A stretch of DNA of 64,000 bases from Roseibium sp. HPY-6 (GTDB lineage Bacteria; Pseudomonadota; Alphaproteobacteria; Rhizobiales; Stappiaceae), in NCBI RefSeq assembly GCF_040530035.1, contig NZ_JBEWCD010000003.1, positions 186,001-250,000 of the forward strand, in the 5' to 3' direction. The notes under the pieces were generated by a model. It saw only the letters and a list, made by a program, of their open reading frames with translations, had not been told where the DNA came from and searched no databases. Shown here one piece after another: positions 1 through 64,000 of the stretch. Position numbers and translations under genes: made by a program. Numbering within the stretch: the first letter of the stretch is position 1; each line of letters begins with the position of its first letter.

Positions 1-248
1 AGCGCATCTGCGCTGACCGTCGGCATGTCCGGATCCCCAAGAGTATCCAGAAACCGGTCGGTGTATCTCTTGGCAACCTTTGCACCGAGGTCGGCCTTGG
101 TCGGGAAATAATAGTGAACGCTTGAACTTTTGACCCCGACACCGGACGCGATCTCCCGGAAACTGAAGCCGTTATATCCGTTCGTCCGAATGAGGGCTTC
201 GGCCAGATCGAGGATTTTGTCTTCTGTATCGGCTGTCGATGCGGTCAC
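1..248 (-). CDS. TetR-family transcriptional regulator (3' part cut off by window edge)
   Basis: About 82 N-terminal residues are visible, reading leftwards out of the window. They form a typical TetR helix-turn-helix: the segment ending in GVKSSSVHYYFPTKADL is the recognition helix and following turn of the family. I chose a GTG start at 246-248 because an AGGAG lies just upstream at suitable spacing and no better start is in frame. The gene is divergent from the short-chain dehydrogenase at 379, with repeated GATAGATAG boxes between them, so it probably represses itself and that gene. The ligand-binding half is outside the window, so the inducer cannot be guessed. Confidence 0.85.
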   Translation of the reverse strand, partial: MTASTADTEDKILDLAEALIRTNGYNGFSFREIASGVGVKSSSVHYYFPTKADLGAKVAKRYTDRFLDTLGDPDMPTVSADA

Positions 249-264
249 GGGGCGATCTCCTAAT

Positions 265-345
265 CTACCGACTGATAGATAGGGCTTGACAACCCGGGAC
301 GCAATACAGATATCAGTTTCGTCTTATTTACCTATCGATAGATAG
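265..345. promoter_or_regulatory. Divergent promoter with probable TetR operators
   Basis: The 9-mer GATAGATAG occurs twice, at 274-282 and 337-345. The second copy overlaps the perfect palindrome CTATCGATAG at 332-341, and the first sits in an imperfect dyad (CTACCGACTGATAGATAG, 265-282). A TTGACA hexamer at 286-291 could be the -35 of the rightward promoter, with AT-rich DNA about 17 bases later. Paired sites flanking a promoter between a TetR gene and its divergent target are the usual arrangement for local repression. Binding by this TetR is inference. Confidence 0.6.
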
Positions 346-378
346 ATAAATTCCTTGAAGTCAAATTGGAGATCGGAA

Positions 379-1146
379 ATGGACACTAGCATCGCAATCA
401 TTCAGGGCGGCACATCGGGCATGGGTCTTGCAACCGCACATCGCCTGGCAGCACGTGGCATCCCACTCGTCCTGATCGGAAGGAACACGGAGAAACTTGC
501 CACGGCCCGCGCAGAGATCGAAGCACGCCACAACGTCACCGTTGATACCTGGCGGGCAGATGTCACCCGGCCCTCCGACGTGCAAGGAATTGTCGAAAAG
601 ATCGAAAACTTGGGCCAGCCGATCGGGTATCTCGTGAATGCCGCAGGTTACTTCAGTCCGAAACCTTACCTTGACCACACCGGTGAGGACTTCGATTTGT
701 ATCACGCCTTCAATCGAGGCACCTTCCTGATCACACAGGCAGCAACGCGGAATATGTCGGAAGCGGGAAAAGGCGCTGTTGTGAACCTTGGATCAATGTG
801 GGCGCATCAGGCTGTCAAGGCCACACCGTCGTCAGCCTATTCCATGGCGAAAGCGGGCCTTCACGCGTTTACGCAGCACCTGGCAATGGAGCTTGGTGAT
901 CAGGGGATCCGGGTCAATGCGGTTGCACCGGCAGTCGTGGAGACACCCATTTACAGCGCCTTTATCCCTGAAGATCAGATCTCGCAGACTTTGAAGCAAG
1001 GTTTCGACGCTTTTCACCCGATCGGGCGCATCGGAACGGCGGACGATGTTGCGTCGGCCGTGGATTTTCTGCTTTCAGACGAGGCCGGTTGGGTCACCGG
1101 AGCGATCTGGGATGTCGATGGCGGCGTCATGGCCGGGCGTAACTGA
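379..1146 (+). CDS. Short-chain dehydrogenase/reductase (SDR)
   Basis: Classical SDR of 255 residues. It has a glycine-rich cofactor loop near the N-terminus (GGTSGMG, a slight variant of TGxxxGxG), the structural NAAG motif near residue 88, a catalytic Ser followed by YSMAK (the YxxxK pair) near 155-160, and the usual C-terminal GAIWDVDGG. It should be a cytosolic NAD(P)-dependent oxidoreductase; the substrate is not evident. Start: ATG 379 has a GGAG about 8 bases upstream, whereas the upstream in-frame TTG at 355 lacks a ribosome site. It is divergent from a TetR gene and probably controlled by it. Confidence 0.88.
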
Positions 1147-1167
1147 CCAGAACGCGTTCAAGCACAC

Positions 1168-1199
1168 TGATGCAGCAGCCCGAAGCGGCGGCTGCATCA
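1168..1199. terminator. Hairpin between convergent SDR and ychJ genes
   Basis: A 13-bp stem with one mismatch (1168-1180 against 1187-1199, loop CGAAGC) covers the stop codon of the leftward ychJ gene and lies just past the SDR stop. There is no strong T tract on either side, so termination efficiency is uncertain. Confidence 0.5.
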
Positions 1200-1595
1200 A
1201 TCCGCGATGGCCTCCACATAGAACCATCGGCCGGATTTTTTCCGAAACCGGCTGCGCTCACGGTGGGTGACGAGTTTGCCACCTGAAAGATATTTTGCTT
1301 CAAAAAGAACAGTCCCTTCCCGGTCGGCTTCACCGCCCGCATGCACCTCAAGCACGGTCAAAGCCGCCCAGTGGTTTTCCGAAGCCCACCGCGAGGTAGC
1401 AAGCTCATCAAAACTGCTTTGGTGCTTTGGCCACAACGTGTCTTTCAAATAAGAAATCCTTTGCCGGGCGAAGGCTGTGTATCTCGACCGCATCAGATCT
1501 TCCGCGGTTTTGGGGAGCGCGGAACCGGCGAGAAAAGGTTCGCAGCAGGCCTCGAAGGCCGGTCCCCTGCCACATGGGCACGCCTGATTGTCCAT
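1197..1595 (-). CDS. ychJ: YchJ family protein with SEC-C zinc motif
   Basis: 132 residues beginning with a cysteine-rich SEC-C-like motif (CPCGRG, then CC about 9 residues on), which in this family binds zinc. It is followed by the conserved LMRSRYTAF segment and an NTF2-like domain containing WPKH and HWAALTV, ending in GRWFYVEA. Length and order match the YchJ/UPF0225 family in full. Its biochemical role is not established. The stop overlaps a hairpin shared with the convergent SDR gene. Confidence 0.88.
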   Translation of the reverse strand: MDNQACPCGRGPAFEACCEPFLAGSALPKTAEDLMRSRYTAFARQRISYLKDTLWPKHQSSFDELATSRWASENHWAALTVLEVHAGGEADREGTVLFEAKYLSGGKLVTHRERSRFRKKSGRWFYVEAIAD

Positions 1596-1686
1596 CCAAA
1601 CCTCTTGTTGATTTCAACAGATACGCTGCCTAACACTTGAAGTGCCCATCCGTCATCTTGCACGTCGCGATCGGTTTGGATTTTTG

Positions 1687-2658
1687 ATGAAGCTTGCCAC
1701 GTTCAATATGGAATCTTACGGCGACGATCGTTATGAAGTCGCCCCGCTGAGACCGCGTCTGGAGGCTCTACGCCCTCGCATTGAGGAGCTTGAAGCCGAT
1801 ATCCTGTGCCTTCAGGAGGTAAACGCGCAAAAGGTCAAGGCTGCTCCGCAGCGGCAATTCCCGGCGCTCGATCTCTTGCTGGCAGGCACGGTTTACGAAA
1901 CCTATCACCGTGTCGCCAGCGAGCGTGCGCCCGGCAAGGGCCCGGGAGACAAGCACAATCTTGTCATCCTGTCGCGATATCCGATCATCGATCACGAGAG
2001 CATTTTTCAATCGCGTGCGCATGCACCGCTCTGGCAGCCGACCACCGCCGACCCGGGTTATGATGCACCCCAGTCGATCACATTCGAACGGCCAATCCTG
2101 AGATCCGAAATCGATCTTGGGTTGCCAAAACCGCTCCATCTGTTCGTCGTGCATCTGCGGGCACCGATTGCCGCCATGATCCGCGGCGGCAAGACGGCGA
2201 CAAGAACCTGGAAAAGCACGGCAGCCTGGGCAGAAGGATACCAATTGTCGGTGCTGAAGCAGACAGCGCAGGCACTTGAATTGCGTCTGGCGGTTGAAGA
2301 CCTTTTCGAGAGGGACGAAAAGGCACAGATCATCCTGACAGGTGACTTCAACGCGACCGGCGAGACCGGAACGCTCCGTCTTTTGCGGGCCGATCCTGAT
2401 GACACGGCCTCTCCGGAGTGGGAGCACCGCAGACTGTTCCAGCTCGACGCGTCCCTGCCGATTTCAAAGCGGCAGACCGTCCTGCATAAAGGCAAGGGGC
2501 AAGCGCTCGATCATATTCTGGCAAGCGGCAGCATGACCGACAAGACCCGGGACGTGCGCGTTTTCAACACAGGATTGCCCGACGAGGTTTTTGACGCCGG
2601 CGATGCAGACTACGCCGGCTCCTATCACGCAGCCATGCGCGCCGAATTCGACATATGA
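1687..2658 (+). CDS. Endonuclease/exonuclease/phosphatase-fold hydrolase
   Basis: 323 residues with the signatures of the EEP (DNase I/exonuclease III-like) fold: KLATFNMES at the N-terminus, LCLQEVNAQ (catalytic Glu) near residue 43, VILSRYPI, a HLRAP segment, the GDFNATGET motif (metal-binding Asp/Asn) in the second half, and a terminal GSYHAAM histidine. It hydrolyses a phosphodiester or phosphomonoester by the family rule; whether DNA, lipid or another substrate cannot be told. No signal peptide is seen. I used ATG 1687, where homology to the fold begins; an in-frame GTG at 1642 would add 15 charged residues. Confidence 0.85.
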   Translation: MKLATFNMESYGDDRYEVAPLRPRLEALRPRIEELEADILCLQEVNAQKVKAAPQRQFPALDLLLAGTVYETYHRVASERAPGKGPGDKHNLVILSRYPIIDHESIFQSRAHAPLWQPTTADPGYDAPQSITFERPILRSEIDLGLPKPLHLFVVHLRAPIAAMIRGGKTATRTWKSTAAWAEGYQLSVLKQTAQALELRLAVEDLFERDEKAQIILTGDFNATGETGTLRLLRADPDDTASPEWEHRRLFQLDASLPISKRQTVLHKGKGQALDHILASGSMTDKTRDVRVFNTGLPDEVFDAGDADYAGSYHAAMRAEFDI

Positions 2659-2674
2659 AACGTTTGCGCGAACG

Positions 2675-3043
2675 CTACTGCGGTCCCAGCGAATTTATGT
2701 ACTTCGCCAGATTTGCGATCTCCCTGTTGCCCAGGCTCATATCCGGCATTTTCGGATGCGGATCTGCCAGGAAGGTCGCCAGCGTGGTTTCTGTCCAGTC
2801 CGGATCCTTTGCTATGTCGTAAAAGCTCGGAAGCGAAACACTGGCAGCTGTCGCCTGATCCTGGGAAACCAGGTGACAGGAAGAACACCACTGCAGCGCC
2901 AGGGTTTTTCCGGCCGCAGCGTCTGCTCCAACAGCCGGCATGGGCATTGCCCCCAACATCAGAATCGCAAGTACCAGTGCCGATGTGGCTGCGTTTCTGG
3001 CCCTAGAGCGCGATAACCTGAAAACTTCCGGGCACCGGATCAT
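2675..3043 (-). CDS. Small periplasmic class I c-type cytochrome
   Basis: 122 residues with an N-terminal basic stretch and hydrophobic signal peptide ending near AVGA, then a single haem-attachment motif CSSCH around residue 53. The likely distal haem ligand is a methionine in PKMPDMSLG. It ends in the typical helix IANLAKYINSLG. It should be exported, receive haem through the Ccm system (genes near 55-60 kb) and carry electrons in the periplasm. The partner enzyme is not visible. It is divergent from ggt. Confidence 0.88.
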   Translation of the reverse strand: MIRCPEVFRLSRSRARNAATSALVLAILMLGAMPMPAVGADAAAGKTLALQWCSSCHLVSQDQATAASVSLPSFYDIAKDPDWTETTLATFLADPHPKMPDMSLGNREIANLAKYINSLGPQ

Positions 3044-3217
3044 GCGCGTCTCCTTCAGACAAAAAGAGTTGATAATTCAAGACTGGCTTTTTTCCGGTGA
3101 TGCGGCCTTGCGGTGGATCAATTTGCCGCTCATGCAAACAACCTGCGCGCGCTTTTGTGTTGCCACACAAGAAACGTTCCGACACACTTTCGAAAATCAC
3201 AACATGGGAGAAAAGTT

Positions 3218-4957
3218 ATGGGACGTCGCCTCAGAACCATGGTTTGCGCGATCGCAGCTGCAACACTGATTCTTCCGCCCATTCAAGCCGCCGCGCAAAG
3301 CGCACCGATCTATGCCCTGACGGATCTTTTCCACCCGGTTACGGCGCAAAACGGGATGGTGGCAAGCCAGGAGGCCGTCGCGACGGCTGTCGGCGTCGAC
3401 ATTCTGCAAAAGGGTGGCAATGCCGTGGATGCAGCGATTGCGACAGGCTTTGCGCTGGCCGTAACACTTCCGCGTGCGGGCAATTTGGGCGGTGGCGGGT
3501 TCATGATGATCCACATGGCCGAGAGCGATGAAACGCTGGCTCTGGATTATCGCGAAAAGGCTCCCAGCGGTGCCTTCAAGGACATGTTTCTGGGGCCGGA
3601 CGGCGAGCCGGACAAGCAAAAGTCAAGGTTCTCGGGCCTGGCCATCGGGGTACCAGGCACAGTGGCAGGATTTGCGGCGGCTTACGCCGAACACGGCAGC
3701 AGTAATGTGACCTGGCAGGACCTCATCGCCCCCGCGATCGAGTTGGCAGGCAACGGGATAACGGTGACACCAGGCCTGTCGGCTGCCCTGACCGCCAGAG
3801 CAGAGCGACTGACGAGGGATCCCGCCACAGCGGAAATTTTCTTCAAGGCCGGCGGATTGCCTTACCTGCCGGGCGAAACACTCGTTCAGGCAGATCTTGC
3901 GCGCACACTGGAGTTGATTTCCGAGCAAGGTGCGGACGGCTTCTACAAAGGTGAAATCGCGGAGAAAATCGCGAAGAAAGTCCAGGATGCCGGCGGCAGC
4001 ATGACGGTGGAAGACCTCGCCGATTATCAGCCGGTCTGGCGCGACCCGGTCGTCGGGACCTATCGGGGTTACGAGATTGCGTCCATGCCGCCTCCATCTT
4101 CCGGCGGCGTTCATATTGTCCAGATCCTGAACATCCTTGAACGTTTCCCGATGAATGAGTTTGGTCCGAATTCGGCCGATTCCATTCACGCCATGTCCGA
4201 AGCAATGCGTTTGGCCTATGCCGACAGATCCAAATACCTGGGCGACCCCGACTTTGTCAGTGTTCCCATCAAGGGTCTGACGTCGCGCGACTATGCGGCC
4301 GAGCTCACAAAGACCATTCAAATGGAAGCAGCAAGACCGTCCGAGGAGGTCAAGCCGGCCGATCCGTTGCCTTATGAAAGCAATGAAACCACACACTATT
4401 CCGTCGTCGACAAGGACGGGAACGCCGTTTCGAATACTTATACGCTGAACTTTTCGTATGGCTCCGGCCTGACCGCCGACGGAACCGGTGTTCTGCTGAA
4501 CAATGAACTCGATGACTTTTCGGCAAAACCCGGCGTTCCGAACGCGTACGGCCTGATCGGCGGCACTGCCAATGCCGTTGAAGGTGGCAAGCGTCCGCTC
4601 TCTTCCATGAGCCCGACACTTGTCTTCAAGGATGGTCAGTTCCACCTGGCGACCGGTTCCCCGGGCGGCAGCCGCATCATCACGACGACCTTGCAGATCA
4701 TCCTGAATGTCGTCGACCACCAGATGAATATCGCTGAAGCCACGGTCGCACCGCGGATCCACAATCAGTGGCTTCCCGACGAAATCCGGATCGAGGAGGG
4801 TATCTCACCGGACACCGTCAGACTGCTCGAGGACAGAGGGCATGAGGTGGTGGTCAAGAATGCCATGGGCTCGACACAGTCGATCATGAGCATTGACGGT
4901 GTTCTGGCAGGGTTCTCCGATCCACGCCGTCAGGGAGCCCTCACTCTGGGCTACTGA
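3218..4957 (+). CDS. ggt: Gamma-glutamyltransferase precursor
   Basis: 579 residues, the usual GGT length. A signal peptide (about 25 residues ending AAAQ) sends it to the periplasm. The proenzyme is normally self-cleaved before the first Thr of TTHYSVVDKDGNAV, here Thr391, to give large and small subunits. The oxyanion/substrate region PLSSMSPT and the GSPGGSRIITT motif follow in the small subunit. It cleaves and transfers the gamma-glutamyl group of glutathione and related compounds. I chose ATG 3218, which has GGGAGAA just upstream; longer in-frame versions lack a ribosome site and would bury the signal peptide. Confidence 0.95.
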   Translation: MGRRLRTMVCAIAAATLILPPIQAAAQSAPIYALTDLFHPVTAQNGMVASQEAVATAVGVDILQKGGNAVDAAIATGFALAVTLPRAGNLGGGGFMMIHMAESDETLALDYREKAPSGAFKDMFLGPDGEPDKQKSRFSGLAIGVPGTVAGFAAAYAEHGSSNVTWQDLIAPAIELAGNGITVTPGLSAALTARAERLTRDPATAEIFFKAGGLPYLPGETLVQADLARTLELISEQGADGFYKGEIAEKIAKKVQDAGGSMTVEDLADYQPVWRDPVVGTYRGYEIASMPPPSSGGVHIVQILNILERFPMNEFGPNSADSIHAMSEAMRLAYADRSKYLGDPDFVSVPIKGLTSRDYAAELTKTIQMEAARPSEEVKPADPLPYESNETTHYSVVDKDGNAVSNTYTLNFSYGSGLTADGTGVLLNNELDDFSAKPGVPNAYGLIGGTANAVEGGKRPLSSMSPTLVFKDGQFHLATGSPGGSRIITTTLQIILNVVDHQMNIAEATVAPRIHNQWLPDEIRIEEGISPDTVRLLEDRGHEVVVKNAMGSTQSIMSIDGVLAGFSDPRRQGALTLGY

Positions 4958-5460
4958 GCTTTCGGTGGATAATGCCGATTGAGCGTGCTCTGGCTGTCCA
5001 GATCCCGCAGGTGTTGAAAGAAGCTTTCTGCCGACACGGCCAGGAACGACACCAGCAGCACGCCGATATAGGTCGAGTGTTCAAGCAGTTCCGCCCGGTC
5101 ACCGACGACGACGTCGAATATCGTGAAGCCCAGAAACACCGTAATCGAAACGGCAATTGCCAAATCCGTACGATAGGCGACGCCGGGCCTGCCCTGAAGC
5201 AGCTTGACACCGGCCCACACAAAAATGCCGGCAGCGGCGAATTCGACAAGACCCGCAAAGATGAGAGTTGCCTGAACGAATGCAGGATCCCAGGCAAGCC
5301 TGTCGAAATACATGGTGAACTTTTCGACCCTGTGGTTCCCCCACCAGTGGACCAGCCAGATATCCTGCCGGGCAAAGAACTTGTCGAGACCGTTGAGCAG
5401 CCAGAAGAAAAACCAGAAGACGATAACGACTGCGGTAATGGGCTGACGAAGTGCATGCAT
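4951..5460 (-). CDS. Unrecognised four-helix membrane protein
   Basis: 169 residues with about four hydrophobic segments (N-terminal VVIVFWFFFWLL; near residues 65-90; 100-120; 130-147) and a polar C-terminus. I do not recognise a family; the layout recalls small DoxX-like membrane proteins but no defining motif is seen. The stop overlaps the ggt stop tail to tail by 7 bases. AGGAAAGG lies 9 bases before the ATG. Confidence 0.75.
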   Translation of the reverse strand: MHALRQPITAVVIVFWFFFWLLNGLDKFFARQDIWLVHWWGNHRVEKFTMYFDRLAWDPAFVQATLIFAGLVEFAAAGIFVWAGVKLLQGRPGVAYRTDLAIAVSITVFLGFTIFDVVVGDRAELLEHSTYIGVLLVSFLAVSAESFFQHLRDLDSQSTLNRHYPPKAQ

Positions 5461-5604
5461 GACGGATGCCCTTTCCTGAACACTGGAGAGGCATCAGATA
5501 CCAGAAAGCCGTTGAGGATTGGTTAGTGTTCACATTTGCGTGATCGACTCATCTCAGGCCACCTCGACATGCAGTCTGAGTTTGGTGGACAGCTGCGCGG
5601 TCCC

Positions 5605-6150
5605 TCAGTCTTTCAGGAACGCCTTGGCCACCATGGACGCGAACCGCTGATCCAGCCGGATACGGTCTGACGCGGTCATGCCCGGCCAGATGATCTGGCT
5701 GCCGACATAGGCTGCATATTCCAGCTGCGCGATTTCCCGGGCCAGGGTCTCTTCCAGGCCCATGTTGCAGTAGAGCCCGACAACAAATTCGGTCCTGACC
5801 TCGTCGACATCCTGAACGATCCCGCGTGCAATTGGGTTTGACTGCGCTAACTTGCGCACCGCACGCTCAAGGTCCTGATCCAGCATGTTGGCAATGTCAG
5901 ACAGTGTCTGCGCCCGCTTTTCCTCAGGCTGCTGCATGATCGCATCGGCGACATCCAGCGTGTTGCGCTGCTTCCACGCCAGGAGCAGCTGTTCCAGAAA
6001 TGCATCATGGTCCTTGAAGTGATGGTAAAAGGACCCCCGCGTACGGGCGGCGGCACTGCAGAGTGCTTCCACGGTCAGGCCGGACGCGCCTTCACGCGAC
6101 AGACGCGTTAGGCCCAGATCCAGCCAATCCTGCTTCGAAAATCGTGCCAT
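5605..6150 (-). CDS. TetR-family transcriptional regulator
   Basis: 181 residues with an N-terminal TetR helix-turn-helix (LTVEALCSAAARTRGSFYHHF, residues about 25-45) and an all-helical ligand domain. It starts 8 bases after the stop of the membrane-protein gene at 6159-6527 and is probably cotranscribed with it. A perfect 6-3-6 dyad lies directly before that gene (6545-6559), so autoregulation is likely. The inducer is unknown. Confidence 0.88.
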   Translation of the reverse strand: MARFSKQDWLDLGLTRLSREGASGLTVEALCSAAARTRGSFYHHFKDHDAFLEQLLLAWKQRNTLDVADAIMQQPEEKRAQTLSDIANMLDQDLERAVRKLAQSNPIARGIVQDVDEVRTEFVVGLYCNMGLEETLAREIAQLEYAAYVGSQIIWPGMTASDRIRLDQRFASMVAKAFLKD

Positions 6151-6158
6151 TCAACTCA

Positions 6159-6527
6159 CTAGACGCCACCGGCAATACCGAAACACGCAATTGGCAGGAA
6201 CAACCAGCCTTGCGGCATTGCTTTGTAGGACTGTTTTTTCAAAGGGGGAAGTGCCACGCCCAGCAGGCAGAAAGAAACTGCCAGTCCAGTCGCGGTCCAG
6301 CCGAGCTCCCAGCTTTGCGGATACGCTGCAGCGACCGCAAACATGATGGCCATCGCCGCAAGAGCGATGGTTGCAATGTGCCAGCAGTAGTAGCTCACGT
6401 ATTTGGGGACAGGACCCAATCCGGTTGCGTTCAGCAAGGGAACCGCAATTTCCCTGCCGCCGAGGAACGTATGGATAAGACAGGTGCCGGCAGACAGGGC
6501 AGCCGCGACTAGGAAAAAGGAATTCAT
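6159..6527 (-). CDS. Small four-helix membrane protein, cotranscribed with TetR
   Basis: 122 residues, mostly hydrophobic, with four predicted membrane helices (residues about 4-22, 47-67, 76-90, 104-120). No family recognised with confidence. It is the first gene of a two-gene operon with the downstream TetR regulator. A substrate of the membrane protein could be the TetR ligand, but that is only inference from context. Confidence 0.75.
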   Translation of the reverse strand: MNSFFLVAAALSAGTCLIHTFLGGREIAVPLLNATGLGPVPKYVSYYCWHIATIALAAMAIMFAVAAAYPQSWELGWTATGLAVSFCLLGVALPPLKKQSYKAMPQGWLFLPIACFGIAGGV

Positions 6528-6544
6528 CTTTAATCTCCAAACAT

Positions 6545-6559
6545 ACCATATGTTATGGT
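6545..6559. promoter_or_regulatory. Probable operator of the membrane protein/TetR operon
   Basis: Perfect inverted repeat ACCATA-TGT-TATGGT, 18 bases upstream of the ATG of the leftward operon, in an AT-rich stretch that could hold the -10. Position and symmetry fit a TetR-type autorepressor site. Confidence 0.65.
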
Positions 6560-6666
6560 TTGTTTACGCCACCTGCTAAAATGCGGCAATGCGGCGGGAC
6601 GTCACGGGCAAATTCAGGAATCTGCAACTTCTGGCGACTGTCTGATTGACACGCAAAAAGTGGAGT

Positions 6667-6710
6667 GATAGCGCTATCCAAAGCGCTTTGAAGAATGGAA
6701 GCGCTCTTCC
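6667..6710 (+). promoter_or_regulatory. Tandem LacI-type operator palindromes upstream of thuA-like gene
   Basis: Two perfect 12-bp palindromes abut: GATAGCGCTATC at 6667-6678 and CAAAGCGCTTTG at 6679-6690. A third, imperfect element with the same AGCGCT core lies at 6697-6710 (GGAAG-CGCT-CTTCC). An AGCGCT core with A/T-rich arms is characteristic of LacI/GalR-family operators. The array lies 31-75 bases before the start of the ThuA-like gene. The regulator itself is not in the window. Confidence 0.7.
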
Positions 6711-6741
6711 TGAAAACCAGTATTGACCAGGAGACGCGGCT

Positions 6742-7527
6742 ATGCCGATCAGAACCGTGGTTTGGGGCGAAAACGTCCACGAGCAACACAATGCGATTGT
6801 TGCGCGAACCTATTCGGACGGGATGCATCAATGCATTGCGGACGCTCTGAATACCGATCCTGAGATCAGCGCGACGACGGCAACCCTGCAGGAACCCGAG
6901 CACGGCTTGACCGCGGACCGTCTGGCCGAGACCGATGTTCTGGTATGGTGGGGGCACGCCGCACATGGCGATGTCGCAGACGAAGTTGTCGACCGTGTTT
7001 GTGACGCTGTCTGGTCCGGCATGGGCATGATGTTCCTGCATTCGGCCCATTTTGCCAAACCGTTCAAACGGCTGATGGGCAGCCCGTGCAACCTCACCTG
7101 GCGTGAGGCAGGTGAACGGGAACGGCTTTGGGTCACGAGCCGAAATCATCCGATTACGAAAAACGTGCCGGACAGTTTCGAACTGGAGATGGAGGAAATG
7201 TACGGCGAGCCTTTCGGGGTTCCCGAACCCCTCGAAACAGTCTTCATCAGCTGGTTTCAGGGTGGAGAGGTTTTCCGCTCCGGCCTCACCTACAAACGCG
7301 GCGCAGGCAACGTTTTCTACTTTCGGCCCGGCCACGAGACTTATCCGACCTATCACGATGCCACGATCCAGACAGTTCTGAAAAACGGCGTCAAATGGGC
7401 ATTTAACCCGCTTGCGCGCGTTGCAGATCCCAATGCGGCTCCGAACGTTCCGGTAGAGTCGGCACCGGAAAAAATCGAAGAACGTGGCCCCAAACTGCAC
7501 GCAGAAGGCGAAGAGGGCTTTCGCTGA
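6742..7527 (+). CDS. thuA: ThuA-like trehalose/sugar utilisation protein
   Basis: 261 residues resembling the ThuA family, which has a class I glutamine-amidotransferase-like fold. Visible hallmarks are VLVWWGHAAHG near residue 67, GMGMMFLHSAHFAKPF near 93-108, and a C-terminal FYFRPGHETYPTY with conserved His. In Sinorhizobium, thuA and thuB act together in trehalose breakdown through keto-sugar intermediates. Here a Gfo/Idh/MocA dehydrogenase follows 66 bases later in the same direction. The nearby LacI-type operators suggest sugar control. No transporter genes flank the pair, so the substrate could be another sugar; the symbol denotes family membership. Confidence 0.8.
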   Translation: MPIRTVVWGENVHEQHNAIVARTYSDGMHQCIADALNTDPEISATTATLQEPEHGLTADRLAETDVLVWWGHAAHGDVADEVVDRVCDAVWSGMGMMFLHSAHFAKPFKRLMGSPCNLTWREAGERERLWVTSRNHPITKNVPDSFELEMEEMYGEPFGVPEPLETVFISWFQGGEVFRSGLTYKRGAGNVFYFRPGHETYPTYHDATIQTVLKNGVKWAFNPLARVADPNAAPNVPVESAPEKIEERGPKLHAEGEEGFR

Positions 7528-7592
7528 CATTGCACAGCACCAGGCGGACCTGAAAAACGCGGTCCGATGTTTCACACGCAATGGAGTCGCCC

Positions 7593-8675
7593 ATGACTTC
7601 CTCTAAAAACCCCGTGCGCGTCCTCATTCTTGGAACAGGCAACATGGCCAGAAACCATGCTGCCGCGTTTCAGAAAATGCCCGGAGTTGAAATCGTTGCC
7701 GGTGTGGACCGGCGTCCGGACATGCTTGCCGAATTTTGCGAAGCCTACGATGTTGCCGAAAAATTCGAGGACCTTCGGGAGGCGATCGCGTGGGGTGCGT
7801 TTGACGCGGTCTCCAACGTGACGCCGGACGCCGCCCATCATCCGACAACGCTGCAGCTCTTGGCAGCGGGCAAACACGTCTTGTGCGAGAAACCGTTGGC
7901 AACCAACGCAGCCAATGCGCAGGAAATGACCGCCCTTGCCGAGGAGAAGGGCGTCATCGGCATGGTCAATCTCAGCTACCGGGATGTCGCCGTCTTGCAA
8001 AAAGCAGCTCAGTTGGTCGGCGAAGGCGCGATCGGCGCACTTCGGCATTTCGAGGCGTCCTACCTCCAAAGCTGGCTGACCCAGCCGGCATGGGGTGATT
8101 GGCGTACGGAAAGCCAGTGGCTCTGGCGCCTGTCAACCGAACATGGTTCGAAGGGTGTTCTCGGTGACGTCGGCATCCACATTCTTGATTTCACCGCGTT
8201 CGCAGCGCAAAGCCCCGTGTCTGAGCTGTCCTGCCGTCTCAAGACCTTCGACAAGGCGGAAGGAAACCGCATTGGCGAGTATCCGCTCGATGCCAATGAC
8301 AGCTTTACACTTCAGGCGGAACTGAAAAACGGCGCTCTCGGGACGATCACCGCGACCCGATTTGCGTCAGGCCATCACAACGACCTGCGCCTTCGCCTTT
8401 ATGGCGACGAGGGTGGACTGGAGGTCTCCTTCGAAAACCGTATCGAGCGGCTGCGTATCTGCCGTGGCAGTGATCTGATGGAAGCACGTTGGCAGGATAT
8501 TGAGGCAGGCCCCGTCCCGACGGTTTATGAGCGTTTCATTGACGCCATTCGCGGAAACGGCAAGCCTGAACCGGATTTCGCCCATGGCGCGCTCCTGCAG
8601 GCGGCACTTGATACCGCAGAACGGTCCGACGCGAGCAACGGCGCTTTTCTCAAAGTGGACGATGACACAGTATGA
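7593..8675 (+). CDS. Gfo/Idh/MocA-family sugar dehydrogenase (ThuB-like)
   Basis: 360 residues. The N-terminal Rossmann domain begins with VRVLILGTGNMARNH (GxGxxA-type NAD(P) loop). The GKHVLCEKPLATN motif (the EKP lysine of the family) lies near residue 98, and a conserved DVGIHILD segment with the C-terminal domain histidine near 190. It oxidises a sugar or sugar derivative. It forms a likely two-gene operon with the ThuA-like gene, the same pairing as thuA-thuB. Start ATG 7593 has GGAG six bases upstream; ATG 7581 does not. Confidence 0.88.
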   Translation: MTSSKNPVRVLILGTGNMARNHAAAFQKMPGVEIVAGVDRRPDMLAEFCEAYDVAEKFEDLREAIAWGAFDAVSNVTPDAAHHPTTLQLLAAGKHVLCEKPLATNAANAQEMTALAEEKGVIGMVNLSYRDVAVLQKAAQLVGEGAIGALRHFEASYLQSWLTQPAWGDWRTESQWLWRLSTEHGSKGVLGDVGIHILDFTAFAAQSPVSELSCRLKTFDKAEGNRIGEYPLDANDSFTLQAELKNGALGTITATRFASGHHNDLRLRLYGDEGGLEVSFENRIERLRICRGSDLMEARWQDIEAGPVPTVYERFIDAIRGNGKPEPDFAHGALLQAALDTAERSDASNGAFLKVDDDTV

Positions 8676-8694
8676 GCCTTGCCTGAAATGAATA

Positions 8695-8720
8695 GCGGCG
8701 GAGCCTAAAGGCTCCGCCGC
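8695..8720. terminator. Strong hairpin after the thuA-thuB-like operon
   Basis: Perfect 11-bp GC-rich stem (8695-8705 with 8710-8720) and TAAA loop, 19 bases after the dehydrogenase stop. No T tract follows, so it may be a Rho-assisted or RNA-protecting structure rather than a classical intrinsic terminator. Confidence 0.65.
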
Positions 8721-8799
8721 GCAAAGTGGGTACTACAGCAAGGCAACATCACCGAAAGAACGTCGTGTTCCGCCATCCCTCATGTAATGTATGCACAAT

Positions 8800-9048
8800 C
8801 TAGCGCACTTGCCCTGACACTTCGTTCAGCCAAGCCTTCAGGTTTTTCTCTAATTTTAGACGAAACGCGTCTATCGTCGCCTTGGAGCCCTTCAAATTGA
8901 TGGGTCTGGCCTCAGACTGACGGACTTTGTTGCAAATCCCGTTTCCCGGATACAACCCGCCTTGTGGCAGTCGCATGGTCTGAACCCTGAGAAATTGCGG
9001 GTTTCCGGACGGCCTTACGCATTGCATTTCTGCCGGAGTGTGCTCCAA
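8800..9048 (-). CDS. Doubtful small ORF in the gap before the protease-nuclease gene
   Basis: An 82-residue reading frame opening with TTG fills most of the 422-base gap 8676-9097. Its C-terminal half (rich in Lys, Leu and Ala, predicted helical) looks protein-like, but the start is weak and I recognise no family. The gap otherwise holds the 8695-8720 hairpin and the promoter of the gene at 9098. It may simply be non-coding. Confidence 0.25.
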   Translation of the reverse strand: MEHTPAEMQCVRPSGNPQFLRVQTMRLPQGGLYPGNGICNKVRQSEARPINLKGSKATIDAFRLKLEKNLKAWLNEVSGQVR

Positions 9049-9097
9049 TAAACCCTTACGTGCATTTTCAATAGTCCGATTTCAAAGGGGGGAATTT

Positions 9098-11245
9098 ATG
9101 TCTGCCTCAAGTGAAAACATTGAACGCATGAGAAAATTCAGGAAGCGTTTTCTCGATCGCGACAATGAATTGAACGAAGAACTTGCCGATACCAGCGGCG
9201 GCCTCGATCTTGAGGCCAGTCTGGAGGCGTTCGAAACCTTTACGCCGGAGGGCGCTGCACCGGCGGGGCTCAGTGACGAATTCAATCTGGAAAGCATTAT
9301 CATGCGGTCCGGCAGGCCAGTGCTGGACGTGTTGAACAACGAGACGGTTCTGGAATTCGTCGAGCAATCGGAAAGCAAGACCTGGAAAGCCCGCCTGGAA
9401 AGCGCGGCCGACATTCTCGAACACGCCATCAAGGCAAGCGGGCGCATCAATCTACAAAATCACTATCTGGATTGGGTCGGCACCGGCTGGCTGGTTGCCC
9501 GGGACATCATGGTCACGAACCGTCACGTCGCCCGGGAATTCACCATGCGCGACGGCGAGGGATTTACCTTTGCAACGGATGGTGCGCGCGCTGTGCGGGC
9601 GAACATCGACTTTCTGAAGGAATTCGACAATCCGGGCGCACGCGTCTTCAAACTGATCGATGTTCTGGATGTGATCGATTATCCCGATATGGCCTTTTTC
9701 CGCGTCGAGCAGACGGCCGGCGACGGCCCTTTGTCGGACCCGATCCTTCTGTCGTCCACGCCGTCAGAAACTCAGCTTGCTGCCGTGATCGGCTATCCGG
9801 CCAGCGACTCGCGCATTCCCGATTTCACCCTGATGGAAGACATCTACGGCAAACGCTACAATCACAAGCGCGTCGCACCGGGCAGCGTTACATTCGTGGA
9901 AGAAGACCGCCTGCTGCATGATGCAACCACATTGGGCGGCAACTCGGGCTCGGTGGTACTGAACCTTAAAACCGGTGAGGCATTCGGCCTGCACTATTCC
10001 GGCGCCTTCATGACCACCAATTATGCCGTCAGGTCTGACATCGTGAAAGAAGCACTGGAGCGGGTGCAGCGCGGAGACAGCAGCGCTTACGAAGCTGAAC
10101 GCCGCAGGCAGAACTCGCGGGACGTGGACGGCTCCTCGGGTGCGGTGCCACAACCCCGTTTGGGCGATAGCAACGTTGTCCTCCAAACACCGCCTCAACC
10201 GATTCCGGGTTTGGGCGCGCAGTCGGTAACATTCCCGCTCACTGTCACAGTCTCCCTTGGCGCACCCGGTGGTGCCAACACTACGACATATGCCTCCGCA
10301 CCATTGGAGCCGGAGCCCGGGTCACGCCAACCACCGATACCTGATCCTGGCGACGATGATCTCATTGACGAAAACGAAGAAGCCCGTCCGGAAACCTACC
10401 GCAACCGCATGGGTTTCAACGCGGAGTTTCTCGGTGCGGACAAACGGACGGAGCTGCCTGAGGTTCTGCTTAAAAAGGATCTTCTCAGGTTCGAATTCGA
10501 CGGCGTCGAAATGAGTGAGCTGAAGTACCATAATTTTTCCGTCGTCATGAACAAGCCGCGTCGCATGTGTTTTTTCTCGGCTGTAAACATCGATGGCGCC
10601 CAGGCCAAGATGGCGAGCCGCGTAGGCTGGAAATGGGACGGCCGTATTCCGCGGACGCAGCAGATCATGAAGGAATGCTACGGCAACCCGCCGAAATTCA
10701 GCCGGGGCCACATGACCCGACGCAACGATCCGGGCTGGGGCTCGGATACCGATGCAAAGCTGGGCAACGAAGACAGCATGCATGTTACCAACGCGACGCC
10801 GCAAATGCAGGCCTTCAACTCACCGATCTGGCTCGAACTGGAAGACTATGCACTCAACAATGCCATCGAAGACGGCATGCGCGTTTGCGTCTTCACCGGC
10901 CCTTTTTTCAGGAACAGTGACCCGGTGCATTTCGGAGTGAAGATTCCGGTCGCCTTCTGGAAGGTGATCGCCTTCGTCCATGACCGGACACGCAAATTAT
11001 GTTCCACCGGGTACAGGATGGACCAGACAGCGAACCTGCCAAGTCAGGAGGAATTTGTCTTCGGCGCCTTCACGTCAAGCCACACCCAGCAGGCAGCCCA
11101 GGTGTCCGTACGTTCCATCGAAGAGGAAGCAGCCATCGATTTTGGCGGTCTTGCGGATCTGGACCCGCTTGGCCAGCAGGAGAGCGTTGGAGGGCGCAGA
11201 CAGGCAATTCCACTCCTTTCGAAGACCCAGATAAGATATCTATGA
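9098..11245 (+). CDS. Trypsin-like serine protease fused to NUC-type DNA/RNA nuclease
   Basis: 715 residues. Residues 1-100 are charged and helical. Residues about 125-310 form a trypsin/V8-like protease: GTGWLV then NRHVA with His143, DYPDMAFF with Asp197, and GGNSGS with Ser283, so the triad is complete. A Pro-rich linker (about 345-430) leads to a DNA/RNA non-specific endonuclease domain: FNAEFLG near 440, NIDGA, SRGHMTRRNDPGWG with His538 (usual DRGH, here Ser for Asp) and VTNATPQ with Asn565. No signal peptide, so it is likely cytosolic. A GGGGGGAA site precedes ATG 9098. The combination suggests a stress- or invader-triggered effector with protease control of a nuclease; this is inference. 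It is the same architecture as the gene at 29481, though diverged. It faces the lipase operon. Confidence 0.85.
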   Translation: MSASSENIERMRKFRKRFLDRDNELNEELADTSGGLDLEASLEAFETFTPEGAAPAGLSDEFNLESIIMRSGRPVLDVLNNETVLEFVEQSESKTWKARLESAADILEHAIKASGRINLQNHYLDWVGTGWLVARDIMVTNRHVAREFTMRDGEGFTFATDGARAVRANIDFLKEFDNPGARVFKLIDVLDVIDYPDMAFFRVEQTAGDGPLSDPILLSSTPSETQLAAVIGYPASDSRIPDFTLMEDIYGKRYNHKRVAPGSVTFVEEDRLLHDATTLGGNSGSVVLNLKTGEAFGLHYSGAFMTTNYAVRSDIVKEALERVQRGDSSAYEAERRRQNSRDVDGSSGAVPQPRLGDSNVVLQTPPQPIPGLGAQSVTFPLTVTVSLGAPGGANTTTYASAPLEPEPGSRQPPIPDPGDDDLIDENEEARPETYRNRMGFNAEFLGADKRTELPEVLLKKDLLRFEFDGVEMSELKYHNFSVVMNKPRRMCFFSAVNIDGAQAKMASRVGWKWDGRIPRTQQIMKECYGNPPKFSRGHMTRRNDPGWGSDTDAKLGNEDSMHVTNATPQMQAFNSPIWLELEDYALNNAIEDGMRVCVFTGPFFRNSDPVHFGVKIPVAFWKVIAFVHDRTRKLCSTGYRMDQTANLPSQEEFVFGAFTSSHTQQAAQVSVRSIEEEAAIDFGGLADLDPLGQQESVGGRRQAIPLLSKTQIRYL

Positions 11246-11269
11246 TCTGGCGCCACTGGTCACGGTGAT

Positions 11270-11306
11270 GCCACTGTCCGCTTCAAACTTAGCGCCGGAC
11301 AGTGGC
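11270..11306. terminator. Hairpin between convergent protease-nuclease and lipase operons
   Basis: Perfect 11-bp stem (11270-11280 with 11296-11306) and 15-base loop, 24 bases after the protease-nuclease stop. No T run follows in the rightward direction. Confidence 0.55.
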
Positions 11307-11381
11307 CATATCAATTCCTTATCGGTCACTGATGCCTGACCCCTGCACACTATTCAGGGCGATCCTGATATATGTCCAATC

Positions 11382-12176
11382 CTAGATATCGATATCGGCA
11401 AGCGCACCGTCCAGATGGGTACTCAGTTTCGCCGTTACGCGCGCTTCGAAGTCCTTCAGCAACACGGGGTTGATCGAGACTTTTTGATGCGCGTGCCTGA
11501 GCGTCGCCTCGTCGGAAGAGAACCGGAAGAACAGAACCTGCGTTATTGCTGAACCCGCATCCAGCATGAAGGCGAAGAGCGTGATCGACGGCTCCCCGCC
11601 CTCCATGCTCACTTGTGAAATCTGGAACTGGTTGGCCCTTGCGCGCTGGGTCCTGCGGTCGAACAGCGTGAACCAGGGTTGGGTTTTGTGCATCTCCTTC
11701 AAACCGTCAAGCACGCTCAGAATAGTCGAGGCAACACCGACCGCTGCACCGCCCAAAACCGCCGTCAAAACGGGGACGATGGCTTTGTGCACTTCCACCG
11801 ATGTGCCGGTGAGCGCGCGCGACGTGTCACCAAAGCCGGAGGACCGCCAGCCCAGCTTGTTGAGCGTGCCGACATAGTGTCCCATCCAAGTGTCGAGGGA
11901 GATATCCCCGCTGCCCTGTTTCTTGTCCGCGGCAAGTTCCGCAAGCAACATGACATTCGCAATCGCAGAGCGCAGATCATGCGGCACGTCTTCTGCGAAC
12001 CCTGCCAACTGATTGCTGACCACGACGTTCTGCCCGCCGTCTTTGGCAAAGTCCGGCTTCGCAGGCGCGGCCCCGCCTACGGTTTCAAGTTCCACGCCAC
12101 CCGTCATTTCGGACGGCAAGTCTATGCTTTCGAGGAAAGCGGAAATCTCCTGACGTTCTGTATCAATGTCAGTCAT
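11382..12176 (-). CDS. Unrecognised protein with glycine-rich hydrophobic hairpin
   Basis: 264 residues, no cysteine and no signal peptide. An acidic N-terminus (about 1-50) is followed by helical segments. Near residues 155-185 is a hydrophobic, small-residue-rich stretch (VLTAVLGGAAVGVASTIL) that could be one membrane helix or a glycine-zipper hairpin. A beta-rich C-terminal part (QFQISQVSM, ITLFAFML, TQVLFFRF) follows. I know no family for it. It starts 62 bases after the stop of the lipase gene in the same direction with its own AGGGAG site, so they form a likely operon. A membrane-inserting partner of the lipase is possible but unproven. ATG 12176 was chosen for its ribosome site over an upstream start 36 bases earlier. 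Confidence 0.75.
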   Translation of the reverse strand: MTDIDTERQEISAFLESIDLPSEMTGGVELETVGGAAPAKPDFAKDGGQNVVVSNQLAGFAEDVPHDLRSAIANVMLLAELAADKKQGSGDISLDTWMGHYVGTLNKLGWRSSGFGDTSRALTGTSVEVHKAIVPVLTAVLGGAAVGVASTILSVLDGLKEMHKTQPWFTLFDRRTQRARANQFQISQVSMEGGEPSITLFAFMLDAGSAITQVLFFRFSSDEATLRHAHQKVSINPVLLKDFEARVTAKLSTHLDGALADIDI

Positions 12177-12238
12177 CTCAAACTCCCTGATTGATTGACT
12201 GGACGGGTTCAAGTCTTGAGCTAAATCGCTGCCGCCGG

Positions 12239-13165
12239 CTAACGTATCTGTTTGCCGGTGGCAGCTATGTAGCGATCAATGCGGTGATCCTTGACGGAGG
12301 GAAAAAAGCCCTCGAGGTTGACGTCGGACGCTCCGTCAAAAACCCCTTCAAGGTTCTCGGTTCCGCCAACTCCCGGCGCACTTTCAAGGCCCGCCGGAGG
12401 ATTCGCCATCGCATCCTGGATCTGTTGCCTCAGGCTCTTGAACTCTTCTTCACTAAGGGGAGCGGGTCCCTGATCCGGCTCACCCGGACCGGCAGATTCC
12501 AGGTTTGCTTCAAAACCTTCGTTGCGCGCCTTGACCTGACCCGAACCGTCAAAATGGAAGAGCTGTCCGGAATGGGCATAGGTGAAGGGGACACGCGGCA
12601 CCACGTCGTCGTCATTGACAAAGCGGTAGTAGCGGTTACCGAACACGTCCATTATTTTTCGTGCCGTGCCCCGGCGGGCGAGACGCGGCTGACCGAAGGT
12701 CGCAACCCCGGCAACATTGACGGAACCGTGTGTTTCAATGGCGGTATTCACCGCTACTGCACCGCCCAGGCTGTGGCCGGTGAGCCAAAGCGTTTTGCCG
12801 GCTGAACTCGCGGCCCGAAGAGGTGGCAGCAAGATACCCTGCGCAGCCCTGTAGGCTTCCAGGAACCCGCCATGGACGTCGCCGAATGCGCCCTCCAGAT
12901 CGAAAACCTGAATGTTGACCAGCCAGTCGGCGATGCCTTTGGTCCCACGGTAGACAAGTACCGCCGCGTCATCGCTCTCCACGAGGTAGGCTTGCGTATC
13001 GGCAATGTCAGCATGTGCGGTGACCTTCATCCCCAAATCGGCCTCAGCATCGGCCTTGAAGGCAGCAAGGTCCCTGTAACTGCGCTTCGAGATGAGCGCC
13101 AGAGACAACATGGCTTGCCAACTGAAAATCGGATTACGTAGAGAAACTTCGTCGAAATCAGTCAT
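12239..13165 (-). CDS. Class 3 (fungal-type) lipase family protein
   Basis: 308 residues of alpha/beta-hydrolase fold. Motifs in order: VLVYRGTKGIADWLVN (oxyanion/lid strand), VHGGFLEAY, GHSLGGAVA (nucleophile Ser), FGQPR, NDDDVVPRVPF (catalytic Asp region) and, at the end, KDHRIDRYI supplying the His. This is the complete class 3 lipase set. There is no signal peptide from the chosen ATG 13165, which has GGGAG upstream, so a cytosolic or specially exported enzyme acting on membrane lipids is implied. An Asp/Glu/Gly/Pro-rich insert lies between Asp and His (residues about 220-290). It is first in a two-gene operon with the hydrophobic-hairpin protein and is convergent with the protease-nuclease. 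Confidence 0.85.
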   Translation of the reverse strand: MTDFDEVSLRNPIFSWQAMLSLALISKRSYRDLAAFKADAEADLGMKVTAHADIADTQAYLVESDDAAVLVYRGTKGIADWLVNIQVFDLEGAFGDVHGGFLEAYRAAQGILLPPLRAASSAGKTLWLTGHSLGGAVAVNTAIETHGSVNVAGVATFGQPRLARRGTARKIMDVFGNRYYRFVNDDDVVPRVPFTYAHSGQLFHFDGSGQVKARNEGFEANLESAGPGEPDQGPAPLSEEEFKSLRQQIQDAMANPPAGLESAPGVGGTENLEGVFDGASDVNLEGFFPSVKDHRIDRYIAATGKQIR

Positions 13166-13498
13166 CTTGCAGCTCCCACAAACTAAAAATATCGCAAATG
13201 TCAGATTTGAGCCCATGAAATAGACAGGCTTGCATCTCAAACTTTAAACGTGAACAGCACAATCATCAGAAGACATGAGCATCCGGGAAAACGCAAGAGT
13301 TGACGGATGATTTTTAGTTGTAATTCCGTCTGAGCACCCGTGATCAAAGGTGAGACGCAGCGCTGCGCTTGCACGGACGGTTAGAGATTGATCCTGACTT
13401 CACGAGCCGCGCCATTGGGCACGCGAAAGACCTGATGCAAACTCTTGCCATCCATGCTTTGTTCAGCATCCGGTTTGGAAAGTGCGGGGGCAACGCTC
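13166..13498. other. Intergenic region between divergent lipase and secreted-protein genes
   Basis: 333 bases without a supportable gene. It must carry the promoters of the leftward lipase operon and possibly of the rightward gene at 13499. A short GCAGCGCTGC palindrome lies near 13358, but I see no clear promoter hexamers or repeats. Confidence 0.5.
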
Positions 13499-13990
13499 AT
13501 GTTTGGCAACAGTATCAGACGGTTTACGCGAAATTCCCTCGTCTTTGCAGGAGCAGCCATTGCAGGAACAGGCTTGGCTGGCGTTGCCGATGCGATGCGC
13601 CTGCACGACCGGTTTTCGGCACAGCCCTGCTTTGCGCGCACTTACACCGCCAGCCACCTTGCCAATCATCCGAAGCAGCTGGTGGCGCATATCTGGTTTT
13701 TAGATGCGCCCTCAGCAACCACCGGCAACAACCAGCTTGCGCTTCAATTCGGGTTCAGATTGCGGGACGGCCGCGCATACAGCAGCTTTGCCTATTGCAG
13801 CACCGATGGCTTCTGCGCAACGGAAGGCGATGGTGGCAGCGTGCAGTTCACAGACCGCGGCACGAACCTGCGCCTGTCCGTCGTCGACTATCTGATCATC
13901 GAAGGAGCGGACTTTTCGCCCGACCTTTCGCAAAGCGATGACCGGGTATTTCTGCTTTACCCAGCCGCAAGGGGAGATTGCGGTTGGTGA
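13499..13990 (+). CDS. Unrecognised exported protein
   Basis: 163 residues with a signal peptide: a basic start containing an RR pair (SIRRFTRN), a hydrophobic core of about 20 residues and a cut site near VADA. The mature part has four cysteines (near FSAQPCFAR, AYCSTDGFC and the C-terminus) that could form two disulfides, and a beta-rich pattern. No family recognised. The double arginine is only a weak Tat match. ATG 13499 gives a clean signal peptide; earlier in-frame starts do not. Confidence 0.65.
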   Translation: MFGNSIRRFTRNSLVFAGAAIAGTGLAGVADAMRLHDRFSAQPCFARTYTASHLANHPKQLVAHIWFLDAPSATTGNNQLALQFGFRLRDGRAYSSFAYCSTDGFCATEGDGGSVQFTDRGTNLRLSVVDYLIIEGADFSPDLSQSDDRVFLLYPAARGDCGW

Positions 13991-14201
13991 AGCCCGAACT
14001 GAGTTCACGCTCTGCAAAAACGAGAATTAAGCCAACCATTGCCCCAGCACTAACAGTTTGTTTTGATTTAATTGAGCGCGTTACCGCTATGCTTCTGCGG
14101 CGTGAAGTGGACAGTCAAAATTCGCTTTCACCTCAACTTTCTTGAGAGCGGGTGCTGTCTCTAAAGATCTAGAACGGCCACCAGGATGAGGGATCTTGCC
14201 A

Positions 14202-14357
14202 ATGCCTAGGTTCCGTTTCGACACGGCGTTTCGCGCCTGGCAGGCTCAGCGGCAGGCACGCCTGCGCACGGAGCGGCAGATCCAATATCTCGAGCACCGG
14301 AAGATTGCCGAGCCAGATCGCACGGCAGAGTTCGACGCCCAGATCGCAGACCTTTAA
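14202..14357 (+). CDS. Small basic helical protein (51 aa), function unknown
   Basis: A 51-residue frame with ATG at 14202 and GAGGGA eight bases upstream. It is rich in Arg, Gln and Ala and predicted to be one long helix (AWQAQRQARLRTERQIQYLE). It stops 11 bases before the next gene and shares an operon with it. Base composition is GC-richer than the genes that follow at 14705-17562. No family recognised. Confidence 0.5.
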   Translation: MPRFRFDTAFRAWQAQRQARLRTERQIQYLEHRKIAEPDRTAEFDAQIADL

Positions 14358-14368
14358 GGGAGATACAG

Positions 14369-14689
14369 ATGACTGACGAGGACTTTCTTCGTGCCGCGCT
14401 GGCCGAGCTCTCGCCCGAGACGCGCGCTGGCGCCTTGGCCTGCGCCTCGGCGCAGGTGGCGCTGCCTCATCGAATGACACCGGGTGAGGCGATGGACATC
14501 GCGGACGCGCTGAGCGCGCCGCGTGGCCTCGTGCTCGCCCTCATGGGCTGGATCAACTCGAAGGCCGACAGGCCGAACCGTCGCGCCTTCTTCGATATCC
14601 TTTGCCCCACGCTGAGCCGCAGCGAGGCCCGCTGGCCGACAGATCGAGAGACGCTGTTTGCCCTGGGCATCTGCCGGACGTTGCAATAG
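14369..14689 (+). CDS. Hypothetical protein (106 aa)
   Basis: 106 residues, helical and Ala-rich, with AAGGGAGA seven bases before the ATG and the 51-residue gene just upstream. No transmembrane segment or signal peptide. I recognise no family; small paired genes of this type are common in prophage and plasmid remnants, which fits the accessory surroundings. Confidence 0.55.
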   Translation: MTDEDFLRAALAELSPETRAGALACASAQVALPHRMTPGEAMDIADALSAPRGLVLALMGWINSKADRPNRRAFFDILCPTLSRSEARWPTDRETLFALGICRTLQ

Positions 14690-14704
14690 TCAGAGTTCTT
14701 TCGG

Positions 14705-15313
14705 TTAAGGGTCGGGATCTCTGTCTGAGTTTGGCTCAACTGGAAAGTCCGGCGCGTCCATTGAGTCATAGGAAAACAATGCTTCAATTCCGGTTTCTTT
14801 GCCCACCAGCGCTTGGGCAATGCGCTTGAAGTTGTTTGCCGTTTTCAAACTTTCTTCCAGCGCAGTCACTTGATCTCGAAAATTGTCCAAGTCAGTGAAT
14901 GCTGCCACAAAGTCATCTGTCGACCAAAGATCGACAGGCAGCTCGAACCTGTCACTTGCAACAGTTCGCAAGAACATAACGCTGTCAGTGTCATCGTCCG
15001 GACCGAACATGTCATGTGCGATGATGTTTCTTTTCGCAGCATAGTCCGAGATCTTGTTAAGCGTTCGCTTGTGCATTCTTCGCTCTTCATCACTAAGCGA
15101 CGAAGCCACCGCGACTGAGGCCTTCAGCGTTTTGATCTTGTCTCGGAACTGGATGTTCTTTGTAACTATATATCTTTGTGGATGCCCGAGCTCGAGCGCA
15201 GTTGCGATCGCGTCGTTGATGGAGGCTTCCAAGTACGCCCAGTGCCAAAGAAACTGCCCGACGAGCGTGAAACACCGAGTATCGGAATCCAACTCTTCAT
15301 AAGGCATTACCAT
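14705..15313 (-). CDS. HEPN-like hypothetical protein
   Basis: 202 residues, mostly helical. The N-terminal part carries FLWHWAYLEASINDAI. Near residue 97 is KRNIIAHDMF, which contains R-x4-H in the RN...H form typical of HEPN-fold RNases used in toxin and antiphage systems. The acidic C-terminal tail (about 180-202) is low-complexity. HEPN assignment is by motif and helix pattern only; other RN..AH proteins exist without RNase activity. It is AT-richer than its core-genome neighbours and sits in an accessory segment next to tRNA-Gly. The start is uncertain by two codons (ATG 15313 or 15307). Confidence 0.6.
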   Translation of the reverse strand: MVMPYEELDSDTRCFTLVGQFLWHWAYLEASINDAIATALELGHPQRYIVTKNIQFRDKIKTLKASVAVASSLSDEERRMHKRTLNKISDYAAKRNIIAHDMFGPDDDTDSVMFLRTVASDRFELPVDLWSTDDFVAAFTDLDNFRDQVTALEESLKTANNFKRIAQALVGKETGIEALFSYDSMDAPDFPVEPNSDRDPDP

Positions 15314-15392
15314 GACGAAGGCCGATCACTTTCAGGCTGTGCACTTAATCGTAGGTTAAGACTTCTGAAACCCATTTGTTATAGTTAAGAAA

Positions 15393-15426
15393 CCGGGCGG
15401 CACTCCGGCTAAGAAACACCGCCCGG
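15393..15426 (-). terminator. Hairpin after the 37-residue ORF
   Basis: Eight-bp stem CCGGGCGG/CCGCCCGG with an 18-base loop, starting 17 bases past the stop of the small leftward gene and followed on that strand by a short T-rich stretch. Confidence 0.5.
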
Positions 15427-15443
15427 AAGAAGACTGTTAGGTC

Positions 15444-15557
15444 TTACTTTTTGATGGTCTCAACCACATGCGTCCTAGGATTTTTCACTGCGGTCGAAAC
15501 CTTAGTGAAGCGTCCCGTAATGGCGCTGCGGCCGATTTTGGTCTTGCTCATATTCAT
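15444..15557 (-). CDS. Small basic protein (37 aa), GRSAITGRF type
   Basis: The frame encodes 37 residues from ATG 15557 (or 35 from ATG 15551), with a GGAAAGGGG stretch upstream. The core KIGRSAITGRFTKVSTAV followed by a Thr/Val-rich end resembles a family of tiny basic bacterial proteins often seen beside mobile genes; no function is known to me. It is divergent from the DUF5131 gene. Longer versions of the frame have no better ribosome site. Confidence 0.55.
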   Translation of the reverse strand: MNMSKTKIGRSAITGRFTKVSTAVKNPRTHVVETIKK

Positions 15558-15841
15558 CACCCCTTTCCCGGGCCAGTTGCCCGCCCTTTCGGACTCAGGC
15601 CAAGGCCGAAGCGAATCACAAGCAAACCATGGAAAAGTCTGAGGACGATTTCCCTCGTTGTCGAGTCTCCACACCCTCAGGTTGTTGATAAAATTGTGCA
15701 AAATCGCTTTTTGCTCATCGAAAGAATAAGTCCACGACACTCCGGCAAATGTCTTTCAGTCAACCAATTTATTCAGAATTTATAGGATTCTATACAGCGA
15801 ATCCGAGTGCTAGGGTTTGTCAAGACAAAGGGGATTTGGTT

Positions 15842-16669
15842 ATGGCTGAGACTACTGGAATTGAGTGGACAGACAGAACGTTTAATCCTTGGACAGGATG
15901 TACGAAGATCAGTCCAGGCTGTGACAACTGCTACGCGGAAGGCTGGTCAAAAAGATCGGGTCATGTGAAATGGGGGAATAATCCAAGAAAGCGAACGACG
16001 GAAGCTTATTGGAAAGCTCCACTTGCCTGGCAACGCGAAGCCGAAGCATTCGAGCTGAAACATGGTCGACGTCAGCGTATTTTCTGCGCCTCGCTAGCCG
16101 ATGTCTTCGACAACAAGGTTGACCCCACTTGGCGTTCCGACTTGTTCAATCTGATCCGGCAGACCCCGAATCTAGATTGGCAGTTGCTGACAAAAAGACC
16201 CCAAAACATTGATAAGATGCTGCCGCCCGACTGGGGCCCGTCCGGCTGGTCAAATGTATGGCTTGGTTTTACGGCCGAAGATCAACTGCGTTTCGATCAG
16301 CGCAAGAAATTCATTTCTGCGATCCCGGCAAGAGTTTGGTTTGTTTCCTATGAGCCAGCCATCGGCCCCCTACGCATCGGCCAAACGGATCCGGCTCCCG
16401 ACTGGTTAATTGTTGGTGGCGAGAGCGGTCACGGCGCTAGATCACTTGAACCACTCTGGGTTGAAGACATCCTCAACGACTGTCGGTCACGTGGCATTGC
16501 TCCGTTTTTCAAACAATGGGGAAATTATGAGAACAACCCACTCACGGGAGGGTTGAATCTGCCAAAATCTGATATGAAGGGTATAGATCCACACGGTAAA
16601 GGTGGTGGACTAATCAATGGCACAATCGTCCGTGAGTTTCCGACGGCAATTGGAGGCAGAGCGGCTTAG
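15842..16669 (+). CDS. DUF5131 / phage Gp37-Gp68 family three-Cys protein
   Basis: 275 residues. It opens with GIEWTDRTFNPWTGC and the cysteine motif C-x6-C-x2-C (CTKISPGCDNC), then RIFCASLADVFD, QLLTKRPQN, SNVWLGFT, WFVSYEPAIGPL and GGESGHGAR, all hallmarks of the phage Gp37/Gp68 (DUF5131) family. The cysteine cluster recalls iron-sulfur radical-SAM-like enzymes, but activity is not established. It is paired with TcmP 23 bases downstream, the usual partner, so the two probably act together. ATG 15842 has AGGGGA upstream. Base use is AT-richer than in flanking core genes, which suggests transfer. Confidence 0.88.
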   Translation: MAETTGIEWTDRTFNPWTGCTKISPGCDNCYAEGWSKRSGHVKWGNNPRKRTTEAYWKAPLAWQREAEAFELKHGRRQRIFCASLADVFDNKVDPTWRSDLFNLIRQTPNLDWQLLTKRPQNIDKMLPPDWGPSGWSNVWLGFTAEDQLRFDQRKKFISAIPARVWFVSYEPAIGPLRIGQTDPAPDWLIVGGESGHGARSLEPLWVEDILNDCRSRGIAPFFKQWGNYENNPLTGGLNLPKSDMKGIDPHGKGGGLINGTIVREFPTAIGGRAA

Positions 16670-16692
16670 AGAATTCAGAAGCTTGGACAGTA

Positions 16693-17562
16693 ATGAGCGA
16701 CAAAGACGAACTTTTCGGCAATTTACCTGTCCAACTTTCACCGGTGAGCATTAGCCAAACTGGTCTCGGTCCTGTTTGGACACAACACAAAGCGCAACTC
16801 ATCGCCAAATACATCTACTTATTCACGATTATTACGAAGCATGGTTGCTACATCGATGGTTTCGCTGGCCCCAAGAAACAAGATCTCAGCAATAGTTGGG
16901 CAGCTCAACTTGTTGTAGAAACTGAGCCTAGAAGGCTTCGAGAGATCTTTTTGTGCGACCTAAAGCAAGACAAAGCTGACAAGCTTCGCGCCCTTGTGGA
17001 CCAGCAACCAGACAAGGACAAAAGACACTACGAAGTATTGCAGGGCGACTTTAACCAAAAAGTCGATGCGGTCCTGAGCAGCGGCCTTATCAAGGAAAAA
17101 ACCGCAACATTTTGCCTATTGGATCAGTACACTCTCGAGTGCCACTGGACCACCTTGCAAAGGCTTGCAAACTTCAAACCCGAAGGTGCGCGAAAAATAG
17201 AGTTGTTCTACTTTCTTGCCACCGGCTGGCTACACCGTTCTTTGACTGGGCATAAAGTTAATTTGGATCGACCTGACCTCTGGTGGGGCGGCGAGGGTTG
17301 GAAAAAGCTTGTCAGCTTAAGCGGTGAGAAGATTGCGGTTCGGATGGCCGAGCGCTTCCGAGATGAGCTTGGATACAGATACGTGAAGCCATATCCAATT
17401 CACGAGAGGGACAAGGGCGAGGGGCGCGTCATGTTCCACATGATCCACGCAAGCGATCATCCCGAAGCACACAAACTCATGGCCCGAGCACATCGTAACG
17501 TCACAAAGGCACCTGAGGCCGAAGAACAGCTCGTCATGGAATTATCGCGAATAGACCCATAG
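16693..17562 (+). CDS. tcmP: Three-Cys-motif partner protein TcmP
   Basis: 289 residues matching the TcmP family that accompanies three-Cys (DUF5131) proteins. Visible features: WTQHKAQLIAKYI near the start, YIDGFAGPK near residue 55 (methyltransferase-like glycine turn), IFLCDL, and FCLLDQYTLECHWTTL near 140. These look like a Rossmann methyltransferase-like fold with a DQ(Y/F) signature in place of DPPY. Target and chemistry are unknown. It starts 23 bases after the DUF5131 stop, forming an operon, and is followed by an intrinsic terminator. Confidence 0.85.
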   Translation: MSDKDELFGNLPVQLSPVSISQTGLGPVWTQHKAQLIAKYIYLFTIITKHGCYIDGFAGPKKQDLSNSWAAQLVVETEPRRLREIFLCDLKQDKADKLRALVDQQPDKDKRHYEVLQGDFNQKVDAVLSSGLIKEKTATFCLLDQYTLECHWTTLQRLANFKPEGARKIELFYFLATGWLHRSLTGHKVNLDRPDLWWGGEGWKKLVSLSGEKIAVRMAERFRDELGYRYVKPYPIHERDKGEGRVMFHMIHASDHPEAHKLMARAHRNVTKAPEAEEQLVMELSRIDP

Positions 17563-17611
17563 GCGTCGCCGCCTGAATTTTTCCATAAAGTTACCTGGAA
17601 GTTACCCACGA

Positions 17612-17638
17612 AAAAAGCCGCCCGAAAGGCGGCTTTTT
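17612..17638. terminator. Bidirectional intrinsic terminator
   Basis: Perfect 11-bp stem AAAAAGCCGCC (17612-17622) with GGCGGCTTTTT (17628-17638), loop CGAAA, T run on both strands. It serves tcmP rightwards and tRNA-Gly leftwards. Confidence 0.9.
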
Positions 17639-17665
17639 CAACTCACTGAGGTATCGTGAGAAATC

Positions 17666-17740
17666 TGGAGCGGGCGATGGGATTCGAACCCACGACCCCA
17701 ACCTTGGCAAGGTTGTGCTCTACCCCTGAGCTACACCCGC
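17666..17740 (-). tRNA. tRNA-Gly (GCC)
   Basis: 75 nucleotides including encoded CCA. The cloverleaf is complete: acceptor GCGGGTG/CGCCCGC with a discriminator T, D arm with CTCAGGGGTAGAG, anticodon loop TTGCCAA reading GCC (glycine), and T arm with GGTTCGAATCC. Its 3' end points toward the accessory genes at 13.5-17.6 kb, the usual side for tRNA-targeted islands. Confidence 0.97.
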
Positions 17741-17880
17741 ATAGTGTTCCAGCGCCCGGCGGCAATGGCCTTGGCGTCGGTGGCGCAGTATATGAACTAA
17801 GCCGGGACGGATTGCAACAAGGAATTTGAAGAAATTTTTTTAGCTGTCTTTTTGTGCGGCGACCCGAAAACGAAAGTCGA

Positions 17881-17906
17881 AAAGTCGCAGAAAACAGCGA
17901 CTTTTT
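17881..17906. terminator. Hairpin with T run upstream of the prolyl-tRNA deacylase gene
   Basis: Nine-bp stem AAAAGTCGC/GCGACTTTT with an 8-base loop and a T run, 76 bases before the proX start. No rightward gene ends here, so it could be an attenuator in the proX leader or a terminator for leftover upstream transcription. The surrounding 241-base gap (17741-17981) shows nothing else clear. Confidence 0.5.
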
Positions 17907-17981
17907 ACAACAGTTTCCGCTTGTGAGCAGGCCGGCAATCACGTTAAACAGCCCACGGGAACACAATTTTCAGGAAAAAAC

Positions 17982-18503
17982 ATGCCAGCAACACGCGACG
18001 AACTCATGGCCTTTCTGGCCGATCTCGATATCGAGGTAACCACGGTTGACCATCAGCCGGTTTTCACCGTCGCGGAATCCGGGGATCTCCACGACAGGAT
18101 CCCGGGCGGGCATACCAAGAACCTGTTTGTGAAAGACAAGAAGAGCCGACTGTTTCTGATTGTGCTCCTCCATGACGCGACTGTGGATCTCAAAAAAATT
18201 CACCAGATCATCGGGGCACAGGGCCGGGTATCCTTCGGGAACGCGGATCTGCTTATGGAGGTTCTGGGGGTAGAACCGGGATCGGTGACCCCCTTTTCGC
18301 TTATAAATGATCGCGACGCCCTTCGGGTAACGCCCGTCTTTGACGCAGCAATGATGCAGCACGAAGTGCTGAACTATCATCCGCTGAAAAACGATGCGAC
18401 GACAGCGATCAGCGCACAGGACCTCTTGAAATTCGCCCGTGCCTGCGGCCACGACCCCAAGGTTTTGGCGGCAAGCGACCAAGCAATCGAGGCGGGACTT
18501 TAG
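17982..18503 (+). CDS. proX: Prolyl-tRNA deacylase, YbaK/ProX type
   Basis: 173 residues, single-domain INS/YbaK superfamily protein. Hallmarks are HQPVFTVAES near residue 24, GGHTKNLFVKDKK with the conserved lysine near 45-51, GVEPGSVTPF near 94 and a C-terminal region ending in a helix. Free-standing proteins of this kind hydrolyse alanine mischarged onto tRNA-Pro, a quality-control step in trans to prolyl-tRNA synthetase. Cytosolic. Confidence 0.9.
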   Translation: MPATRDELMAFLADLDIEVTTVDHQPVFTVAESGDLHDRIPGGHTKNLFVKDKKSRLFLIVLLHDATVDLKKIHQIIGAQGRVSFGNADLLMEVLGVEPGSVTPFSLINDRDALRVTPVFDAAMMQHEVLNYHPLKNDATTAISAQDLLKFARACGHDPKVLAASDQAIEAGL

Positions 18504-18626
18504 GTATCGCGGCGCCGGAGTTTGTATTTCCCGCGCAGCGGCTCCATGTTAGGAGCAAATTTGGCCTATAGACGATTCGAGATTGGCTGCTTGTCCTAGA
18601 GCGGCCGGAAAGCACGAGGCGGGTAA

Positions 18627-19628
18627 ATGAGCAATGGCAACTACAGCGTCGGCGGACAGGTTGGCGGCGGGTTCGGTGCCAGCATGGGCGGCGGTTATGG
18701 CGGCCAGGGCGGTGGCTTCGGCGGCGATGGTGGTGGCGGAGGCGGTGATGCGCCGGCAGGTGAACTGATATTCGATGTCACCACCCAGACGTTTATGGCG
18801 GATGTGCTTGAAGCGTCGCGTCAGCAACCCGTCCTTGTTGACTTCTGGGCGCCCTGGTGCGGCCCCTGCAAACAGCTGACCCCGATTATCGAGGCTGCCG
18901 TCAAGGCCGCCGGCGGCACAGTCAAGCTGGCCAAGATGAACATCGACGACTATCCGGAGATCGCCGGCCAGATGGGGATCCAGTCTATTCCCGCCGTGGT
19001 TGCCTTCAAGGATGGTCAGCCCGTGGACGGCTTCATGGGCGCTCAGCAGGAAAGCCAGGTCAAGGAATTCATCGAAAAGCTCGGTGGGCCGGCTCCCGCG
19101 AACCAGACGGACGCTTATCTTGAGCAGGCAGAAGAGCTTCTGGCTGCGCAGGATTTCCCCCAGGCCGCTCAGCTCTTTGGCGCGGTGATGCAGATGGAGC
19201 CGGAAAATGTGAAAGCGATTGCCGGTCTAGCGCAGTGTTATCTGGGTGCCGACGAACTTGAACGCGCCCAGCAGGCGCTTGAACTGGTGCCCGAAGACCA
19301 GCGGTCCGACGAAGCGTACGTCGCAGCGAAGGCCGCTGTCGATCTTGCCGAACAGGCCGCTTCGCTTGGCGACCTTGCAGAGTTCCACGACCGGATCGCC
19401 AAGGATCCGCTCGACCATCAGGCACGTTTCGATCTTGCTCTCGGCCTCAATGGCAACGGCGACAAGGAAGGAGCGGTTGATCAGCTGATCGAGATCGTCC
19501 GCCGCGATCGGGATTGGAACGAAGATGGTGCGCGCAAGCAGCTTCTGCAGTTTTTCGAGGCCTGGGGCTTCAAGGACCCTGCCAGCAATTACGGCCGCCG
19601 CAAGCTCTCGGCCGTGCTGTTTTCTTGA
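18627..19628 (+). CDS. cnoX: Thioredoxin-TPR co-chaperone (CnoX-like) with Gly-rich N-terminus
   Basis: 333 residues: a Gly-rich tail (residues 1-42), thioredoxin domain (about 45-150) with intact WCGPC and cis-Pro segment QSIPAVVAF, then a TPR-like helical region (about 160-320). The architecture matches CnoX/YbbN, a chlorine-activated holdase that also protects cysteines and hands clients to GroEL. Here the active site is CGPC, so redox activity should be kept, unlike E. coli YbbN (SxxC). The tail of about 40 residues, two-thirds glycine, is unusually extreme. It begins a run of small quality-control genes (LON-domain, Trm112-like). Confidence 0.88.
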   Translation: MSNGNYSVGGQVGGGFGASMGGGYGGQGGGFGGDGGGGGGDAPAGELIFDVTTQTFMADVLEASRQQPVLVDFWAPWCGPCKQLTPIIEAAVKAAGGTVKLAKMNIDDYPEIAGQMGIQSIPAVVAFKDGQPVDGFMGAQQESQVKEFIEKLGGPAPANQTDAYLEQAEELLAAQDFPQAAQLFGAVMQMEPENVKAIAGLAQCYLGADELERAQQALELVPEDQRSDEAYVAAKAAVDLAEQAASLGDLAEFHDRIAKDPLDHQARFDLALGLNGNGDKEGAVDQLIEIVRRDRDWNEDGARKQLLQFFEAWGFKDPASNYGRRKLSAVLFS

Positions 19629-19714
19629 CGATTGGCGTAACTGACACACATTTACGGGAGAGACCGGAAACTAGGGGCCCGGTGCCGGAAGCAACAAAAT
19701 AAAAAGGCTCAGAA

Positions 19715-20392
19715 ATGCAGGCGGGAAATGCCATTTACGACACCATCGCGGATCTTCCACCCGTGCTGCCTGTCTTTCCCTTGTCCGGTGCGCTTCTGCT
19801 TCCCAGAACACAGTTGCCCCTGAATATTTTCGAGCAGCGCTATCTCGATATGGTGGATACCGCCCTGTCCGGAAACAGGCTGATCGGAATGGTGCAACCC
19901 GCCTCCGAGGCCATGGGCGACGAGACGGACACGCCCTCGCTTGCGAATGTCGGATGCGTCGGTCGCCTCACCAGTTTTCAGGAAACGGGCGATGGACGGT
20001 ATCTGATCACGCTGCAGGGCATAACCCGTTTCGCGCTCGGCAAGGAACTTAGAACCTACAGCGCCTTCAGAGAGGTGGAATGCGACTTTGCGCCGTTTTC
20101 CGGCGACCTCAAATGCGGCGACGGTCAGGATGATGTGGACCGGAACGGGCTGTTGCGCACCCTTCGCGATTATCTCGATGCCAACAATCTGGAGGCGGAC
20201 TGGCAAAGCGTTTCGGAAGCGGAAACGGAAGTGCTTGTAAATGCACTCTGCATGATGTGCCCGTATGGACCTCAGGAAAAACAGGCTTTGCTGGAAGCCC
20301 GCGACTTGAAGACGCGCGCCGAAACCCTGATTGCCATCACCGAGATGGATCTGGCAAGGTCGCAAAATGACGGCGGCTCCACGCTTCAGTAA
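19715..20392 (+). CDS. LON peptidase substrate-binding domain protein
   Basis: 225 residues consisting only of the N-terminal substrate-binding domain of Lon: [26 protein letters not shown] near residue 18, [10 protein letters not shown] and [11 protein letters not shown] in the middle, and a helical C-terminus. No AAA or protease domain is present, and none is expected in this stand-alone family. It probably binds misfolded or specific client proteins. It follows cnoX and precedes the Trm112-like gene in the same direction, a common rhizobial order. Confidence 0.9.
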
Positions 20393-20427
20393 TCTGCCTG
20401 GGTTCCTCGCCAGCAAAGAGACTTCAG

Positions 20428-20619
20428 ATGAACGACACGACAGAACGTCCGGTTGACCGGAAACTTCTTGAACTGCTTGTGTGTCCCGTGACCAAGACAA
20501 CGCTCGAATATGACGCGGACGCCAGGGAACTGATCTCCAGATCGGCAAAACTCGCCTATCCGATCCGCAACGGTATTCCGATTATGCTGCCGGACGAAGC
20601 ACGCAAACTCGAAGACTAG
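20428..20619 (+). CDS. Trm112-like zinc-ribbon-type protein (UPF0434)
   Basis: 63 residues: [17 protein letters not shown] then [17 protein letters not shown], the compact Trm112-like fold that in eukaryotes and some bacteria activates methyltransferases. Only the single Cys of VCPVT remains of a metal site, as usual in bacterial UPF0434 members. Last gene of its group, followed by an intrinsic terminator. Confidence 0.92.
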
Positions 20620-20636
20620 GTTCTTGCGCGGAATAG

Positions 20637-20668
20637 AAAAAGCCCGGATGCGATGCTCCGGGCTTTTT
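20637..20668. terminator. Bidirectional intrinsic terminator
   Basis: Perfect 12-bp stem AAAAAGCCCGGA/TCCGGGCTTTTT (20637-20648, 20657-20668) with T runs on both strands. It separates the Trm112-like gene from the convergent yggT. Confidence 0.92.
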
Positions 20669-20688
20669 GCATGTGAAGGCGCTCGACG

Positions 20689-20985
20689 TCAGAAACCGCG
20701 CACCATCGGCAAGATGTTGATGACGATGATCTGGCGCAGGAAAATGATCCCGAGAAGCAGAATAACCGGAGAAATGTCGATCCCGCCGAGATCGGGCATG
20801 AAACGGCGTATGGGACGCAGCGCCGGCTCGGTCAGATTGTAGAGCACGCGACCGATCGAGTTGATGATCTGGTTGCTCGAATTCACGATGTTGAAAGCGT
20901 AGAGCCAGGAAAAAATCGCACTGGCAATGATCACGTAGGTATAGAGCTCCAGCGCGAGAAGGATGACGTTAAAGAGTGCGGTCAT
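20689..20985 (-). CDS. yggT: YggT family membrane protein
   Basis: 98 residues with two membrane helices (about 5-30 and 72-92) separated by the conserved [25 protein letters not shown] loop pattern (cited here as the [11 protein letters not shown] and GGIDISPV motifs). The YggT/CCB3 family is linked to membrane protein assembly or cell-shape functions; the exact role is unknown. Confidence 0.92.
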
Positions 20986-21223
20986 GATCTGGTCCGTTGC
21001 CGTTCAGGTTCTGTCACGTTTCTCATGTAGCTCCGAGATCGCACGCCTGCAAGACGGCACTTTCAAGAACGAAAGAATGTTTGAAAATAATGCGATGCCT
21101 TTACCGGCATGGAAATCCGATGCGGAAATGCAACACTTCGGCAAAACCGGGATTCGTTAGGCTTTGAGTAAGCCAGCTTCGTGCTATCTTGCCGGCAATG
21201 AACTCCATATGGATGAAGCCTTA

Positions 21224-22024
21224 ATGTTCAAGACCTTGTCACGCGTTGCGCTCGCCTTGTCGCTGAGCGCCGTGTCCGGAACCGCGCTGGCTCAAAGCGG
21301 CGAGATATCCGCACAGGACGCCACGAAACAATTCGTGGTCGATCTGGGCATCGGCGCGATCGCGCAGCCGCGATATGAATCTGCCGATTCCTACCTGATC
21401 TACCCGATGCCGATCATATCGGTCGGGCGATTCTACCTTCCCGGCCTTGGCCAGGTAGTCGATGGCCGGCGCCGTGCCGGCGTCTTTTTCTTCCCGTCCT
21501 TCAATTTCATTGGTGAACGCGACGCCAGCGACAGCTCGGATCTGACCGGGACGGACACTGTCGACTGGGCATTCGAACTCGGCCTTGGCGGCGGTTTCCG
21601 CACCGAACACTTCCGCGCTTTCGCTGAACTGCGGCAGGGCTTCAACGGCCACAACGGTCAGGTTGGCCAGCTTGGACTGGACGGCATCATCTATCCAACC
21701 GACAAGTGGGAAGTCAGTTTCGGCCCGCGTGCGAGCTTTGCCTCCGGCGAATACATGGACACCTATTTCGGCGTCACAGCACGGGAAGCGGCCAATAGTG
21801 GCGGCCGCCTGACTGAGTATGACCCCAGCGCCGGTTTCAAGAGCATCGGGCTTGCGGCCCGCGGAAGTTACGACTGGAACGATGATGTGCGGCTGCATAT
21901 CCGCGGCACTTACGACCGTCTGATCGGCGATGCCGCGGACAGCCCGATCGCGGAAGCCGGCAGCAAGGACCAGTTCACACTTGGCGTGGGTGTGAGCTAC
22001 CGCTTCGCTTTCGATATCTTTTAA
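21224..22024 (+). CDS. MipA/OmpV family outer-membrane protein
   Basis: About 266 residues: a signal peptide (KTLSRVALALSLSAVSGTALAQ) then a beta-rich chain with alternating polar/hydrophobic strands and repeated aromatic girdles, ending in Phe (SYRFAFDIF), as expected for an outer-membrane barrel. GIGAIAQPRYESADSYLIYP is the conserved MipA/OmpV opening. In E. coli MipA scaffolds murein enzymes, but many family members have other roles. The start may also be ATG 21209; ATG 21224 gives the cleanest signal peptide. Confidence 0.85.
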   Translation: MFKTLSRVALALSLSAVSGTALAQSGEISAQDATKQFVVDLGIGAIAQPRYESADSYLIYPMPIISVGRFYLPGLGQVVDGRRRAGVFFFPSFNFIGERDASDSSDLTGTDTVDWAFELGLGGGFRTEHFRAFAELRQGFNGHNGQVGQLGLDGIIYPTDKWEVSFGPRASFASGEYMDTYFGVTAREAANSGGRLTEYDPSAGFKSIGLAARGSYDWNDDVRLHIRGTYDRLIGDAADSPIAEAGSKDQFTLGVGVSYRFAFDIF

Positions 22025-22049
22025 AGGCCAGGACGTCACCTGCCGCGCA

Positions 22050-22076
22050 AAAAAGGAGGCTCGAGGCCTCCTTTTT
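22050..22076. terminator. Bidirectional intrinsic terminator
   Basis: Perfect 11-bp stem AAAAAGGAGGC/GCCTCCTTTTT (22050-22060, 22066-22076), loop TCGAG, between the convergent MipA-like and pentapeptide-repeat genes. Confidence 0.92.
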
Positions 22077-22104
22077 CATTTTCAAAGGTGTGTAAGCCCG
22101 CAGA

Positions 22105-22935
22105 TCAGTAGGAACACTCGACAAGTTCTATGCCACGCGGGAGCTTGGTGGTCTCGTCCCCACAAGCACCCAGGATCCGGCTCGGGTCGAGATTATAGGC
22201 ACCCGTAAGGTCCGCGCCTACAAGACGGGTCCGGCGAAGCAAAGCACCATCAAAATCCACTTTTGTCAGATTGGCGTTGGTGAGGTCGGCGCTCACGAGG
22301 CGAACGCCTGAAAAATCGGCACCGGAAAAATCCGCGCCGACCGCCTTGATGCGATCGAGTTTACCCTGGCGGATGCGGGCATTCTTGAAATTGGCATCCG
22401 TCAGATCGACGCGCTCCAGGTTAACACCGTCCATCTTTGCCCCTTCAAAAGAGGCGCCCACGGCAACGGAACGGATGAGTGCGGCGTTACGCAGATCTGC
22501 ATCGTCGAAGATCGCACCATTGGCGATACTTGCATTCAGGTCGGCATCCCTGAGGTCGACATCCGTCAGATTGGCGTTGGTGAAATTGGCCTTTTCAAGA
22601 TCGGCAGAGCGCATATTCGATCCTGCAAAGTTGCTGCCGGCGAAATCCGCGCGCTCGGCTTCCGCACGGCGTAGATCCGCATTCTGAAAATCTCCACCTG
22701 GCAGCACCGCCTCCTTGAGGTCGGTTTCGCGCAAGTTGGTCCTGTTGAAGTTGGGATTTTCGACCGTCAGGAACCTCAGCTCGGTCAACCGCAGATCGCA
22801 GCGAGGACAACCGCCGTTTTCCTTGATCTCGGTCATCTTTTCTTCATCGCTGCCGGCAAAAGCGCCCGCCGATAGCGTACACAATGCCACGGCGCCAAGA
22901 CAGCCTGCCAAAAAATGCGTAAACCTGTCTCTCAT
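22105..22935 (-). CDS. Secreted pentapeptide-repeat protein
   Basis: 276 residues: a signal peptide ending near GAFAG, a short Cys pair (CPRCDLR) and then roughly 30 tandem A(D/N)LxX pentapeptides (ADLRRAEAERADFAGSNF style) from about residue 47 to 250, which fold into a right-handed quadrilateral beta-helix. It ends with two more Cys. The function of periplasmic members is unknown; DNA mimicry as in Qnr proteins is unlikely for an exported protein. The DNA shows matching 15-base periodicity, which is coding and not a CRISPR. Confidence 0.9.
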   Translation of the reverse strand: MRDRFTHFLAGCLGAVALCTLSAGAFAGSDEEKMTEIKENGGCPRCDLRLTELRFLTVENPNFNRTNLRETDLKEAVLPGGDFQNADLRRAEAERADFAGSNFAGSNMRSADLEKANFTNANLTDVDLRDADLNASIANGAIFDDADLRNAALIRSVAVGASFEGAKMDGVNLERVDLTDANFKNARIRQGKLDRIKAVGADFSGADFSGVRLVSADLTNANLTKVDFDGALLRRTRLVGADLTGAYNLDPSRILGACGDETTKLPRGIELVECSY

Positions 22936-23380
22936 CCCAAAACCTTTTTTCGATCTGCTCTAAAGATAGGTATCCGATAGCAACACTTTAAGGACAGTTT
23001 CTGTCCAGAAAAAATCCTATTCGGCTAATTTGGGAAGAGATCGCATTGAAATTGCGTCAATGACGCCGTGTCGTGCCCCGCATTCGCCGAGCCCGCTATG
23101 GGAGGAAAGAAGCGGGCGGGGTCGCAGTTGCCCACTTCTTCCATCCACATAAGGCGCTGACGACGCACAACCTGACAATCAGCGTGCCAAGTCAATCGCA
23201 AAAGGCTTGCCAATTTGTTTGCGCGGAAAAATACCCAGATCTGGACAGGCGCACCGCCGCCGGCACAAGATATTGAAATCATTTACGAAGCATTTACTTC
23301 TCATGCATTGCAATCTGCAAAGCCGGTTGCGAACAGGCCTAAGGAAAAGTTAACGCCTCAGCTTCATCGCAAGCGTGTGG
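22936..23380. other. Intergenic region with no gene seen
   Basis: 445 bases between the start of the leftward pentapeptide gene and the end of the leftward patatin gene. Short frames exist but none has a ribosome site or recognisable protein. It presumably carries the pentapeptide gene promoter. I see no tRNA, riboswitch or repeat. Confidence 0.5.
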
Positions 23381-24394
23381 TCATGAAAACTCATCCCTGA
23401 GATCGACAGATGATTGCACGCCGATATCGTCGAAATGAGCGTCCAGCCATCCGCGCGCCGTTTCCCGGCCGAGATCACGCAATTCCGTCAGAAACGCCCA
23501 TTCGGCGTTCATTTTTGACGACGCCTGGAGTGGCTTGAGTTCGCGCGCGAAGATCCTGTGCATGTGCACTTTCATGTACTCTTCGGACGAAAGTTTGCCT
23601 TCTTCGATCAGACGCGTGACGAAGTCGATGGCCCGCAACTCGCGCAAAAGTGTGGAATTGAATGTTATCTCGTTGAGACGATTGACGATCTCGCGCGCAG
23701 TGCGCGGCACCTCGCGCCGTTCCAGGGGGTTGATCTGCACCAGGATAACGTCCGGGGTCTGTGTTTCGTAAAAGAGCGGATAAAGCGGCGGATTACCCAT
23801 ATAGCCGCCGTCCCAATACGGCTCTCCCTCAATTTCGACCGCCTGATACAGCTGAGGCAGGCACGCCGACGCCATGACCGCGTCCAGTGTGACTTCCTTT
23901 TCGCTGAAAACACGGATCTTGCCGGAATAGACATTCGTTGCCGCTATGAACAGCTTCACGCCGGAACAGCAATGAACCTTCTCGAAGTCGACCATCTTTT
24001 CAACGACATCGCGAAGCGGATTGACGTTCAAAGGGTTGAATTCATAGGGCGATGCGAACCGTGACAGCACATCGAAGTAAAGATAACTGGGCGAGTGATC
24101 GAGGCTCCAGTTGCCGAGAAGCACATCGAGCGGAGACCGCTGGATCGGACTGAACCGCGCCTCGTCGCTGACCTCACGCCAGAACGCTTCCAGGCTGACC
24201 CTGGCGCCGTCCTCGCCGCCTGCTTCCATGCCGCTCGCCAGAACGACGGCATTCATTGCTCCGGCGGAAGTTCCGGTAATCGCATCGATCGCAAGGCGGC
24301 TGTCCTCGAGAAAATAGTCGAGTACACCCCAGGTGAAAGCGCCATGAGCACCACCGCCCTGCAACGCGAGATTTATCTTTTTCGGAGCGGCCAA
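23381..24394 (-). CDS. Patatin-like phospholipase
   Basis: 337 residues. The catalytic set of the patatin family is complete: oxyanion loop LQGGGAHGAF near residue 12, nucleophile elbow GTSAG near 41, and the Asp of WDGGYMGNPPL near 193. It should hydrolyse acyl esters of membrane lipids or, as in related alphaproteobacteria, act near polyhydroxybutyrate metabolism, since it lies directly downstream of a 3-hydroxybutyrate dehydrogenase gene (34-base gap, same strand). No signal peptide. Confidence 0.92.
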   Translation of the reverse strand: MAAPKKINLALQGGGAHGAFTWGVLDYFLEDSRLAIDAITGTSAGAMNAVVLASGMEAGGEDGARVSLEAFWREVSDEARFSPIQRSPLDVLLGNWSLDHSPSYLYFDVLSRFASPYEFNPLNVNPLRDVVEKMVDFEKVHCCSGVKLFIAATNVYSGKIRVFSEKEVTLDAVMASACLPQLYQAVEIEGEPYWDGGYMGNPPLYPLFYETQTPDVILVQINPLERREVPRTAREIVNRLNEITFNSTLLRELRAIDFVTRLIEEGKLSSEEYMKVHMHRIFARELKPLQASSKMNAEWAFLTELRDLGRETARGWLDAHFDDIGVQSSVDLRDEFS

Positions 24395-24428
24395 GTCGAA
24401 CGCCTTTCCAGATTATTGCGATCAGCGG

Positions 24429-25211
24429 TTATTGTGCTGTCCAGCCCCCGTCGATCGGCAGCACGGACCCCGTAATCGACGATGCCGTGTCGGAGCACAG
24501 GAAAGCCGCATAACCCGCAACCTGTTCAACAGTGACAAATTCCTTGGTCGGCTGCGCTTTCAACATGACATCCTTTTTGACCTGCTCCTCCGTCATATTG
24601 CGGGCTTTCATTGTGTCGGGAATTTGGGCCTCGACGAGTGGAGTCCAGACATAGCCAGGACAGATGGCGTTGACAGTGATGCCCTGTTCCGCAACTTCAA
24701 GCGCGACCGTTTTCGTAAGTCCGGCAATGCCGTGCTTGGCTGCGACATAGGCGGACTTGTAGGGCGAGGCCACGAGTGCGTGCGCGGACGCAGTATTGAT
24801 GATCCGGCCCCAGCCGCGCTGCTTCATTCCCGGGAGTGCGGCCCGGATCGCGTGAAATGCCGACGACAGGTTGATAGCTATGATGGCATCCCACTTGTCG
24901 ACCGGAAACTCGTCGACCGGCGAAACGAACTGAATTCCGGCATTGTTCACAAGGATATCAACGGACCCGAAGTCATTTTCAGCATCCGCAATCATCCCCG
25001 CAATCGCATCACCGTTCAGCATGTTTGCGGAGGAGTAGGCACACCGCACGCCAAAATCGGCCTCGATCGCAGCCCGGGTCGCTTCGATTTCGTCGGCATC
25101 GCCAAGACCGTTTATGACGACATTGGCGCCCTGCTCGGCAAAGGCACGGGCGCAGCCAAGTCCGATACCGGACGTGGAACCGGTAACGACGGCGGTTTTG
25201 TTCGCAAGCAT
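24429..25211 (-). CDS. bdhA: 3-Hydroxybutyrate dehydrogenase
   Basis: 260 residues, classical SDR: TGSTSGIGLG cofactor loop, NNAGIQFVSPVDEFP, catalytic Ser then YVAAK, and the C-terminal LPIDGGWTAQ typical of BdhA. Residues HALVASPYKSAY and the CPGYVWTPLVEAQIP stretch are also characteristic. It converts (R)-3-hydroxybutyrate to acetoacetate with NAD+. Start ATG 25211 has GGGAG upstream. Probable operon with the patatin-like gene. Confidence 0.92.
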   Translation of the reverse strand: MLANKTAVVTGSTSGIGLGCARAFAEQGANVVINGLGDADEIEATRAAIEADFGVRCAYSSANMLNGDAIAGMIADAENDFGSVDILVNNAGIQFVSPVDEFPVDKWDAIIAINLSSAFHAIRAALPGMKQRGWGRIINTASAHALVASPYKSAYVAAKHGIAGLTKTVALEVAEQGITVNAICPGYVWTPLVEAQIPDTMKARNMTEEQVKKDVMLKAQPTKEFVTVEQVAGYAAFLCSDTASSITGSVLPIDGGWTAQ

Positions 25212-25338
25212 GCGGGATCTCCCAGAAGACGATATTATCTGGTGCAACATTTCACCAGTTATCGCCGCACTGCAACATCACAATGAAGAAAAGTGATGAA
25301 CCAGCAGGGTCGCTGCATTTGCATCCCGCCGGACGGCG

Positions 25339-26226
25339 TCAATGCCGCTTCATTCGCCGGGCGCCGGAAAGTGCTTTTTGGGCGCGTTCGCGCGAAACTT
25401 CTCTCTGCGCATCGGCTTGCAGATAGTCTTCCTCGCGCAAACCCAGCCTTTCGGCAAACCGCTCCCGGATCAGTCCGTAAAATGTTGCATGCAGGCTGGA
25501 GAATATCCATACGAGGATCAGCATCGTACCCATCGGAAAAATAGCAGACCGGATTTGCTGCCACAGGTCGTTTGCCGGAAGCAGCCCATCGCTGACACTG
25601 AGTAGAAATCCCCAGGCAAGACCCAGAAAACCGGCAAGAAGGCTCATGATAAGTGCCGAAAAGACCATTGCCCAGCCAAGCCCGGATGTTGCCCGCCAGC
25701 TTTCTTTAAGTGTCAGCGGATCGTCGACAGCAGCCGCAGGAAGCACAACCGAAAACTTCTGAACCACCATGAGAGCGATAAAGGGCGCGAGGAACATCAG
25801 CAAAAGCCCGAACCCGGCTGTCAGCGCGGCGACGATCGAGGACACAATAATCAGCGGGATCAATGACAGAAAGCCGATCAGCGCGAGCACGATCTGGTAG
25901 AGTATGACGTTGATGTTTCGTTTTCCGAACGTGATCGGAAAATCGCGCGCATCGATCAGTATTCGGCGAACGTAGGCAATTGCAATGGAAAACCCGACGA
26001 GCAAATTGGCAATTGCGGCAAGCGCCCGTAATGCGCCCTCATCGGCCTTGGCCACCGGTTCGGTCATGTAAGAGACGGTCGTGAACCCGCTCTCGGGCAT
26101 GAGAGACGAGCCAATGGCAAAATTGAGCGCCAGCAGAAGCAGGATATAGGCCCATCCGGTTTTGAAGAGTGTCCCGATATTGTGTTGTGCAAGGGAGACT
26201 GAACGTTCCAGAACGGTGATGAACAT
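25339..26226 (-). CDS. Unrecognised multi-pass membrane protein
   Basis: 295 residues with five or six hydrophobic segments (about 20-40, 60-85, 108-160 as two, 185-215, 235-260) and a basic, Arg-rich C-terminal tail. I recognise no family. The frame stays open far upstream over ispG, but hydrophobic protein sequence begins at ATG 26226 (FITVLERSVSLAQHNIG), and the upstream part is antisense to ispG, so 26226 is the start. It is divergent from ispG. Confidence 0.78.
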   Translation of the reverse strand: MFITVLERSVSLAQHNIGTLFKTGWAYILLLLALNFAIGSSLMPESGFTTVSYMTEPVAKADEGALRALAAIANLLVGFSIAIAYVRRILIDARDFPITFGKRNINVILYQIVLALIGFLSLIPLIIVSSIVAALTAGFGLLLMFLAPFIALMVVQKFSVVLPAAAVDDPLTLKESWRATSGLGWAMVFSALIMSLLAGFLGLAWGFLLSVSDGLLPANDLWQQIRSAIFPMGTMLILVWIFSSLHATFYGLIRERFAERLGLREEDYLQADAQREVSRERAQKALSGARRMKRH

Positions 26227-26422
26227 GGCCTGACCCCGGTGAATTCTGTGCGATACAAAACGTAGAGAGTCTTCGGGGTCTTCGCTAGGGTGTCGCGCGT
26301 TCGCCGCGGGGCAATTCACCAAACTTTGCCCTTTTTCGCCCCATCTGCCCATCCAATGCTGGAAACTTCCGTCAATTTCCCTCATATGGTTGGCAAATGC
26401 CCTTAACCGGTTGGCTTCAGTC

Positions 26423-27682
26423 ATGATTGATGATTTCGCAAAACCCCTGCCGCGACGCAAATCCGTCGGTGTCATGGTCGGTAATGTTGAGGTTGGCGGC
26501 AGCGCTCCAATCGTCGTCCAATCCATGACCAACACGGACACGGCCGACGCGGATTCAACGGTTGCCCAGGTCGCCGCCCTTGCGCGCGCAGGTTCTGAGA
26601 TCGTGCGCATCACCGTCGACCGGCCCGAAGCCGCAGCCCAGGTGCCGCGCATCAAGGAGCGGCTCGAGCGGATCGGCATCGACGTGCCGCTTGTTGGCGA
26701 TTTCCACTATATCGGCCACAAGCTGCTGGCGGATTATCCCGACTGCGCTGCCGCACTCGACAAGTACCGGATCAACCCGGGCAATGTCGGCTTCAAGGCC
26801 AAGCGTGATACACAGTTCTCGCAAATCATCGATATCGCGCTCAAACACGACAAACCGGTGCGCATTGGCGTCAACTGGGGGTCGCTCGATCAGGAACTGC
26901 TTACCAAGCTCATGGATGAAAACGCCGGGAGCACCAATCCCGTATCCGCAGCGGCGGTCATGCGCGAAGCGATCATCCAGTCGGGCCTCCTGTCCGCGGA
27001 ACGGGCCGAGGGTCTTGGGATGGGCCGCGACAAGATCATCCTGTCGGCCAAGGTCAGCCAGGTCCAGGACCTGATTGCCGTTTATGCTGATCTCGCCCGG
27101 CGCTGCGACTACGCGCTCCATCTTGGCCTCACCGAAGCGGGTATGGGAACCAAGGGGATTGTGTCTTCCGCCGCCTCCATGGGCATTTTGCTGCAGCAAG
27201 GCATCGGCGACACCATCCGGGTCTCCCTGACACCGGAGCCGGGCGGCGATCGCACGCGCGAAGTCCAGGTGGCGCAGGAACTTTTGCAGGTGATGGGCTT
27301 TCGGGCATTCGTTCCCGTTGTTGCCGCCTGCCCCGGCTGCGGCCGGACCACGTCGACCGTTTTCCAGGAGCTGGCAAGCGACATTCAGGATCATATCAGG
27401 GACTCTATGCCGGCGTGGCGCGAGCAGTATCCAGGCGTTGAAAATCTCAATGTCGCGGTCATGGGCTGTATCGTGAACGGTCCCGGCGAATCCAAGCATG
27501 CCGATATCGGCATTTCGCTTCCGGGCACCGGGGAGACGCCCTCTGCGCCTGTTTTTGTTGACGGTGAGAAAGTTGCGACGCTCCGGGGCGAAGGCATAGC
27601 CGACGAATTCAAACAGATGGTTCTGGACTATATCGAGAAGCGGTATGGGACCGGGACAAAATCGTCCTCCGACGCTGCCTGA
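26423..27682 (+). CDS. ispG: 4-Hydroxy-3-methylbut-2-en-1-yl diphosphate synthase
   Basis: 419 residues, full-length bacterial IspG (GcpE). The TIM-barrel start [20 protein letters not shown] is followed by [11 protein letters not shown] and [12 protein letters not shown]. The 4Fe-4S site has two Cys in AACPGCGRT and one in [11 protein letters not shown]. It performs the penultimate step of the MEP isoprenoid pathway using flavodoxin or ferredoxin electrons. The start is uncertain: ATG 26423 or the in-frame TTG 26390, neither with a strong ribosome site. Confidence 0.96.
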
Positions 27683-27705
27683 TCCGGCACTCAAGGGTTT
27701 TGATC

Positions 27706-28608
27706 ATGATGCAACAGCCGGGCATGCCCGAGCCTCGGAAAAAGCCGCTTCTCGTGATCACGTCCCAGGTGGTCAGCGGTGGCATCAGTGGACGCGGACT
27801 GACCTTTGCCCTTGAGCGGATCGGGCACGATGTCTGGTTCCTGCCGACAATCCTCTTGCCATGGCATCCAGGTCACGGCAAGGGAACCCGGATCGTTGCG
27901 TCCGAAAGAGATTTCGCTTCAATTGCCGAAGATCTCGCCCGTTCAGCGAAACTCGCGGAACTGGGTGGAATCATTTCCGGATATCTCGGCGCGGCGGAAC
28001 AGGCCGGTCCAATTGCGAAGCTCGTAACGGCAGTCAAACAGGTCAATCCGGAGGCCCCCTATCTTTGCGATCCGGTGATAGGGGACCATCACAGCGCTGG
28101 CGGCGGCGGACTATACGTGCCCAAAGCCACGGCCGAGGCTATCCGAGATGAACTGGTCCCCCTTGCCGACATCGTCACCCCGAATTCCTTCGAACTCGGT
28201 TGGCTGACGAACCGCGAAGTTGAGGGTGAACTCCAGGCGCTTTCCGCAGCTCGGGCGCTCGGCAAAAAGAAGGTGCTGATCACGTCCTCACCAGCCCTTC
28301 GCCGAAATGCCATTGCGAACCTGCTGGCAGGACCGCGCGGCGCAGTCGCCGCAGAACACGCCGCGATCGAAAACCCGCCGCACGGGACAGGCGATCTGAT
28401 AGCAGGCCTGTTTCTTGCCAATTCTCTCGCCGGTTTCGATGACGAAGAAGCGTTGAAACGCGCTTCCGCATCCGTATTCGAGCTTGTCGCCAGAAGCGTG
28501 AAAAAAGGTGCGAACGAACTGCTGTTTGCCGAAGAGCAGCAGTCGGTCGTACGGGCGATGGCTCTTGTGACATCCCGGCGCGTTGTTGAAACCAAAGCCC
28601 GTGCCTGA
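27706..28608 (+). CDS. pdxY: Pyridoxal kinase, PdxY type
   Basis: About 300 residues of the ribokinase-like pyridoxal kinase family. SQVVSGGISGRGLTFALERIGHDVWFLPT marks the N-terminal lid/substrate part (only short pieces diagnostic: SGGISGRG and WFLPT), PYLCDPVIGD near 125 is the metal/ATP segment, TPNSFELGWL follows, and GTGDLIAGLF near 230 holds the catalytic Asp and anion hole. It makes pyridoxal 5'-phosphate from pyridoxal. It overlaps the following DUF429 gene by 8 bases. Confidence 0.88.
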   Translation: MMQQPGMPEPRKKPLLVITSQVVSGGISGRGLTFALERIGHDVWFLPTILLPWHPGHGKGTRIVASERDFASIAEDLARSAKLAELGGIISGYLGAAEQAGPIAKLVTAVKQVNPEAPYLCDPVIGDHHSAGGGGLYVPKATAEAIRDELVPLADIVTPNSFELGWLTNREVEGELQALSAARALGKKKVLITSSPALRRNAIANLLAGPRGAVAAEHAAIENPPHGTGDLIAGLFLANSLAGFDDEEALKRASASVFELVARSVKKGANELLFAEEQQSVVRAMALVTSRRVVETKARA

Positions 28609-29338
28609 CAGCGGCGGCGTCTGGCTTGCGGGTGTCGACGGCTGTAAGGCAGGATGGGTTGCCGTCCTGCGAAACCGAAACGATCCCGACAATCCGGTGC
28701 TCAAGGTGTTTCCGTCCTTTCGCGAGCTGTTAGCGGCCGATCCGGTCCTCAGCATTATCGCGGTCGATATGCCGATTGGCTTGCCGGACTTCATTTCGGC
28801 CGAGGGACGCGGGCCGGAAAAGGCTGCCCGCAAACACCTTGGCGAACGCCAGTCCTCTGTCTTCACAGTGCCGTCCCGCGGCGCTGTTTATGAAACGGAC
28901 TACAGAGAGGCATGTGCGACCGCGCTCAAGACATCTTCCCCGCCAAAAAAAGTCTCTAAACAGTGCTTCTTTCTGTTTCCGAAAATCCGGGAGATCGATG
29001 AACTGATGACACCGGAACTCGAAGAGCGCATCTTCGAGGTTCATCCGGAACTTGCCTTCTGGCGACTGAATGGCGGCAGGGAAATGAGCCTGCCGAAGAA
29101 AGTCAAAAGCCGTCCAAATCCCGACGGTCTCGATCAGCGCCGCGACTTGCTTGTGTCCAAGGGGCTGCCGCAGACGTTCCTCGACCAGAGACCTCCAAAG
29201 GGATGCGGCCGGGACGACCTTCTCGATGCCGCCGCCAACAGCCTGATCGCGGAGAGGTGCCTGCTGGGCCAGGCGGACCCGTTTCCTGCTTCCTACAGGC
29301 GCGACGAGCGCGGATTGCGGATGGCGATCTGGGCCTGA
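28601..29338 (+). CDS. DUF429 family protein (predicted RNase H-like fold)
   Basis: 245 residues from GTG 28601, which overlaps the end of pdxY. Motifs are AGVDGCKAGWVAV (first acidic strand), IAVDMPIGLP near 54, FEVHPELAFW near 148, and GRDDLLDAAANSL near 210 (last acidic residues). These fit the DUF429 predicted nuclease family with an RNase H-like core; activity is untested. Its last 73 codons are contained in a 224-bp segment repeated at 31453-31676, beyond the inserted protease-nuclease gene. Confidence 0.88.
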   Translation: MPDSGGVWLAGVDGCKAGWVAVLRNRNDPDNPVLKVFPSFRELLAADPVLSIIAVDMPIGLPDFISAEGRGPEKAARKHLGERQSSVFTVPSRGAVYETDYREACATALKTSSPPKKVSKQCFFLFPKIREIDELMTPELEERIFEVHPELAFWRLNGGREMSLPKKVKSRPNPDGLDQRRDLLVSKGLPQTFLDQRPPKGCGRDDLLDAAANSLIAERCLLGQADPFPASYRRDERGLRMAIWA

Positions 29339-29343
29339 AGAAC
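29120..29343 (+). repeat. Direct repeat, left copy (3' end of intact DUF429 gene)
   Basis: 224 bases, matched at 31453-31676 (offset 2333) with only two differences: C29140/A31473 and G29164/A31497. The match ends 5 bases past the stop codon. Sequence before 29120 and after 29343 does not match. The interval between copies is 2109 bases and holds one gene. Confidence 0.95.
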
Positions 29344-29480
29344 GGTCAATTGGACCCAGTACAATTGGATGAACGTGAAAGACACTTTTGCACGCGAGAA
29401 ATCCACCAGAAGTTGTCAAGGCGTGCTAGACTATCGGGATTGATAATTTCACTCAAACATTTCTCCCGGAGGTAGAGTCC

Positions 29481-31382
29481 GTGGCCAAAAAAAGTAAAAC
29501 CGTTCGCAAATCTAAATCCGAAGCAATGCGAAACACGCTGCGAAAATTCATCAGGACGCGAGGTTCGGCCTATCTGTCTGACCCGAATGTTACATCAATT
29601 GGGATCGGTCGAAAAAACGACACTGGTGACATCAGTGTCGTCTTCACTGTCGAAGAAAAGGTCGAAACTTCAGCTCTTGAAAGCTTGAACACCAAAGAAT
29701 TGCCGACCGAGATCGAGTTCGAAGGTGTCAAAATCGCAACAGATGTCGTTCCAAGGCGTTATAAGCTGAGCTACCGGCTCGTTGAGCCTGAAGATCCCAA
29801 TGTTTTGAAAACAAGGCTGGACACTGTTGTTCCGGGTGCGAGCGTTTCCCATGTAGACGGAAGCGCTGGAACGCTGGGCATGATTGTCTACGACGAAGAG
29901 ACCGGAAGGCCGTGCATTTTATCCAATTGGCATGTTCTTGACGGCGACACCGGGGAAGTTGGCGACACGATCGTGCAACCCGGCCCCCATGACGACAACA
30001 ATATATCAAACAATGCCTGCGGCGAACTACTGCGCAGCCATTTGGGTGCCGCTGGTGACTGTGCGCTTGCAAACCTGCGGAATCGGCATTTCGATGCCTC
30101 AATCCATAATCTTGATGTCGTTCCAACGAAGTTAGCCGACGTTGAACTCGATGATACGCTCGTTAAAACCGGGCGAACGACAGGAACCACATATGGCATC
30201 GTCCGCCGCACGGACGTCATTGTAAAAATCAATTACGGCGGAACGACTGGCGAACAAATGATCGGCTGTTTCGAGATCAAGCCGAACCCGGCTTTACCCG
30301 CTTCAGGGAACGAAATTAGCATGGGTGGCGATTCCGGCAGTGTTTGGGTCATAGCTGAAGGTAAAAAAGCAAAGAATATTTTCGCAGGACTGCATTTTGC
30401 TGGAGAGGGCGGCGATAACCCTGACGAACATGCTCTCGCCTGCTATCCGGTATCGGTGCAAAACAAGCTTCGGTTCACGCTGTCACCACCAGCAACACTC
30501 ATATTGGAAGATGACGAGCCAGAGTCCGTTGGTCTCAGAACTGGATATGACGCTAATTTTCTCGGACTACCGGCACCCATGCCGGAGATGTCGACCGCAA
30601 TTAAACGCGACGCCGTCAACTTCGAAAGAAATCAGACAATTCCCTATACACATTTCTCGGTCTGCTTAAGCGCGAAACGCCGAATGGCGCGATTCGTAGC
30701 CTGGAACATTGACGGAGCCCGAAAGGTAGTGCTTGGAGATCATTCGTTCAGACAAGACAAGCGTATCCAGACTAAGTTTCAGCTGGACAATTCTACCTAC
30801 GAGGAAAACAAACTGGACCGCGGGCATATTGCAAGACGCGCTGATCTCGCATGGGGGCCAATCCCCGAAGCCAAACAGGCCAACAAGGATTCCTTCTTCT
30901 ACACCAACATCGCTCCGCAACACGAACGTTTCAACAGATCAAGCCTGAGCGGACTTTGGGGTCGACTTGAAAACCTGATCCTAGAAGAAGCCGCCGACCA
31001 GGACATTAGAGTATCTGTAATTTCTGGCCCAGTCTTTGGTGAAGATGACCCGGAATACCGTGGCGTCCTGATTCCACGAGAGTTCTGGAAACTGGTTGCG
31101 TACCGCGGCCGCAGCGGCAAACTGACGGCAGCTTGCTTCGTTCTGTCACAGAACGATTTCCTGAGTGACATCGAAGCTATTGATTTCGATCCCTTCCGCC
31201 TGTTCCAGGTGACGGTGGCGGAACTCTCCGAACGAACAAAACTAGGCTTTTCGGCTTATGCTGATGCGGACATCACACATACGACTGAACTGATGTCCTC
31301 CTTCAGCCTGGAACACCTTGGAGCGCGACCGCTAAAGCAAAAGGTTAGGGAAGTAGCGTCACGTGAGCAGCTCGTCATTTAG
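29481..31382 (+). CDS. Second trypsin-like protease fused to NUC-type nuclease
   Basis: 633 residues from GTG 29481 with GGAGG nine bases upstream. A basic N-terminus and a domain with NVTSIGIGRK and FTVEEKV (about 35-85) precede a trypsin-like protease: SNWHV with His151, GAAGDCALA with Asp193 and GGDSGSVWV with Ser285. A linker motif YDANFLG near 357 (FNAEFLG in the 9 kb paralogue) opens the endonuclease part: NIDGARK, canonical DRGHIARRADLAWG with His449, and YTNIAPQ with Asn476, followed by ISGPVF. Both active sites look complete. No signal peptide. A short GCGTCA/TGACGC hairpin overlaps the stop. The gene is AT-richer than its neighbours and lies alone between two copies of the DUF429 3' end, so it was probably inserted as a cassette. 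Confidence 0.87.
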   Translation: MAKKSKTVRKSKSEAMRNTLRKFIRTRGSAYLSDPNVTSIGIGRKNDTGDISVVFTVEEKVETSALESLNTKELPTEIEFEGVKIATDVVPRRYKLSYRLVEPEDPNVLKTRLDTVVPGASVSHVDGSAGTLGMIVYDEETGRPCILSNWHVLDGDTGEVGDTIVQPGPHDDNNISNNACGELLRSHLGAAGDCALANLRNRHFDASIHNLDVVPTKLADVELDDTLVKTGRTTGTTYGIVRRTDVIVKINYGGTTGEQMIGCFEIKPNPALPASGNEISMGGDSGSVWVIAEGKKAKNIFAGLHFAGEGGDNPDEHALACYPVSVQNKLRFTLSPPATLILEDDEPESVGLRTGYDANFLGLPAPMPEMSTAIKRDAVNFERNQTIPYTHFSVCLSAKRRMARFVAWNIDGARKVVLGDHSFRQDKRIQTKFQLDNSTYEENKLDRGHIARRADLAWGPIPEAKQANKDSFFYTNIAPQHERFNRSSLSGLWGRLENLILEEAADQDIRVSVISGPVFGEDDPEYRGVLIPREFWKLVAYRGRSGKLTAACFVLSQNDFLSDIEAIDFDPFRLFQVTVAELSERTKLGFSAYADADITHTTELMSSFSLEHLGARPLKQKVREVASREQLVI

Positions 31383-31452
31383 CGTCAAAAGCTGACGCCT
31401 GAATGGCAGGAGAGCAAGACGCGTACCTTAGAAAGCCGAAAGTCGCCGGAAC

Positions 31453-31676
31453 CCCGACGGTCTCGATCAGCGACGCGACTTGCTTGTGTCCAAGGGACTG
31501 CCGCAGACGTTCCTCGACCAGAGACCTCCAAAGGGATGCGGCCGGGACGACCTTCTCGATGCCGCCGCCAACAGCCTGATCGCGGAGAGGTGCCTGCTGG
31601 GCCAGGCGGACCCGTTTCCTGCTTCCTACAGGCGCGACGAGCGCGGATTGCGGATGGCGATCTGGGCCTGAAGAAC
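31453..31676 (+). pseudogene. Duplicated 3' fragment of the DUF429 gene (right repeat copy)
   Basis: 224 bases, 99% identical to 29120-29343. It encodes only the last 73 residues of the DUF429 protein, including the GRDDLLDAAANSL segment, and has no start or promoter of its own. It is most simply the original gene end displaced, or a second copy brought in, by insertion of the protease-nuclease cassette. Confidence 0.92.
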
Positions 31677-31711
31677 CGACTTTGTCACCAGCGCACTTGG
31701 ACGCGCTGACA

Positions 31712-32359
31712 TCAAAGCGTCTTGAGCAGATTGTCCAATTCCGTCCGAAGGCTCGTCCCTCGCACGATCTCCCCGTGGCACGGAATGATCATGGTCGGAC
31801 TTTCCTCTTCAAGCCGTTCACGCACCCAATCTGAAAAACGTGCCTTGTCCTTAAGACCATATTTCGGAAACGTCTTCAGAAAACCCGGATGGGCCGCCTC
31901 GTTTTCGTTGTCCTGAAGCCCGCAAAACGCGTCGGTGACGATCCAGGCAAGCTCATTGCCGGTGCGTACAATCAGCCAGAGTTCTCCCGTCTTGAGCCCT
32001 TCAGGTTCAGCAAACTCCACATTATCCGGAAGCGCATCGGCAAGTGAGGACAACGGTTCGAAACGTTGACCGGTTATCTTGTCGAGCCGCGGGCGTGCCG
32101 CATCGGTGCACACAAGTCTTGCCTCGCCGAACAGCTGAACATGCTCTGAAACCGCCTTGTTGTGATAATGATTGGGCGCCAGCAGAAACCGGACGTCATG
32201 CGTTTCGGCAACGATCCCGCCGGTCTTTTCAACCGGACTGTAGAGGCAGACACTACCATCGGGCAGTCCGACAATGGTGCATCTCAGATTGCCTTTCCGG
32301 ACCGTCCATAGGGTGTCATGACCTTCGACGCGCTCAAGCGAGGGGTTGCGTTTGGTCAT
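31712..32359 (-). CDS. Metallo-beta-lactamase-fold protein (DUF4336-like)
   Basis: 215 residues. VRFLLAPNHYHNKAV near residue 56 supplies an H-x-H pair, IVTDAFCG near 145 a metal-binding Asp, and IPCHGEIVRG near 197 another His; together they resemble a reduced metallo-beta-lactamase fold, though the classical HxHxDH is incomplete. Its ATG overlaps the stop of the upstream TetR gene (ATGA), so the two are translated together and this is probably the regulator's target. The substrate is unknown. Confidence 0.75.
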   Translation of the reverse strand: MTKRNPSLERVEGHDTLWTVRKGNLRCTIVGLPDGSVCLYSPVEKTGGIVAETHDVRFLLAPNHYHNKAVSEHVQLFGEARLVCTDAARPRLDKITGQRFEPLSSLADALPDNVEFAEPEGLKTGELWLIVRTGNELAWIVTDAFCGLQDNENEAAHPGFLKTFPKYGLKDKARFSDWVRERLEEESPTMIIPCHGEIVRGTSLRTELDNLLKTL

Positions 32360-32949
32360 GATTTCTCCATGGCTTTGAGTTGATTGCACAGGACATCGAC
32401 CAGGAAACGTCCGGCCCGGTTGGACTGGTCCAACCGGTTCTGGGCATGTACGCCCATGACACCGGACACCAGTCCCTTTGCCACCGAGGGAACATCCATC
32501 GACGGATCCAGCTTGCCTTCGGAAAGCGCCTTTTGAAGGCAGGCCAGGAAACAGCTTTCCAGTTCGTCCCAGTAGTGCCTGACAGCTTCTTCAAGCCGCA
32601 CACTGCCAACCCTGGCATTTTCGATCCCGGTGTTCACGACAAGGCATCCGTACTTGCTCGATGTCATCGATCCGTCTGTGACCAGTGACTTCAGGAAACC
32701 GGTGATCTCGGGGACACCGCCATCTCTCATCGGCTGCATTGCAGTTGTGACTGCGCTCTGCGTGTAAAATTCCAGGGCCGCGAGGTAGAGCCCCTCCTTA
32801 CCGCCGAACTCGGTCCGGATGGCAAACTGATTGAGGCCGGTAAGGCGCTCAAGTTCTCTCAGGCCGAGTGCCTGATAACCGTGTTGCCAGAACGCATAGA
32901 CCACGCGCTCGACAACTTCTTCAACGATGTAGCTCTTTGGACGGGCCAT
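32356..32949 (-). CDS. TetR-family transcriptional regulator
   Basis: 197 residues with an N-terminal helix-turn-helix (LGLRELERLTGLNQFAIRTEF, residues about 28-48) and a TetR_C-like ligand domain containing GCLVVNTGIE, common in members sensing electrophiles. It is first in a two-gene operon with the metallo-beta-lactamase-like protein, and a dyad lies 24-40 bases upstream. Autoregulation is likely. Confidence 0.9.
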   Translation of the reverse strand: MARPKSYIVEEVVERVVYAFWQHGYQALGLRELERLTGLNQFAIRTEFGGKEGLYLAALEFYTQSAVTTAMQPMRDGGVPEITGFLKSLVTDGSMTSSKYGCLVVNTGIENARVGSVRLEEAVRHYWDELESCFLACLQKALSEGKLDPSMDVPSVAKGLVSGVMGVHAQNRLDQSNRAGRFLVDVLCNQLKAMEKS

Positions 32950-32972
32950 AAATCTTATTTCTCTACGATTGC

Positions 32973-32989
32973 ATAGAAATTATTTCTAT
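32973..32989. promoter_or_regulatory. Probable TetR operator
   Basis: Perfect inverted repeat ATAGAAA-TTA-TTTCTAT, 23 bases before the start of the leftward TetR gene, inside an AT-rich promoter region. Related AGAAAT half sites recur nearby at 32998-33005. Confidence 0.65.
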
Positions 32990-33166
32990 ACACTCGCAAA
33001 GAAATGTCAACAGCGCTGTTTCAACGCTTTGACCGGCTCAGGCCTTCCCTTTTCGTCAGAACCTGCTAAAAGGCGCGCCGCTCATTGATGGTGAGCCACC
33101 GGTCGCAGCCTACCCGGTGACGAGCGTCTCAACGGACGTTCACAGCGAAAACAAGGGACTATATCG

Positions 33167-33856
33167 TTGAAAACACTTGTCATCTGTTCCGGCGGAATGG
33201 ATTCCGTCACCCTTGCGCACAAGATTGCGCGAGACCATGAGCTTGTTGGTCTGATCTCCTTCGACTACGGCCAGCGCCACCGCAAGGAACTGGATTTTGC
33301 CAGGACCTGCGCCGAGGAGCTCAACACCGAACATATTCTCATGAACATCGAAAACATCGGCCGCCAGCTCACCGGCTCGGCGCTGACCGATGACGTCGAC
33401 GTTCCCGATGGGCACTATGCCGAAGACACTATGAAGGTCACCGTTGTGCCGAACCGCAACGCGATCATGCTCACCATCGCCTACGGCATTGCCGCTTCGC
33501 GTGGCGCCAATGCCGTTGCAACAGCTGTCCATGGCGGCGATCATTTCATCTATCCTGATTGCCGTCCGGCCTTCACATCGAGCTTTGAGACAATGCAGCG
33601 CTATGCGCTGGACGGCTACGCGGAGATCAGCCTTGTCACGCCCTATGTTCACGTCAGCAAGGCGGATATCGCAGCCGAGGGTCTGCGTTTGGGCGTCGAT
33701 TATCGAAAGACCTGGTCCTGCTACAAGGGTGGTGAAACCCATTGCGGCCGATGCGGAACATGCGTCGAGCGCCGGGAAGCCTTCCACCTGGCAGATGGTA
33801 TCGATCCTACGGTCTATGCGGACACGGACTTCTGGAAGGCCGCCTGCAATGTTTAG
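33167..33856 (+). CDS. queC: 7-Cyano-7-deazaguanine synthase
   Basis: 229 residues. N-terminal PP-loop SGGMDSVT binds ATP; SFDYGQRHRKEL, VPNRNAIML and AVHGGDH are family motifs. The zinc site near the end is C-x7-C-x2-C-x2-C (SCYKGGETHCGRCGTC). It converts 7-carboxy-7-deazaguanine to preQ0 with ATP and ammonia. Starts at TTG. It is first of an overlapping queC-D-E-F operon. Confidence 0.96.
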   Translation: MKTLVICSGGMDSVTLAHKIARDHELVGLISFDYGQRHRKELDFARTCAEELNTEHILMNIENIGRQLTGSALTDDVDVPDGHYAEDTMKVTVVPNRNAIMLTIAYGIAASRGANAVATAVHGGDHFIYPDCRPAFTSSFETMQRYALDGYAEISLVTPYVHVSKADIAAEGLRLGVDYRKTWSCYKGGETHCGRCGTCVERREAFHLADGIDPTVYADTDFWKAACNV

Positions 33857-34235
33857 GATCACAAAGGAATTCCACTTCTCCGCATCCCATCAGCTGATCG
33901 GGCTTGGAGACGATCACCCCTGTGCGCGGTTTCACGGCCACAACTACGTTGTCGAGATCGAACTCGCCTCGAACGAATTGAACACAGTCGGTTTCGTGCG
34001 TGATTACAACGAATTGAAGGCGTTGAAGACCTACATCGATGACACGCTCGATCACCGTCATCTCAATGATGTCCTGGGAGATGACTGCGTGACGGCCGAG
34101 CGGCTGGCGAAGCATCTTTTCGACTGGTGCAAGGCTGAATGGACGGAAACAATGGCGGTTCGGGTCAGGGAAACACCGAAAACCTGCGCGGAGTACCGGC
34201 CGTTGGTCTACGTTCCCGTGGAGGCCCGCCGATGA
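33849..34235 (+). CDS. queD: 6-Carboxy-5,6,7,8-tetrahydropterin synthase
   Basis: 128 residues, overlapping the end of queC by 8 bases. Zinc His residues are in FHFSASHQL and RFHGHNY; catalytic Cys is in [16 protein letters not shown] and a Glu in CAEYRP complete the site. It converts 7,8-dihydroneopterin triphosphate to carboxytetrahydropterin, the first dedicated queuosine step. Confidence 0.96.
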
Positions 34236-34960
34236 CCCCGGAGACCATTCGCGTCAACGAAATTTTCGGTCCGACCATCCAGGGCGAGGGCGCGCTGATC
34301 GGCCAACCGACCGTATTCGTGCGGACCGGGGGATGTGACTACCGCTGCAGCTGGTGCGATACGCTGCACGCTGTCGACAGCGCATATCGGGACGAATGGC
34401 TGCCGATGTCACCGGCCGCCATCATGATGCAGGTCGATATCCTGTCTGGCGGCAAACCGCTGATCGTATCCCTTTCCGGCGGCAACCCGGCCATTCAACC
34501 GCTCGGCGGCCTCATCGGGCTGGGCCGGCAGGAAGGCTATAAGTTTGCGCTGGAGACACAGGGCAGCATTGCCCGGGACTGGTTCGCCATGCTGGATACG
34601 CTGACACTCAGCCCCAAACCCCCTTCCAGCGGCATGACCATCGATTGGCAGAAGCTGGCCGAATGCGTCGAGGCAGCGGGACCGGTCACCCGGATCGTGA
34701 TGAAAGTCGTGATCTTCGATGACGAGGACTACGCTTTCGCGCGAGACGTCGCTGCGCGCTACCCTGAGCTTCCGCTTTTTCTTCAGCCCGGAAATCATAC
34801 ACCGCCACACCCGGACGAACAGAACGGTGCGATCGACATGTCTGGCATCATGGAGCGCATGCGCTGGCTGGTCGACAAGGTTTCCACCGACCGGCTGTAC
34901 TCTGCCACCGTGCTGCCACAGCTGCACACGCTGATCTGGGGCAATTTGCGGGGCGTTTGA
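34232..34960 (+). CDS. queE: 7-Carboxy-7-deazaguanine synthase (radical SAM)
   Basis: 242 residues; the ATG overlaps the queD stop (ATGA). Radical-SAM cluster C-x3-C-x2-C in [11 protein letters not shown] near residue 35; [11 protein letters not shown] is the QueE opening; LSGGNPA is a slight variant of the usual SGGEP glycine-rich motif. It contracts carboxytetrahydropterin to carboxydeazaguanine. The Gly-Asn-Pro in place of Gly-Glu-Pro occurs in a known QueE subgroup. Confidence 0.94.
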
Positions 34961-34998
34961 GCGCCAAATCGAACACCGTTCATACCAGCGAGAGATTC

Positions 34999-35466
34999 AT
35001 GTCCGAAAGCAGCATTTACGAGAACCTGACCCAGCTCGGCGCATCGACCGAGCTTCCGGACGACCCGGACAATGCGGTTTTGGAAAAGGTTCCAAACCCC
35101 CAGGCGGGCACGCCCTACATGGTGCGTTTCGTCGCGCCGGAATTCACCTCGCTATGCCCGATCACCAGTGCGCCGGATTTCGCGCATCTTGTGATCGACT
35201 ATGTGCCTAACGAATTTCTGGTCGAGAGCAAATCCCTGAAACTCTATCTAGGCTCGTTTCGAAATCACGGCGCTTTCCACGAGGACTGCACTGTTTCCAT
35301 CGCCAAACGTCTGGTTGAACTGCTTGACCCGGCGTGGCTCCGGATCGGTGGCTACTGGTACCCGCGTGGCGGCATTCCGATCGACGTCTTTTATCAGACC
35401 GGCCCGGCCCCCGAGGGCGTCTGGATACCGGAACAGGGCGTTGCGCCTTATCGCGGACGCGGCTGA
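34999..35466 (+). CDS. queF: NADPH-dependent 7-cyano-7-deazaguanine reductase
   Basis: 155 residues, the short unimodular QueF type. Catalytic Cys53 and Asp60 lie in [10 protein letters not shown]; the substrate motif is [20 protein letters not shown] (shortened: ESKSLKLYL and HE). It reduces preQ0 to preQ1. With queC, D and E this gives a full route from GTP product to preQ1. ATG 34999 preferred over the upstream start at 34957. Confidence 0.95.
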
Positions 35467-35484
35467 GCCGGTTCAAGCCAACTC

Positions 35485-36093
35485 TTACTCCGGGGTCGGT
35501 AGGGAAAGCTCCGGTGCCGGCTCGATCGTCTGGGTCGTCACCATCTCAAAATTGGGCGCAGTCGTCTCGTAGACCGCCTTGACGATGAACCCCTCGTCGC
35601 GTGTCAGCCAGTATGTGTAGCGGTTTTCCGTGATCATCCCCTGACTGACCGTCAGGTCGGCCGCGACCTTTTCCAGGGGAACGCCATCGACGGTGTCTTC
35701 GCCGCACTCCGCGTTGCGGATGGTTTCCGCATTTGCCTTTTTAGCCGCAATTGCACCTTCCGCGTTCTGGGCGCTGTCGAGATCACGCACTTTGCTCCAG
35801 GTCTTGCCCTCATCCGGCGACTGATACATGACATTCTGATAGGTCAGTACCCAAGGTCCCGCCGGATCGGTCGGCACCGTCATGTGGTGATCCTGGCTGA
35901 GATAAAGAAAATCGTTCACCGTCGCCGGCGCGCCTTTGAACTGGGTCGTCGCGACCGTTTTTGTTGCAACACCCTGGTCGAGTTGCATGTAGATTTCCGT
36001 GAACCGACTGCTGCAGGCATCGGCAAAAGCGGGCTGTGAAAGCCCGGCAAGGATCACGGCGGCACAGCCGATCGGAGTGTTGAAAGTCCTCAT
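35485..36093 (-). CDS. Unrecognised exported protein
   Basis: 202 residues with a signal peptide (cut near AFADA) and two Cys in the mature part. The middle (VLTYQNVMYQSPDEGKTWSKV) and the Thr/Glu-rich C-terminal tail do not point to a known family. It ends 18 bases after the convergent queF stop. ATG 36093 has a GGGA upstream. Confidence 0.75.
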   Translation of the reverse strand: MRTFNTPIGCAAVILAGLSQPAFADACSSRFTEIYMQLDQGVATKTVATTQFKGAPATVNDFLYLSQDHHMTVPTDPAGPWVLTYQNVMYQSPDEGKTWSKVRDLDSAQNAEGAIAAKKANAETIRNAECGEDTVDGVPLEKVAADLTVSQGMITENRYTYWLTRDEGFIVKAVYETTAPNFEMVTTQTIEPAPELSLPTPE

Positions 36094-36159
36094 TGGCAAT
36101 CCCTTAGAAAATTCGGATCTGAAACCCTATCCTTGCCGGTTTTCCTTGCTGCGCCAACC

Positions 36160-37134
36160 TTATTCAGCGGGAGCAGCCGCACCACCCGGGCGGGTACCCT
36201 CGAAAGCCTTGTCCTTGATCTCGACGAACTTGTCGGACATCTGGGACAGTTTCGCGTCCCATTCCGGGTTCGGCGTCTGACCTTTCGTCACCTTGAAGAA
36301 CACCTGCATCATCAGGGTGATCGCGAGGGGTTCGAGCACCGCCGCCTTGACGGCCCAGGCAAAAATGATGGCAAACACAAGACCGCCTGCGCTCCAGGAG
36401 CCCGGCATCAGATAGACGAGGCCTGCAGCGGGCGCCAACATGAACAGGAACACAAGAATTGCGATTATGTAGGTGAAGAGCGCGATAAAGGCCGCATTCT
36501 TCAGCATCGCCTGGTAGTTCTGACCGTAGAGAACAAGCGCTTCGCGTGCCGATGCCCAGGCATTGTCGGACCGCGTCCGGATTGCGTGGGCAAGAATAAC
36601 CTCGTCGACAAATCCGACCGCCACCTTCATGAAGGCCCTGAAAAGCGACACGAGGCCGTTCAGCCCCGGGATCGGCAGGATCGACGCAACGCCCTCGACA
36701 AAGCCGCTGATCGCGCGGATCACGCCTTTGATGAGCTGATCGAGACCGAACAGGGCACTCGACTGGACGAACCGTTCCTTGACCACGCTTGCGCCATAGG
36801 CGACCTGGCCCTGTCCGTCCGGCAAATCCTTGTCGTCCATGAGTTCAACCAGCACGGCGATGTGCCCGGCCTTGACGGTGTAAAGAAGATATTCGCGCAG
36901 CAGGTAGATTGCGGTGGCGGTCAGGCCGAAACCGATCAGGCCGCCCCAGAAGGCAAATCCGGCCTGTGAGTCCGGATCGCCGAACCATCCGAGACCGTAA
37001 CCGATGCCGGCTCCGAACCCGGTCACGACAACATACGCGACGGCAATACCGCCATATACAATCACTCTGAACAATAGATATGGAAATGTCCGTACCATCA
37101 GCCCGACGGCACGCGAAAAATCAAAATCCCACAT
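36160..37134 (-). CDS. Multi-pass inner-membrane protein, unknown role
   Basis: 324 residues. Hydrophobic segments lie at about 20-50, 65-85, 145-170 (amphipathic, FIVEG-like), 225-250 and 262-300, with a soluble, Ala/Pro-ending C-terminus. DFDFSRAVGLMVRTFPYLLFR opens the protein. No family recognised. ATG 37134 has CAGGAG upstream; an earlier start would add a charged 15-residue leader. Confidence 0.78.
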   Translation of the reverse strand: MWDFDFSRAVGLMVRTFPYLLFRVIVYGGIAVAYVVVTGFGAGIGYGLGWFGDPDSQAGFAFWGGLIGFGLTATAIYLLREYLLYTVKAGHIAVLVELMDDKDLPDGQGQVAYGASVVKERFVQSSALFGLDQLIKGVIRAISGFVEGVASILPIPGLNGLVSLFRAFMKVAVGFVDEVILAHAIRTRSDNAWASAREALVLYGQNYQAMLKNAAFIALFTYIIAILVFLFMLAPAAGLVYLMPGSWSAGGLVFAIIFAWAVKAAVLEPLAITLMMQVFFKVTKGQTPNPEWDAKLSQMSDKFVEIKDKAFEGTRPGGAAAPAE

Positions 37135-37401
37135 TAATCGGCTCCTGTCATTTGCAGGCATCCACGACAATAGCCGCAAGCGTAGTCAATTCCCGGACGA
37201 AGCGGCAAGCAAGAACTGTTTCAATCCGCGTTCCGCATGACACATCCCCCGACGACCGGCACCGCGCCTTCAAGCATAGCCGGACCACAATCACGGTTAT
37301 CGCGCATTTCACCGGATTCCCGCGCTGCTATCTACCTATGATTTCCTTCAGGTAGCAGTCCGGGAAATCCGTTCTGCTTTCAACTCAGGGAAGCGATGCA
37401 C

Positions 37402-37878
37402 TCAGCTCTGCGAGCCGGTATGATCATGCGGGTGCAGGATGCCGTGATACCAGAAGCTGTCTTTCAGGTGTTTGTGCTTCGGCGCGTTGCGTTCAGCGAT
37501 GTTGTCCTTGTGCTCACCGAAAATGAGGACATTCCCGTCCGGGTCCCGGGTTTCGAATTCGCGCATGCCCCATGGCTGATCATCGATATTCTCGGTTATG
37601 TTCGCCCCGGCTGACTTCGCAAGGGCATGATAACCGTCAATATCTTCGACAAAACAATAGGCGGTGGTGCCACCAGGAGTATCGCTCTGTGTCAGATGCA
37701 CGCCCGATTTCCCATGCTCAAGGACAGCATAGCGCACCGGGTCGCCCTCTTTGTCCGCCCATTCGAACGCAACCTGGAACAGAAGACTGTCCCGGTAGTA
37801 GGCGAGCGAAGCTGACAGGTCCTTTACCCTGAGAACGGGGGCAATGTGCGAGATCCTTGCTGATTTCGACTGCGTCAT
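37402..37878 (-). CDS. VOC-family (glyoxalase/bleomycin-resistance) protein
   Basis: 158 residues. One VOC unit repeat pair: HIAPVLRVKDLSASLAYYRDSL at the start and FETRDPDGNVLIFGEH at the end, with metal-type His near residue 11 and Glu in GEH. The tail is His-rich (HKHLKD, HGILHPHDH). The family covers metal-dependent isomerases, dioxygenases and antibiotic-binding proteins; this one is not assignable further. GGAGG lies 8 bases before ATG. Confidence 0.85.
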   Translation of the reverse strand: MTQSKSARISHIAPVLRVKDLSASLAYYRDSLLFQVAFEWADKEGDPVRYAVLEHGKSGVHLTQSDTPGGTTAYCFVEDIDGYHALAKSAGANITENIDDQPWGMREFETRDPDGNVLIFGEHKDNIAERNAPKHKHLKDSFWYHGILHPHDHTGSQS

Positions 37879-37923
37879 GTTCCGGCCTCCGCGCTGATGT
37901 GTCTGGCGAGGAATTCCGGCGTC

Positions 37924-39777
37924 CTAGTAGCACTCGAGGACAGCCTCGGTGTTTTCAAACCTGCCGGATGCCAGATCTTGCGGTGAAATCCAGAAATAGA
38001 CAATGCCTGCGTCGCCCCATGTCCAGTTCATGGCGACATCGCCGGCAAGGTGCAGAAGCAGCACCCTGTCGGTTGGCCCGGCCCTGGGACTGGATTGCAA
38101 GGCGTCGAATTCTCCACCAACCCTGTGCGGACGGTTCTGGCAAAGCCGGCGCCAGTAAGGTTCGAATCCGCGAAGAGTTTCGGGTGGAATAAGATTACGG
38201 CGCTCCGGATCTGCATGGTAGTCGGCGACAAATTCCCAAAGCTGCACATAACCGGGATCGTAAAGATCCCAAAGGGACACTTTCTTTTCGAGCGCGGAAT
38301 ATCTGGAGCCCGGGTCTCTCACCTGACCGAGGTCGAAAAAGTTGAAGAAGCTTGTTCCCGTTTCCTGAAGATAGGTTTTGATGCTTGCCCAGTCGTGCGG
38401 CGAAACCGCGTTGTCCGGATCCTGCGAGCGAACCTGATCGATCATGTCCCTCAGATCCCGCAAGGCCCCTTCACGCCATCTGTTGTTGGCAGAGCCTGTG
38501 TCTCGCTGGTAATCCAACAGAGAGTCCGCCGACGGATAGCGGTCCATCAATGCAGTCAGCCTCAGCCCGCTTTCAAGGCGGTCTTTCAAATCCGCAAGCC
38601 GGTCCCTTGCATCGTCGATCTCCGTGCCTTCGACATCCGGGTCTCCAAAGGCCTGCAAACTCGATTCAAGAGCAAGGATCTTTTCCTTGAGATCTGGTGT
38701 GTCGATCTTGAGAGTTTGGAAGACATCGGCATCGCGCAACCCATCCAGCGCCGTGTCGGGCAGCGCCGGTTTGAGGGGGTGTTTGCCCAGACGCGTTTCG
38801 ATGGACGTCAGCACGGCAAGGATCATTTGCTGTGTGAACGGTTCAGGAACCGGCGGCCGCTCGCTTTCGCAATGTTCCTGACCGGGATAAAGCGTCTCTT
38901 CAAAGTGTTCAGGCGTTACCCGCGCGAAACCGCTGTCCTCGATCACCCTGTTTGGAACTGTCACAAAATCGACCGGCCAGCGGCGCCACGTGTCGGGTAT
39001 GGCATCAACACCTTCCAGATGCCGGTATTGCGGTCCGGAATAGGTACCGTCATAAACGGGTCCAAGATCCGCAGGCGCTTGCCGCTCCACTCCAAGCGTC
39101 TTGGTATAAATCACCCTGTAGCCCTCGCCTCCGCTCTCCGGTTCACAGGAGTTCGGGTCGAAGAAAAACAACAGCCAGCCGCTGCGTGGTCCAAGGCCAC
39201 CCCAGAGATCTTCCGGCAGGTCGGCGCAGGAAAGCTGCGCCAGAAAGTGCAGCGGAAACTCTCCTTTTTGCGGTTGGTCGCGCGAGATCGACGTCGGCCA
39301 GGGCACGTTCTCCGGCATCATGGGCAGACCACCGAACCACGAACGCGGCGCTTCATCTCCCCGGATCGGTACTTGCCGGCGGAGCACAACCGAAACTGTT
39401 TCCAGAACGGTCTCGGGCATATCCTGCACATCTGTCCGATGGCTGTTGCTCGCGGGCAGGGGGACACGCGCGGCCGCAGGCGCTTTCACCGCCGGAGAAG
39501 TGACCGGCTCTTGAATCGCAGCTTGCTGGTAAAGGGCTTCTGCAGCGGGCTTTTTGACCCTGCGCACGGTTCGGTTATTGGTGTTTTCGAGCACCTCCTG
39601 AATACGGTCGGCGCGCACGACAAAGCCTGGCGACGCAGGACGCAATTGTGCGTTGCGCGGGATAAAACTGAAAATTTTAGACAAAAGCAACCAGACTATT
39701 GTAATAAAAATCATTAAAATGAGAGTTAAACCTGCGATAAATACAAGTCCCGCTTCGCTATATAGGTTCTCTGGCAT
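37924..39777 (-). CDS. DUF1963 (YwqG-like) domain protein with N-terminal membrane anchor
   Basis: 617 residues. A single membrane helix (about 8-32) is followed by a Pro/Ala linker, then a DUF1963-like region with SWFGGLPMMPENVPWPTS near 148, PLHFLAQLSCADLP, GWLLFFFD and, at the end, LLLHLAGDVAMNWTWGDAGIVYFWI. The middle is helical. E. coli has no equivalent; the family's role is unknown. The long frame on the opposite strand is a codon shadow. ATG 39777 chosen with GGAAC upstream. Confidence 0.82.
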   Translation of the reverse strand: MPENLYSEAGLVFIAGLTLILMIFITIVWLLLSKIFSFIPRNAQLRPASPGFVVRADRIQEVLENTNNRTVRRVKKPAAEALYQQAAIQEPVTSPAVKAPAAARVPLPASNSHRTDVQDMPETVLETVSVVLRRQVPIRGDEAPRSWFGGLPMMPENVPWPTSISRDQPQKGEFPLHFLAQLSCADLPEDLWGGLGPRSGWLLFFFDPNSCEPESGGEGYRVIYTKTLGVERQAPADLGPVYDGTYSGPQYRHLEGVDAIPDTWRRWPVDFVTVPNRVIEDSGFARVTPEHFEETLYPGQEHCESERPPVPEPFTQQMILAVLTSIETRLGKHPLKPALPDTALDGLRDADVFQTLKIDTPDLKEKILALESSLQAFGDPDVEGTEIDDARDRLADLKDRLESGLRLTALMDRYPSADSLLDYQRDTGSANNRWREGALRDLRDMIDQVRSQDPDNAVSPHDWASIKTYLQETGTSFFNFFDLGQVRDPGSRYSALEKKVSLWDLYDPGYVQLWEFVADYHADPERRNLIPPETLRGFEPYWRRLCQNRPHRVGGEFDALQSSPRAGPTDRVLLLHLAGDVAMNWTWGDAGIVYFWISPQDLASGRFENTEAVLECY

Positions 39778-39893
39778 GCTATGTTCCAAATATAACAGGA
39801 TTCAAGCATGATTTTTACTGCAAGTTATTAAGTGACAGTAAATTAGATAGTACACACAACACAATCAATTAGCAGCTGCAGGTTGCACGAAAA

Positions 39894-39913
39894 ACGGGCC
39901 CCGAAGGGCCCGT
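39894..39913 (-). terminator. Intrinsic terminator of acnA
   Basis: Perfect 8-bp stem ACGGGCCC/GGGCCCGT with CGAA loop, 26 bases after the acnA stop and followed on that strand by TTTT. Confidence 0.88.
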
Positions 39914-39939
39914 CCGAAAAGCTGTTCATTGCCTGCCGC

Positions 39940-42615
39940 TTAGCTGCTGACAAGGTTCCGAAGCACGTAGTGCAGAATGCCGCCGGCCTTGATGTATTCC
40001 AGCTCGTCCTCGGTATCGACACGGCACAGGCACTCGATGGTTTTGGTGGTGCCGTCCTCGTAGGTAACCTCGACATCCATCATCTGACGCGGCTTGATAT
40101 CTGCGATGCCCTTGATCGTGACGCGCTCGGTACCCTTGATGCCATGAGACTGCCAGCTCTCGCCGTCCTTGAAGGTCAGCGGGATGACGCCCATGCCGAC
40201 AAGATTGGACCGGTGGATACGCTCGAAGGACTGGGTGATCACGGCGCGCACACCGAGCAACTTGGTGCCTTTTGCGGCCCAGTCACGGGACGAACCGGTG
40301 CCGTACTCCTTGCCCGCAAAGATCACCAGCGGCGTGCCGGCTTCCTTGTATTCCATGCAGGCATCGTAGATCCATTCCTTCTTGCCGTCCTTCATGGTCA
40401 CGCCGCCTTCGACACCCGGAACCATCTGGTTCTTGATGCGGATATTGCCGAAAGTGCCGCGCATCATGACTTCGTGGTTGCCACGGCGCGATCCGTAGGA
40501 GTTGAAATCCTTTTGCGCGACCTGATGCTGGGACAGATAGGTGCCCGCCGGGCTGTCGAACTTGATGGCACCGGCCGGTGAGATGTGATCTGTGGTGATG
40601 GAATCCAGGAACAGGCCCATCACGGCCGCGTTCTCGATATCCTCGAGCGGTGTCGGCTCCATCGTCATGCCTTCGAAGTAAGGCGGGTTCTGGACGTAGG
40701 TGGAAGAGACTGGCCAGCCATAGGTCAGACCACCTTCAACCTTGATGTCCTGCCACTGCTTGTCGCCCTTGAACACATCGCCATAACGGACGCGGAACAT
40801 GTCCTCGGTGATGGAGGACCGGATCAGATCGGAGATCTCTTCCGTGGTCGGCCAGATGTCTTTCAGATAGACCGGGTTGCCGTCCTGATCATCGCCGAGC
40901 GAATCTTCGGTGATGTTGACGTTCAGGCTGCCGGCAATCGCGTAGGCAACAACGAGCGGCGGCGACGCCAGGTAGTTGGCGCGCACATCAGGATTGACGC
41001 GTCCTTCGAAGTTCCGGTTCCCCGAAAGCACGGAACAGGCAATCAGGTCGTTGTCATTGACGGCGGCCGAAATTGCCGGGTCGAGCGGACCGGAGTTGCC
41101 GATGCAGGTGGTGCAGCCATAGCCGGCGAGATCGAACCCGAGCGCGTCGAGATCGTCCTGCAAGCCCGCTTTTTCCAGATAGTCGGTCACGACCTGGGAA
41201 CCGGGCGCCAGCGATGTCTTCACCCAGGGCTTGACGTTGAGGCCCTTTTTAAGAGCATTGCGGGCGACAAGGCCTGCGCCGATCAGAACCGACGGGTTTG
41301 ACGTGTTCGTGCAAGAGGTAATCGCGGCAATCACCACGTCGCCATTACCAAGGTCATGGTCCTTGCCTTCAACGGCGACACGTTTTGTCAGCTCGTCCGC
41401 CTTCTTGAATTCGTCGGCCATTGTCTTGGCAAAACCGGTAGCCGCGTCAGAGAGATTGATGCGGTCTTGCGGGCGCTTCGGACCTGAGACCGATGGCACA
41501 ACGGTCGAGATGTCGAGTTCGAGCGTATCGCTGAACTCCGGCTCTTCGCCGCCTGCGCGGAACATTCCCTGCGCCTTGGAATATTCCTCGACAAGCGCGA
41601 CCCGGTCCTTGTCGCGCCCGGTCGCCTCGAGGTATTTCAGCGTTTCACGGTCAACCGGGAAGAAGCCGCAGGTCGCGCCGTATTCCGGCGCCATGTTGGC
41701 AATCGTCGCTGCATCTTCAAGGCTCAGATTGTCGAGGCCGGGCCCGTAAAATTCGACAAATTTGCCGACAACGCCTTTCTGACGGAGCATTTCGACGACC
41801 CGCAGCACCAGATCGGTCGCGGTGATGCCCTCGTTCAGTTTGCCCGACAGCTTGAAGCCGATGACTTCCGGGATCAGCATGGAAATCGGCTGGCCGAGCA
41901 TGGCCGCTTCCGCCTCGATGCCGCCGACACCCCAGCCAAGGACCGCAAGCCCGTTGACCATCGTCGTATGAGAATCGGTTCCAACCAGCGTGTCCGGATA
42001 AGCGACGGTTTCACCGCCCTCTTCCCTGGTCCAGACGGTCTGCGCCAGATATTCAAGGTTCACCTGGTGACAGATACCGGTTCCGGGAGGCACGGCGCGG
42101 AAATTGTCAAATGCGGACTGGCCCCAACGCAGGAATTCGTAGCGTTCCCGGTTGCGCTCATATTCAAGGTCCACGTTCATCTTGAACGCATCCTTGGTGC
42201 CGAAATAATCAACCATTACCGAGTGGTCGATGACCAGATCGACCGGCACTTGCGGATTGACCTTCTCCGGGTCACCACCGAGTTTCACCGCAGCGTCGCG
42301 CATGGCCGCGAGGTCTACAACCGCCGGAACACCGGTAAAGTCCTGCATCAGAACGCGGGCCGGGCGATAGGAAATCTCCTGAGACGATTTCTTCGTCTTG
42401 AGCCACTCTGCGCAGGCGAAAATGTCATCCTTCGTGACTGTACGCCCGTCTTCGAAGCGCAACAGGTTTTCAAGCACGACCTTCAGTGAAAACGGAAGCT
42501 TCGAGACGCCGTCCAGACCGTTCTTTTCCGCCTCGGGGATCGAGAAGTATGTGTAGGTCTTGTCGCCGACCTGAAGCGTCGTCTTGGACTTGAAACTGTC
42601 GAGGGACTGGGTCAC
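39940..42615 (-). CDS. acnA: Aconitate hydratase A
   Basis: 891 residues, exactly the AcnA/IRP-type length. The 4Fe-4S cluster Cys are one in [11 protein letters not shown] and two in [14 protein letters not shown]. Substrate motifs [19 protein letters not shown] (TDSHTTM) and the swivelling domain [15 protein letters not shown] are intact. It interconverts citrate and isocitrate in the TCA cycle. GTG 42615 chosen: AAGGAG lies upstream and it gives the conserved [10 protein letters not shown] start. Divergent from acnB across a 445-base gap. Confidence 0.97.
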
Positions 42616-43060
42616 GGCACGCGATCTCCTTAATTGTCCGCAGGTCCGGTCGAATCTGCTCCGGCCTGGCATAATCTCTCTTGGCACCGGATTGTGAGCT
42701 TCGAAGATCTCTTCCGGCGTGTGTTCGCGGGGATGCGATTGAGAGCCTCTCCCTCCTTCGCCGCCGCAAATGGATGCGCCGCCCCTATAGCAATCTTTGG
42801 TCTTGATCGCCAGACAGCACGCTTCTGCCCTGATCAGATTTGATCGAGCTCTACCTTGGTCAATTTAGAGCGTTTGCGCGCGAAGCCAGGGCAACCCCGC
42901 ATACCAGACCCGAAAAAGACCTGGAACTATTGAATAGAAAGATATTGCATACCATTGTATACTGAACTAAGACCTCGCTCAACCAGCTTGTTCCGGCACG
43001 CCAGTTCGACCGTGATCCTGTGATCAAGCTTCAACCAAAGTCAGAACGCCGGGACCCATC
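42616..43060. promoter_or_regulatory. Divergent promoter region between acnA and acnB
   Basis: 445 bases with no supportable gene. A TATACT hexamer preceded by TG (42956-42963) about 98 bases before acnB is a plausible extended -10. A GCATACCATTGTATAC imperfect dyad overlaps it (42947-42962) and could be a regulator site. No clear -35 was found. Nothing notable is seen on the acnA side. Confidence 0.45.
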
Positions 43061-45853
43061 ATGAGCTTGTATTCAGACTACCTGCAAGAAATCGAAACGC
43101 GCAAAGACCAGGGCCTGCATCCAAAGCCCATTGACGATGGCGGCCTTGTCAAAGAGATCGTCGCTCAGATCAAGGAAGCGGGAAACGAGCACCGGCAGGA
43201 CTCTCTGAAGTTCTTCATCTACAACACGCTGCCCGGCACGACGAGCGCCGCGGGCGAAAAGGCGAAGTTTCTCAAGGAAATCATTCTTGGCAATTCGGTT
43301 GTCGAAGAGATTTCGGCTGCGTTCGCCTTCGAACTCCTGTCGCACATGAAAGGCGGCCCGTCGGTCGAGGTGCTTCTGGATCTCGCTCTGGGTGAAGACA
43401 AGGCAATCGCGCAAGATGCTGCCGAGGTCTTGAAAACGCAGGTTTTCCTTTACGAAGCGGACACCAGCCGTCTGAAGGACGCGCTGGATGCCGGCAACGA
43501 AATTGCGAAGGATATCGTCGAGAGCTACGCGAAGGCAGAGTTTTTCACCAAGCTCCCGGAGATTGACGAGGAAATAAAGGTCGTTACGTATATCGCTGCG
43601 GAAGGCGATATCTCCACAGACCTCTTGTCCCCCGGCAATCAGGCACACTCGCGCGCCGATCGCGAACTGCATGGCAAGTGCATGATTTCCGAAAGAGCCC
43701 AAGAGGAAATTCAGGCGCTGAAGCTGCAGCATCCGGACAAACAGGTGATGCTGATCGCGGAAAAAGGCACCATGGGTGTCGGCTCGTCGCGTATGTCGGG
43801 CGTCAACAACGTTGCCTTGTGGACCGGCAAACAGGCCAGCCCCTATGTCCCGTTCGTGAATTTTGCTCCAATCGTTGCCGGGACAAACGGTATTTCTCCG
43901 ATTTTCCTCACGACAGTCGGTGTCACCGGCGGTATCGGCATTGATCTGAAGAACTGGGTCAAGAAGCTTGATGACGACGGCAACCCGATCCTCAACAATG
44001 ACGGCAATCCGGTGCTTGAACAGAAATACTCTGTCGAAACCGGCACCGTCCTGACCATCAACACCAAGACGAAAAAGCTTCTGAACGGAGAAGGCGGGGA
44101 CGAACTTGTCGATATCACGTCTTCTTTTTCACCGCAGAAGCTTGAATTCATCAAGGCAGGTGGGTCCTATGCCATCGTCTTCGGCAAGAAGCTTCAGAGC
44201 TTTGCCGCTGAAGCCCTCGGCATCGAGCTGAAATCCGCCTTTGCACCGTCCAAGGTCGTGTCTCATGAGGGCCAGGGCCTCACAGCGGTCGAAAAGATCT
44301 TCAACAGGAACGCAGTCGGTGTGAAACCGGGAACGGTTCTCCATGCCGGGTCCGACGTCAGGGTCAAGGTGAACATTGTCGGCTCGCAGGACACGACCGG
44401 CCTGATGACGTCTCAGGAACTCGAAGCCATGGCGGCGACGGTTCTCTCGCCGACCGTCGACGGCGCCTACCAGTCCGGCTGCCACACGGCTTCAGTCTGG
44501 GATCTCAAAGCACAGGCGAACACGCCGAGGCTTATGGCCTTCATGCACAGGTTCGGCCTGATCACGGCGCGCGACCCAAAGGGCGTCTACCACTCCATGA
44601 CAGACGTCATCCACAAGGTCCTGAACGACATCACAGTGGATGACTGGGCGATCATCATCGGCGGCGACTCCCATACGCGTATGTCGAAAGGCGTCGCGTT
44701 CGGCGCGGACTCCGGCACTGTCGCGCTCGCGCTTGCCACCGGTGAAGCGACCATGCCGATCCCCGAATCCGTGAAAGTGACCTTCAAGGGTGCCATGGCC
44801 GACCACATGGACTTCCGCGATGTGGTGCACGCGACCCAGGCGCAGATGCTGAAACAGTTCGGCGACAACGTCTTCCAGGGACGTATCATCGAGGTTCATA
44901 TCGGCACCTTGCTGGCTGACCAGGCGTTCACCTTCACGGACTGGACCGCCGAAATGAAGGCCAAGGCGTCGATCTGCATTTCCGAGGACGAAACGCTGAT
45001 TGAATCCCTCGAAATCGCCAAAGCCCGCATCCAGACCATGATCGACAAGGGCATGGATAATGAAAACCGGATGCTGCAGGGCCTGATAGACATTGCCGAA
45101 CAGCGCATTTCTGAAGTCAGGTCAGGAGAAAAGCCGGCCCTGTCGCCAGATGCCAACGCCAAGTATTTCGCGGAAGTCGTTGTCGATCTCGACGAGATCA
45201 ACGAGCCTATGATCGCGGATCCGGACGTCAACAACGCAGACGTTTCCAAACGCTACACGCATGACACAATCCGCCCGATTTCCCACTACAACGCCGAGAA
45301 GAAAGTCGATCTCGGCTTTGTGGGCTCCTGCATGGTGCACAAGGGCGACGTGAAAATCGTCGCGCAGATGCTGAAGAACCTTGAAAAAGACTCCGGCAGC
45401 GTCGAGTTCAAGGCACCACTTGTCGTCGCCGCCCCGACCTACAACATCATCGACGAACTCAAGGAAGAAGGGGACTGGGCCGTTCTTCAGAAATACTCCG
45501 GCTTCGAATTCGACGACACGGCACCAAAACAGACCGCCCGCGTCGAATACGAGAACATTCTCTATCTCGAGCGACCCGGATGTAACCTTTGCATGGGCAA
45601 TCAGGAGAAAGCAGCGAAGGGTGACACCGTGCTTGCAACATCGACGCGTCTTTTCAAAGGCCGGGTTGTTGAGGACTCAGACGACAAGAAGGGCGAATCC
45701 CTGCTTGCATCGACACCCGTTGTTGTTCTCTCTGCAATCCTCGGCAGAACGCCGACAGTGGACGAATACAAGACGGCGGTCGAGGGTATCGATCTGACCA
45801 AATTCGCACCGCCGCTTCAAAAGCCTTTGGACACAAAATCGGTCCACTTCTAA
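43061..45853 (+). CDS. acnB: Aconitate hydratase B (2-methylisocitrate dehydratase)
   Basis: 930 residues, AcnB family: an N-terminal HEAT-like helical domain (1-160), then the swivel domain with VGSSRMSGVNN and the catalytic domains. Cluster Cys are in GSCMVHKGD and CNLCMGNQ. Other markers: SYAIVFGKKLQ, GADSGTVALALATGEATMPIPESV (shown as SGTVALALATGE), GDSHTRMS. It is some 65 residues longer than the 865-residue E. coli enzyme. It interconverts citrate and isocitrate and can act on 2-methylcitrate products. Most alphaproteobacteria rely on AcnA alone, so a second, divergent aconitase is notable. Confidence 0.96.
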   Translation: MSLYSDYLQEIETRKDQGLHPKPIDDGGLVKEIVAQIKEAGNEHRQDSLKFFIYNTLPGTTSAAGEKAKFLKEIILGNSVVEEISAAFAFELLSHMKGGPSVEVLLDLALGEDKAIAQDAAEVLKTQVFLYEADTSRLKDALDAGNEIAKDIVESYAKAEFFTKLPEIDEEIKVVTYIAAEGDISTDLLSPGNQAHSRADRELHGKCMISERAQEEIQALKLQHPDKQVMLIAEKGTMGVGSSRMSGVNNVALWTGKQASPYVPFVNFAPIVAGTNGISPIFLTTVGVTGGIGIDLKNWVKKLDDDGNPILNNDGNPVLEQKYSVETGTVLTINTKTKKLLNGEGGDELVDITSSFSPQKLEFIKAGGSYAIVFGKKLQSFAAEALGIELKSAFAPSKVVSHEGQGLTAVEKIFNRNAVGVKPGTVLHAGSDVRVKVNIVGSQDTTGLMTSQELEAMAATVLSPTVDGAYQSGCHTASVWDLKAQANTPRLMAFMHRFGLITARDPKGVYHSMTDVIHKVLNDITVDDWAIIIGGDSHTRMSKGVAFGADSGTVALALATGEATMPIPESVKVTFKGAMADHMDFRDVVHATQAQMLKQFGDNVFQGRIIEVHIGTLLADQAFTFTDWTAEMKAKASICISEDETLIESLEIAKARIQTMIDKGMDNENRMLQGLIDIAEQRISEVRSGEKPALSPDANAKYFAEVVVDLDEINEPMIADPDVNNADVSKRYTHDTIRPISHYNAEKKVDLGFVGSCMVHKGDVKIVAQMLKNLEKDSGSVEFKAPLVVAAPTYNIIDELKEEGDWAVLQKYSGFEFDDTAPKQTARVEYENILYLERPGCNLCMGNQEKAAKGDTVLATSTRLFKGRVVEDSDDKKGESLLASTPVVVLSAILGRTPTVDEYKTAVEGIDLTKFAPPLQKPLDTKSVHF

Positions 45854-45859
45854 GACGAT

Positions 45860-45903
45860 CGGCAGCGGCGGATTGACGCCGCTGCCGGCCGAACTTTTCG
45901 GCC
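45860..45903 (+). terminator. Two overlapping hairpins after acnB
   Basis: An 11-bp perfect stem (45860-45870 with 45877-45887) is followed directly by a 7-bp stem GGCCGAA/TTCGGCC (45887-45893 with 45897-45903) carrying CTT in its loop. They lie 7-50 bases after the stop; there is no T tail. Confidence 0.6.
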
Positions 45904-45956
45904 CGCCGGCCGCTAACGATTATTGCGCCGTTAACCGGTTCCCGCTATCAAACGGC

Positions 45957-46673
45957 ATGCGTTGTTTATTTCTGATTGCATGCATTTTCAGCCTCGCGGC
46001 CTCTGTATTCCAAACCAGCGCCCAGGAGGCGGTTCAAGAGCCCGTCGAAATCGGCGAAGCAGGTAGCGAATATCTGCGGTCGATCCGTCTGCGCGGGATC
46101 GATTCCGATGTCGCGTACTTCGATCCGACCGCACCGGCGCCGGAACTCGACACACAACAACAGCCCGCGCCGCAAACCAGCGAAACCGAAGTCAGCACGA
46201 GCCAGGTCGGCAGCGCCAGATGGGTCTCCGCGCTTATTGCCGGTCTCGTATTGGCAGGGATTGTATTTGTTGTCTTGCGCTTTGGCGGGAATATTGCGGT
46301 CTCCCTCAACAGGGACGCGGAAAATCCCGGCAGCCAGCGCGGGCCGAACACGCAAAACACGCCAGCCTGGGCTGAAAAACTTGGTTCATTCAACGACATT
46401 CTGCGCATAGAAGACCGACGCCGGGCGCTTGTCCTTCTTACTCAGAAGGTGCTGGCAACCCTTGCCTCCACGAACGGCGTATTGATGCAGCGCAGCTGGA
46501 CGGCCCGCGATACCCTCGGTCACATTCCTCTCGAACAGACCCAGCATACGGTTCTGCGAACATTGGTTTTGAACAGCGAACGTGTCCAGTTCGGCGGCCG
46601 CGATGTCACCGAAGACGAATTCCGGGACCATGTTTCTTCCTGCCAGCAGCTTCTGGGGGCAGGAGGCGCATGA
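45957..46673 (+). CDS. DUF4129-like membrane protein, first gene of MoxR operon
   Basis: 238 residues: a signal peptide (cut near SAQEA), an acidic periplasmic stretch, one membrane helix near 90-112 (VSALIAGLVLAGIVFVVLRF, shortened here to VLAGIVFVV), and a cytosolic C-terminal domain with RALVLLTQKVLA, SWTARDTLG and a final helix. The layout and gene order match DUF4129 proteins in MoxR/DUF58 clusters. Its stop overlaps the DUF4350 start. ATG 45957 preferred; no strong ribosome site is seen. Confidence 0.75.
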   Translation: MRCLFLIACIFSLAASVFQTSAQEAVQEPVEIGEAGSEYLRSIRLRGIDSDVAYFDPTAPAPELDTQQQPAPQTSETEVSTSQVGSARWVSALIAGLVLAGIVFVVLRFGGNIAVSLNRDAENPGSQRGPNTQNTPAWAEKLGSFNDILRIEDRRRALVLLTQKVLATLASTNGVLMQRSWTARDTLGHIPLEQTQHTVLRTLVLNSERVQFGGRDVTEDEFRDHVSSCQQLLGAGGA

Positions 46674-48001
46674 GCACCACATCCTCCGAAACCCGGCCCA
46701 ACGGACCGCGCATCGAATTTCTTATGATTGCCGCCGTCCTTGTCGTGATTGTCGCGGGGCTCTGGTATGTCATGTCACAACGGCAGCAGTCCCTGCGCAG
46801 CTCGCCCGCCGGGCTCGATGGTTTGCAGATCTGGCTGACGTCAAACGACATCACTTCTTATAATTTTGCAGGCGGCTGGCCCATCGATCAGACGACTGTC
46901 GACCTGCTGGTACTGCCTGTTTACGACACGTCTCTGGACGCGGCGCGCACACCGCCTTCAACCAAAGAAGAACTGCTGCTGCAACAGGACGAGTACGACC
47001 TGTCTAGCGACGTTATCCTGACGAAAGCGCGAAGGGTCCCGACCCTCGTCGTGCTGCCAAAATGGAAAAGCGGGATGCGGCTGACCGGCCTCGCACACCC
47101 GGTTCTGCTCAACGACCCGAAACGGATCGAGCGCACTTTGGACGAGATTACGGGCGGTGGCACGCCAGAACTGGTCTATGCGAGAACGCCGTTTACGGAG
47201 TTCAGCTATCAGTCCGGGGACGGAACCCGGCTTCGCGCAAATATTTATGCGGCACAGATGTTCCGCAGCGACGGTTGCACACCGCTGATCGGAAGCTCGG
47301 ACGCGATGATCCTGGGCGAGTGTCCGCTGCCGCGCAGCACCGATCCGGATGATGGTGAACGCGAACGGGTTCTGGTGCTGTCCGACCCGGACCTTTTGAA
47401 CAATCATGGCCTTCGCCTTGGCGACAACGCCCGGATTGCAATTGATGTACTCTCCTCGAACATCGATGAGGGCAACATCGTGATCGACTACAGCAGGGCG
47501 TCATGGCTGCGCGATCCCTTCCAGGAACCGGAACGGGAGCGGACCTGGGCCGACCTCAGCCGCTTTTTCGGACCGCCCTTCCTCATCCTCTGGCTCGGAG
47601 CGGGACTGCTGCTGGCCCTGTTCCTGTGGCGCGCGTCGCTTCGCTATGGACCGATCCTGCGTGACCGTGCCTCTCCGGGCGCCGGAAAGGCGCTTGCCAT
47701 TGAAGCGCGGGCGCGGCTTCTGCGGCTTTCCGGGCAGGACGGGGCACTGGTGCGCGAATATGTTTCCGCGCGGATCTCAGCTGTTGCAGCAACGCTGTTC
47801 GGTCCTGCCCACGCCGGCCACTATGCAAAGGAAGACGAGTTCCTGCGTTTTGCCGACCGTCAACACCCCGGCGAGGCGGCGCGGCTCAGATCAGTCCTCG
47901 CGAATATTCAACAACTGCCGGTCCGCACACACGCGACCGAGGCAATCCATCTGATTGATGAATTTGAACAGGTTTTGGAGCAAATCACTCATGACACTTG
48001 A
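46670..48001 (+). CDS. DUF4350-type membrane protein
   Basis: 443 residues with a membrane helix near 17-35, a periplasmic domain resembling DUF4350 ([11 protein letters not shown] at the start, [31 protein letters not shown], typical of the family), and a second helix near 303-325, then a cytosolic tail. ATGA overlap with the preceding gene and overlap with moxR downstream show translational coupling. Role within the cluster unknown. Confidence 0.82.
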
Positions 48002-48947
48002 GGTCCTCCGCCAACGGACAGAAGCCCTGAGGGCCGAAATCGGACGCACGGTTCTCGGCCAGGACGAAATCATAGACCTACTCCTGGTCTCTTTGTTCGC
48101 GCGCGGGCACGTACTGCTCGAAGGGCCTCCCGGCACGGCGAAGACGCTTCTTGCAAGAAGCTTTGCCGCCGCGCTGGACCTGGATTTCGGCCGCATTCAG
48201 TTCACTCCGGATCTGATGCCGGGTGACGTGCTCGGCACCTCCATATTCGATTTTCGCACCAATAATTTCGTCCTGACCAAAGGGCCTGTGTTTTCGCAGG
48301 TGCTTCTGGCGGACGAAATCAACCGTGCCCCGCCAAAAACGCAGGCAGCCCTCCTGCAGGCGATGAACGAACGCACGGTGAGCATCGATGGAACCGACCA
48401 TTCGCTCGGCAGCGAATTCGTCGTTGTGGCCACCCAGAATCCGATTGAACAGCAGGGAACATACCCGCTTCCGGAGGCCCAGCTCGACCGGTTTCTCTTC
48501 AAGCTCGTGATCGACTTTCCGCCTGAGGCGATCGAAATGGCGATCTTGCGCCAGCATGCCGCGCAACCGCTTGAATCCGGCCTTGAGACCGCAGCTCTGT
48601 CCAAGGTTCTTGATGCCGCGGCGCTCGCCGAAACCCGGGCTCTGGTCGACGGGATCATTCTGAAAGACGACATTCTCGCCTACATTCTCCGCCTCGTGCG
48701 GGCAACACGCGAAAACTCGGAAATCGCCTTTGGTGCATCGACACGTGCGGCCGACGCTCTTGTGAGTGCGACACGGGCGACAGCGGCGCTCAATGGCCGG
48801 GATTTTGCCATTCCGGACGACGTCAAGAGACTGTTTGTTCCTGCGCTCCGGCACCGGATCGTACTTGGTCCGGCTGCGGAAATCGAAGGACGCAGTTCAG
48901 ACCAGGTCCTGGAAAACATCCTCAACCAGATCGAGGCCCCACGCTGA
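47991..48947 (+). CDS. MoxR-family AAA+ ATPase
   Basis: 318 residues. Walker A GPPGTAKT near residue 44, Walker B VLLADEIN near 106, sensor 1 VATQNP near 150, arginine-finger region EAQLDRF and C-terminal lid. MoxR ATPases act as chaperones for maturation of membrane or metal-containing complexes, usually with DUF58/VWA partner proteins; the next gene is DUF58. Start ATG 47991 lies 11 bases inside the DUF4350 gene. Confidence 0.93.
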
Positions 48948-50242
48948 TCCGTCCGTCCAAAAGACTGCTGGTTTTCGCCTCCGGCACGCTCCTGGTTTCT
49001 TTGATCATGATCGTTGCCAGCACGGCCCTGCGTGACCTTGCGATCCTGCCTTGGCTCCTCCTTGGCCTTTTGATTGCCTTCGATATGGCGACTTCCCTTC
49101 GGCGTCCGAGGTATCTTTCTTTTGAGGCGCCGCCGGAGATCTTCGTGGGCGAGACCGTGCTGCTCCGCCTCGGCCTCGAAAGCGCGCCTGCCGAACTTCA
49201 CGCAAAGCTCGAATGGCCTGAAGGACTGAGCGGCAAGCACGACATCGCATTTTACCAAGGCGAGAACGGAGGCTTTTCCGCAAGCGTCCCGGTACGTGCC
49301 GTGCGGCGCGGCGTCTGGAGACTGGAGCATCTTTGGCTCTTTTGGGAATCGCGCCTCAGGCTGCTCGAGTTCGTTCCTCGCCTTGACCTGGGCGCCGAGC
49401 TGCGCGTTGTGCCCAACATCCGCCAGGTGCAATCCGGTGAAATCACCACGACCGTCATGTCGACACTCTACGGGGTCAAGGAAAACCGGGCCTTGGGAGA
49501 AGGGTCGGAGTTTCATCAGCTTCGCGACTTCGTGCCGGGCATGGACATCAAATCGATCGACTGGAAACGGTCAGCCCGGCGACGGTCGCTTGTCGCGAAG
49601 GAATTGCGCGCGGAACGCAATCATCATGTCATCATCGCGCTCGACAACGGGTATCTGATGCGTGAGGAAATCGGCGGCCTGCCCAAGATCGATCACGCGG
49701 TTACCGCAGGCCTTGCGACGGCCTGGGCCGCGGCCATCGGCGGCGACCTTGTCGGCTACTATTCCTACGACGTGCGACCGCGGACATTTTCAGCACCTGC
49801 GCCGGGACGTACCGCCTTTGCCCGTCTGCGCAACTGGACGGCCGAACTCAACTATGTCAGCCGCGAGACCAACCATACCCTGGCCTTGACGGAGCTGAAC
49901 GCACGCACTCCGAAACGCAGCCTCATCATCGTCTTCACCGACTTCATCGACACGACGTCCGCCGAACTTCTCATCGAGAACATCGGGATTCTCGCCAAAC
50001 GGCACCTCTTGATATTTGTTGCCATTCGCGACCCGGACCTGGAAACGCTGATCGAAACGGCGCCGGACAATCTTGAAGGCGCGGCAACGATTGTGGCTGC
50101 AAACCAGTCCATCAATGAAAGACGGCTGGTTCTGGAGCGGCTTGCACGCATGGGGGTTACCATCGTCGATGCGAAGCCAAATGCCGTTACGGCCCGGTTG
50201 ATTTCAACCTATCTTGAGATCAAGGCGCGGGAGATGATTTGA
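48944..50242 (+). CDS. DUF58 domain membrane protein (probable CTG start)
   Basis: 432 residues if begun at CTG 48944. Two N-terminal membrane helices are followed by an Ig-like region and the DUF58 core with [21 protein letters not shown], then a VWA-like domain ([10 protein letters not shown]). ATG 49007 or TTG 49001 would cut away most of the first helix, while CTG 48944 sits 7 bases after GAGG and overlaps the moxR TGA, the same coupling seen elsewhere in this operon. The family partners MoxR. Confidence 0.85.
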
Positions 50243-51240
50243 TGAAAGATCAGGATCTCATGCGTTCCGCGCGCTTTCGAAAGGAAAGGGAGGCCGACTG
50301 GCAACGCCTGGAAAAACTGGTCCTAGCTGCTGAAAGCCGCGGGCTGCAGCACATGGACTTCGCCGAAGCCCGGGACCTGGCATCGCTTTACCGGCAGGCG
50401 ACCACATCGCTTTCGATTGCACGGGAAATCTCGCTCGACAAGGCCCTGCTCGGCTATCTCGAGGCGCTCACCTCCCGCGCCTACCTCTGTGTCTATGCAC
50501 CTCAGGAACGGCTCGGCGGCCTGTTTCAGAAGTTCTTTGCCTACAGCGCGCCCCGGGCCATGAGACGGTCTTGGTTCTTCATTCTGCTCGGTTTCTTGTG
50601 TATGGGACTGGGCGCGCTGTCCGGCTATCTGCTCTATTTTGAAAGCGCGGACTGGTTTTACGTCTTCATGCCCGCGGAACTTGCCGGCGGGCGTGGTCCG
50701 GACGCGACATACGAGGCACTGCGATCGGTGATCTATGACGAGAACCCGGACTCATCGGGTCTCGGGGCCTTCGCCACCTATCTGTTCTCCCATAATACGC
50801 GTATTGCAATATTCGTGTTCGGGCTCGGTGTCTTTGCCTGCGCACCCGCGATCCTGCTGACGTTTTACAACGGACTGATGCTCGGAGCTTTTTTCGCACT
50901 GCATGTCGACCGCGGACTTGGACCCGACATTGCCGGCTGGCTCTCGATCCATGGTGTCACGGAACTCTCGGCAATTTGCATTGCGTGCGCTGGTGGAATT
51001 CAACTCGGCGCGGCTCTCTTGTTTCCTGGGGATCTTTCGAGGGTCGCATCGCTGCGACGGGCCGGGCGGGATGCCTTGAAACTCGCCCTTGTCGCTGCGC
51101 TGATGCTGCTCGTGGCGGCCTTTCTGGAAGGATTTGGCCGGCAGCTGGTTCAGGATATGTACATGCGGTTTATCATCGGCTGGGGCATTGGCGCCCTGTG
51201 GCTGATCTGGTTCTTGTTCGCGGGACGGGAACAAAAATGA
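50242..51240 (+). CDS. SpoIIM/Stage II sporulation M-like membrane protein
   Basis: 332 residues; ATG overlaps the DUF58 stop by one base. The N-terminal soluble part has LEKLVLAAESRG and LASLYRQATTSLSIA. About five membrane helices follow; NTRIAIFVFGLGVFACAPAILLTFYNGLMLG (core: FYNGLMLGAF) and SIHGVTELSAICIA are signatures of the SpoIIM family. In non-sporulating bacteria it travels with MoxR/DUF58 and RDD proteins. Role in envelope integrity is inferred. Confidence 0.88.
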   Translation: MKDQDLMRSARFRKEREADWQRLEKLVLAAESRGLQHMDFAEARDLASLYRQATTSLSIAREISLDKALLGYLEALTSRAYLCVYAPQERLGGLFQKFFAYSAPRAMRRSWFFILLGFLCMGLGALSGYLLYFESADWFYVFMPAELAGGRGPDATYEALRSVIYDENPDSSGLGAFATYLFSHNTRIAIFVFGLGVFACAPAILLTFYNGLMLGAFFALHVDRGLGPDIAGWLSIHGVTELSAICIACAGGIQLGAALLFPGDLSRVASLRRAGRDALKLALVAALMLLVAAFLEGFGRQLVQDMYMRFIIGWGIGALWLIWFLFAGREQK

Positions 51241-52157
51241 AACTGCGTCTTCGCAAAAAGCAGAAACAGGATCGGCCCTCGCGGAACCAGCTCATGCCGC
51301 CGGAGGGCGTCCCGCTCACCATGCAGATCGCCGGTGTCGGTGTCCGGTTGGGTGCGCAGATAACCGATATCGTGATCACGACAATCGCGCTGGTCGCCAT
51401 CATGATCCTGCTCTCGGCCCTGAACATCACTGGCCCGCAGACGATTGTCGCTATCGGCGCTCTGTTGTTCTTTCTGATCCGCGTTCCCTATTACATTCTC
51501 GCCGAACTCATCTGGAACGGTCAGACGCTCGGCAAGCGCATCCTGAAGATCAAGGTCGTCTCCCATGACGGTGGCCCGCTGACGACCCACGCGCTTGTTC
51601 TGCGAAACATGATGAAGGAGGCGGAGGTCTTTCTGCCGGGAACGCTGGTGCTTATGCTCGATGCATCTTCACCATTTGCTTCGCTCGCCGCCTTCGCGTG
51701 GATTTTGGTCTGCCTGCTGGTGCCCATATTCGATCGCTACCGAAGACGCCTGGGCGACATGATGGCCGGCACCCATGTCATTCACATGCCGGTTCCCGTG
51801 CTGCTGAAAGACCTGGCAAGCGAACCGCGCACGATGTCCCAGGACAAAAAGGAGTTCGTCTTTTTGTCTCATCAGCTCGATCACTACGGTGCGTTCGAGT
51901 TACAGACGCTCGAGGGACTGCTGAGGGCTCAAAGCACGCGCCCCACCGGCGGGGATACAGAAAGAAACAAGACGATCGAAGCAATTGTCGAAAAGATCCG
52001 CAAGAAAATCGGCTACGCGAACCCGGTTCCACCTGCAGACCGGCTGCGCTTCCTTCAGGCTTTTTACAAGGCGCAGCGCGAACATCTGGAACAGCGCCAA
52101 TTGTTTGGCGACCGCCGCGCTAACAAGCATTATGCTAACAACGAAGAAGACGCTTAG
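51237..52157 (+). CDS. RDD-family membrane protein with C-terminal extension
   Basis: 306 residues, ATGA overlap with the SpoIIM gene. RDD domain: GVGVRLGAQITDIVI (the R..D pattern), two helices, LAELIWNGQTLGKRILKIKVV and RRLGDMMAGTHVI. It then has an extra soluble region of about 115 residues with KKIGYANPVPPADRLRFLQAF, not usual in RDD proteins. Last gene of the six-gene operon. Confidence 0.88.
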   Translation: MKLRLRKKQKQDRPSRNQLMPPEGVPLTMQIAGVGVRLGAQITDIVITTIALVAIMILLSALNITGPQTIVAIGALLFFLIRVPYYILAELIWNGQTLGKRILKIKVVSHDGGPLTTHALVLRNMMKEAEVFLPGTLVLMLDASSPFASLAAFAWILVCLLVPIFDRYRRRLGDMMAGTHVIHMPVPVLLKDLASEPRTMSQDKKEFVFLSHQLDHYGAFELQTLEGLLRAQSTRPTGGDTERNKTIEAIVEKIRKKIGYANPVPPADRLRFLQAFYKAQREHLEQRQLFGDRRANKHYANNEEDA

Positions 52158-52219
52158 ATAGGTTTCCGGCTGGTATGCCAATGCTCCCCGGTTCAATTGC
52201 ATGAACGTGGAACCTTTTT

Positions 52220-52987
52220 ATGACTGACGCACAGGACAGCGAGCCGAAAATCCCTCTCGGGGTCGGAACCCTGATCGCCGATAGTTTCTCAATCCTTTTC
52301 AGGCACATCATCCCTGTTGTCGTGATCGGCTTCATCCCGAGCCTCTTCGGCGTCCTCCTGGGCGGGTATCTCGTCGGTTTTGAGGCTGTACTGGGTCTTG
52401 AGGAAACAAGCGCCTCGTCCGGTGGCGCGAGTGCTCTCATCAGTCTGATTGACCTGGTCGTCTATTCGATCACTACGGCTTTCATGGTTCAGCTCGCCTA
52501 TGACGCAAAACTCAGGCGACCTGTCAGGATCGGAAAATACATCGGGCCGGCGATGGCAGCGATTTTCCCAATCGCAATTCTAGGCATAGCGGTCGGCCTT
52601 CTCATGGGTCTGGCCGCACTCGCCTTTGTCTTGCCCGGGCTTTGGGTTTATGCCGTTTTCTCCGTCATGGAACCAGCCGTCGTCATCGAACGCCTCGGCT
52701 TCAAAGGACTGGGACGAAGCGAAAAACTCACCAAAGACTATCGCTGGCCGATCGTCGGGGCATTGGTAATCACCTGGATATGCGCGCTTGTCATCATCAT
52801 CATCGCTTTGGTCGTTGCCGACCTTGCGTTGACAAGTGGCATCCTGGCAGTCTCGATCGTCATTTACGCAGCGCTGACCGCGGTCGGAACCGGCCTCATC
52901 AGTATCCTAACCGCGCTTATCTATGCGCGCCTGCGCGAAATCAAGGAAGGAGTAAGCGTCGATGAGATTGCAGCCGTGTTCGATTGA
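52220..52987 (+). CDS. Membrane protein, paralogue 1 of 3
   Basis: 255 residues with about six hydrophobic segments. It shares with the next two genes an N-terminal LGVGTLIADSFSILF motif, a middle YSITTAFMVQLAYDAKLRRP, GLWVYAVFSVMEPAVVIERLG followed by TKDYRWPIVGAL, and a C-terminal LIYARLREIKEGVSVDEIAAVFD (pieces only). I recognise no named family; function unknown, possibly membrane remodelling or transport. Confidence 0.8.
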   Translation: MTDAQDSEPKIPLGVGTLIADSFSILFRHIIPVVVIGFIPSLFGVLLGGYLVGFEAVLGLEETSASSGGASALISLIDLVVYSITTAFMVQLAYDAKLRRPVRIGKYIGPAMAAIFPIAILGIAVGLLMGLAALAFVLPGLWVYAVFSVMEPAVVIERLGFKGLGRSEKLTKDYRWPIVGALVITWICALVIIIIALVVADLALTSGILAVSIVIYAALTAVGTGLISILTALIYARLREIKEGVSVDEIAAVFD

Positions 52988-53133
52988 GCAAAAACGACAT
53001 GATCAACTTAAGAGTTCATTTTGATTTCGGGTTTACCACCATCGCACCTGTCCGTTTGAATTCCTCATCCGGATAACGAGACGGGCATCAGGCGCATTTT
53101 TCGCCTTCAGACTGAATACCGGGGATTTTATTT

Positions 53134-53913
53134 ATGGCAGACATATCGGCAATGCACACGAAGCAACCGCTTGGCGTCACAACGCTGCTGAGCGAGAGTT
53201 TCTCAATTTTCTTCGGAAACTTTTTCAAAGTGTTCCAACTGGCCTTTGGGCCGGCTCTGATCGGCTTGCTCCTTTCAGGTGCGCTGCTTGGCTTTGGCGT
53301 GGTTGCGGGAACGGCGGTTCCGGATATCAGCGGCCCGGGATTCGCGATTGCAATTGTGCTCACCATCCTGATCCAAATCGTTGTTTATGCCGTCACCACG
53401 GCCCTGCTTGTTCAGCTGGCCTATGACGCCAAGCTCAACCGCCAGCCACGACTTGGTAGATATTTCGGACCTGCATTTGCGTCCGTGGTTCCGCTTGTTG
53501 TTCTCAGCTTCATCTCCGGTATCTTGTTCATGATCGGTTTTTCCCTGCTCATCGTTCCAGGCCTCTGGATTTACGCTGTGTTTTGCGTCCTGGCGCCAGC
53601 CATCGTCATTGAGGGGGCCGGCTTCGGCGGCCTTGGCCGCAGCGCGCGCCTGACCAAGGAATACCGTTGGCCGATCGTTGGCTTAATGGTTCTGTTCCTG
53701 CTGATTCTGATCGGTATCAACATGATCACCGGCTTCGCCATCGGCATTATTTCGGTGCTTGTCGGCAGCGTTGCGCTGGACCTTATCCTGAACGCGATCA
53801 TGTCAACTTTTGGAGCTGGCCTGGCCAGTATCCTCGTCGCACTCATCTACGCGCGTCTGCGCGAGATCAAGGAAGGCGTCAGCGTCGATCAGATCGCGGG
53901 TGTGTTCGACTGA
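53134..53913 (+). CDS. Membrane protein, paralogue 2 of 3
   Basis: 259 residues, same layout as its neighbours: LGVTTLLSESFSIFFGNFF, VTTALLVQLAYDAKLNRQP, GLWIYAVFCVLAPAIVIEGAG, TKEYRWPIVGLM and RLREIKEGVSVDQIAGVFD (short anchors). The hydrophobic parts diverge more than the polar anchors, suggesting an old duplication under selection. It has its own 146-base spacer upstream, so may be independently transcribed. Confidence 0.8.
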   Translation: MADISAMHTKQPLGVTTLLSESFSIFFGNFFKVFQLAFGPALIGLLLSGALLGFGVVAGTAVPDISGPGFAIAIVLTILIQIVVYAVTTALLVQLAYDAKLNRQPRLGRYFGPAFASVVPLVVLSFISGILFMIGFSLLIVPGLWIYAVFCVLAPAIVIEGAGFGGLGRSARLTKEYRWPIVGLMVLFLLILIGINMITGFAIGIISVLVGSVALDLILNAIMSTFGAGLASILVALIYARLREIKEGVSVDQIAGVFD

Positions 53914-53924
53914 TTGGTTGATAC

Positions 53925-53948
53925 AGCGCCGGCATGCCCGCCGGCGCT
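53925..53948 (+). terminator. Hairpin between paralogues 2 and 3
   Basis: Nine-bp perfect stem AGCGCCGGC/GCCGGCGCT with ATGCCC loop, 12 bases after the stop of paralogue 2; no clear T tail. Confidence 0.55.
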
Positions 53949-54072
53949 TGTAGGCAATTCCCATAGGACTTATTGTGCCCAGCCATAAGAAACGATCACG
54001 CCCGCCGAGGCGTGCCAACAGTTCTTAGACATTACTTTTTGAATATTGCTTTTGAATGAATGGAGAATTTGC

Positions 54073-54855
54073 ATGACTGACGCATCCCTTGGCCAACCCA
54101 AGGCGACTCTTGGTGTGGGCTCAATCATCGGCGAGAGTTTTTCGATCCTATTCGGCCACTTTATCAAAGTCATCATCATCGGTTTCGTACCGACACTGAT
54201 CGGTTTCGTGATTTCCGGTTTGCTGACGGGTTTTGACGTTGCCCTGGGCATCGAACCGCAGGAATTTGATGGTCCTGGCAGCGTGATTGCCAGCATCCTG
54301 TCAATCGTCGTCAACATGGTGGTCTATTCCATCACAACAGCTCTGCTGGTCCAGCTCGCCTACGACGCAAAGCTGGCGCGTCCCATCCAGATCGGACGCT
54401 ATATTGGACCGGCGATCAGCGTCGTCGTGCCGCTGGCGATCATGACGATCGCGGTCACCATTGTGGTTGTCATCGGCCTGATGCTTTTCATCGTACCTGG
54501 CATCTGGGTCTACGCGGTATTCGCGGTCATTGCACCAATCGTCGTGATCGAACGCGCCGGATTTGGCGCGATGGCGCGCAGCAGGGCACTCACCAAGGAG
54601 TATCGTTGGCCGATCGTCGGCGCGCTTGTGCTCGCGATTATCCTCTCCATGATCATCAGCTTCGTGGCGCTGTTTATCGTTGGCCTCATCACCGTGCTTG
54701 GCACCGTCGGCCTGATCATCGCTGTCATACTCTTTGCGGCCATCTCCACGCTGGGAGCCGGTTACGTCAGTATCCTGATCGCGCTCATCTATGCGCGGCT
54801 TCGCGAGATCAAGGAAGGCGTGAACGTCGACCAGATTGCATCTGTGTTCGACTGA
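54073..54855 (+). CDS. Membrane protein, paralogue 3 of 3
   Basis: 260 residues from ATG 54073, with GGAGAA upstream. It carries the same anchors as the two preceding genes: LGVGSIIGESFSILFGHF, YSITTALLVQLAYDAKLARP, GIWVYAVFAVIAPIVVIERAG, TKEYRWPIVGAL, and YARLREIKEGVNVDQIASVFD. Closest in anchors to paralogue 1. The gap to ccmA (54856-55036) holds an imperfect CGTCGCC/GGCGGCG hairpin near 54881 but no other gene. Confidence 0.8.
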   Translation: MTDASLGQPKATLGVGSIIGESFSILFGHFIKVIIIGFVPTLIGFVISGLLTGFDVALGIEPQEFDGPGSVIASILSIVVNMVVYSITTALLVQLAYDAKLARPIQIGRYIGPAISVVVPLAIMTIAVTIVVVIGLMLFIVPGIWVYAVFAVIAPIVVIERAGFGAMARSRALTKEYRWPIVGALVLAIILSMIISFVALFIVGLITVLGTVGLIIAVILFAAISTLGAGYVSILIALIYARLREIKEGVNVDQIASVFD

Positions 54856-55036
54856 TATCCGGATGACGGAGCGTCGCCAATTGGCGGCGTTCCTCCCGTC
54901 GATTAACATTCCCGGATCGGCACGACGGTCCGAGCCGTCGCAAGTTTGACCGAGATTAAAGCCGTTGAATTTCCTTGCATGATATCTGCTCTGGGAACTA
55001 ACAAGACCGATATCCAGTTTCCATCGGAGCAGCACC

Positions 55037-55699
55037 CTGAAACTCATCGCCGAAAACCTGACCATCGACCGCGGCGGACGGCGGGTGTTCCAGAATTTGT
55101 CTTTTTCACTGGAACAGGGAACAGCTCTGGTCGTGACAGGCGCCAACGGGATCGGCAAATCGTCGCTTTTGCGCACGCTTGCCGGACTTGTTCCGCTTGC
55201 AGAAGGAACACTGCAGCTCGAAGGCGGTGATCCGGACAAGCTGCCACATGAACAGGCCCACTATTTCGGACATCAGGATGCAGTCAAGGGAGCTTTGTCC
55301 GTTCTGGAGAATCTCGGGTTCTGGCAAAGTTTCACGTCCAGATGCGATGCAAAGGGGTTCAGCTGTACTCCGCAGGCACCAGCGGACGCATTGCAGACAC
55401 TCGGTATCGCACATACCGCGCAATTGCCCGCCGCTTATCTGTCGGCCGGGCAAAAACGCCGGCTATCGCTTGCCCGGCTCCTGGTTACGCCGCGCCCCGT
55501 CTGGTTGATGGACGAACCGACATCGGCGCTCGACAAGGCATCTGAAGGTCAGCTTCTTGGTCTGATGAATGCGCATCTGGCCGCAGGCGGTCTGATCATT
55601 ACCGCCACCCACACAGAACTCGTGCTCGACAGCGTCAAAACACTGCACCTCAAAGCCGTGGAGCCTGTCGAACAGGTTCGCGAGGAGGCATTGTTGTGA
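55037..55699 (+). CDS. ccmA: Haem exporter ATP-binding subunit CcmA (probable CTG start)
   Basis: 220 residues if begun at CTG 55037. ABC ATPase: Walker A GANGIGKSS near residue 37, signature LSAGQKRR near 136, Walker B VWLMDEPTSALD near 157 and the H-loop THTELV. The usual CcmA beginning (KLIAENLTIDRGGRRVF) is encoded before the first GTG at 55085, and no ATG, GTG or TTG lies in frame back to the stop at 54980. GGAG sits 7 bases before CTG 55037, so CTG is the probable start. CcmAB drives release of haem-loaded CcmE. Confidence 0.9.
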   Translation: MKLIAENLTIDRGGRRVFQNLSFSLEQGTALVVTGANGIGKSSLLRTLAGLVPLAEGTLQLEGGDPDKLPHEQAHYFGHQDAVKGALSVLENLGFWQSFTSRCDAKGFSCTPQAPADALQTLGIAHTAQLPAAYLSAGQKRRLSLARLLVTPRPVWLMDEPTSALDKASEGQLLGLMNAHLAAGGLIITATHTELVLDSVKTLHLKAVEPVEQVREEALL

Positions 55700-56367
55700 C
55701 CGGTTGGGCAATGGCACTGTTTCGGCGCGATCTGCGTCTGTCCGTTCGCATCGGTGGCAGCGCCCTGGTAGGGGTTCTGTTTTTCCTTGCTGTCGTCACC
55801 GTCATTCCCTTCGGCGTCGGCCCGGATCTCAACCTCCTGGCACGGATCGGTCCGGCAATCCTTTGGATCGGGGCACTGCTGGCAACGCTGCTTGGACTCG
55901 ACCGGCTGTTTCAGGCGGATCGGGAGGACGGCACGCTGGACCTGATGATGATGGCAGGACGACCGCTGGAACTGGTGGTCCTTATAAAGTGTCTGGCGCA
56001 CTGGATCGCAACGGGTTTGCCGCTCGTTGTCGCCGCACCGCTGCTCGCGATCTTTTTGAACCTGGACCCGGTTTCGATGGGCGCCGTCACATTGACGCTG
56101 CTTGCCGGCACCCCCGCCCTCACGTTGATCGGCGCAATCGGAGCATCGCTGACTGTCTCACTGCGCCGTGGAGGTTTGCTGCTTGCGGTCCTTGTGGTCC
56201 CATTGGCGATCCCGGTTCTGATTTTCGGTGTGAGCGCGGCCGACGCAGCCATACACGATCCGGTGCCGTTTCTGACACCGTTCCTCATCCTGTGCGCGCT
56301 GACACTGATCGCTACCGTTGTTGGACCCATCGCGTCTGCTGCCGCGCTGCGATTTGCAGCGGACTGA
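55696..56367 (+). CDS. ccmB: Haem exporter permease CcmB
   Basis: 223 residues, GTG start overlapping the ccmA stop. Six membrane helices; FRRDLRLSVR at the N-terminus, LFQADREDGTLDLMM near 70 and the LPLVVAAPLLAI helix are typical. It is the membrane subunit for CcmA in cytochrome c maturation. The ccmC gene, normally next, is displaced 1.85 kb by the tssC-like gene. Confidence 0.94.
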   Translation: MTGWAMALFRRDLRLSVRIGGSALVGVLFFLAVVTVIPFGVGPDLNLLARIGPAILWIGALLATLLGLDRLFQADREDGTLDLMMMAGRPLELVVLIKCLAHWIATGLPLVVAAPLLAIFLNLDPVSMGAVTLTLLAGTPALTLIGAIGASLTVSLRRGGLLLAVLVVPLAIPVLIFGVSAADAAIHDPVPFLTPFLILCALTLIATVVGPIASAAALRFAAD

Positions 56368-56498
56368 CACGCGCGAGCCGAGCTCAGAACAATCACACTT
56401 CGGATAATCCTGGCTCCACTTGTGCTAGTATCCGGTCGATTGTTGCGCGGTTCCGGCACCAAACAACGGAACATGCAAGTGTTTGAAGGCATCCCGAC

Positions 56499-58031
56499 GT
56501 GTTTTCCATTTTGCGCCGATTTCTTGGTCTGAATTCGTCCCGTGAACCCGGTACACACGTCGAAGAGCCGCCCGGTAAGGCGACTGCAACTTCCGCTCCA
56601 CCTGAATACAACACGGATCACAAGCCGGACAACTTAGGTGGTTTGGCCTCGCCAGAAGATATCGACCGGGCACTTGAGGCTGCCAAACCCCACATAGTGA
56701 AGCTGGCGTTGGAGCGGCCGGACCTGCTCAAAGGCAGCGGTGCCGAAACACTCGATGCCATGATCTCTCATCTGGATATGACTCTTTCGGCGCAGCTCTT
56801 CGAAATTCTCCATCATCCCTCATTTCGGAACCTGGAGAGCGCCTGGCGCGGGCTTTTTTATCTGGCGTCCAGCGTTGAGTGGGACGATTTATTGCGGCTT
56901 CGGGCAATGAACATCAACCGAAGCGAGCTGCAATCCATCCTCAGGGACGGGTCCTCTAAACTCCAACCCGGAAACCCGGTTTCCCAAGCTCTGTATTACG
57001 ATGTGTACCATACGTCTAACGACGAACCCCTCGGTCTCCTGGTGCTGGACGAGGCTGTCGAGAACACCAAGGCAGACATCAGGCTGTTGAATGCGCTGGC
57101 CCAGATTTGCGCGAAGGCGCAAACGCCGCTGCTTGCAGGGGTGTCGCCTGCACTCTACCTCTCATACGGATCTGCTGATGCGCAAAAAACGACCCTTCAA
57201 AACACGGGGCCTTTGTTCAGTCATCCCGATTGGTCTGCTCTGCGGCAGAACAAAGACAGCCGCTATATCGGATTGTGCCTGCCCCGGGTCCTCGGACGGC
57301 TTCCTTATCACAACGAGCCGCCGTCGGCGGGAGCATTTGCTTTAGAAAACGATCCGTCCTTCGAAGAACCTCCCGGATTTTTGTGGGTCAATGCGGCCTT
57401 TGCGATGGCGGCAAATATTGGACGATCGGCGAAAACCTATGGCTGGGCCGTCAGGATCCGTGGCCCCGATGGCGGTGGTGAAGTTGCGGGTTTGCCGGAG
57501 CTGGCGATGCCGACTGCCGATGACCCTTCCAACGTGATGCCGCAGCTGGAGCTGCTGATCGACGAGCGACTTGAGACAAAATGGGCCCGAGAAGGCCTGA
57601 TTTCGCTGCTTCCGCGAAAAGGCCGTGCAAAGCCTGTGTTTTTCGGAGCGCAGTCACTGAACACACCGGACGTGGGCAAGATTGCCGATCCGGATGAAGA
57701 AGCACGCCAAGTCGTGCTGAGCCGGTTGCCATATGTACTTTGTGTGAGCCGCTATGCACATCACGTTATGCGCATGGCGGCGGACTGGCCGGAACCCATC
57801 GGGAAAGCCTTTCAACAACATGTTCAGGATTGGCTTGACCGGTCCGTACACCCAAGACCCTGGGAATTGCGCCCCGAGCAAAGAGGCGAGTATCCAATTC
57901 AGGCGGCAAGCTTTACTCTGACCGAAAGGGGTGAAAACCAGCAGGCTGAGCTTGAGATTCTTCCGGGGTATCAATTCGAGGGCCTGGGTGTCGCAATCCG
58001 GCTTGAGCTGACGTTACCGGACCGGACCTGA
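56499..58031 (+). CDS. Orphan TssC-like type VI secretion sheath protein
   Basis: 510 residues from GTG 56499. The TssC (VipB/EvpB) pattern is clear: ILHHPSFRNLESAWRGLFYL near 105, INRSELQSIL, DSRYIGLCLPRVLGRLPY near 255, LWVNAAFAMAANI and YGWAVRIRGPDGGGEVAGLP near 300-330, VFFGAQSLNTPD, and LSRLPYVLCVSRYAHHV near 405. In T6SS, TssB and TssC form the contractile sheath. There is no tssB or other T6SS gene here. The N-terminal 60 residues are low-complexity. It sits in the same direction between ccmB and ccmC with spacers of 131 and 186 bases, so has split the ccm operon. It could serve a T6SS encoded elsewhere, or be a repurposed tubule. Confidence 0.85.
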   Translation: MFSILRRFLGLNSSREPGTHVEEPPGKATATSAPPEYNTDHKPDNLGGLASPEDIDRALEAAKPHIVKLALERPDLLKGSGAETLDAMISHLDMTLSAQLFEILHHPSFRNLESAWRGLFYLASSVEWDDLLRLRAMNINRSELQSILRDGSSKLQPGNPVSQALYYDVYHTSNDEPLGLLVLDEAVENTKADIRLLNALAQICAKAQTPLLAGVSPALYLSYGSADAQKTTLQNTGPLFSHPDWSALRQNKDSRYIGLCLPRVLGRLPYHNEPPSAGAFALENDPSFEEPPGFLWVNAAFAMAANIGRSAKTYGWAVRIRGPDGGGEVAGLPELAMPTADDPSNVMPQLELLIDERLETKWAREGLISLLPRKGRAKPVFFGAQSLNTPDVGKIADPDEEARQVVLSRLPYVLCVSRYAHHVMRMAADWPEPIGKAFQQHVQDWLDRSVHPRPWELRPEQRGEYPIQAASFTLTERGENQQAELEILPGYQFEGLGVAIRLELTLPDRT

Positions 58032-58217
58032 ACACCTGCGCCAGGTGCATCATTCGCACTTCCGGCCTCCCGTGATCAGGGCGAATTCAACACCGCTTCC
58101 GGCAACAAGATCCGGCAGGTCTGCGCAATCCGCTCACCCGGTCTTGATCGATCGCAATGCAGTCTGCGGCAACGCAATGCATTGAAGGTCACGTGAGAGT
58201 AAAGTAAGTAAGACGCT

Positions 58218-58982
58218 ATGGCATTTTGGGACTATGCAAATCCGACGCGGTTTCTAAGGCTCGTGCAGGTCGTTCTGCCCTGGCTGGTTGCATTGTGCGG
58301 GCTTACCTTTGCCGTTGGGCTCTATATGAGCTTCCAGGCCCCTGAAGATTATCAGCAGGGCCAGACCATCCGCATCATGTATATCCACGTGCCGGCCGCC
58401 TGGCTTTGCATGATGTGTTACACGGTCATGTCGCTGTCTTCGATCGGCACTCTTGTCTGGAAGCACCCACTGGCAGATGTCTCGGCAAAAAGCGCGGCAC
58501 CGATCGGCGCTGCATTCACTTTCATGGCGCTGGTTACGGGCTCGCTTTGGGGCAAGCCCATGTGGGGCACCTATTGGGTCTGGGACGCGCGACTGACATC
58601 CGTCCTTGTGCTCTTGATCATGTATCTCGGTCTGATGACGCTGTGGCGCACCATGGATGATCCGATCAAGGCCGGCAAGGCTGCTGCGGTCCTGACACTC
58701 GTTGGCGCACTCAACCTTCCGATCATCAAGTTTTCCGTCGACTGGTGGAACACACTTCACCAGCCGGCTAGCGTGGTTCGCCTTGACGGACCGACAATTC
58801 ACCCGGACCAGCTCTGGCCGCTGTTGGTCATGGCGATTGCCTTCACCCTGTTGTTCCTCGTGCTGCATCTCATGGCCATGCGCAATGAAGTGCTCAGGCG
58901 CCGGGTGCGTGCCTTGAGGATGCGGGCAGCGAGCGCATCACAGCCCGGAACGGCTGCAGCAACAGCACAGCCAGCGGAGTAG
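58218..58982 (+). CDS. ccmC: Haem transporter CcmC
   Basis: 254 residues, six membrane helices. The tryptophan-rich haem-handling motif is WGTYWVWDARLTS near 117-130, with periplasmic His in MYIHVPAAW and LHQPASV. It delivers haem to CcmE. It ends in an Ala/Gln-rich tail. First gene of the downstream half, ccmC-ccmD-ccmG. Confidence 0.94.
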   Translation: MAFWDYANPTRFLRLVQVVLPWLVALCGLTFAVGLYMSFQAPEDYQQGQTIRIMYIHVPAAWLCMMCYTVMSLSSIGTLVWKHPLADVSAKSAAPIGAAFTFMALVTGSLWGKPMWGTYWVWDARLTSVLVLLIMYLGLMTLWRTMDDPIKAGKAAAVLTLVGALNLPIIKFSVDWWNTLHQPASVVRLDGPTIHPDQLWPLLVMAIAFTLLFLVLHLMAMRNEVLRRRVRALRMRAASASQPGTAAATAQPAE

Positions 58983-58986
58983 CACC

Positions 58987-59160
58987 ATGGATCTTGGACC
59001 ACATGCAGGCTTCATTCTGGCGTCTTACGGTCTTTGCCTTTTGACCGTGCTTGCACTCGTGGCATGGGTGAAAATTGACAAGGCAAACCAGGAGCGGGCC
59101 TTGAAGGAGCTCGCCGATCAGGGCATTTCGCGGGCGCGTCCGCAACATGAGCGCGGGTAA
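58987..59160 (+). CDS. ccmD: Haem exporter protein CcmD
   Basis: 57 residues, one membrane helix (FILASYGLCLLTVLALVAWV, residues 9-28) and a charged cytosolic tail. Starts 4 bases after the ccmC stop and ends 5 bases before ccmG. The size, topology (GPHAGFILASY start) and position match CcmD, which helps release CcmE from CcmABC. Confidence 0.93.
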   Translation: MDLGPHAGFILASYGLCLLTVLALVAWVKIDKANQERALKELADQGISRARPQHERG

Positions 59161-59165
59161 GGCAA

Positions 59166-59792
59166 ATGAGCACGTCAGAACCTGACCTCAGCACCGATCC
59201 CGAAACCGGTGGGCCTAATCAAAAACGCGGCTTTCCGATACTCGTTTTGCTGCCCCTGATCGTGTTCATGGCCCTGGCTGGCCTGTTCATGTTCCAGCTC
59301 CTGCTCGGAAACGACCCCCAGGCAATACCATCCGCTCTGATCAACAAACCGGCACCCGACATTAGCTTGAGCGCTGTTGACGGACTTGCCAAGGATGGAA
59401 CCGCAGTGCCGGGGTTTTCCCGGGACGATCTCCTTGGCAAGATTTCGGTCGTGAACGTATTCGCGTCCTGGTGCGGACCCTGCCGGGACGAGCACCCTCT
59501 TCTGGAACGGCTTGCAACGGTTGAAGGCATTCAGCTCATCGGTATCAACTACAAGGACAAGCCGGAAAACGCGCGCCGTTTCCTCGGCAGCCTCGGCAAT
59601 CCATACGATCGAATAGGCGCTGACGCTGCAGGTCGTACCGCGATTGACTGGGGCGTCTACGGTGTCCCGGAGACCTTTGTCGTCGATAAGGAAGGCATGA
59701 TCCGCTACAAGTTCATCGGACCGCTTGGCCCGGCAAGCTATGAGCAGGTCTTCCTGCCGGAACTGCAAAAGATCATTGCGTCAGGCCAGTAA
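59166..59792 (+). CDS. ccmG: Thiol:disulfide interchange protein CcmG/DsbE
   Basis: 208 residues. A membrane anchor lies near 25-46, with a periplasmic thioredoxin fold containing WCGPC near 102 and GVPETFVVD near 162 (the acidic CcmG-type loop GINYKDKPENA is present). It keeps apocytochrome c cysteines reduced for haem attachment. Last gene of the ccm group. Confidence 0.95.
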   Translation: MSTSEPDLSTDPETGGPNQKRGFPILVLLPLIVFMALAGLFMFQLLLGNDPQAIPSALINKPAPDISLSAVDGLAKDGTAVPGFSRDDLLGKISVVNVFASWCGPCRDEHPLLERLATVEGIQLIGINYKDKPENARRFLGSLGNPYDRIGADAAGRTAIDWGVYGVPETFVVDKEGMIRYKFIGPLGPASYEQVFLPELQKIIASGQ

Positions 59793-59919
59793 CGGCAGCT
59801 CCAGCGGTAGTCACTTTCCCGCGAATTCCCCCTCCTGATCCGCATGTCACCGGCTCGTGACTCGCGATTGAATGCCAAGTTGCATATTTTACGCTCGAGC
59901 AAAACAGGAAACGAGCCAA

Positions 59920-60693
59920 ATGGTGGGTCTCTCATATCGGAAAGCGAGTAAGGTTTTCCGGACAGGAATTGTTGTTATCGCAGGAATAGCCGGAGCGATT
60001 GCCGCGACGCAGTTTGCTGCGGCGCAGCCGCAAAAGGTCGTGGAACTCTTTACAAGCCAGGGCTGTTCGTCCTGCCCGCCGGCTGATCAGCTTGCCGAGC
60101 GCCTTGTTGAAGAGGACAAGGATGTTCTGACTGTTCTCATGCCCGTTGACTATTGGGATTACCTCGGCTGGAAGGACACCTTTGCGAGCCCGGTGCATTC
60201 CCAGCGCCAGCGGTCCTACGCAACGCGCCGCGGTGACAGGTCTGTCTACACGCCTCAGATGGTGATCAATGGCGAGGAACATGTCGTTGGCAGCAGGGAG
60301 CGAGATGTCCGGGCTGCCCTGAACCGGGCGGATCCCTTTACCGCGGATGTCGACCTGACGATTTCGGACATGGTTGTCCAGGCCAAGGTCGATGGCACAT
60401 TGCCCAAGGGCGCGAAAATGGCGACCGTCTACTTCCTCAGGATCGAAGACGAGGCGACCGTCGATATCGGTCGCGGAGAAAATGCAGGCCGGAAAATCAA
60501 ATACGTCAACATTGTCCGCAATCTTGAGCCGATGGGCGTCTGGGAGGGCGGGTCTGCGACTTTCCGCATGCCGAAATCGAAGCTGATGCTGAAAGGCGAT
60601 GCCCGCTGTGCAATCCTGATCCAGGTCGAGGACCGGGATGGGCCTGGCAAGATCATTGGCGCAGCGGTCATGGACTGGCAGGACGGCGCCTGA
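59920..60693 (+). CDS. DUF1223 family thioredoxin-fold secreted protein
   Basis: 257 residues: a signal peptide ending near FAAAQ, then VVELFTSQGCSSCPPADQ (CxxC) near 45, and VYTPQMVINGEEHVVGS. The C-terminal beta domain is typical of DUF1223. The redox motif suggests a periplasmic thiol role, consistent with a place after ccmG. ATG 59920 has GGAAACGAG upstream. Confidence 0.9.
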   Translation: MVGLSYRKASKVFRTGIVVIAGIAGAIAATQFAAAQPQKVVELFTSQGCSSCPPADQLAERLVEEDKDVLTVLMPVDYWDYLGWKDTFASPVHSQRQRSYATRRGDRSVYTPQMVINGEEHVVGSRERDVRAALNRADPFTADVDLTISDMVVQAKVDGTLPKGAKMATVYFLRIEDEATVDIGRGENAGRKIKYVNIVRNLEPMGVWEGGSATFRMPKSKLMLKGDARCAILIQVEDRDGPGKIIGAAVMDWQDGA

Positions 60694-60819
60694 GGCTGAA
60701 GGGCTTATCGGCGGCGGCGAACCCTCAGAAAGTGCAGGATTATCGCCGTTTCAGCCTTGTAACCTTCGCAAAAACTGATACCCCTTGCCGCGGCTTGATC
60801 TTCGCGACAGGGGTATGGC

Positions 60820-61713
60820 ATGGACCTTAAGGTCAGGATCCGCGTTGCCGTAATCAGCATCTTTGTTGGCTTTGTGGTACTTGCCCTGAAAACGGGCGCT
60901 TACCTTCTGACCGACTCAGTCGCTTTGTTGTCGGATGCACTTGAAACCACCGTTAACATCGCTTCGTCGCTCGCGGCACTTGCCGCGATCTGGTTTGCAT
61001 CAAAGCCTGCGGACAGCAACCATCCTTACGGACATGACAAGGCAGAGTACTTCGCAGCCGTTCTGGTCGGGGTCATGATCGTGCTTGCCGCAATTTCGAT
61101 TTTCAGGGCGGCATGGATCGGGTTCACCTCTGGCGACCATCCTCAGTTTTCAAGCGAGGGCATCGCGATGAACGTTGCCGCTGCGATGATCAATGGCGCC
61201 TGGGCCCGCTACCTGATGCGGTACGGCAAAACAGCAAGATCACCCGCCCTTGTTGCCGACGGCAAACACTTGATGACAGATGTTCTAAGCTCGGTTGGCG
61301 TACTTGCCGGCGTCGTTCTGGCTCTCGTGACAGGATGGACCCTGCTCGATCCGGCCTTGGCGCTACTTGTCGGACTTACGGTCCTTTGGTCGGGTTGGCA
61401 GCTGGTCAAGGAGTCCATTGGCGGACTGATGGACGAAGCGGCATCCGCCGACGTTCTTGAAAAAATACGCGATCAGATTTCCGAGCAGGGCGAAGGTGCG
61501 ATTGAGGCGCATGATCTGAGAACAAGGATTGCCGGAAAGTCGACATTTATCGACTTCCACCTTGTCGTTCCGGGCGACATGTCGGTGGATGCTGCTCATG
61601 ATATCTGCGACCGCATAGAAATCGCCATCAAGGAAGACGTCCCCGGAGCGCATATCACCATTCATGTTGAGCCTGAACACAAGGCCAAGCACTCTGGTAT
61701 TGTTGTCGTTTGA
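60820..61713 (+). CDS. Cation diffusion facilitator transporter
   Basis: 297 residues. Six-helix CDF unit with DSVALLSDALE (metal site, first Asp pair), HPYGHDKAEYF, a further DGKHLMTDVLSS metal site, and a cytosolic C-terminal domain ending FIDFHLVVPGDMSVDAAHDICD. It exports a divalent metal such as Zn, Fe or Mn by proton antiport; specificity cannot be set. Confidence 0.93.
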   Translation: MDLKVRIRVAVISIFVGFVVLALKTGAYLLTDSVALLSDALETTVNIASSLAALAAIWFASKPADSNHPYGHDKAEYFAAVLVGVMIVLAAISIFRAAWIGFTSGDHPQFSSEGIAMNVAAAMINGAWARYLMRYGKTARSPALVADGKHLMTDVLSSVGVLAGVVLALVTGWTLLDPALALLVGLTVLWSGWQLVKESIGGLMDEAASADVLEKIRDQISEQGEGAIEAHDLRTRIAGKSTFIDFHLVVPGDMSVDAAHDICDRIEIAIKEDVPGAHITIHVEPEHKAKHSGIVVV

Positions 61714-61761
61714 GAGATTTGCAGGAAACGCGCGAAGTATGAAAACAAGCAGGAATTGTCG

Positions 61762-62592
61762 TTGAACGCGATTGAGAAACGTCGAGCTGCTCAGGTTCTG
61801 GACCACATTCTGCTCATCGCGGGCGCTTTGCTCATGTGCCTGCCGGTTTATGCCCTGTTCGCGGCAACGACCCATGTTCCCGGCACTCCGATAATGCTTC
61901 GCCTCGATCCAGGTGGGGCGCTGCTGGAAAATTACGGCTCGTTTCTGACTTCAAGTGGAGGGTTTTCCGGAGACATCACCGTTGTCGCCATGATCTGGAA
62001 TTCCTTTGCGCTCGGCATGGCCTTTGCGGCATTGAAAACTGCTGTCTCCCTGCTGGCAGCCTATGCCCTGATCTATTTCCGTGTCCGGGGAGCAAGCGTG
62101 ATATTCGCGGTGCTGCTGCTCACGCTGATGCTGCCATTGGAATCGCGCTTCCTGCCGACTTATGAAGTTGTTGCTAACCTTGGGCTGGTGAACACCCGCA
62201 CGGCGCTTGTGCTCCCGCTTGTCGCGTCCGGATTGGGAACACTGTTTTTCCGGCAATTTCTCATGACCGTGCCGGACACAATGCTTGAGTCGGCCAAGCT
62301 GGATGGCGCAGGCGCCTGGAAGTTTTTCATGGACATCCTGTTACCTCTGTCCCTGCCAACAGCTGCAGCCCTGTTTCTCGTTCTGTTTGTGAACGGATGG
62401 AACCAGTATCTTTGGCCCGTCATCGTCACGTCAGAAGAATCCGCCTATACCGTCGTCAGGGACATGCAGTTTTTCGGACGGGCGAGCCTGCCGGGTTTGA
62501 TGCTGGCAATCCTGGCTGTTCTTCCGCCGTCAATCCTTGTCATCTTGTTTCAAAGGCAGGTCATCAAAGGGCTGTTTGACGGTTCACATTAA
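61762..62592 (+). CDS. Sugar/glycerol-3-phosphate-type ABC permease (UgpE-like), lone
   Basis: 276 residues with six membrane helices. The EAA loop motif is LESAKLDGAGAWKFFMDILLPLSLP (core LDGAGAWKFF). It resembles UgpE/MalG-type permeases of carbohydrate importers. No binding protein, second permease or ATPase is nearby. TTG 61762 has AGGA seven bases before it; the earlier TTG 61756 has no room for one. Confidence 0.85.
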   Translation: MNAIEKRRAAQVLDHILLIAGALLMCLPVYALFAATTHVPGTPIMLRLDPGGALLENYGSFLTSSGGFSGDITVVAMIWNSFALGMAFAALKTAVSLLAAYALIYFRVRGASVIFAVLLLTLMLPLESRFLPTYEVVANLGLVNTRTALVLPLVASGLGTLFFRQFLMTVPDTMLESAKLDGAGAWKFFMDILLPLSLPTAAALFLVLFVNGWNQYLWPVIVTSEESAYTVVRDMQFFGRASLPGLMLAILAVLPPSILVILFQRQVIKGLFDGSH

Positions 62593-62622
62593 CGAAACTG
62601 ACCGTAAGAAGGCGAATATCGC

Positions 62623-63303
62623 ATGGCATTTGAAGCGATCCTGTTCGATTGCGACGGCGTTCTGGTTGATTCGGAAATCATTTATGTCGAGGTGGAACGC
62701 GAACACCTCGCGCGCATTGGCCTTCACTACGGCCTGGATGAATATATGAACAAGTTCCAGGGCCTTGGCAGCACTGATTTCTGGGCTGCGCTCGACAAAG
62801 ATCACCGCGCGATCGGCAAAGGCCCCTTGCCGGAGACATTTGGGCCAGAGCTCGATGCTGCGACGATGGAGCGGATTGATCGGGAGCTGTCGGAAATAGC
62901 AGGCATCAAACAACTGCTCGAAGCGCATGAAGGCCCGAGGGCCGTTGCATCGTCGTCACGTCTGCACCGGCTCATCCACAAACTTCAGCACACCGGTCTT
63001 TATGACTATTTCGAGCCGCACATTTATTCCGGCGAACAGGTTTCCAATGGCAAACCGGCGCCGGACCTGTTCCTTCTTGCCGCTGAAAAACTCGGGGTGG
63101 ATCCCGCAGCAACGCTTGTGGTCGAAGACAGCTCAAATGGCGTGAAAGCGGGCCTTGCCGCTGGCATGACGGTTTGGGGTTTTGTCGGCGGCGGGCACAG
63201 CCACGGTGGCCACACCGAACAATTGCTGGAAGCAGGCGCACACAAGGTCGTCGAAAGCCACAGTAACATGGCTGAGCTCTTGAGCAGCGAAGCGCCGGCC
63301 TGA
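62623..63303 (+). CDS. HAD-superfamily phosphatase (phosphoglycolate-type)
   Basis: 226 residues. HAD motif I ILFDCDGVLVDSE at the N-terminus, motif II VASSSRL near 109, motif III Lys in NGKPAPDLF and motif IV VVEDSSNGVKAG. Cap domain is the small helical type. A sugar-phosphate substrate is plausible given the preceding permease. Confidence 0.92.
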   Translation: MAFEAILFDCDGVLVDSEIIYVEVEREHLARIGLHYGLDEYMNKFQGLGSTDFWAALDKDHRAIGKGPLPETFGPELDAATMERIDRELSEIAGIKQLLEAHEGPRAVASSSRLHRLIHKLQHTGLYDYFEPHIYSGEQVSNGKPAPDLFLLAAEKLGVDPAATLVVEDSSNGVKAGLAAGMTVWGFVGGGHSHGGHTEQLLEAGAHKVVESHSNMAELLSSEAPA

Positions 63304-63508
63304 AGCGGCACAAGTGTGCAATCGACCTTACCCTGATGACCTTCCTGCCTGCCATTCACCGCACTGCTGCGAACGATGCCCCGACCAAATGAGGGCACTG
63401 TCCTTCGGTTTGCGTTCGATCATCAAAATTTGACGCCGGAGCGCCGATTTTCACACTATTAACCCTGTTGAACGATCCTGTTGAAGCAGTGACGAAGGAA
63501 CTGGTCCT

Positions 63509-64000
63509 ATGTTGAAACGTGCCTTGATTACGGCAGTCGTCGTGGGCTCAATCTTGACGATCATCAATCAGGTTGATGCCGTTTTTGGTCCGGCGGAGCT
63601 GGTTATCTGGCAGGCGCTTTTGTCGACTGCCGTGCCGTTTATCGTCTCTCTCGTGAGCGCGTATCTCACATTGCGGCACAAGGACATCACCCAGAAAGAC
63701 AGGTTGCACGATCAGCAACCAAACCCCGGCGATGAAAGATCCCGCATTGAGGGAAACAATCTCGCTGTCGCGGCGCACCCGGCCACCGATGCCGAAATCG
63801 ACCGGCTCAAGGACGCATGGAAGGTAGTCTCGCAGATCGGCCAGAACGCAAAGGCGGTAAACTCGGCCAGCAGGGAGCGAGCCGAATTCCTTGGCGAGCT
63901 CATCTCGACCGCCGATCAGATTCAGGGAGAACTGCGTTCCGTTGGCGCACGGGCCGAGAGCTGCACGCAGGATCTTGCAAGTGCCGGAACGAAGATCACA
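63509..64000 (+). CDS. NrtS-like membrane protein with cytosolic helical tail (3' cut off)
   Basis: The first 164 residues are in the window. Two membrane helices, with AVVVGSILTIINQVDAVF and STAVPFIVSLVSAYLTL, fit the NrtS-type module. The rest is a charged helical stretch (KDAWKVVSQIGQNAKAVNS style) recalling chemotaxis-receptor signalling helices. AAGGAA lies nine bases before ATG. Full architecture is outside the window. Confidence 0.7.
   Translation, partial: MLKRALITAVVVGSILTIINQVDAVFGPAELVIWQALLSTAVPFIVSLVSAYLTLRHKDITQKDRLHDQQPNPGDERSRIEGNNLAVAAHPATDAEIDRLKDAWKVVSQIGQNAKAVNSASRERAEFLGELISTADQIQGELRSVGARAESCTQDLASAGTKIT

Follow-up and report, generated by a model that had tools for sequence, protein, structure and literature searches.

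The window, meaning the whole 64-kb stretch of DNA that was analysed, comes from Roseibium sp. HPY-6. The genome of this strain is labelled G000, and labels of the same form denote the genomes compared with it. The locus lies at the end of an ispG-pdxK-DUF429 run of genes that is conserved in the genus and of which DUF429 is the last member. pdxK lies directly 5' of DUF429 in 43/43 genomes, and ispG precedes pdxK in 43/43. The ispG gene of G003 is a weak partial match only, and that of G018 is split. In the window DUF429 is followed by a gene for a protease-nuclease, a second DUF429 3' end, and a neighbouring gene on the opposite strand. The features are as follows.

28583..29338, plus strand: intact DUF429 gene, the insertion target (PF04250, E 1.7e-51)
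29059..29343, plus strand: left copy of the 285-bp target duplication, the native functional DUF429 3' end, where the flank alignments to G039 overlap
29120..29343, plus strand: left member of the nearly identical 224-bp tract (2/224 mismatches with 31453-31676)
29344..31391, no strand: inserted 2,048 bp, absent from G039 by alignment
29481..31382, plus strand: cargo gene, 633 aa, NAL1-like trypsin-type serine protease (N-terminal) and DNA/RNA non-specific endonuclease (C-terminal), from Pfam and Foldseek
31392..31452, plus strand: decayed first 61 bp of the right copy (20/61 mismatches with the left copy; two in-frame stops)
31453..31676, plus strand: right member of the nearly identical 224-bp tract, the uniform part of the orphan DUF429 3' fragment, from the repeat comparison
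31712..32389, minus strand: native downstream neighbour of DUF429, spaced from the DUF429 end as it is in G039

The preliminary description reported that 29481-31382 is bracketed by 224-bp direct repeats with two mismatches, the left copy ending the intact DUF429 gene and the right copy being an isolated fragment. The repeat comparison agrees. 29120-29343 and 31453-31676 differ at two positions (29140 C/A and 29164 G/A), the left copy belongs to the intact PF04250 gene, and the right copy carries two in-frame stop codons. The near identity over 224 bp therefore stands, but the full duplication is longer. The ungapped repeat pair is 285 bp (29059-29343 and 31392-31676, 92% identity), and the 61 bp preceding the 224-bp core match at 41/61 positions, so that the right copy is far more diverged in one part than in the other. 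The 285-bp copies are spaced 2,333 bp apart, and the stop codon of the cargo gene precedes the right copy by about ten bases. The pair is the longest direct repeat reported in the window and lies far above chance. A search of the genome (7.03 Mb, eight contigs, 99.97% complete) found the repeat sequence at these two places only, and a duplicated DUF429 end was seen in 1/43 genomes examined, G000 alone.

The nearest relative compared, G039, has an empty site. Its DUF429, which is 93% identical, has one 3' end, with the same neighbour behind it. Segments 26351-29343 and 31392-35500 of the window both align to G039, where the two alignments overlap by 285 bp; thus 2,048 bp were added and 285 bp of the target were duplicated. 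The distance from the DUF429 end to the downstream neighbour is 47 bp both in the window, measured from the right copy, and in G039. Because the right copy and its flank form the same DUF429-neighbour junction as in G039, G000 keeps the empty-site junction behind the cargo gene. No Pfam family matched the neighbour at 31712..32389. Twenty-five genomes that keep either this neighbour or queC make up the syntenic set, and DUF429 is followed directly by the neighbour in 8/25 of them, including G037, G021 and G005, which lie near G000 in a tree of upstream genes. The empty junction in G039 and in these near relatives indicates that the insertion is derived in the G000 lineage, or in the ancestor of G000 and G039 with loss in G039. 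An insertion that leaves its target gene whole and a 3' fragment displaced had been proposed, and the one-copy empty site that it predicts was found. Long direct copies of the target at both ends of the insert (285 bp) and a one-copy empty site in a relative (G039) are also what an insertion with long target duplication should have.

The insert carries a solitary gene. The remaining listed ORFs that lie entirely within the 2,048 bp are 60-132 aa long, and all overlap the cargo gene. The ORF list of 29344-31391 holds one gene-like ORF, whose only Pfam family is PF01223, and no recombinase gene, which bears out the earlier view of a single gene with no integrase in the insert. The G+C content is 51.3% for the cargo gene and 46% for the left spacer against 56.8% for the window; 45 of 1,242 sliding windows of cargo-gene length have equal or lower G+C.

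Residues 382-592 of the cargo protein match PF01223 (DNA/RNA non-specific endonuclease, E 1.8e-43), and this part also matches solved NucA, EXOG and EndoG chains. The structure model, built from 26 sequences, has a mean pLDDT of 71.7 and a pTM of 0.53 and is of uneven quality, with the protease part mostly >80 and the nuclease part poorer. The top Foldseek matches are rice NAL1 (E about 1e-16, TM 0.63 by target) and then alpha-lytic-type proteases. H151, D193 and S285 are invariant across the 26 aligned proteins, and we take them, by motif, to be the catalytic triad of the protease. D446 R447 G448 H449 (DRGH) is likewise invariant and presumably forms the catalytic motif of the nuclease. The protein thus has the PF01223 profile with DRGH and a NAL1-like, trypsin-type fold with His, Asp and Ser, and the presumed catalytic residues of both domains are intact. 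The PADLOC and NCBIfam models gave no match at E <= 0.01, which means that in PADLOC the protein corresponds to no described anti-phage defence model. Judging by its architecture and patchy occurrence, its most likely role would be that of a protease-regulated nuclease in conflict or defence. A distant paralogue lies elsewhere in the window, at 9038-11245, so the cargo gene is the second protease-nuclease there, as had been stated.

Relatives of the protein are numerous yet patchily spread. Among 7,995 candidates scored, 1,605 proteins matched at E <= 0.001, the best 120 of which were listed. Relatives at E <= 1e-60 occur in 4/87 genomes at the family level. In the order-level sample 1/397 genomes has a relative at that threshold, and in the class-level sample 1/385 has one at E <= 1e-100; in each case this is the window genome itself. 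Within the genus, 41/45 genomes are without a full-length relative. Matches covering 80% or more of the protein occur in 5/72,556 plasmid records (three Rhizobium, one Streptomyces and one Tsukamurella), and its database cluster has one member sequence. In the protein tree the window gene is sister to a form from Roseibium sp. M-1 (97/88); the G007 group branches next, and the five Roseibium proteins form one clade (100/99). A clade of the window, G007, G023 and G033 proteins that excludes M-1 was not rejected (p-AU 0.20). Direct repeats of at least 30 nt within 6 kb were also sought at other loci of the family, L105-L108, where L105 begins at the gene and so contributes no upstream flank. A 34-nt pair at 76% in L108 and a 32-nt pair at 72% in L106 were found, and no further pairs were reported.

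The two repeat copies do not carry a single age. Copies made in one event and then left alone should differ evenly, which is not so here, where 20/61 and then 2/224 positions differ (Fisher p 4e-13). A mosaic of this kind needs homologous recombination or gene conversion. Within the 61 bp the right copy differs from G039 at 16/61 positions, spread 5/4/7 over codon positions, so this stretch drifted as non-coding DNA. For the left copy the changes relative to G039 across the 285 bp number 4/1/24 over codon positions, and this copy is G039-like along all of DUF429, with 9-19 mismatches per 100-nt bin in seven bins and 6 in the last 56 nt. The identity of DUF429 at fourfold sites between G000 and G039 is 0.66, and by a rough reckoning the decay of the 61 bp would need a neutral age roughly like this divergence. 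Judged by the 61-bp stretch, the event would thus be much older than the 224-bp stretch implies. The simple reading of the pair would be that the duplication is old and that the intact gene later overwrote its last 224 bp.

We consider it fairly probable that the locus arose by a single-gene insertion-duplication through homologous recombination, followed by decay of the fragment and later gene conversion. DNA carrying the protease-nuclease gene would have entered a Roseibium ancestor and joined the chromosome with the DUF429 3' end as its anchor. Either the DNA was circularised and integrated by a single crossover, or one of its ends crossed over at the anchor while the other was joined illegitimately about 285 bp upstream. 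By either route the last 285 bp of DUF429 would be doubled around the gene, with the operon's last gene still whole and a useless 3' fragment behind the insert. This fragment would then have decayed, and more recently 224 bp of it would have been overwritten by the intact copy. The RecA-type mechanism, the form of the donor DNA and the attribution of the uniform tract to gene conversion are inferred.

The 61-bp stretch could instead derive from a G039-like donor, since four polarised sites group the right copy with G039 and one groups it with the left copy, a comparison that rests on five informative sites. In such a recent import an unsampled relative would have held DUF429, the gene and a decayed fragment. 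The gene and the first 61 bp would have moved to G000 with both crossovers in the recipient's 224 bp, which was thereby doubled. The low G+C of the cargo gene, the one-member cluster of its protein and the sister form in Roseibium sp. M-1 fit such a transfer. The small number of informative sites weighs against it, as do the crossover positions that it needs: on the left, exactly where DUF429 ends, and on the right, where the 61 bp meet the 224 bp. We give this import an appreciable but minor chance. It and the old insertion with conversion are both homologous recombination at DUF429, and neither needs an integrase.

The same protease-nuclease, 68-71% identical, lies directly behind DUF429 in G007, G023 and G033, which are three other species; in these queC follows the gene. 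No second repeat or DUF429 fragment was found in the three, so the duplication is no general feature of the insertion of this gene. Gene remnants were sought with the protein by tblastn in as much as 4 kb downstream of DUF429 in each of 43 genomes, and only the four known carriers were returned. Between G000 and G007 the cargo gene has an amino acid identity of 0.71 and a fourfold-site identity of 0.34, the latter so near saturation that transfer cannot be dated from it; the values for DUF429 are 0.74 and 0.35. The spacer between DUF429 and the gene shows no trace of homology between G000 and G007 (alignment score -25; shuffle mean -23.2, s.d. 4.5), which is no evidence of independent entry because intergenic DNA may be saturated at this divergence. 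Against the G007 DUF429 the left copy has 17/61 and 68/224 mismatches and the right copy 25/61 and 69/224. Neither copy resembles it, and direct transfer from the G007 group was not seen. Comparison of both copies with the DUF429 of G039 and of G007 identified no donor signature at the junctions.

These carriers could also mean that the genus inherited the gene behind DUF429 from its ancestor and that most lineages have since lost it, the second fragment being a later local rearrangement. The single clade of Roseibium proteins is in keeping with this, and so is the divergence of the cargo gene between G000 and G007, which is close to that of DUF429. Loss does occur, as G038 is nested among G007, G023 and G033 in the tree, is without the gene, and has probably lost it. 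The native DUF429-neighbour junction retained behind the gene in G000 largely refutes an ancestral gene, and the lack of a full-length relative in most of the genus also speaks against it; we regard it as improbable.

The DUF429 end is a turnover point at the end of the operon. An extra 0.8-2.5 kb follows DUF429 in 13/25 syntenic genomes; a further 18/43 genomes have neither the neighbour nor queC within the stretch taken after DUF429. The 13 hold this gene in four cases, another gene family in three, other single ORFs in four, and no clear gene in two, so that other cargo does occur at the same place, with differing contents. The genes at this place in G019, G036, G042 and G027 have no Pfam family in two cases, cysteine-rich repeats in one and topoisomerase IB in one, and the cargo is thus not uniformly effector-like. 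The two junctions upstream of DUF429 showed no gap >0.2 kb. At the TetR-queC junction, used as a control, extra DNA was present in 1/9 genomes against 13/25 at the DUF429 end (p 0.05; this and the following p values treat related genomes as independent). The nine exclude four genomes with TetR but no queC (G036, G017, G016 and G041), and when these are counted as changed the contrast vanishes (13/25 vs 5/13, p 0.51). If the 18 genomes that have neither neighbour are called changed too, the comparison becomes 31/43 vs 5/13 (p 0.046). The suggestion of a hotspot is consistent with the extra DNA and with the same gene after DUF429 in three species. It is not helped by the control values of 0.05 or 0.51 or by the single occurrence of the duplication, and a special hotspot is weakly supported, the control comparison being weak.

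Integrase-dependent islands at gene 3' ends leave the target gene intact, and a 3' fragment marks their far end. The locus had been likened to them, and a site-specific integrase-type or IS-like element since stripped of its recombinase could be imagined, given that geometry and the extra DNA at the same place in other genomes. However, the insert is a single gene with no recombinase, 26000-36000 has no inverted repeats of at least 30 nt, and the three other carriers are without the repeat. The 285-bp repeat far exceeds an att core and is mosaic in divergence (20/61, then 2/224), so the short, sharply bounded identity of att sites is absent as well. A recent site-specific island is weakened further by the decay of the first 61 bp next to an undecayed 224 bp, and we hold such an element to be very improbable. 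An assembly artefact is barely credible, as the assembly is nearly complete in few contigs, the copies differ at 22 positions and adjoin unique DNA, and the right flank matches G039.

The recombinational origin that we favour has a possible extension, in which the DUF429 3' end would be an integrase-free entry point. The same gene lineage would have entered at least twice, in G000 and in the G007, G023 and G033 group, by DUF429-anchored recombination. Conversion in G000 would keep the repeats alike, making the gene removable and transferable as a recombination cassette. We think this unlikely.

The locus is a clean natural example of a solitary toxin-like gene gained at a conserved operon end with no mobile-element enzyme in the insert. 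New here are the two-phase repeat, from which the insertion and the near identity can be given separate ages, and the fact that the genus has this gene at this place a second time. It is also a caution that near-identical flanking repeats can reflect later gene conversion and not recent insertion. We class the event with recombinational insertion-duplications, which are an established kind.

Restriction-modification genes were reportedly found inserted with long target duplication by Nobusato, Uchiyama and Kobayashi in 2000. Those cases are said to consist of a small gene unit between long direct copies of the target, with an empty site in a relative and no transposase. The cargo differs, the gene here having PF01223 and a serine protease domain in place of restriction-modification functions, and a uniform tract beside a decayed one, as seen here, is not known from those cases.

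Modular insertion of type VI secretion system (T6SS) effector-immunity genes is described in Vibrio cholerae, where something like homology-facilitated illegitimate recombination is put forward as the mechanism (PMC5361080). That system shares with this locus a constant upstream anchor, a new gene behind it, and old DNA pushed downstream, but the displaced item is a whole immunity gene, whereas here it is the 3' fragment of a conserved gene. A precedent for the origin proposed here are the insertion-duplications met in Escherichia coli in work testing homology-facilitated illegitimate recombination (PMC3240628). There 56/60 Lac- clones gave a PCR product diagnostic of lacZ duplication; in the 14 clones that were sequenced the duplications measured 109-950 bp and were attributed to single crossovers of shortened circles (PMC3240628). 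The E. coli case involved laboratory conjugation of a marked plasmid, whereas here a natural chromosomal gene is found beside a partly decayed duplicate; in both, an insert is bracketed by partial duplication of the homologous locus with no site-specific recombinase.

The relative of the cargo gene (the NAL1-like serine protease and DNA/RNA non-specific endonuclease inserted behind DUF429) carried by genome G033 was compared with that of another carrier, G023. A stretch of 84 bp present in the G023 gene is missing from the G033 gene, at a site where GGCGAC occurs twice in G023. The G033 protein is thereby without 28 residues, including the protease serine motif, while its nuclease part is intact. 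G033 thus carries the nuclease but apparently lacks a functional protease.

Features at the compared DUF429 loci (counted downstream from the end of DUF429) and in the window

L088 (G033), +132 to +1946: cargo-gene relative
L091 (G021), +1477 to +2619: split queC match
Window 9038-11245: distant paralogue of the cargo gene, 735 aa
Window 12239-13240: gene with a GHSLGG motif, close to the paralogue
Window about 33061-33166: leader upstream of queC, ~90-100 nt; also at L063 (G038), L090 (G007), L097 (G023), L088 (G033) and L089 (G026)
Window 52220-54855: three tandem ORFs, 255-269 aa

The nuclease parts of the distant paralogue and the cargo gene are 36% identical. Trypsin-like motifs were spotted by eye in the paralogue, which has a relative on the same contig of G039, the nearest relative among the genomes compared. 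The GHSLGG motif of the nearby gene, also found by eye, is lipase-like. The tandem ORFs look like paralogous membrane proteins, and the repeats there belong to families 121 and 134 nt long, with ~0.93 kb spacing.

In G021 the queC match falls into two segments, one covering residues 1-100 and the other 103-229, with about 460 bp between them, which suggests that queC is interrupted in this genome. The queC leader is strongly conserved among the genomes listed for it, and a 29-nt core was found again in the window at 33098 (28/29 matches). Using Rfam gathering thresholds, the sole match in the window was a tRNA at 17669-17740. The leader is possibly an unlisted queuosine-related leader RNA.
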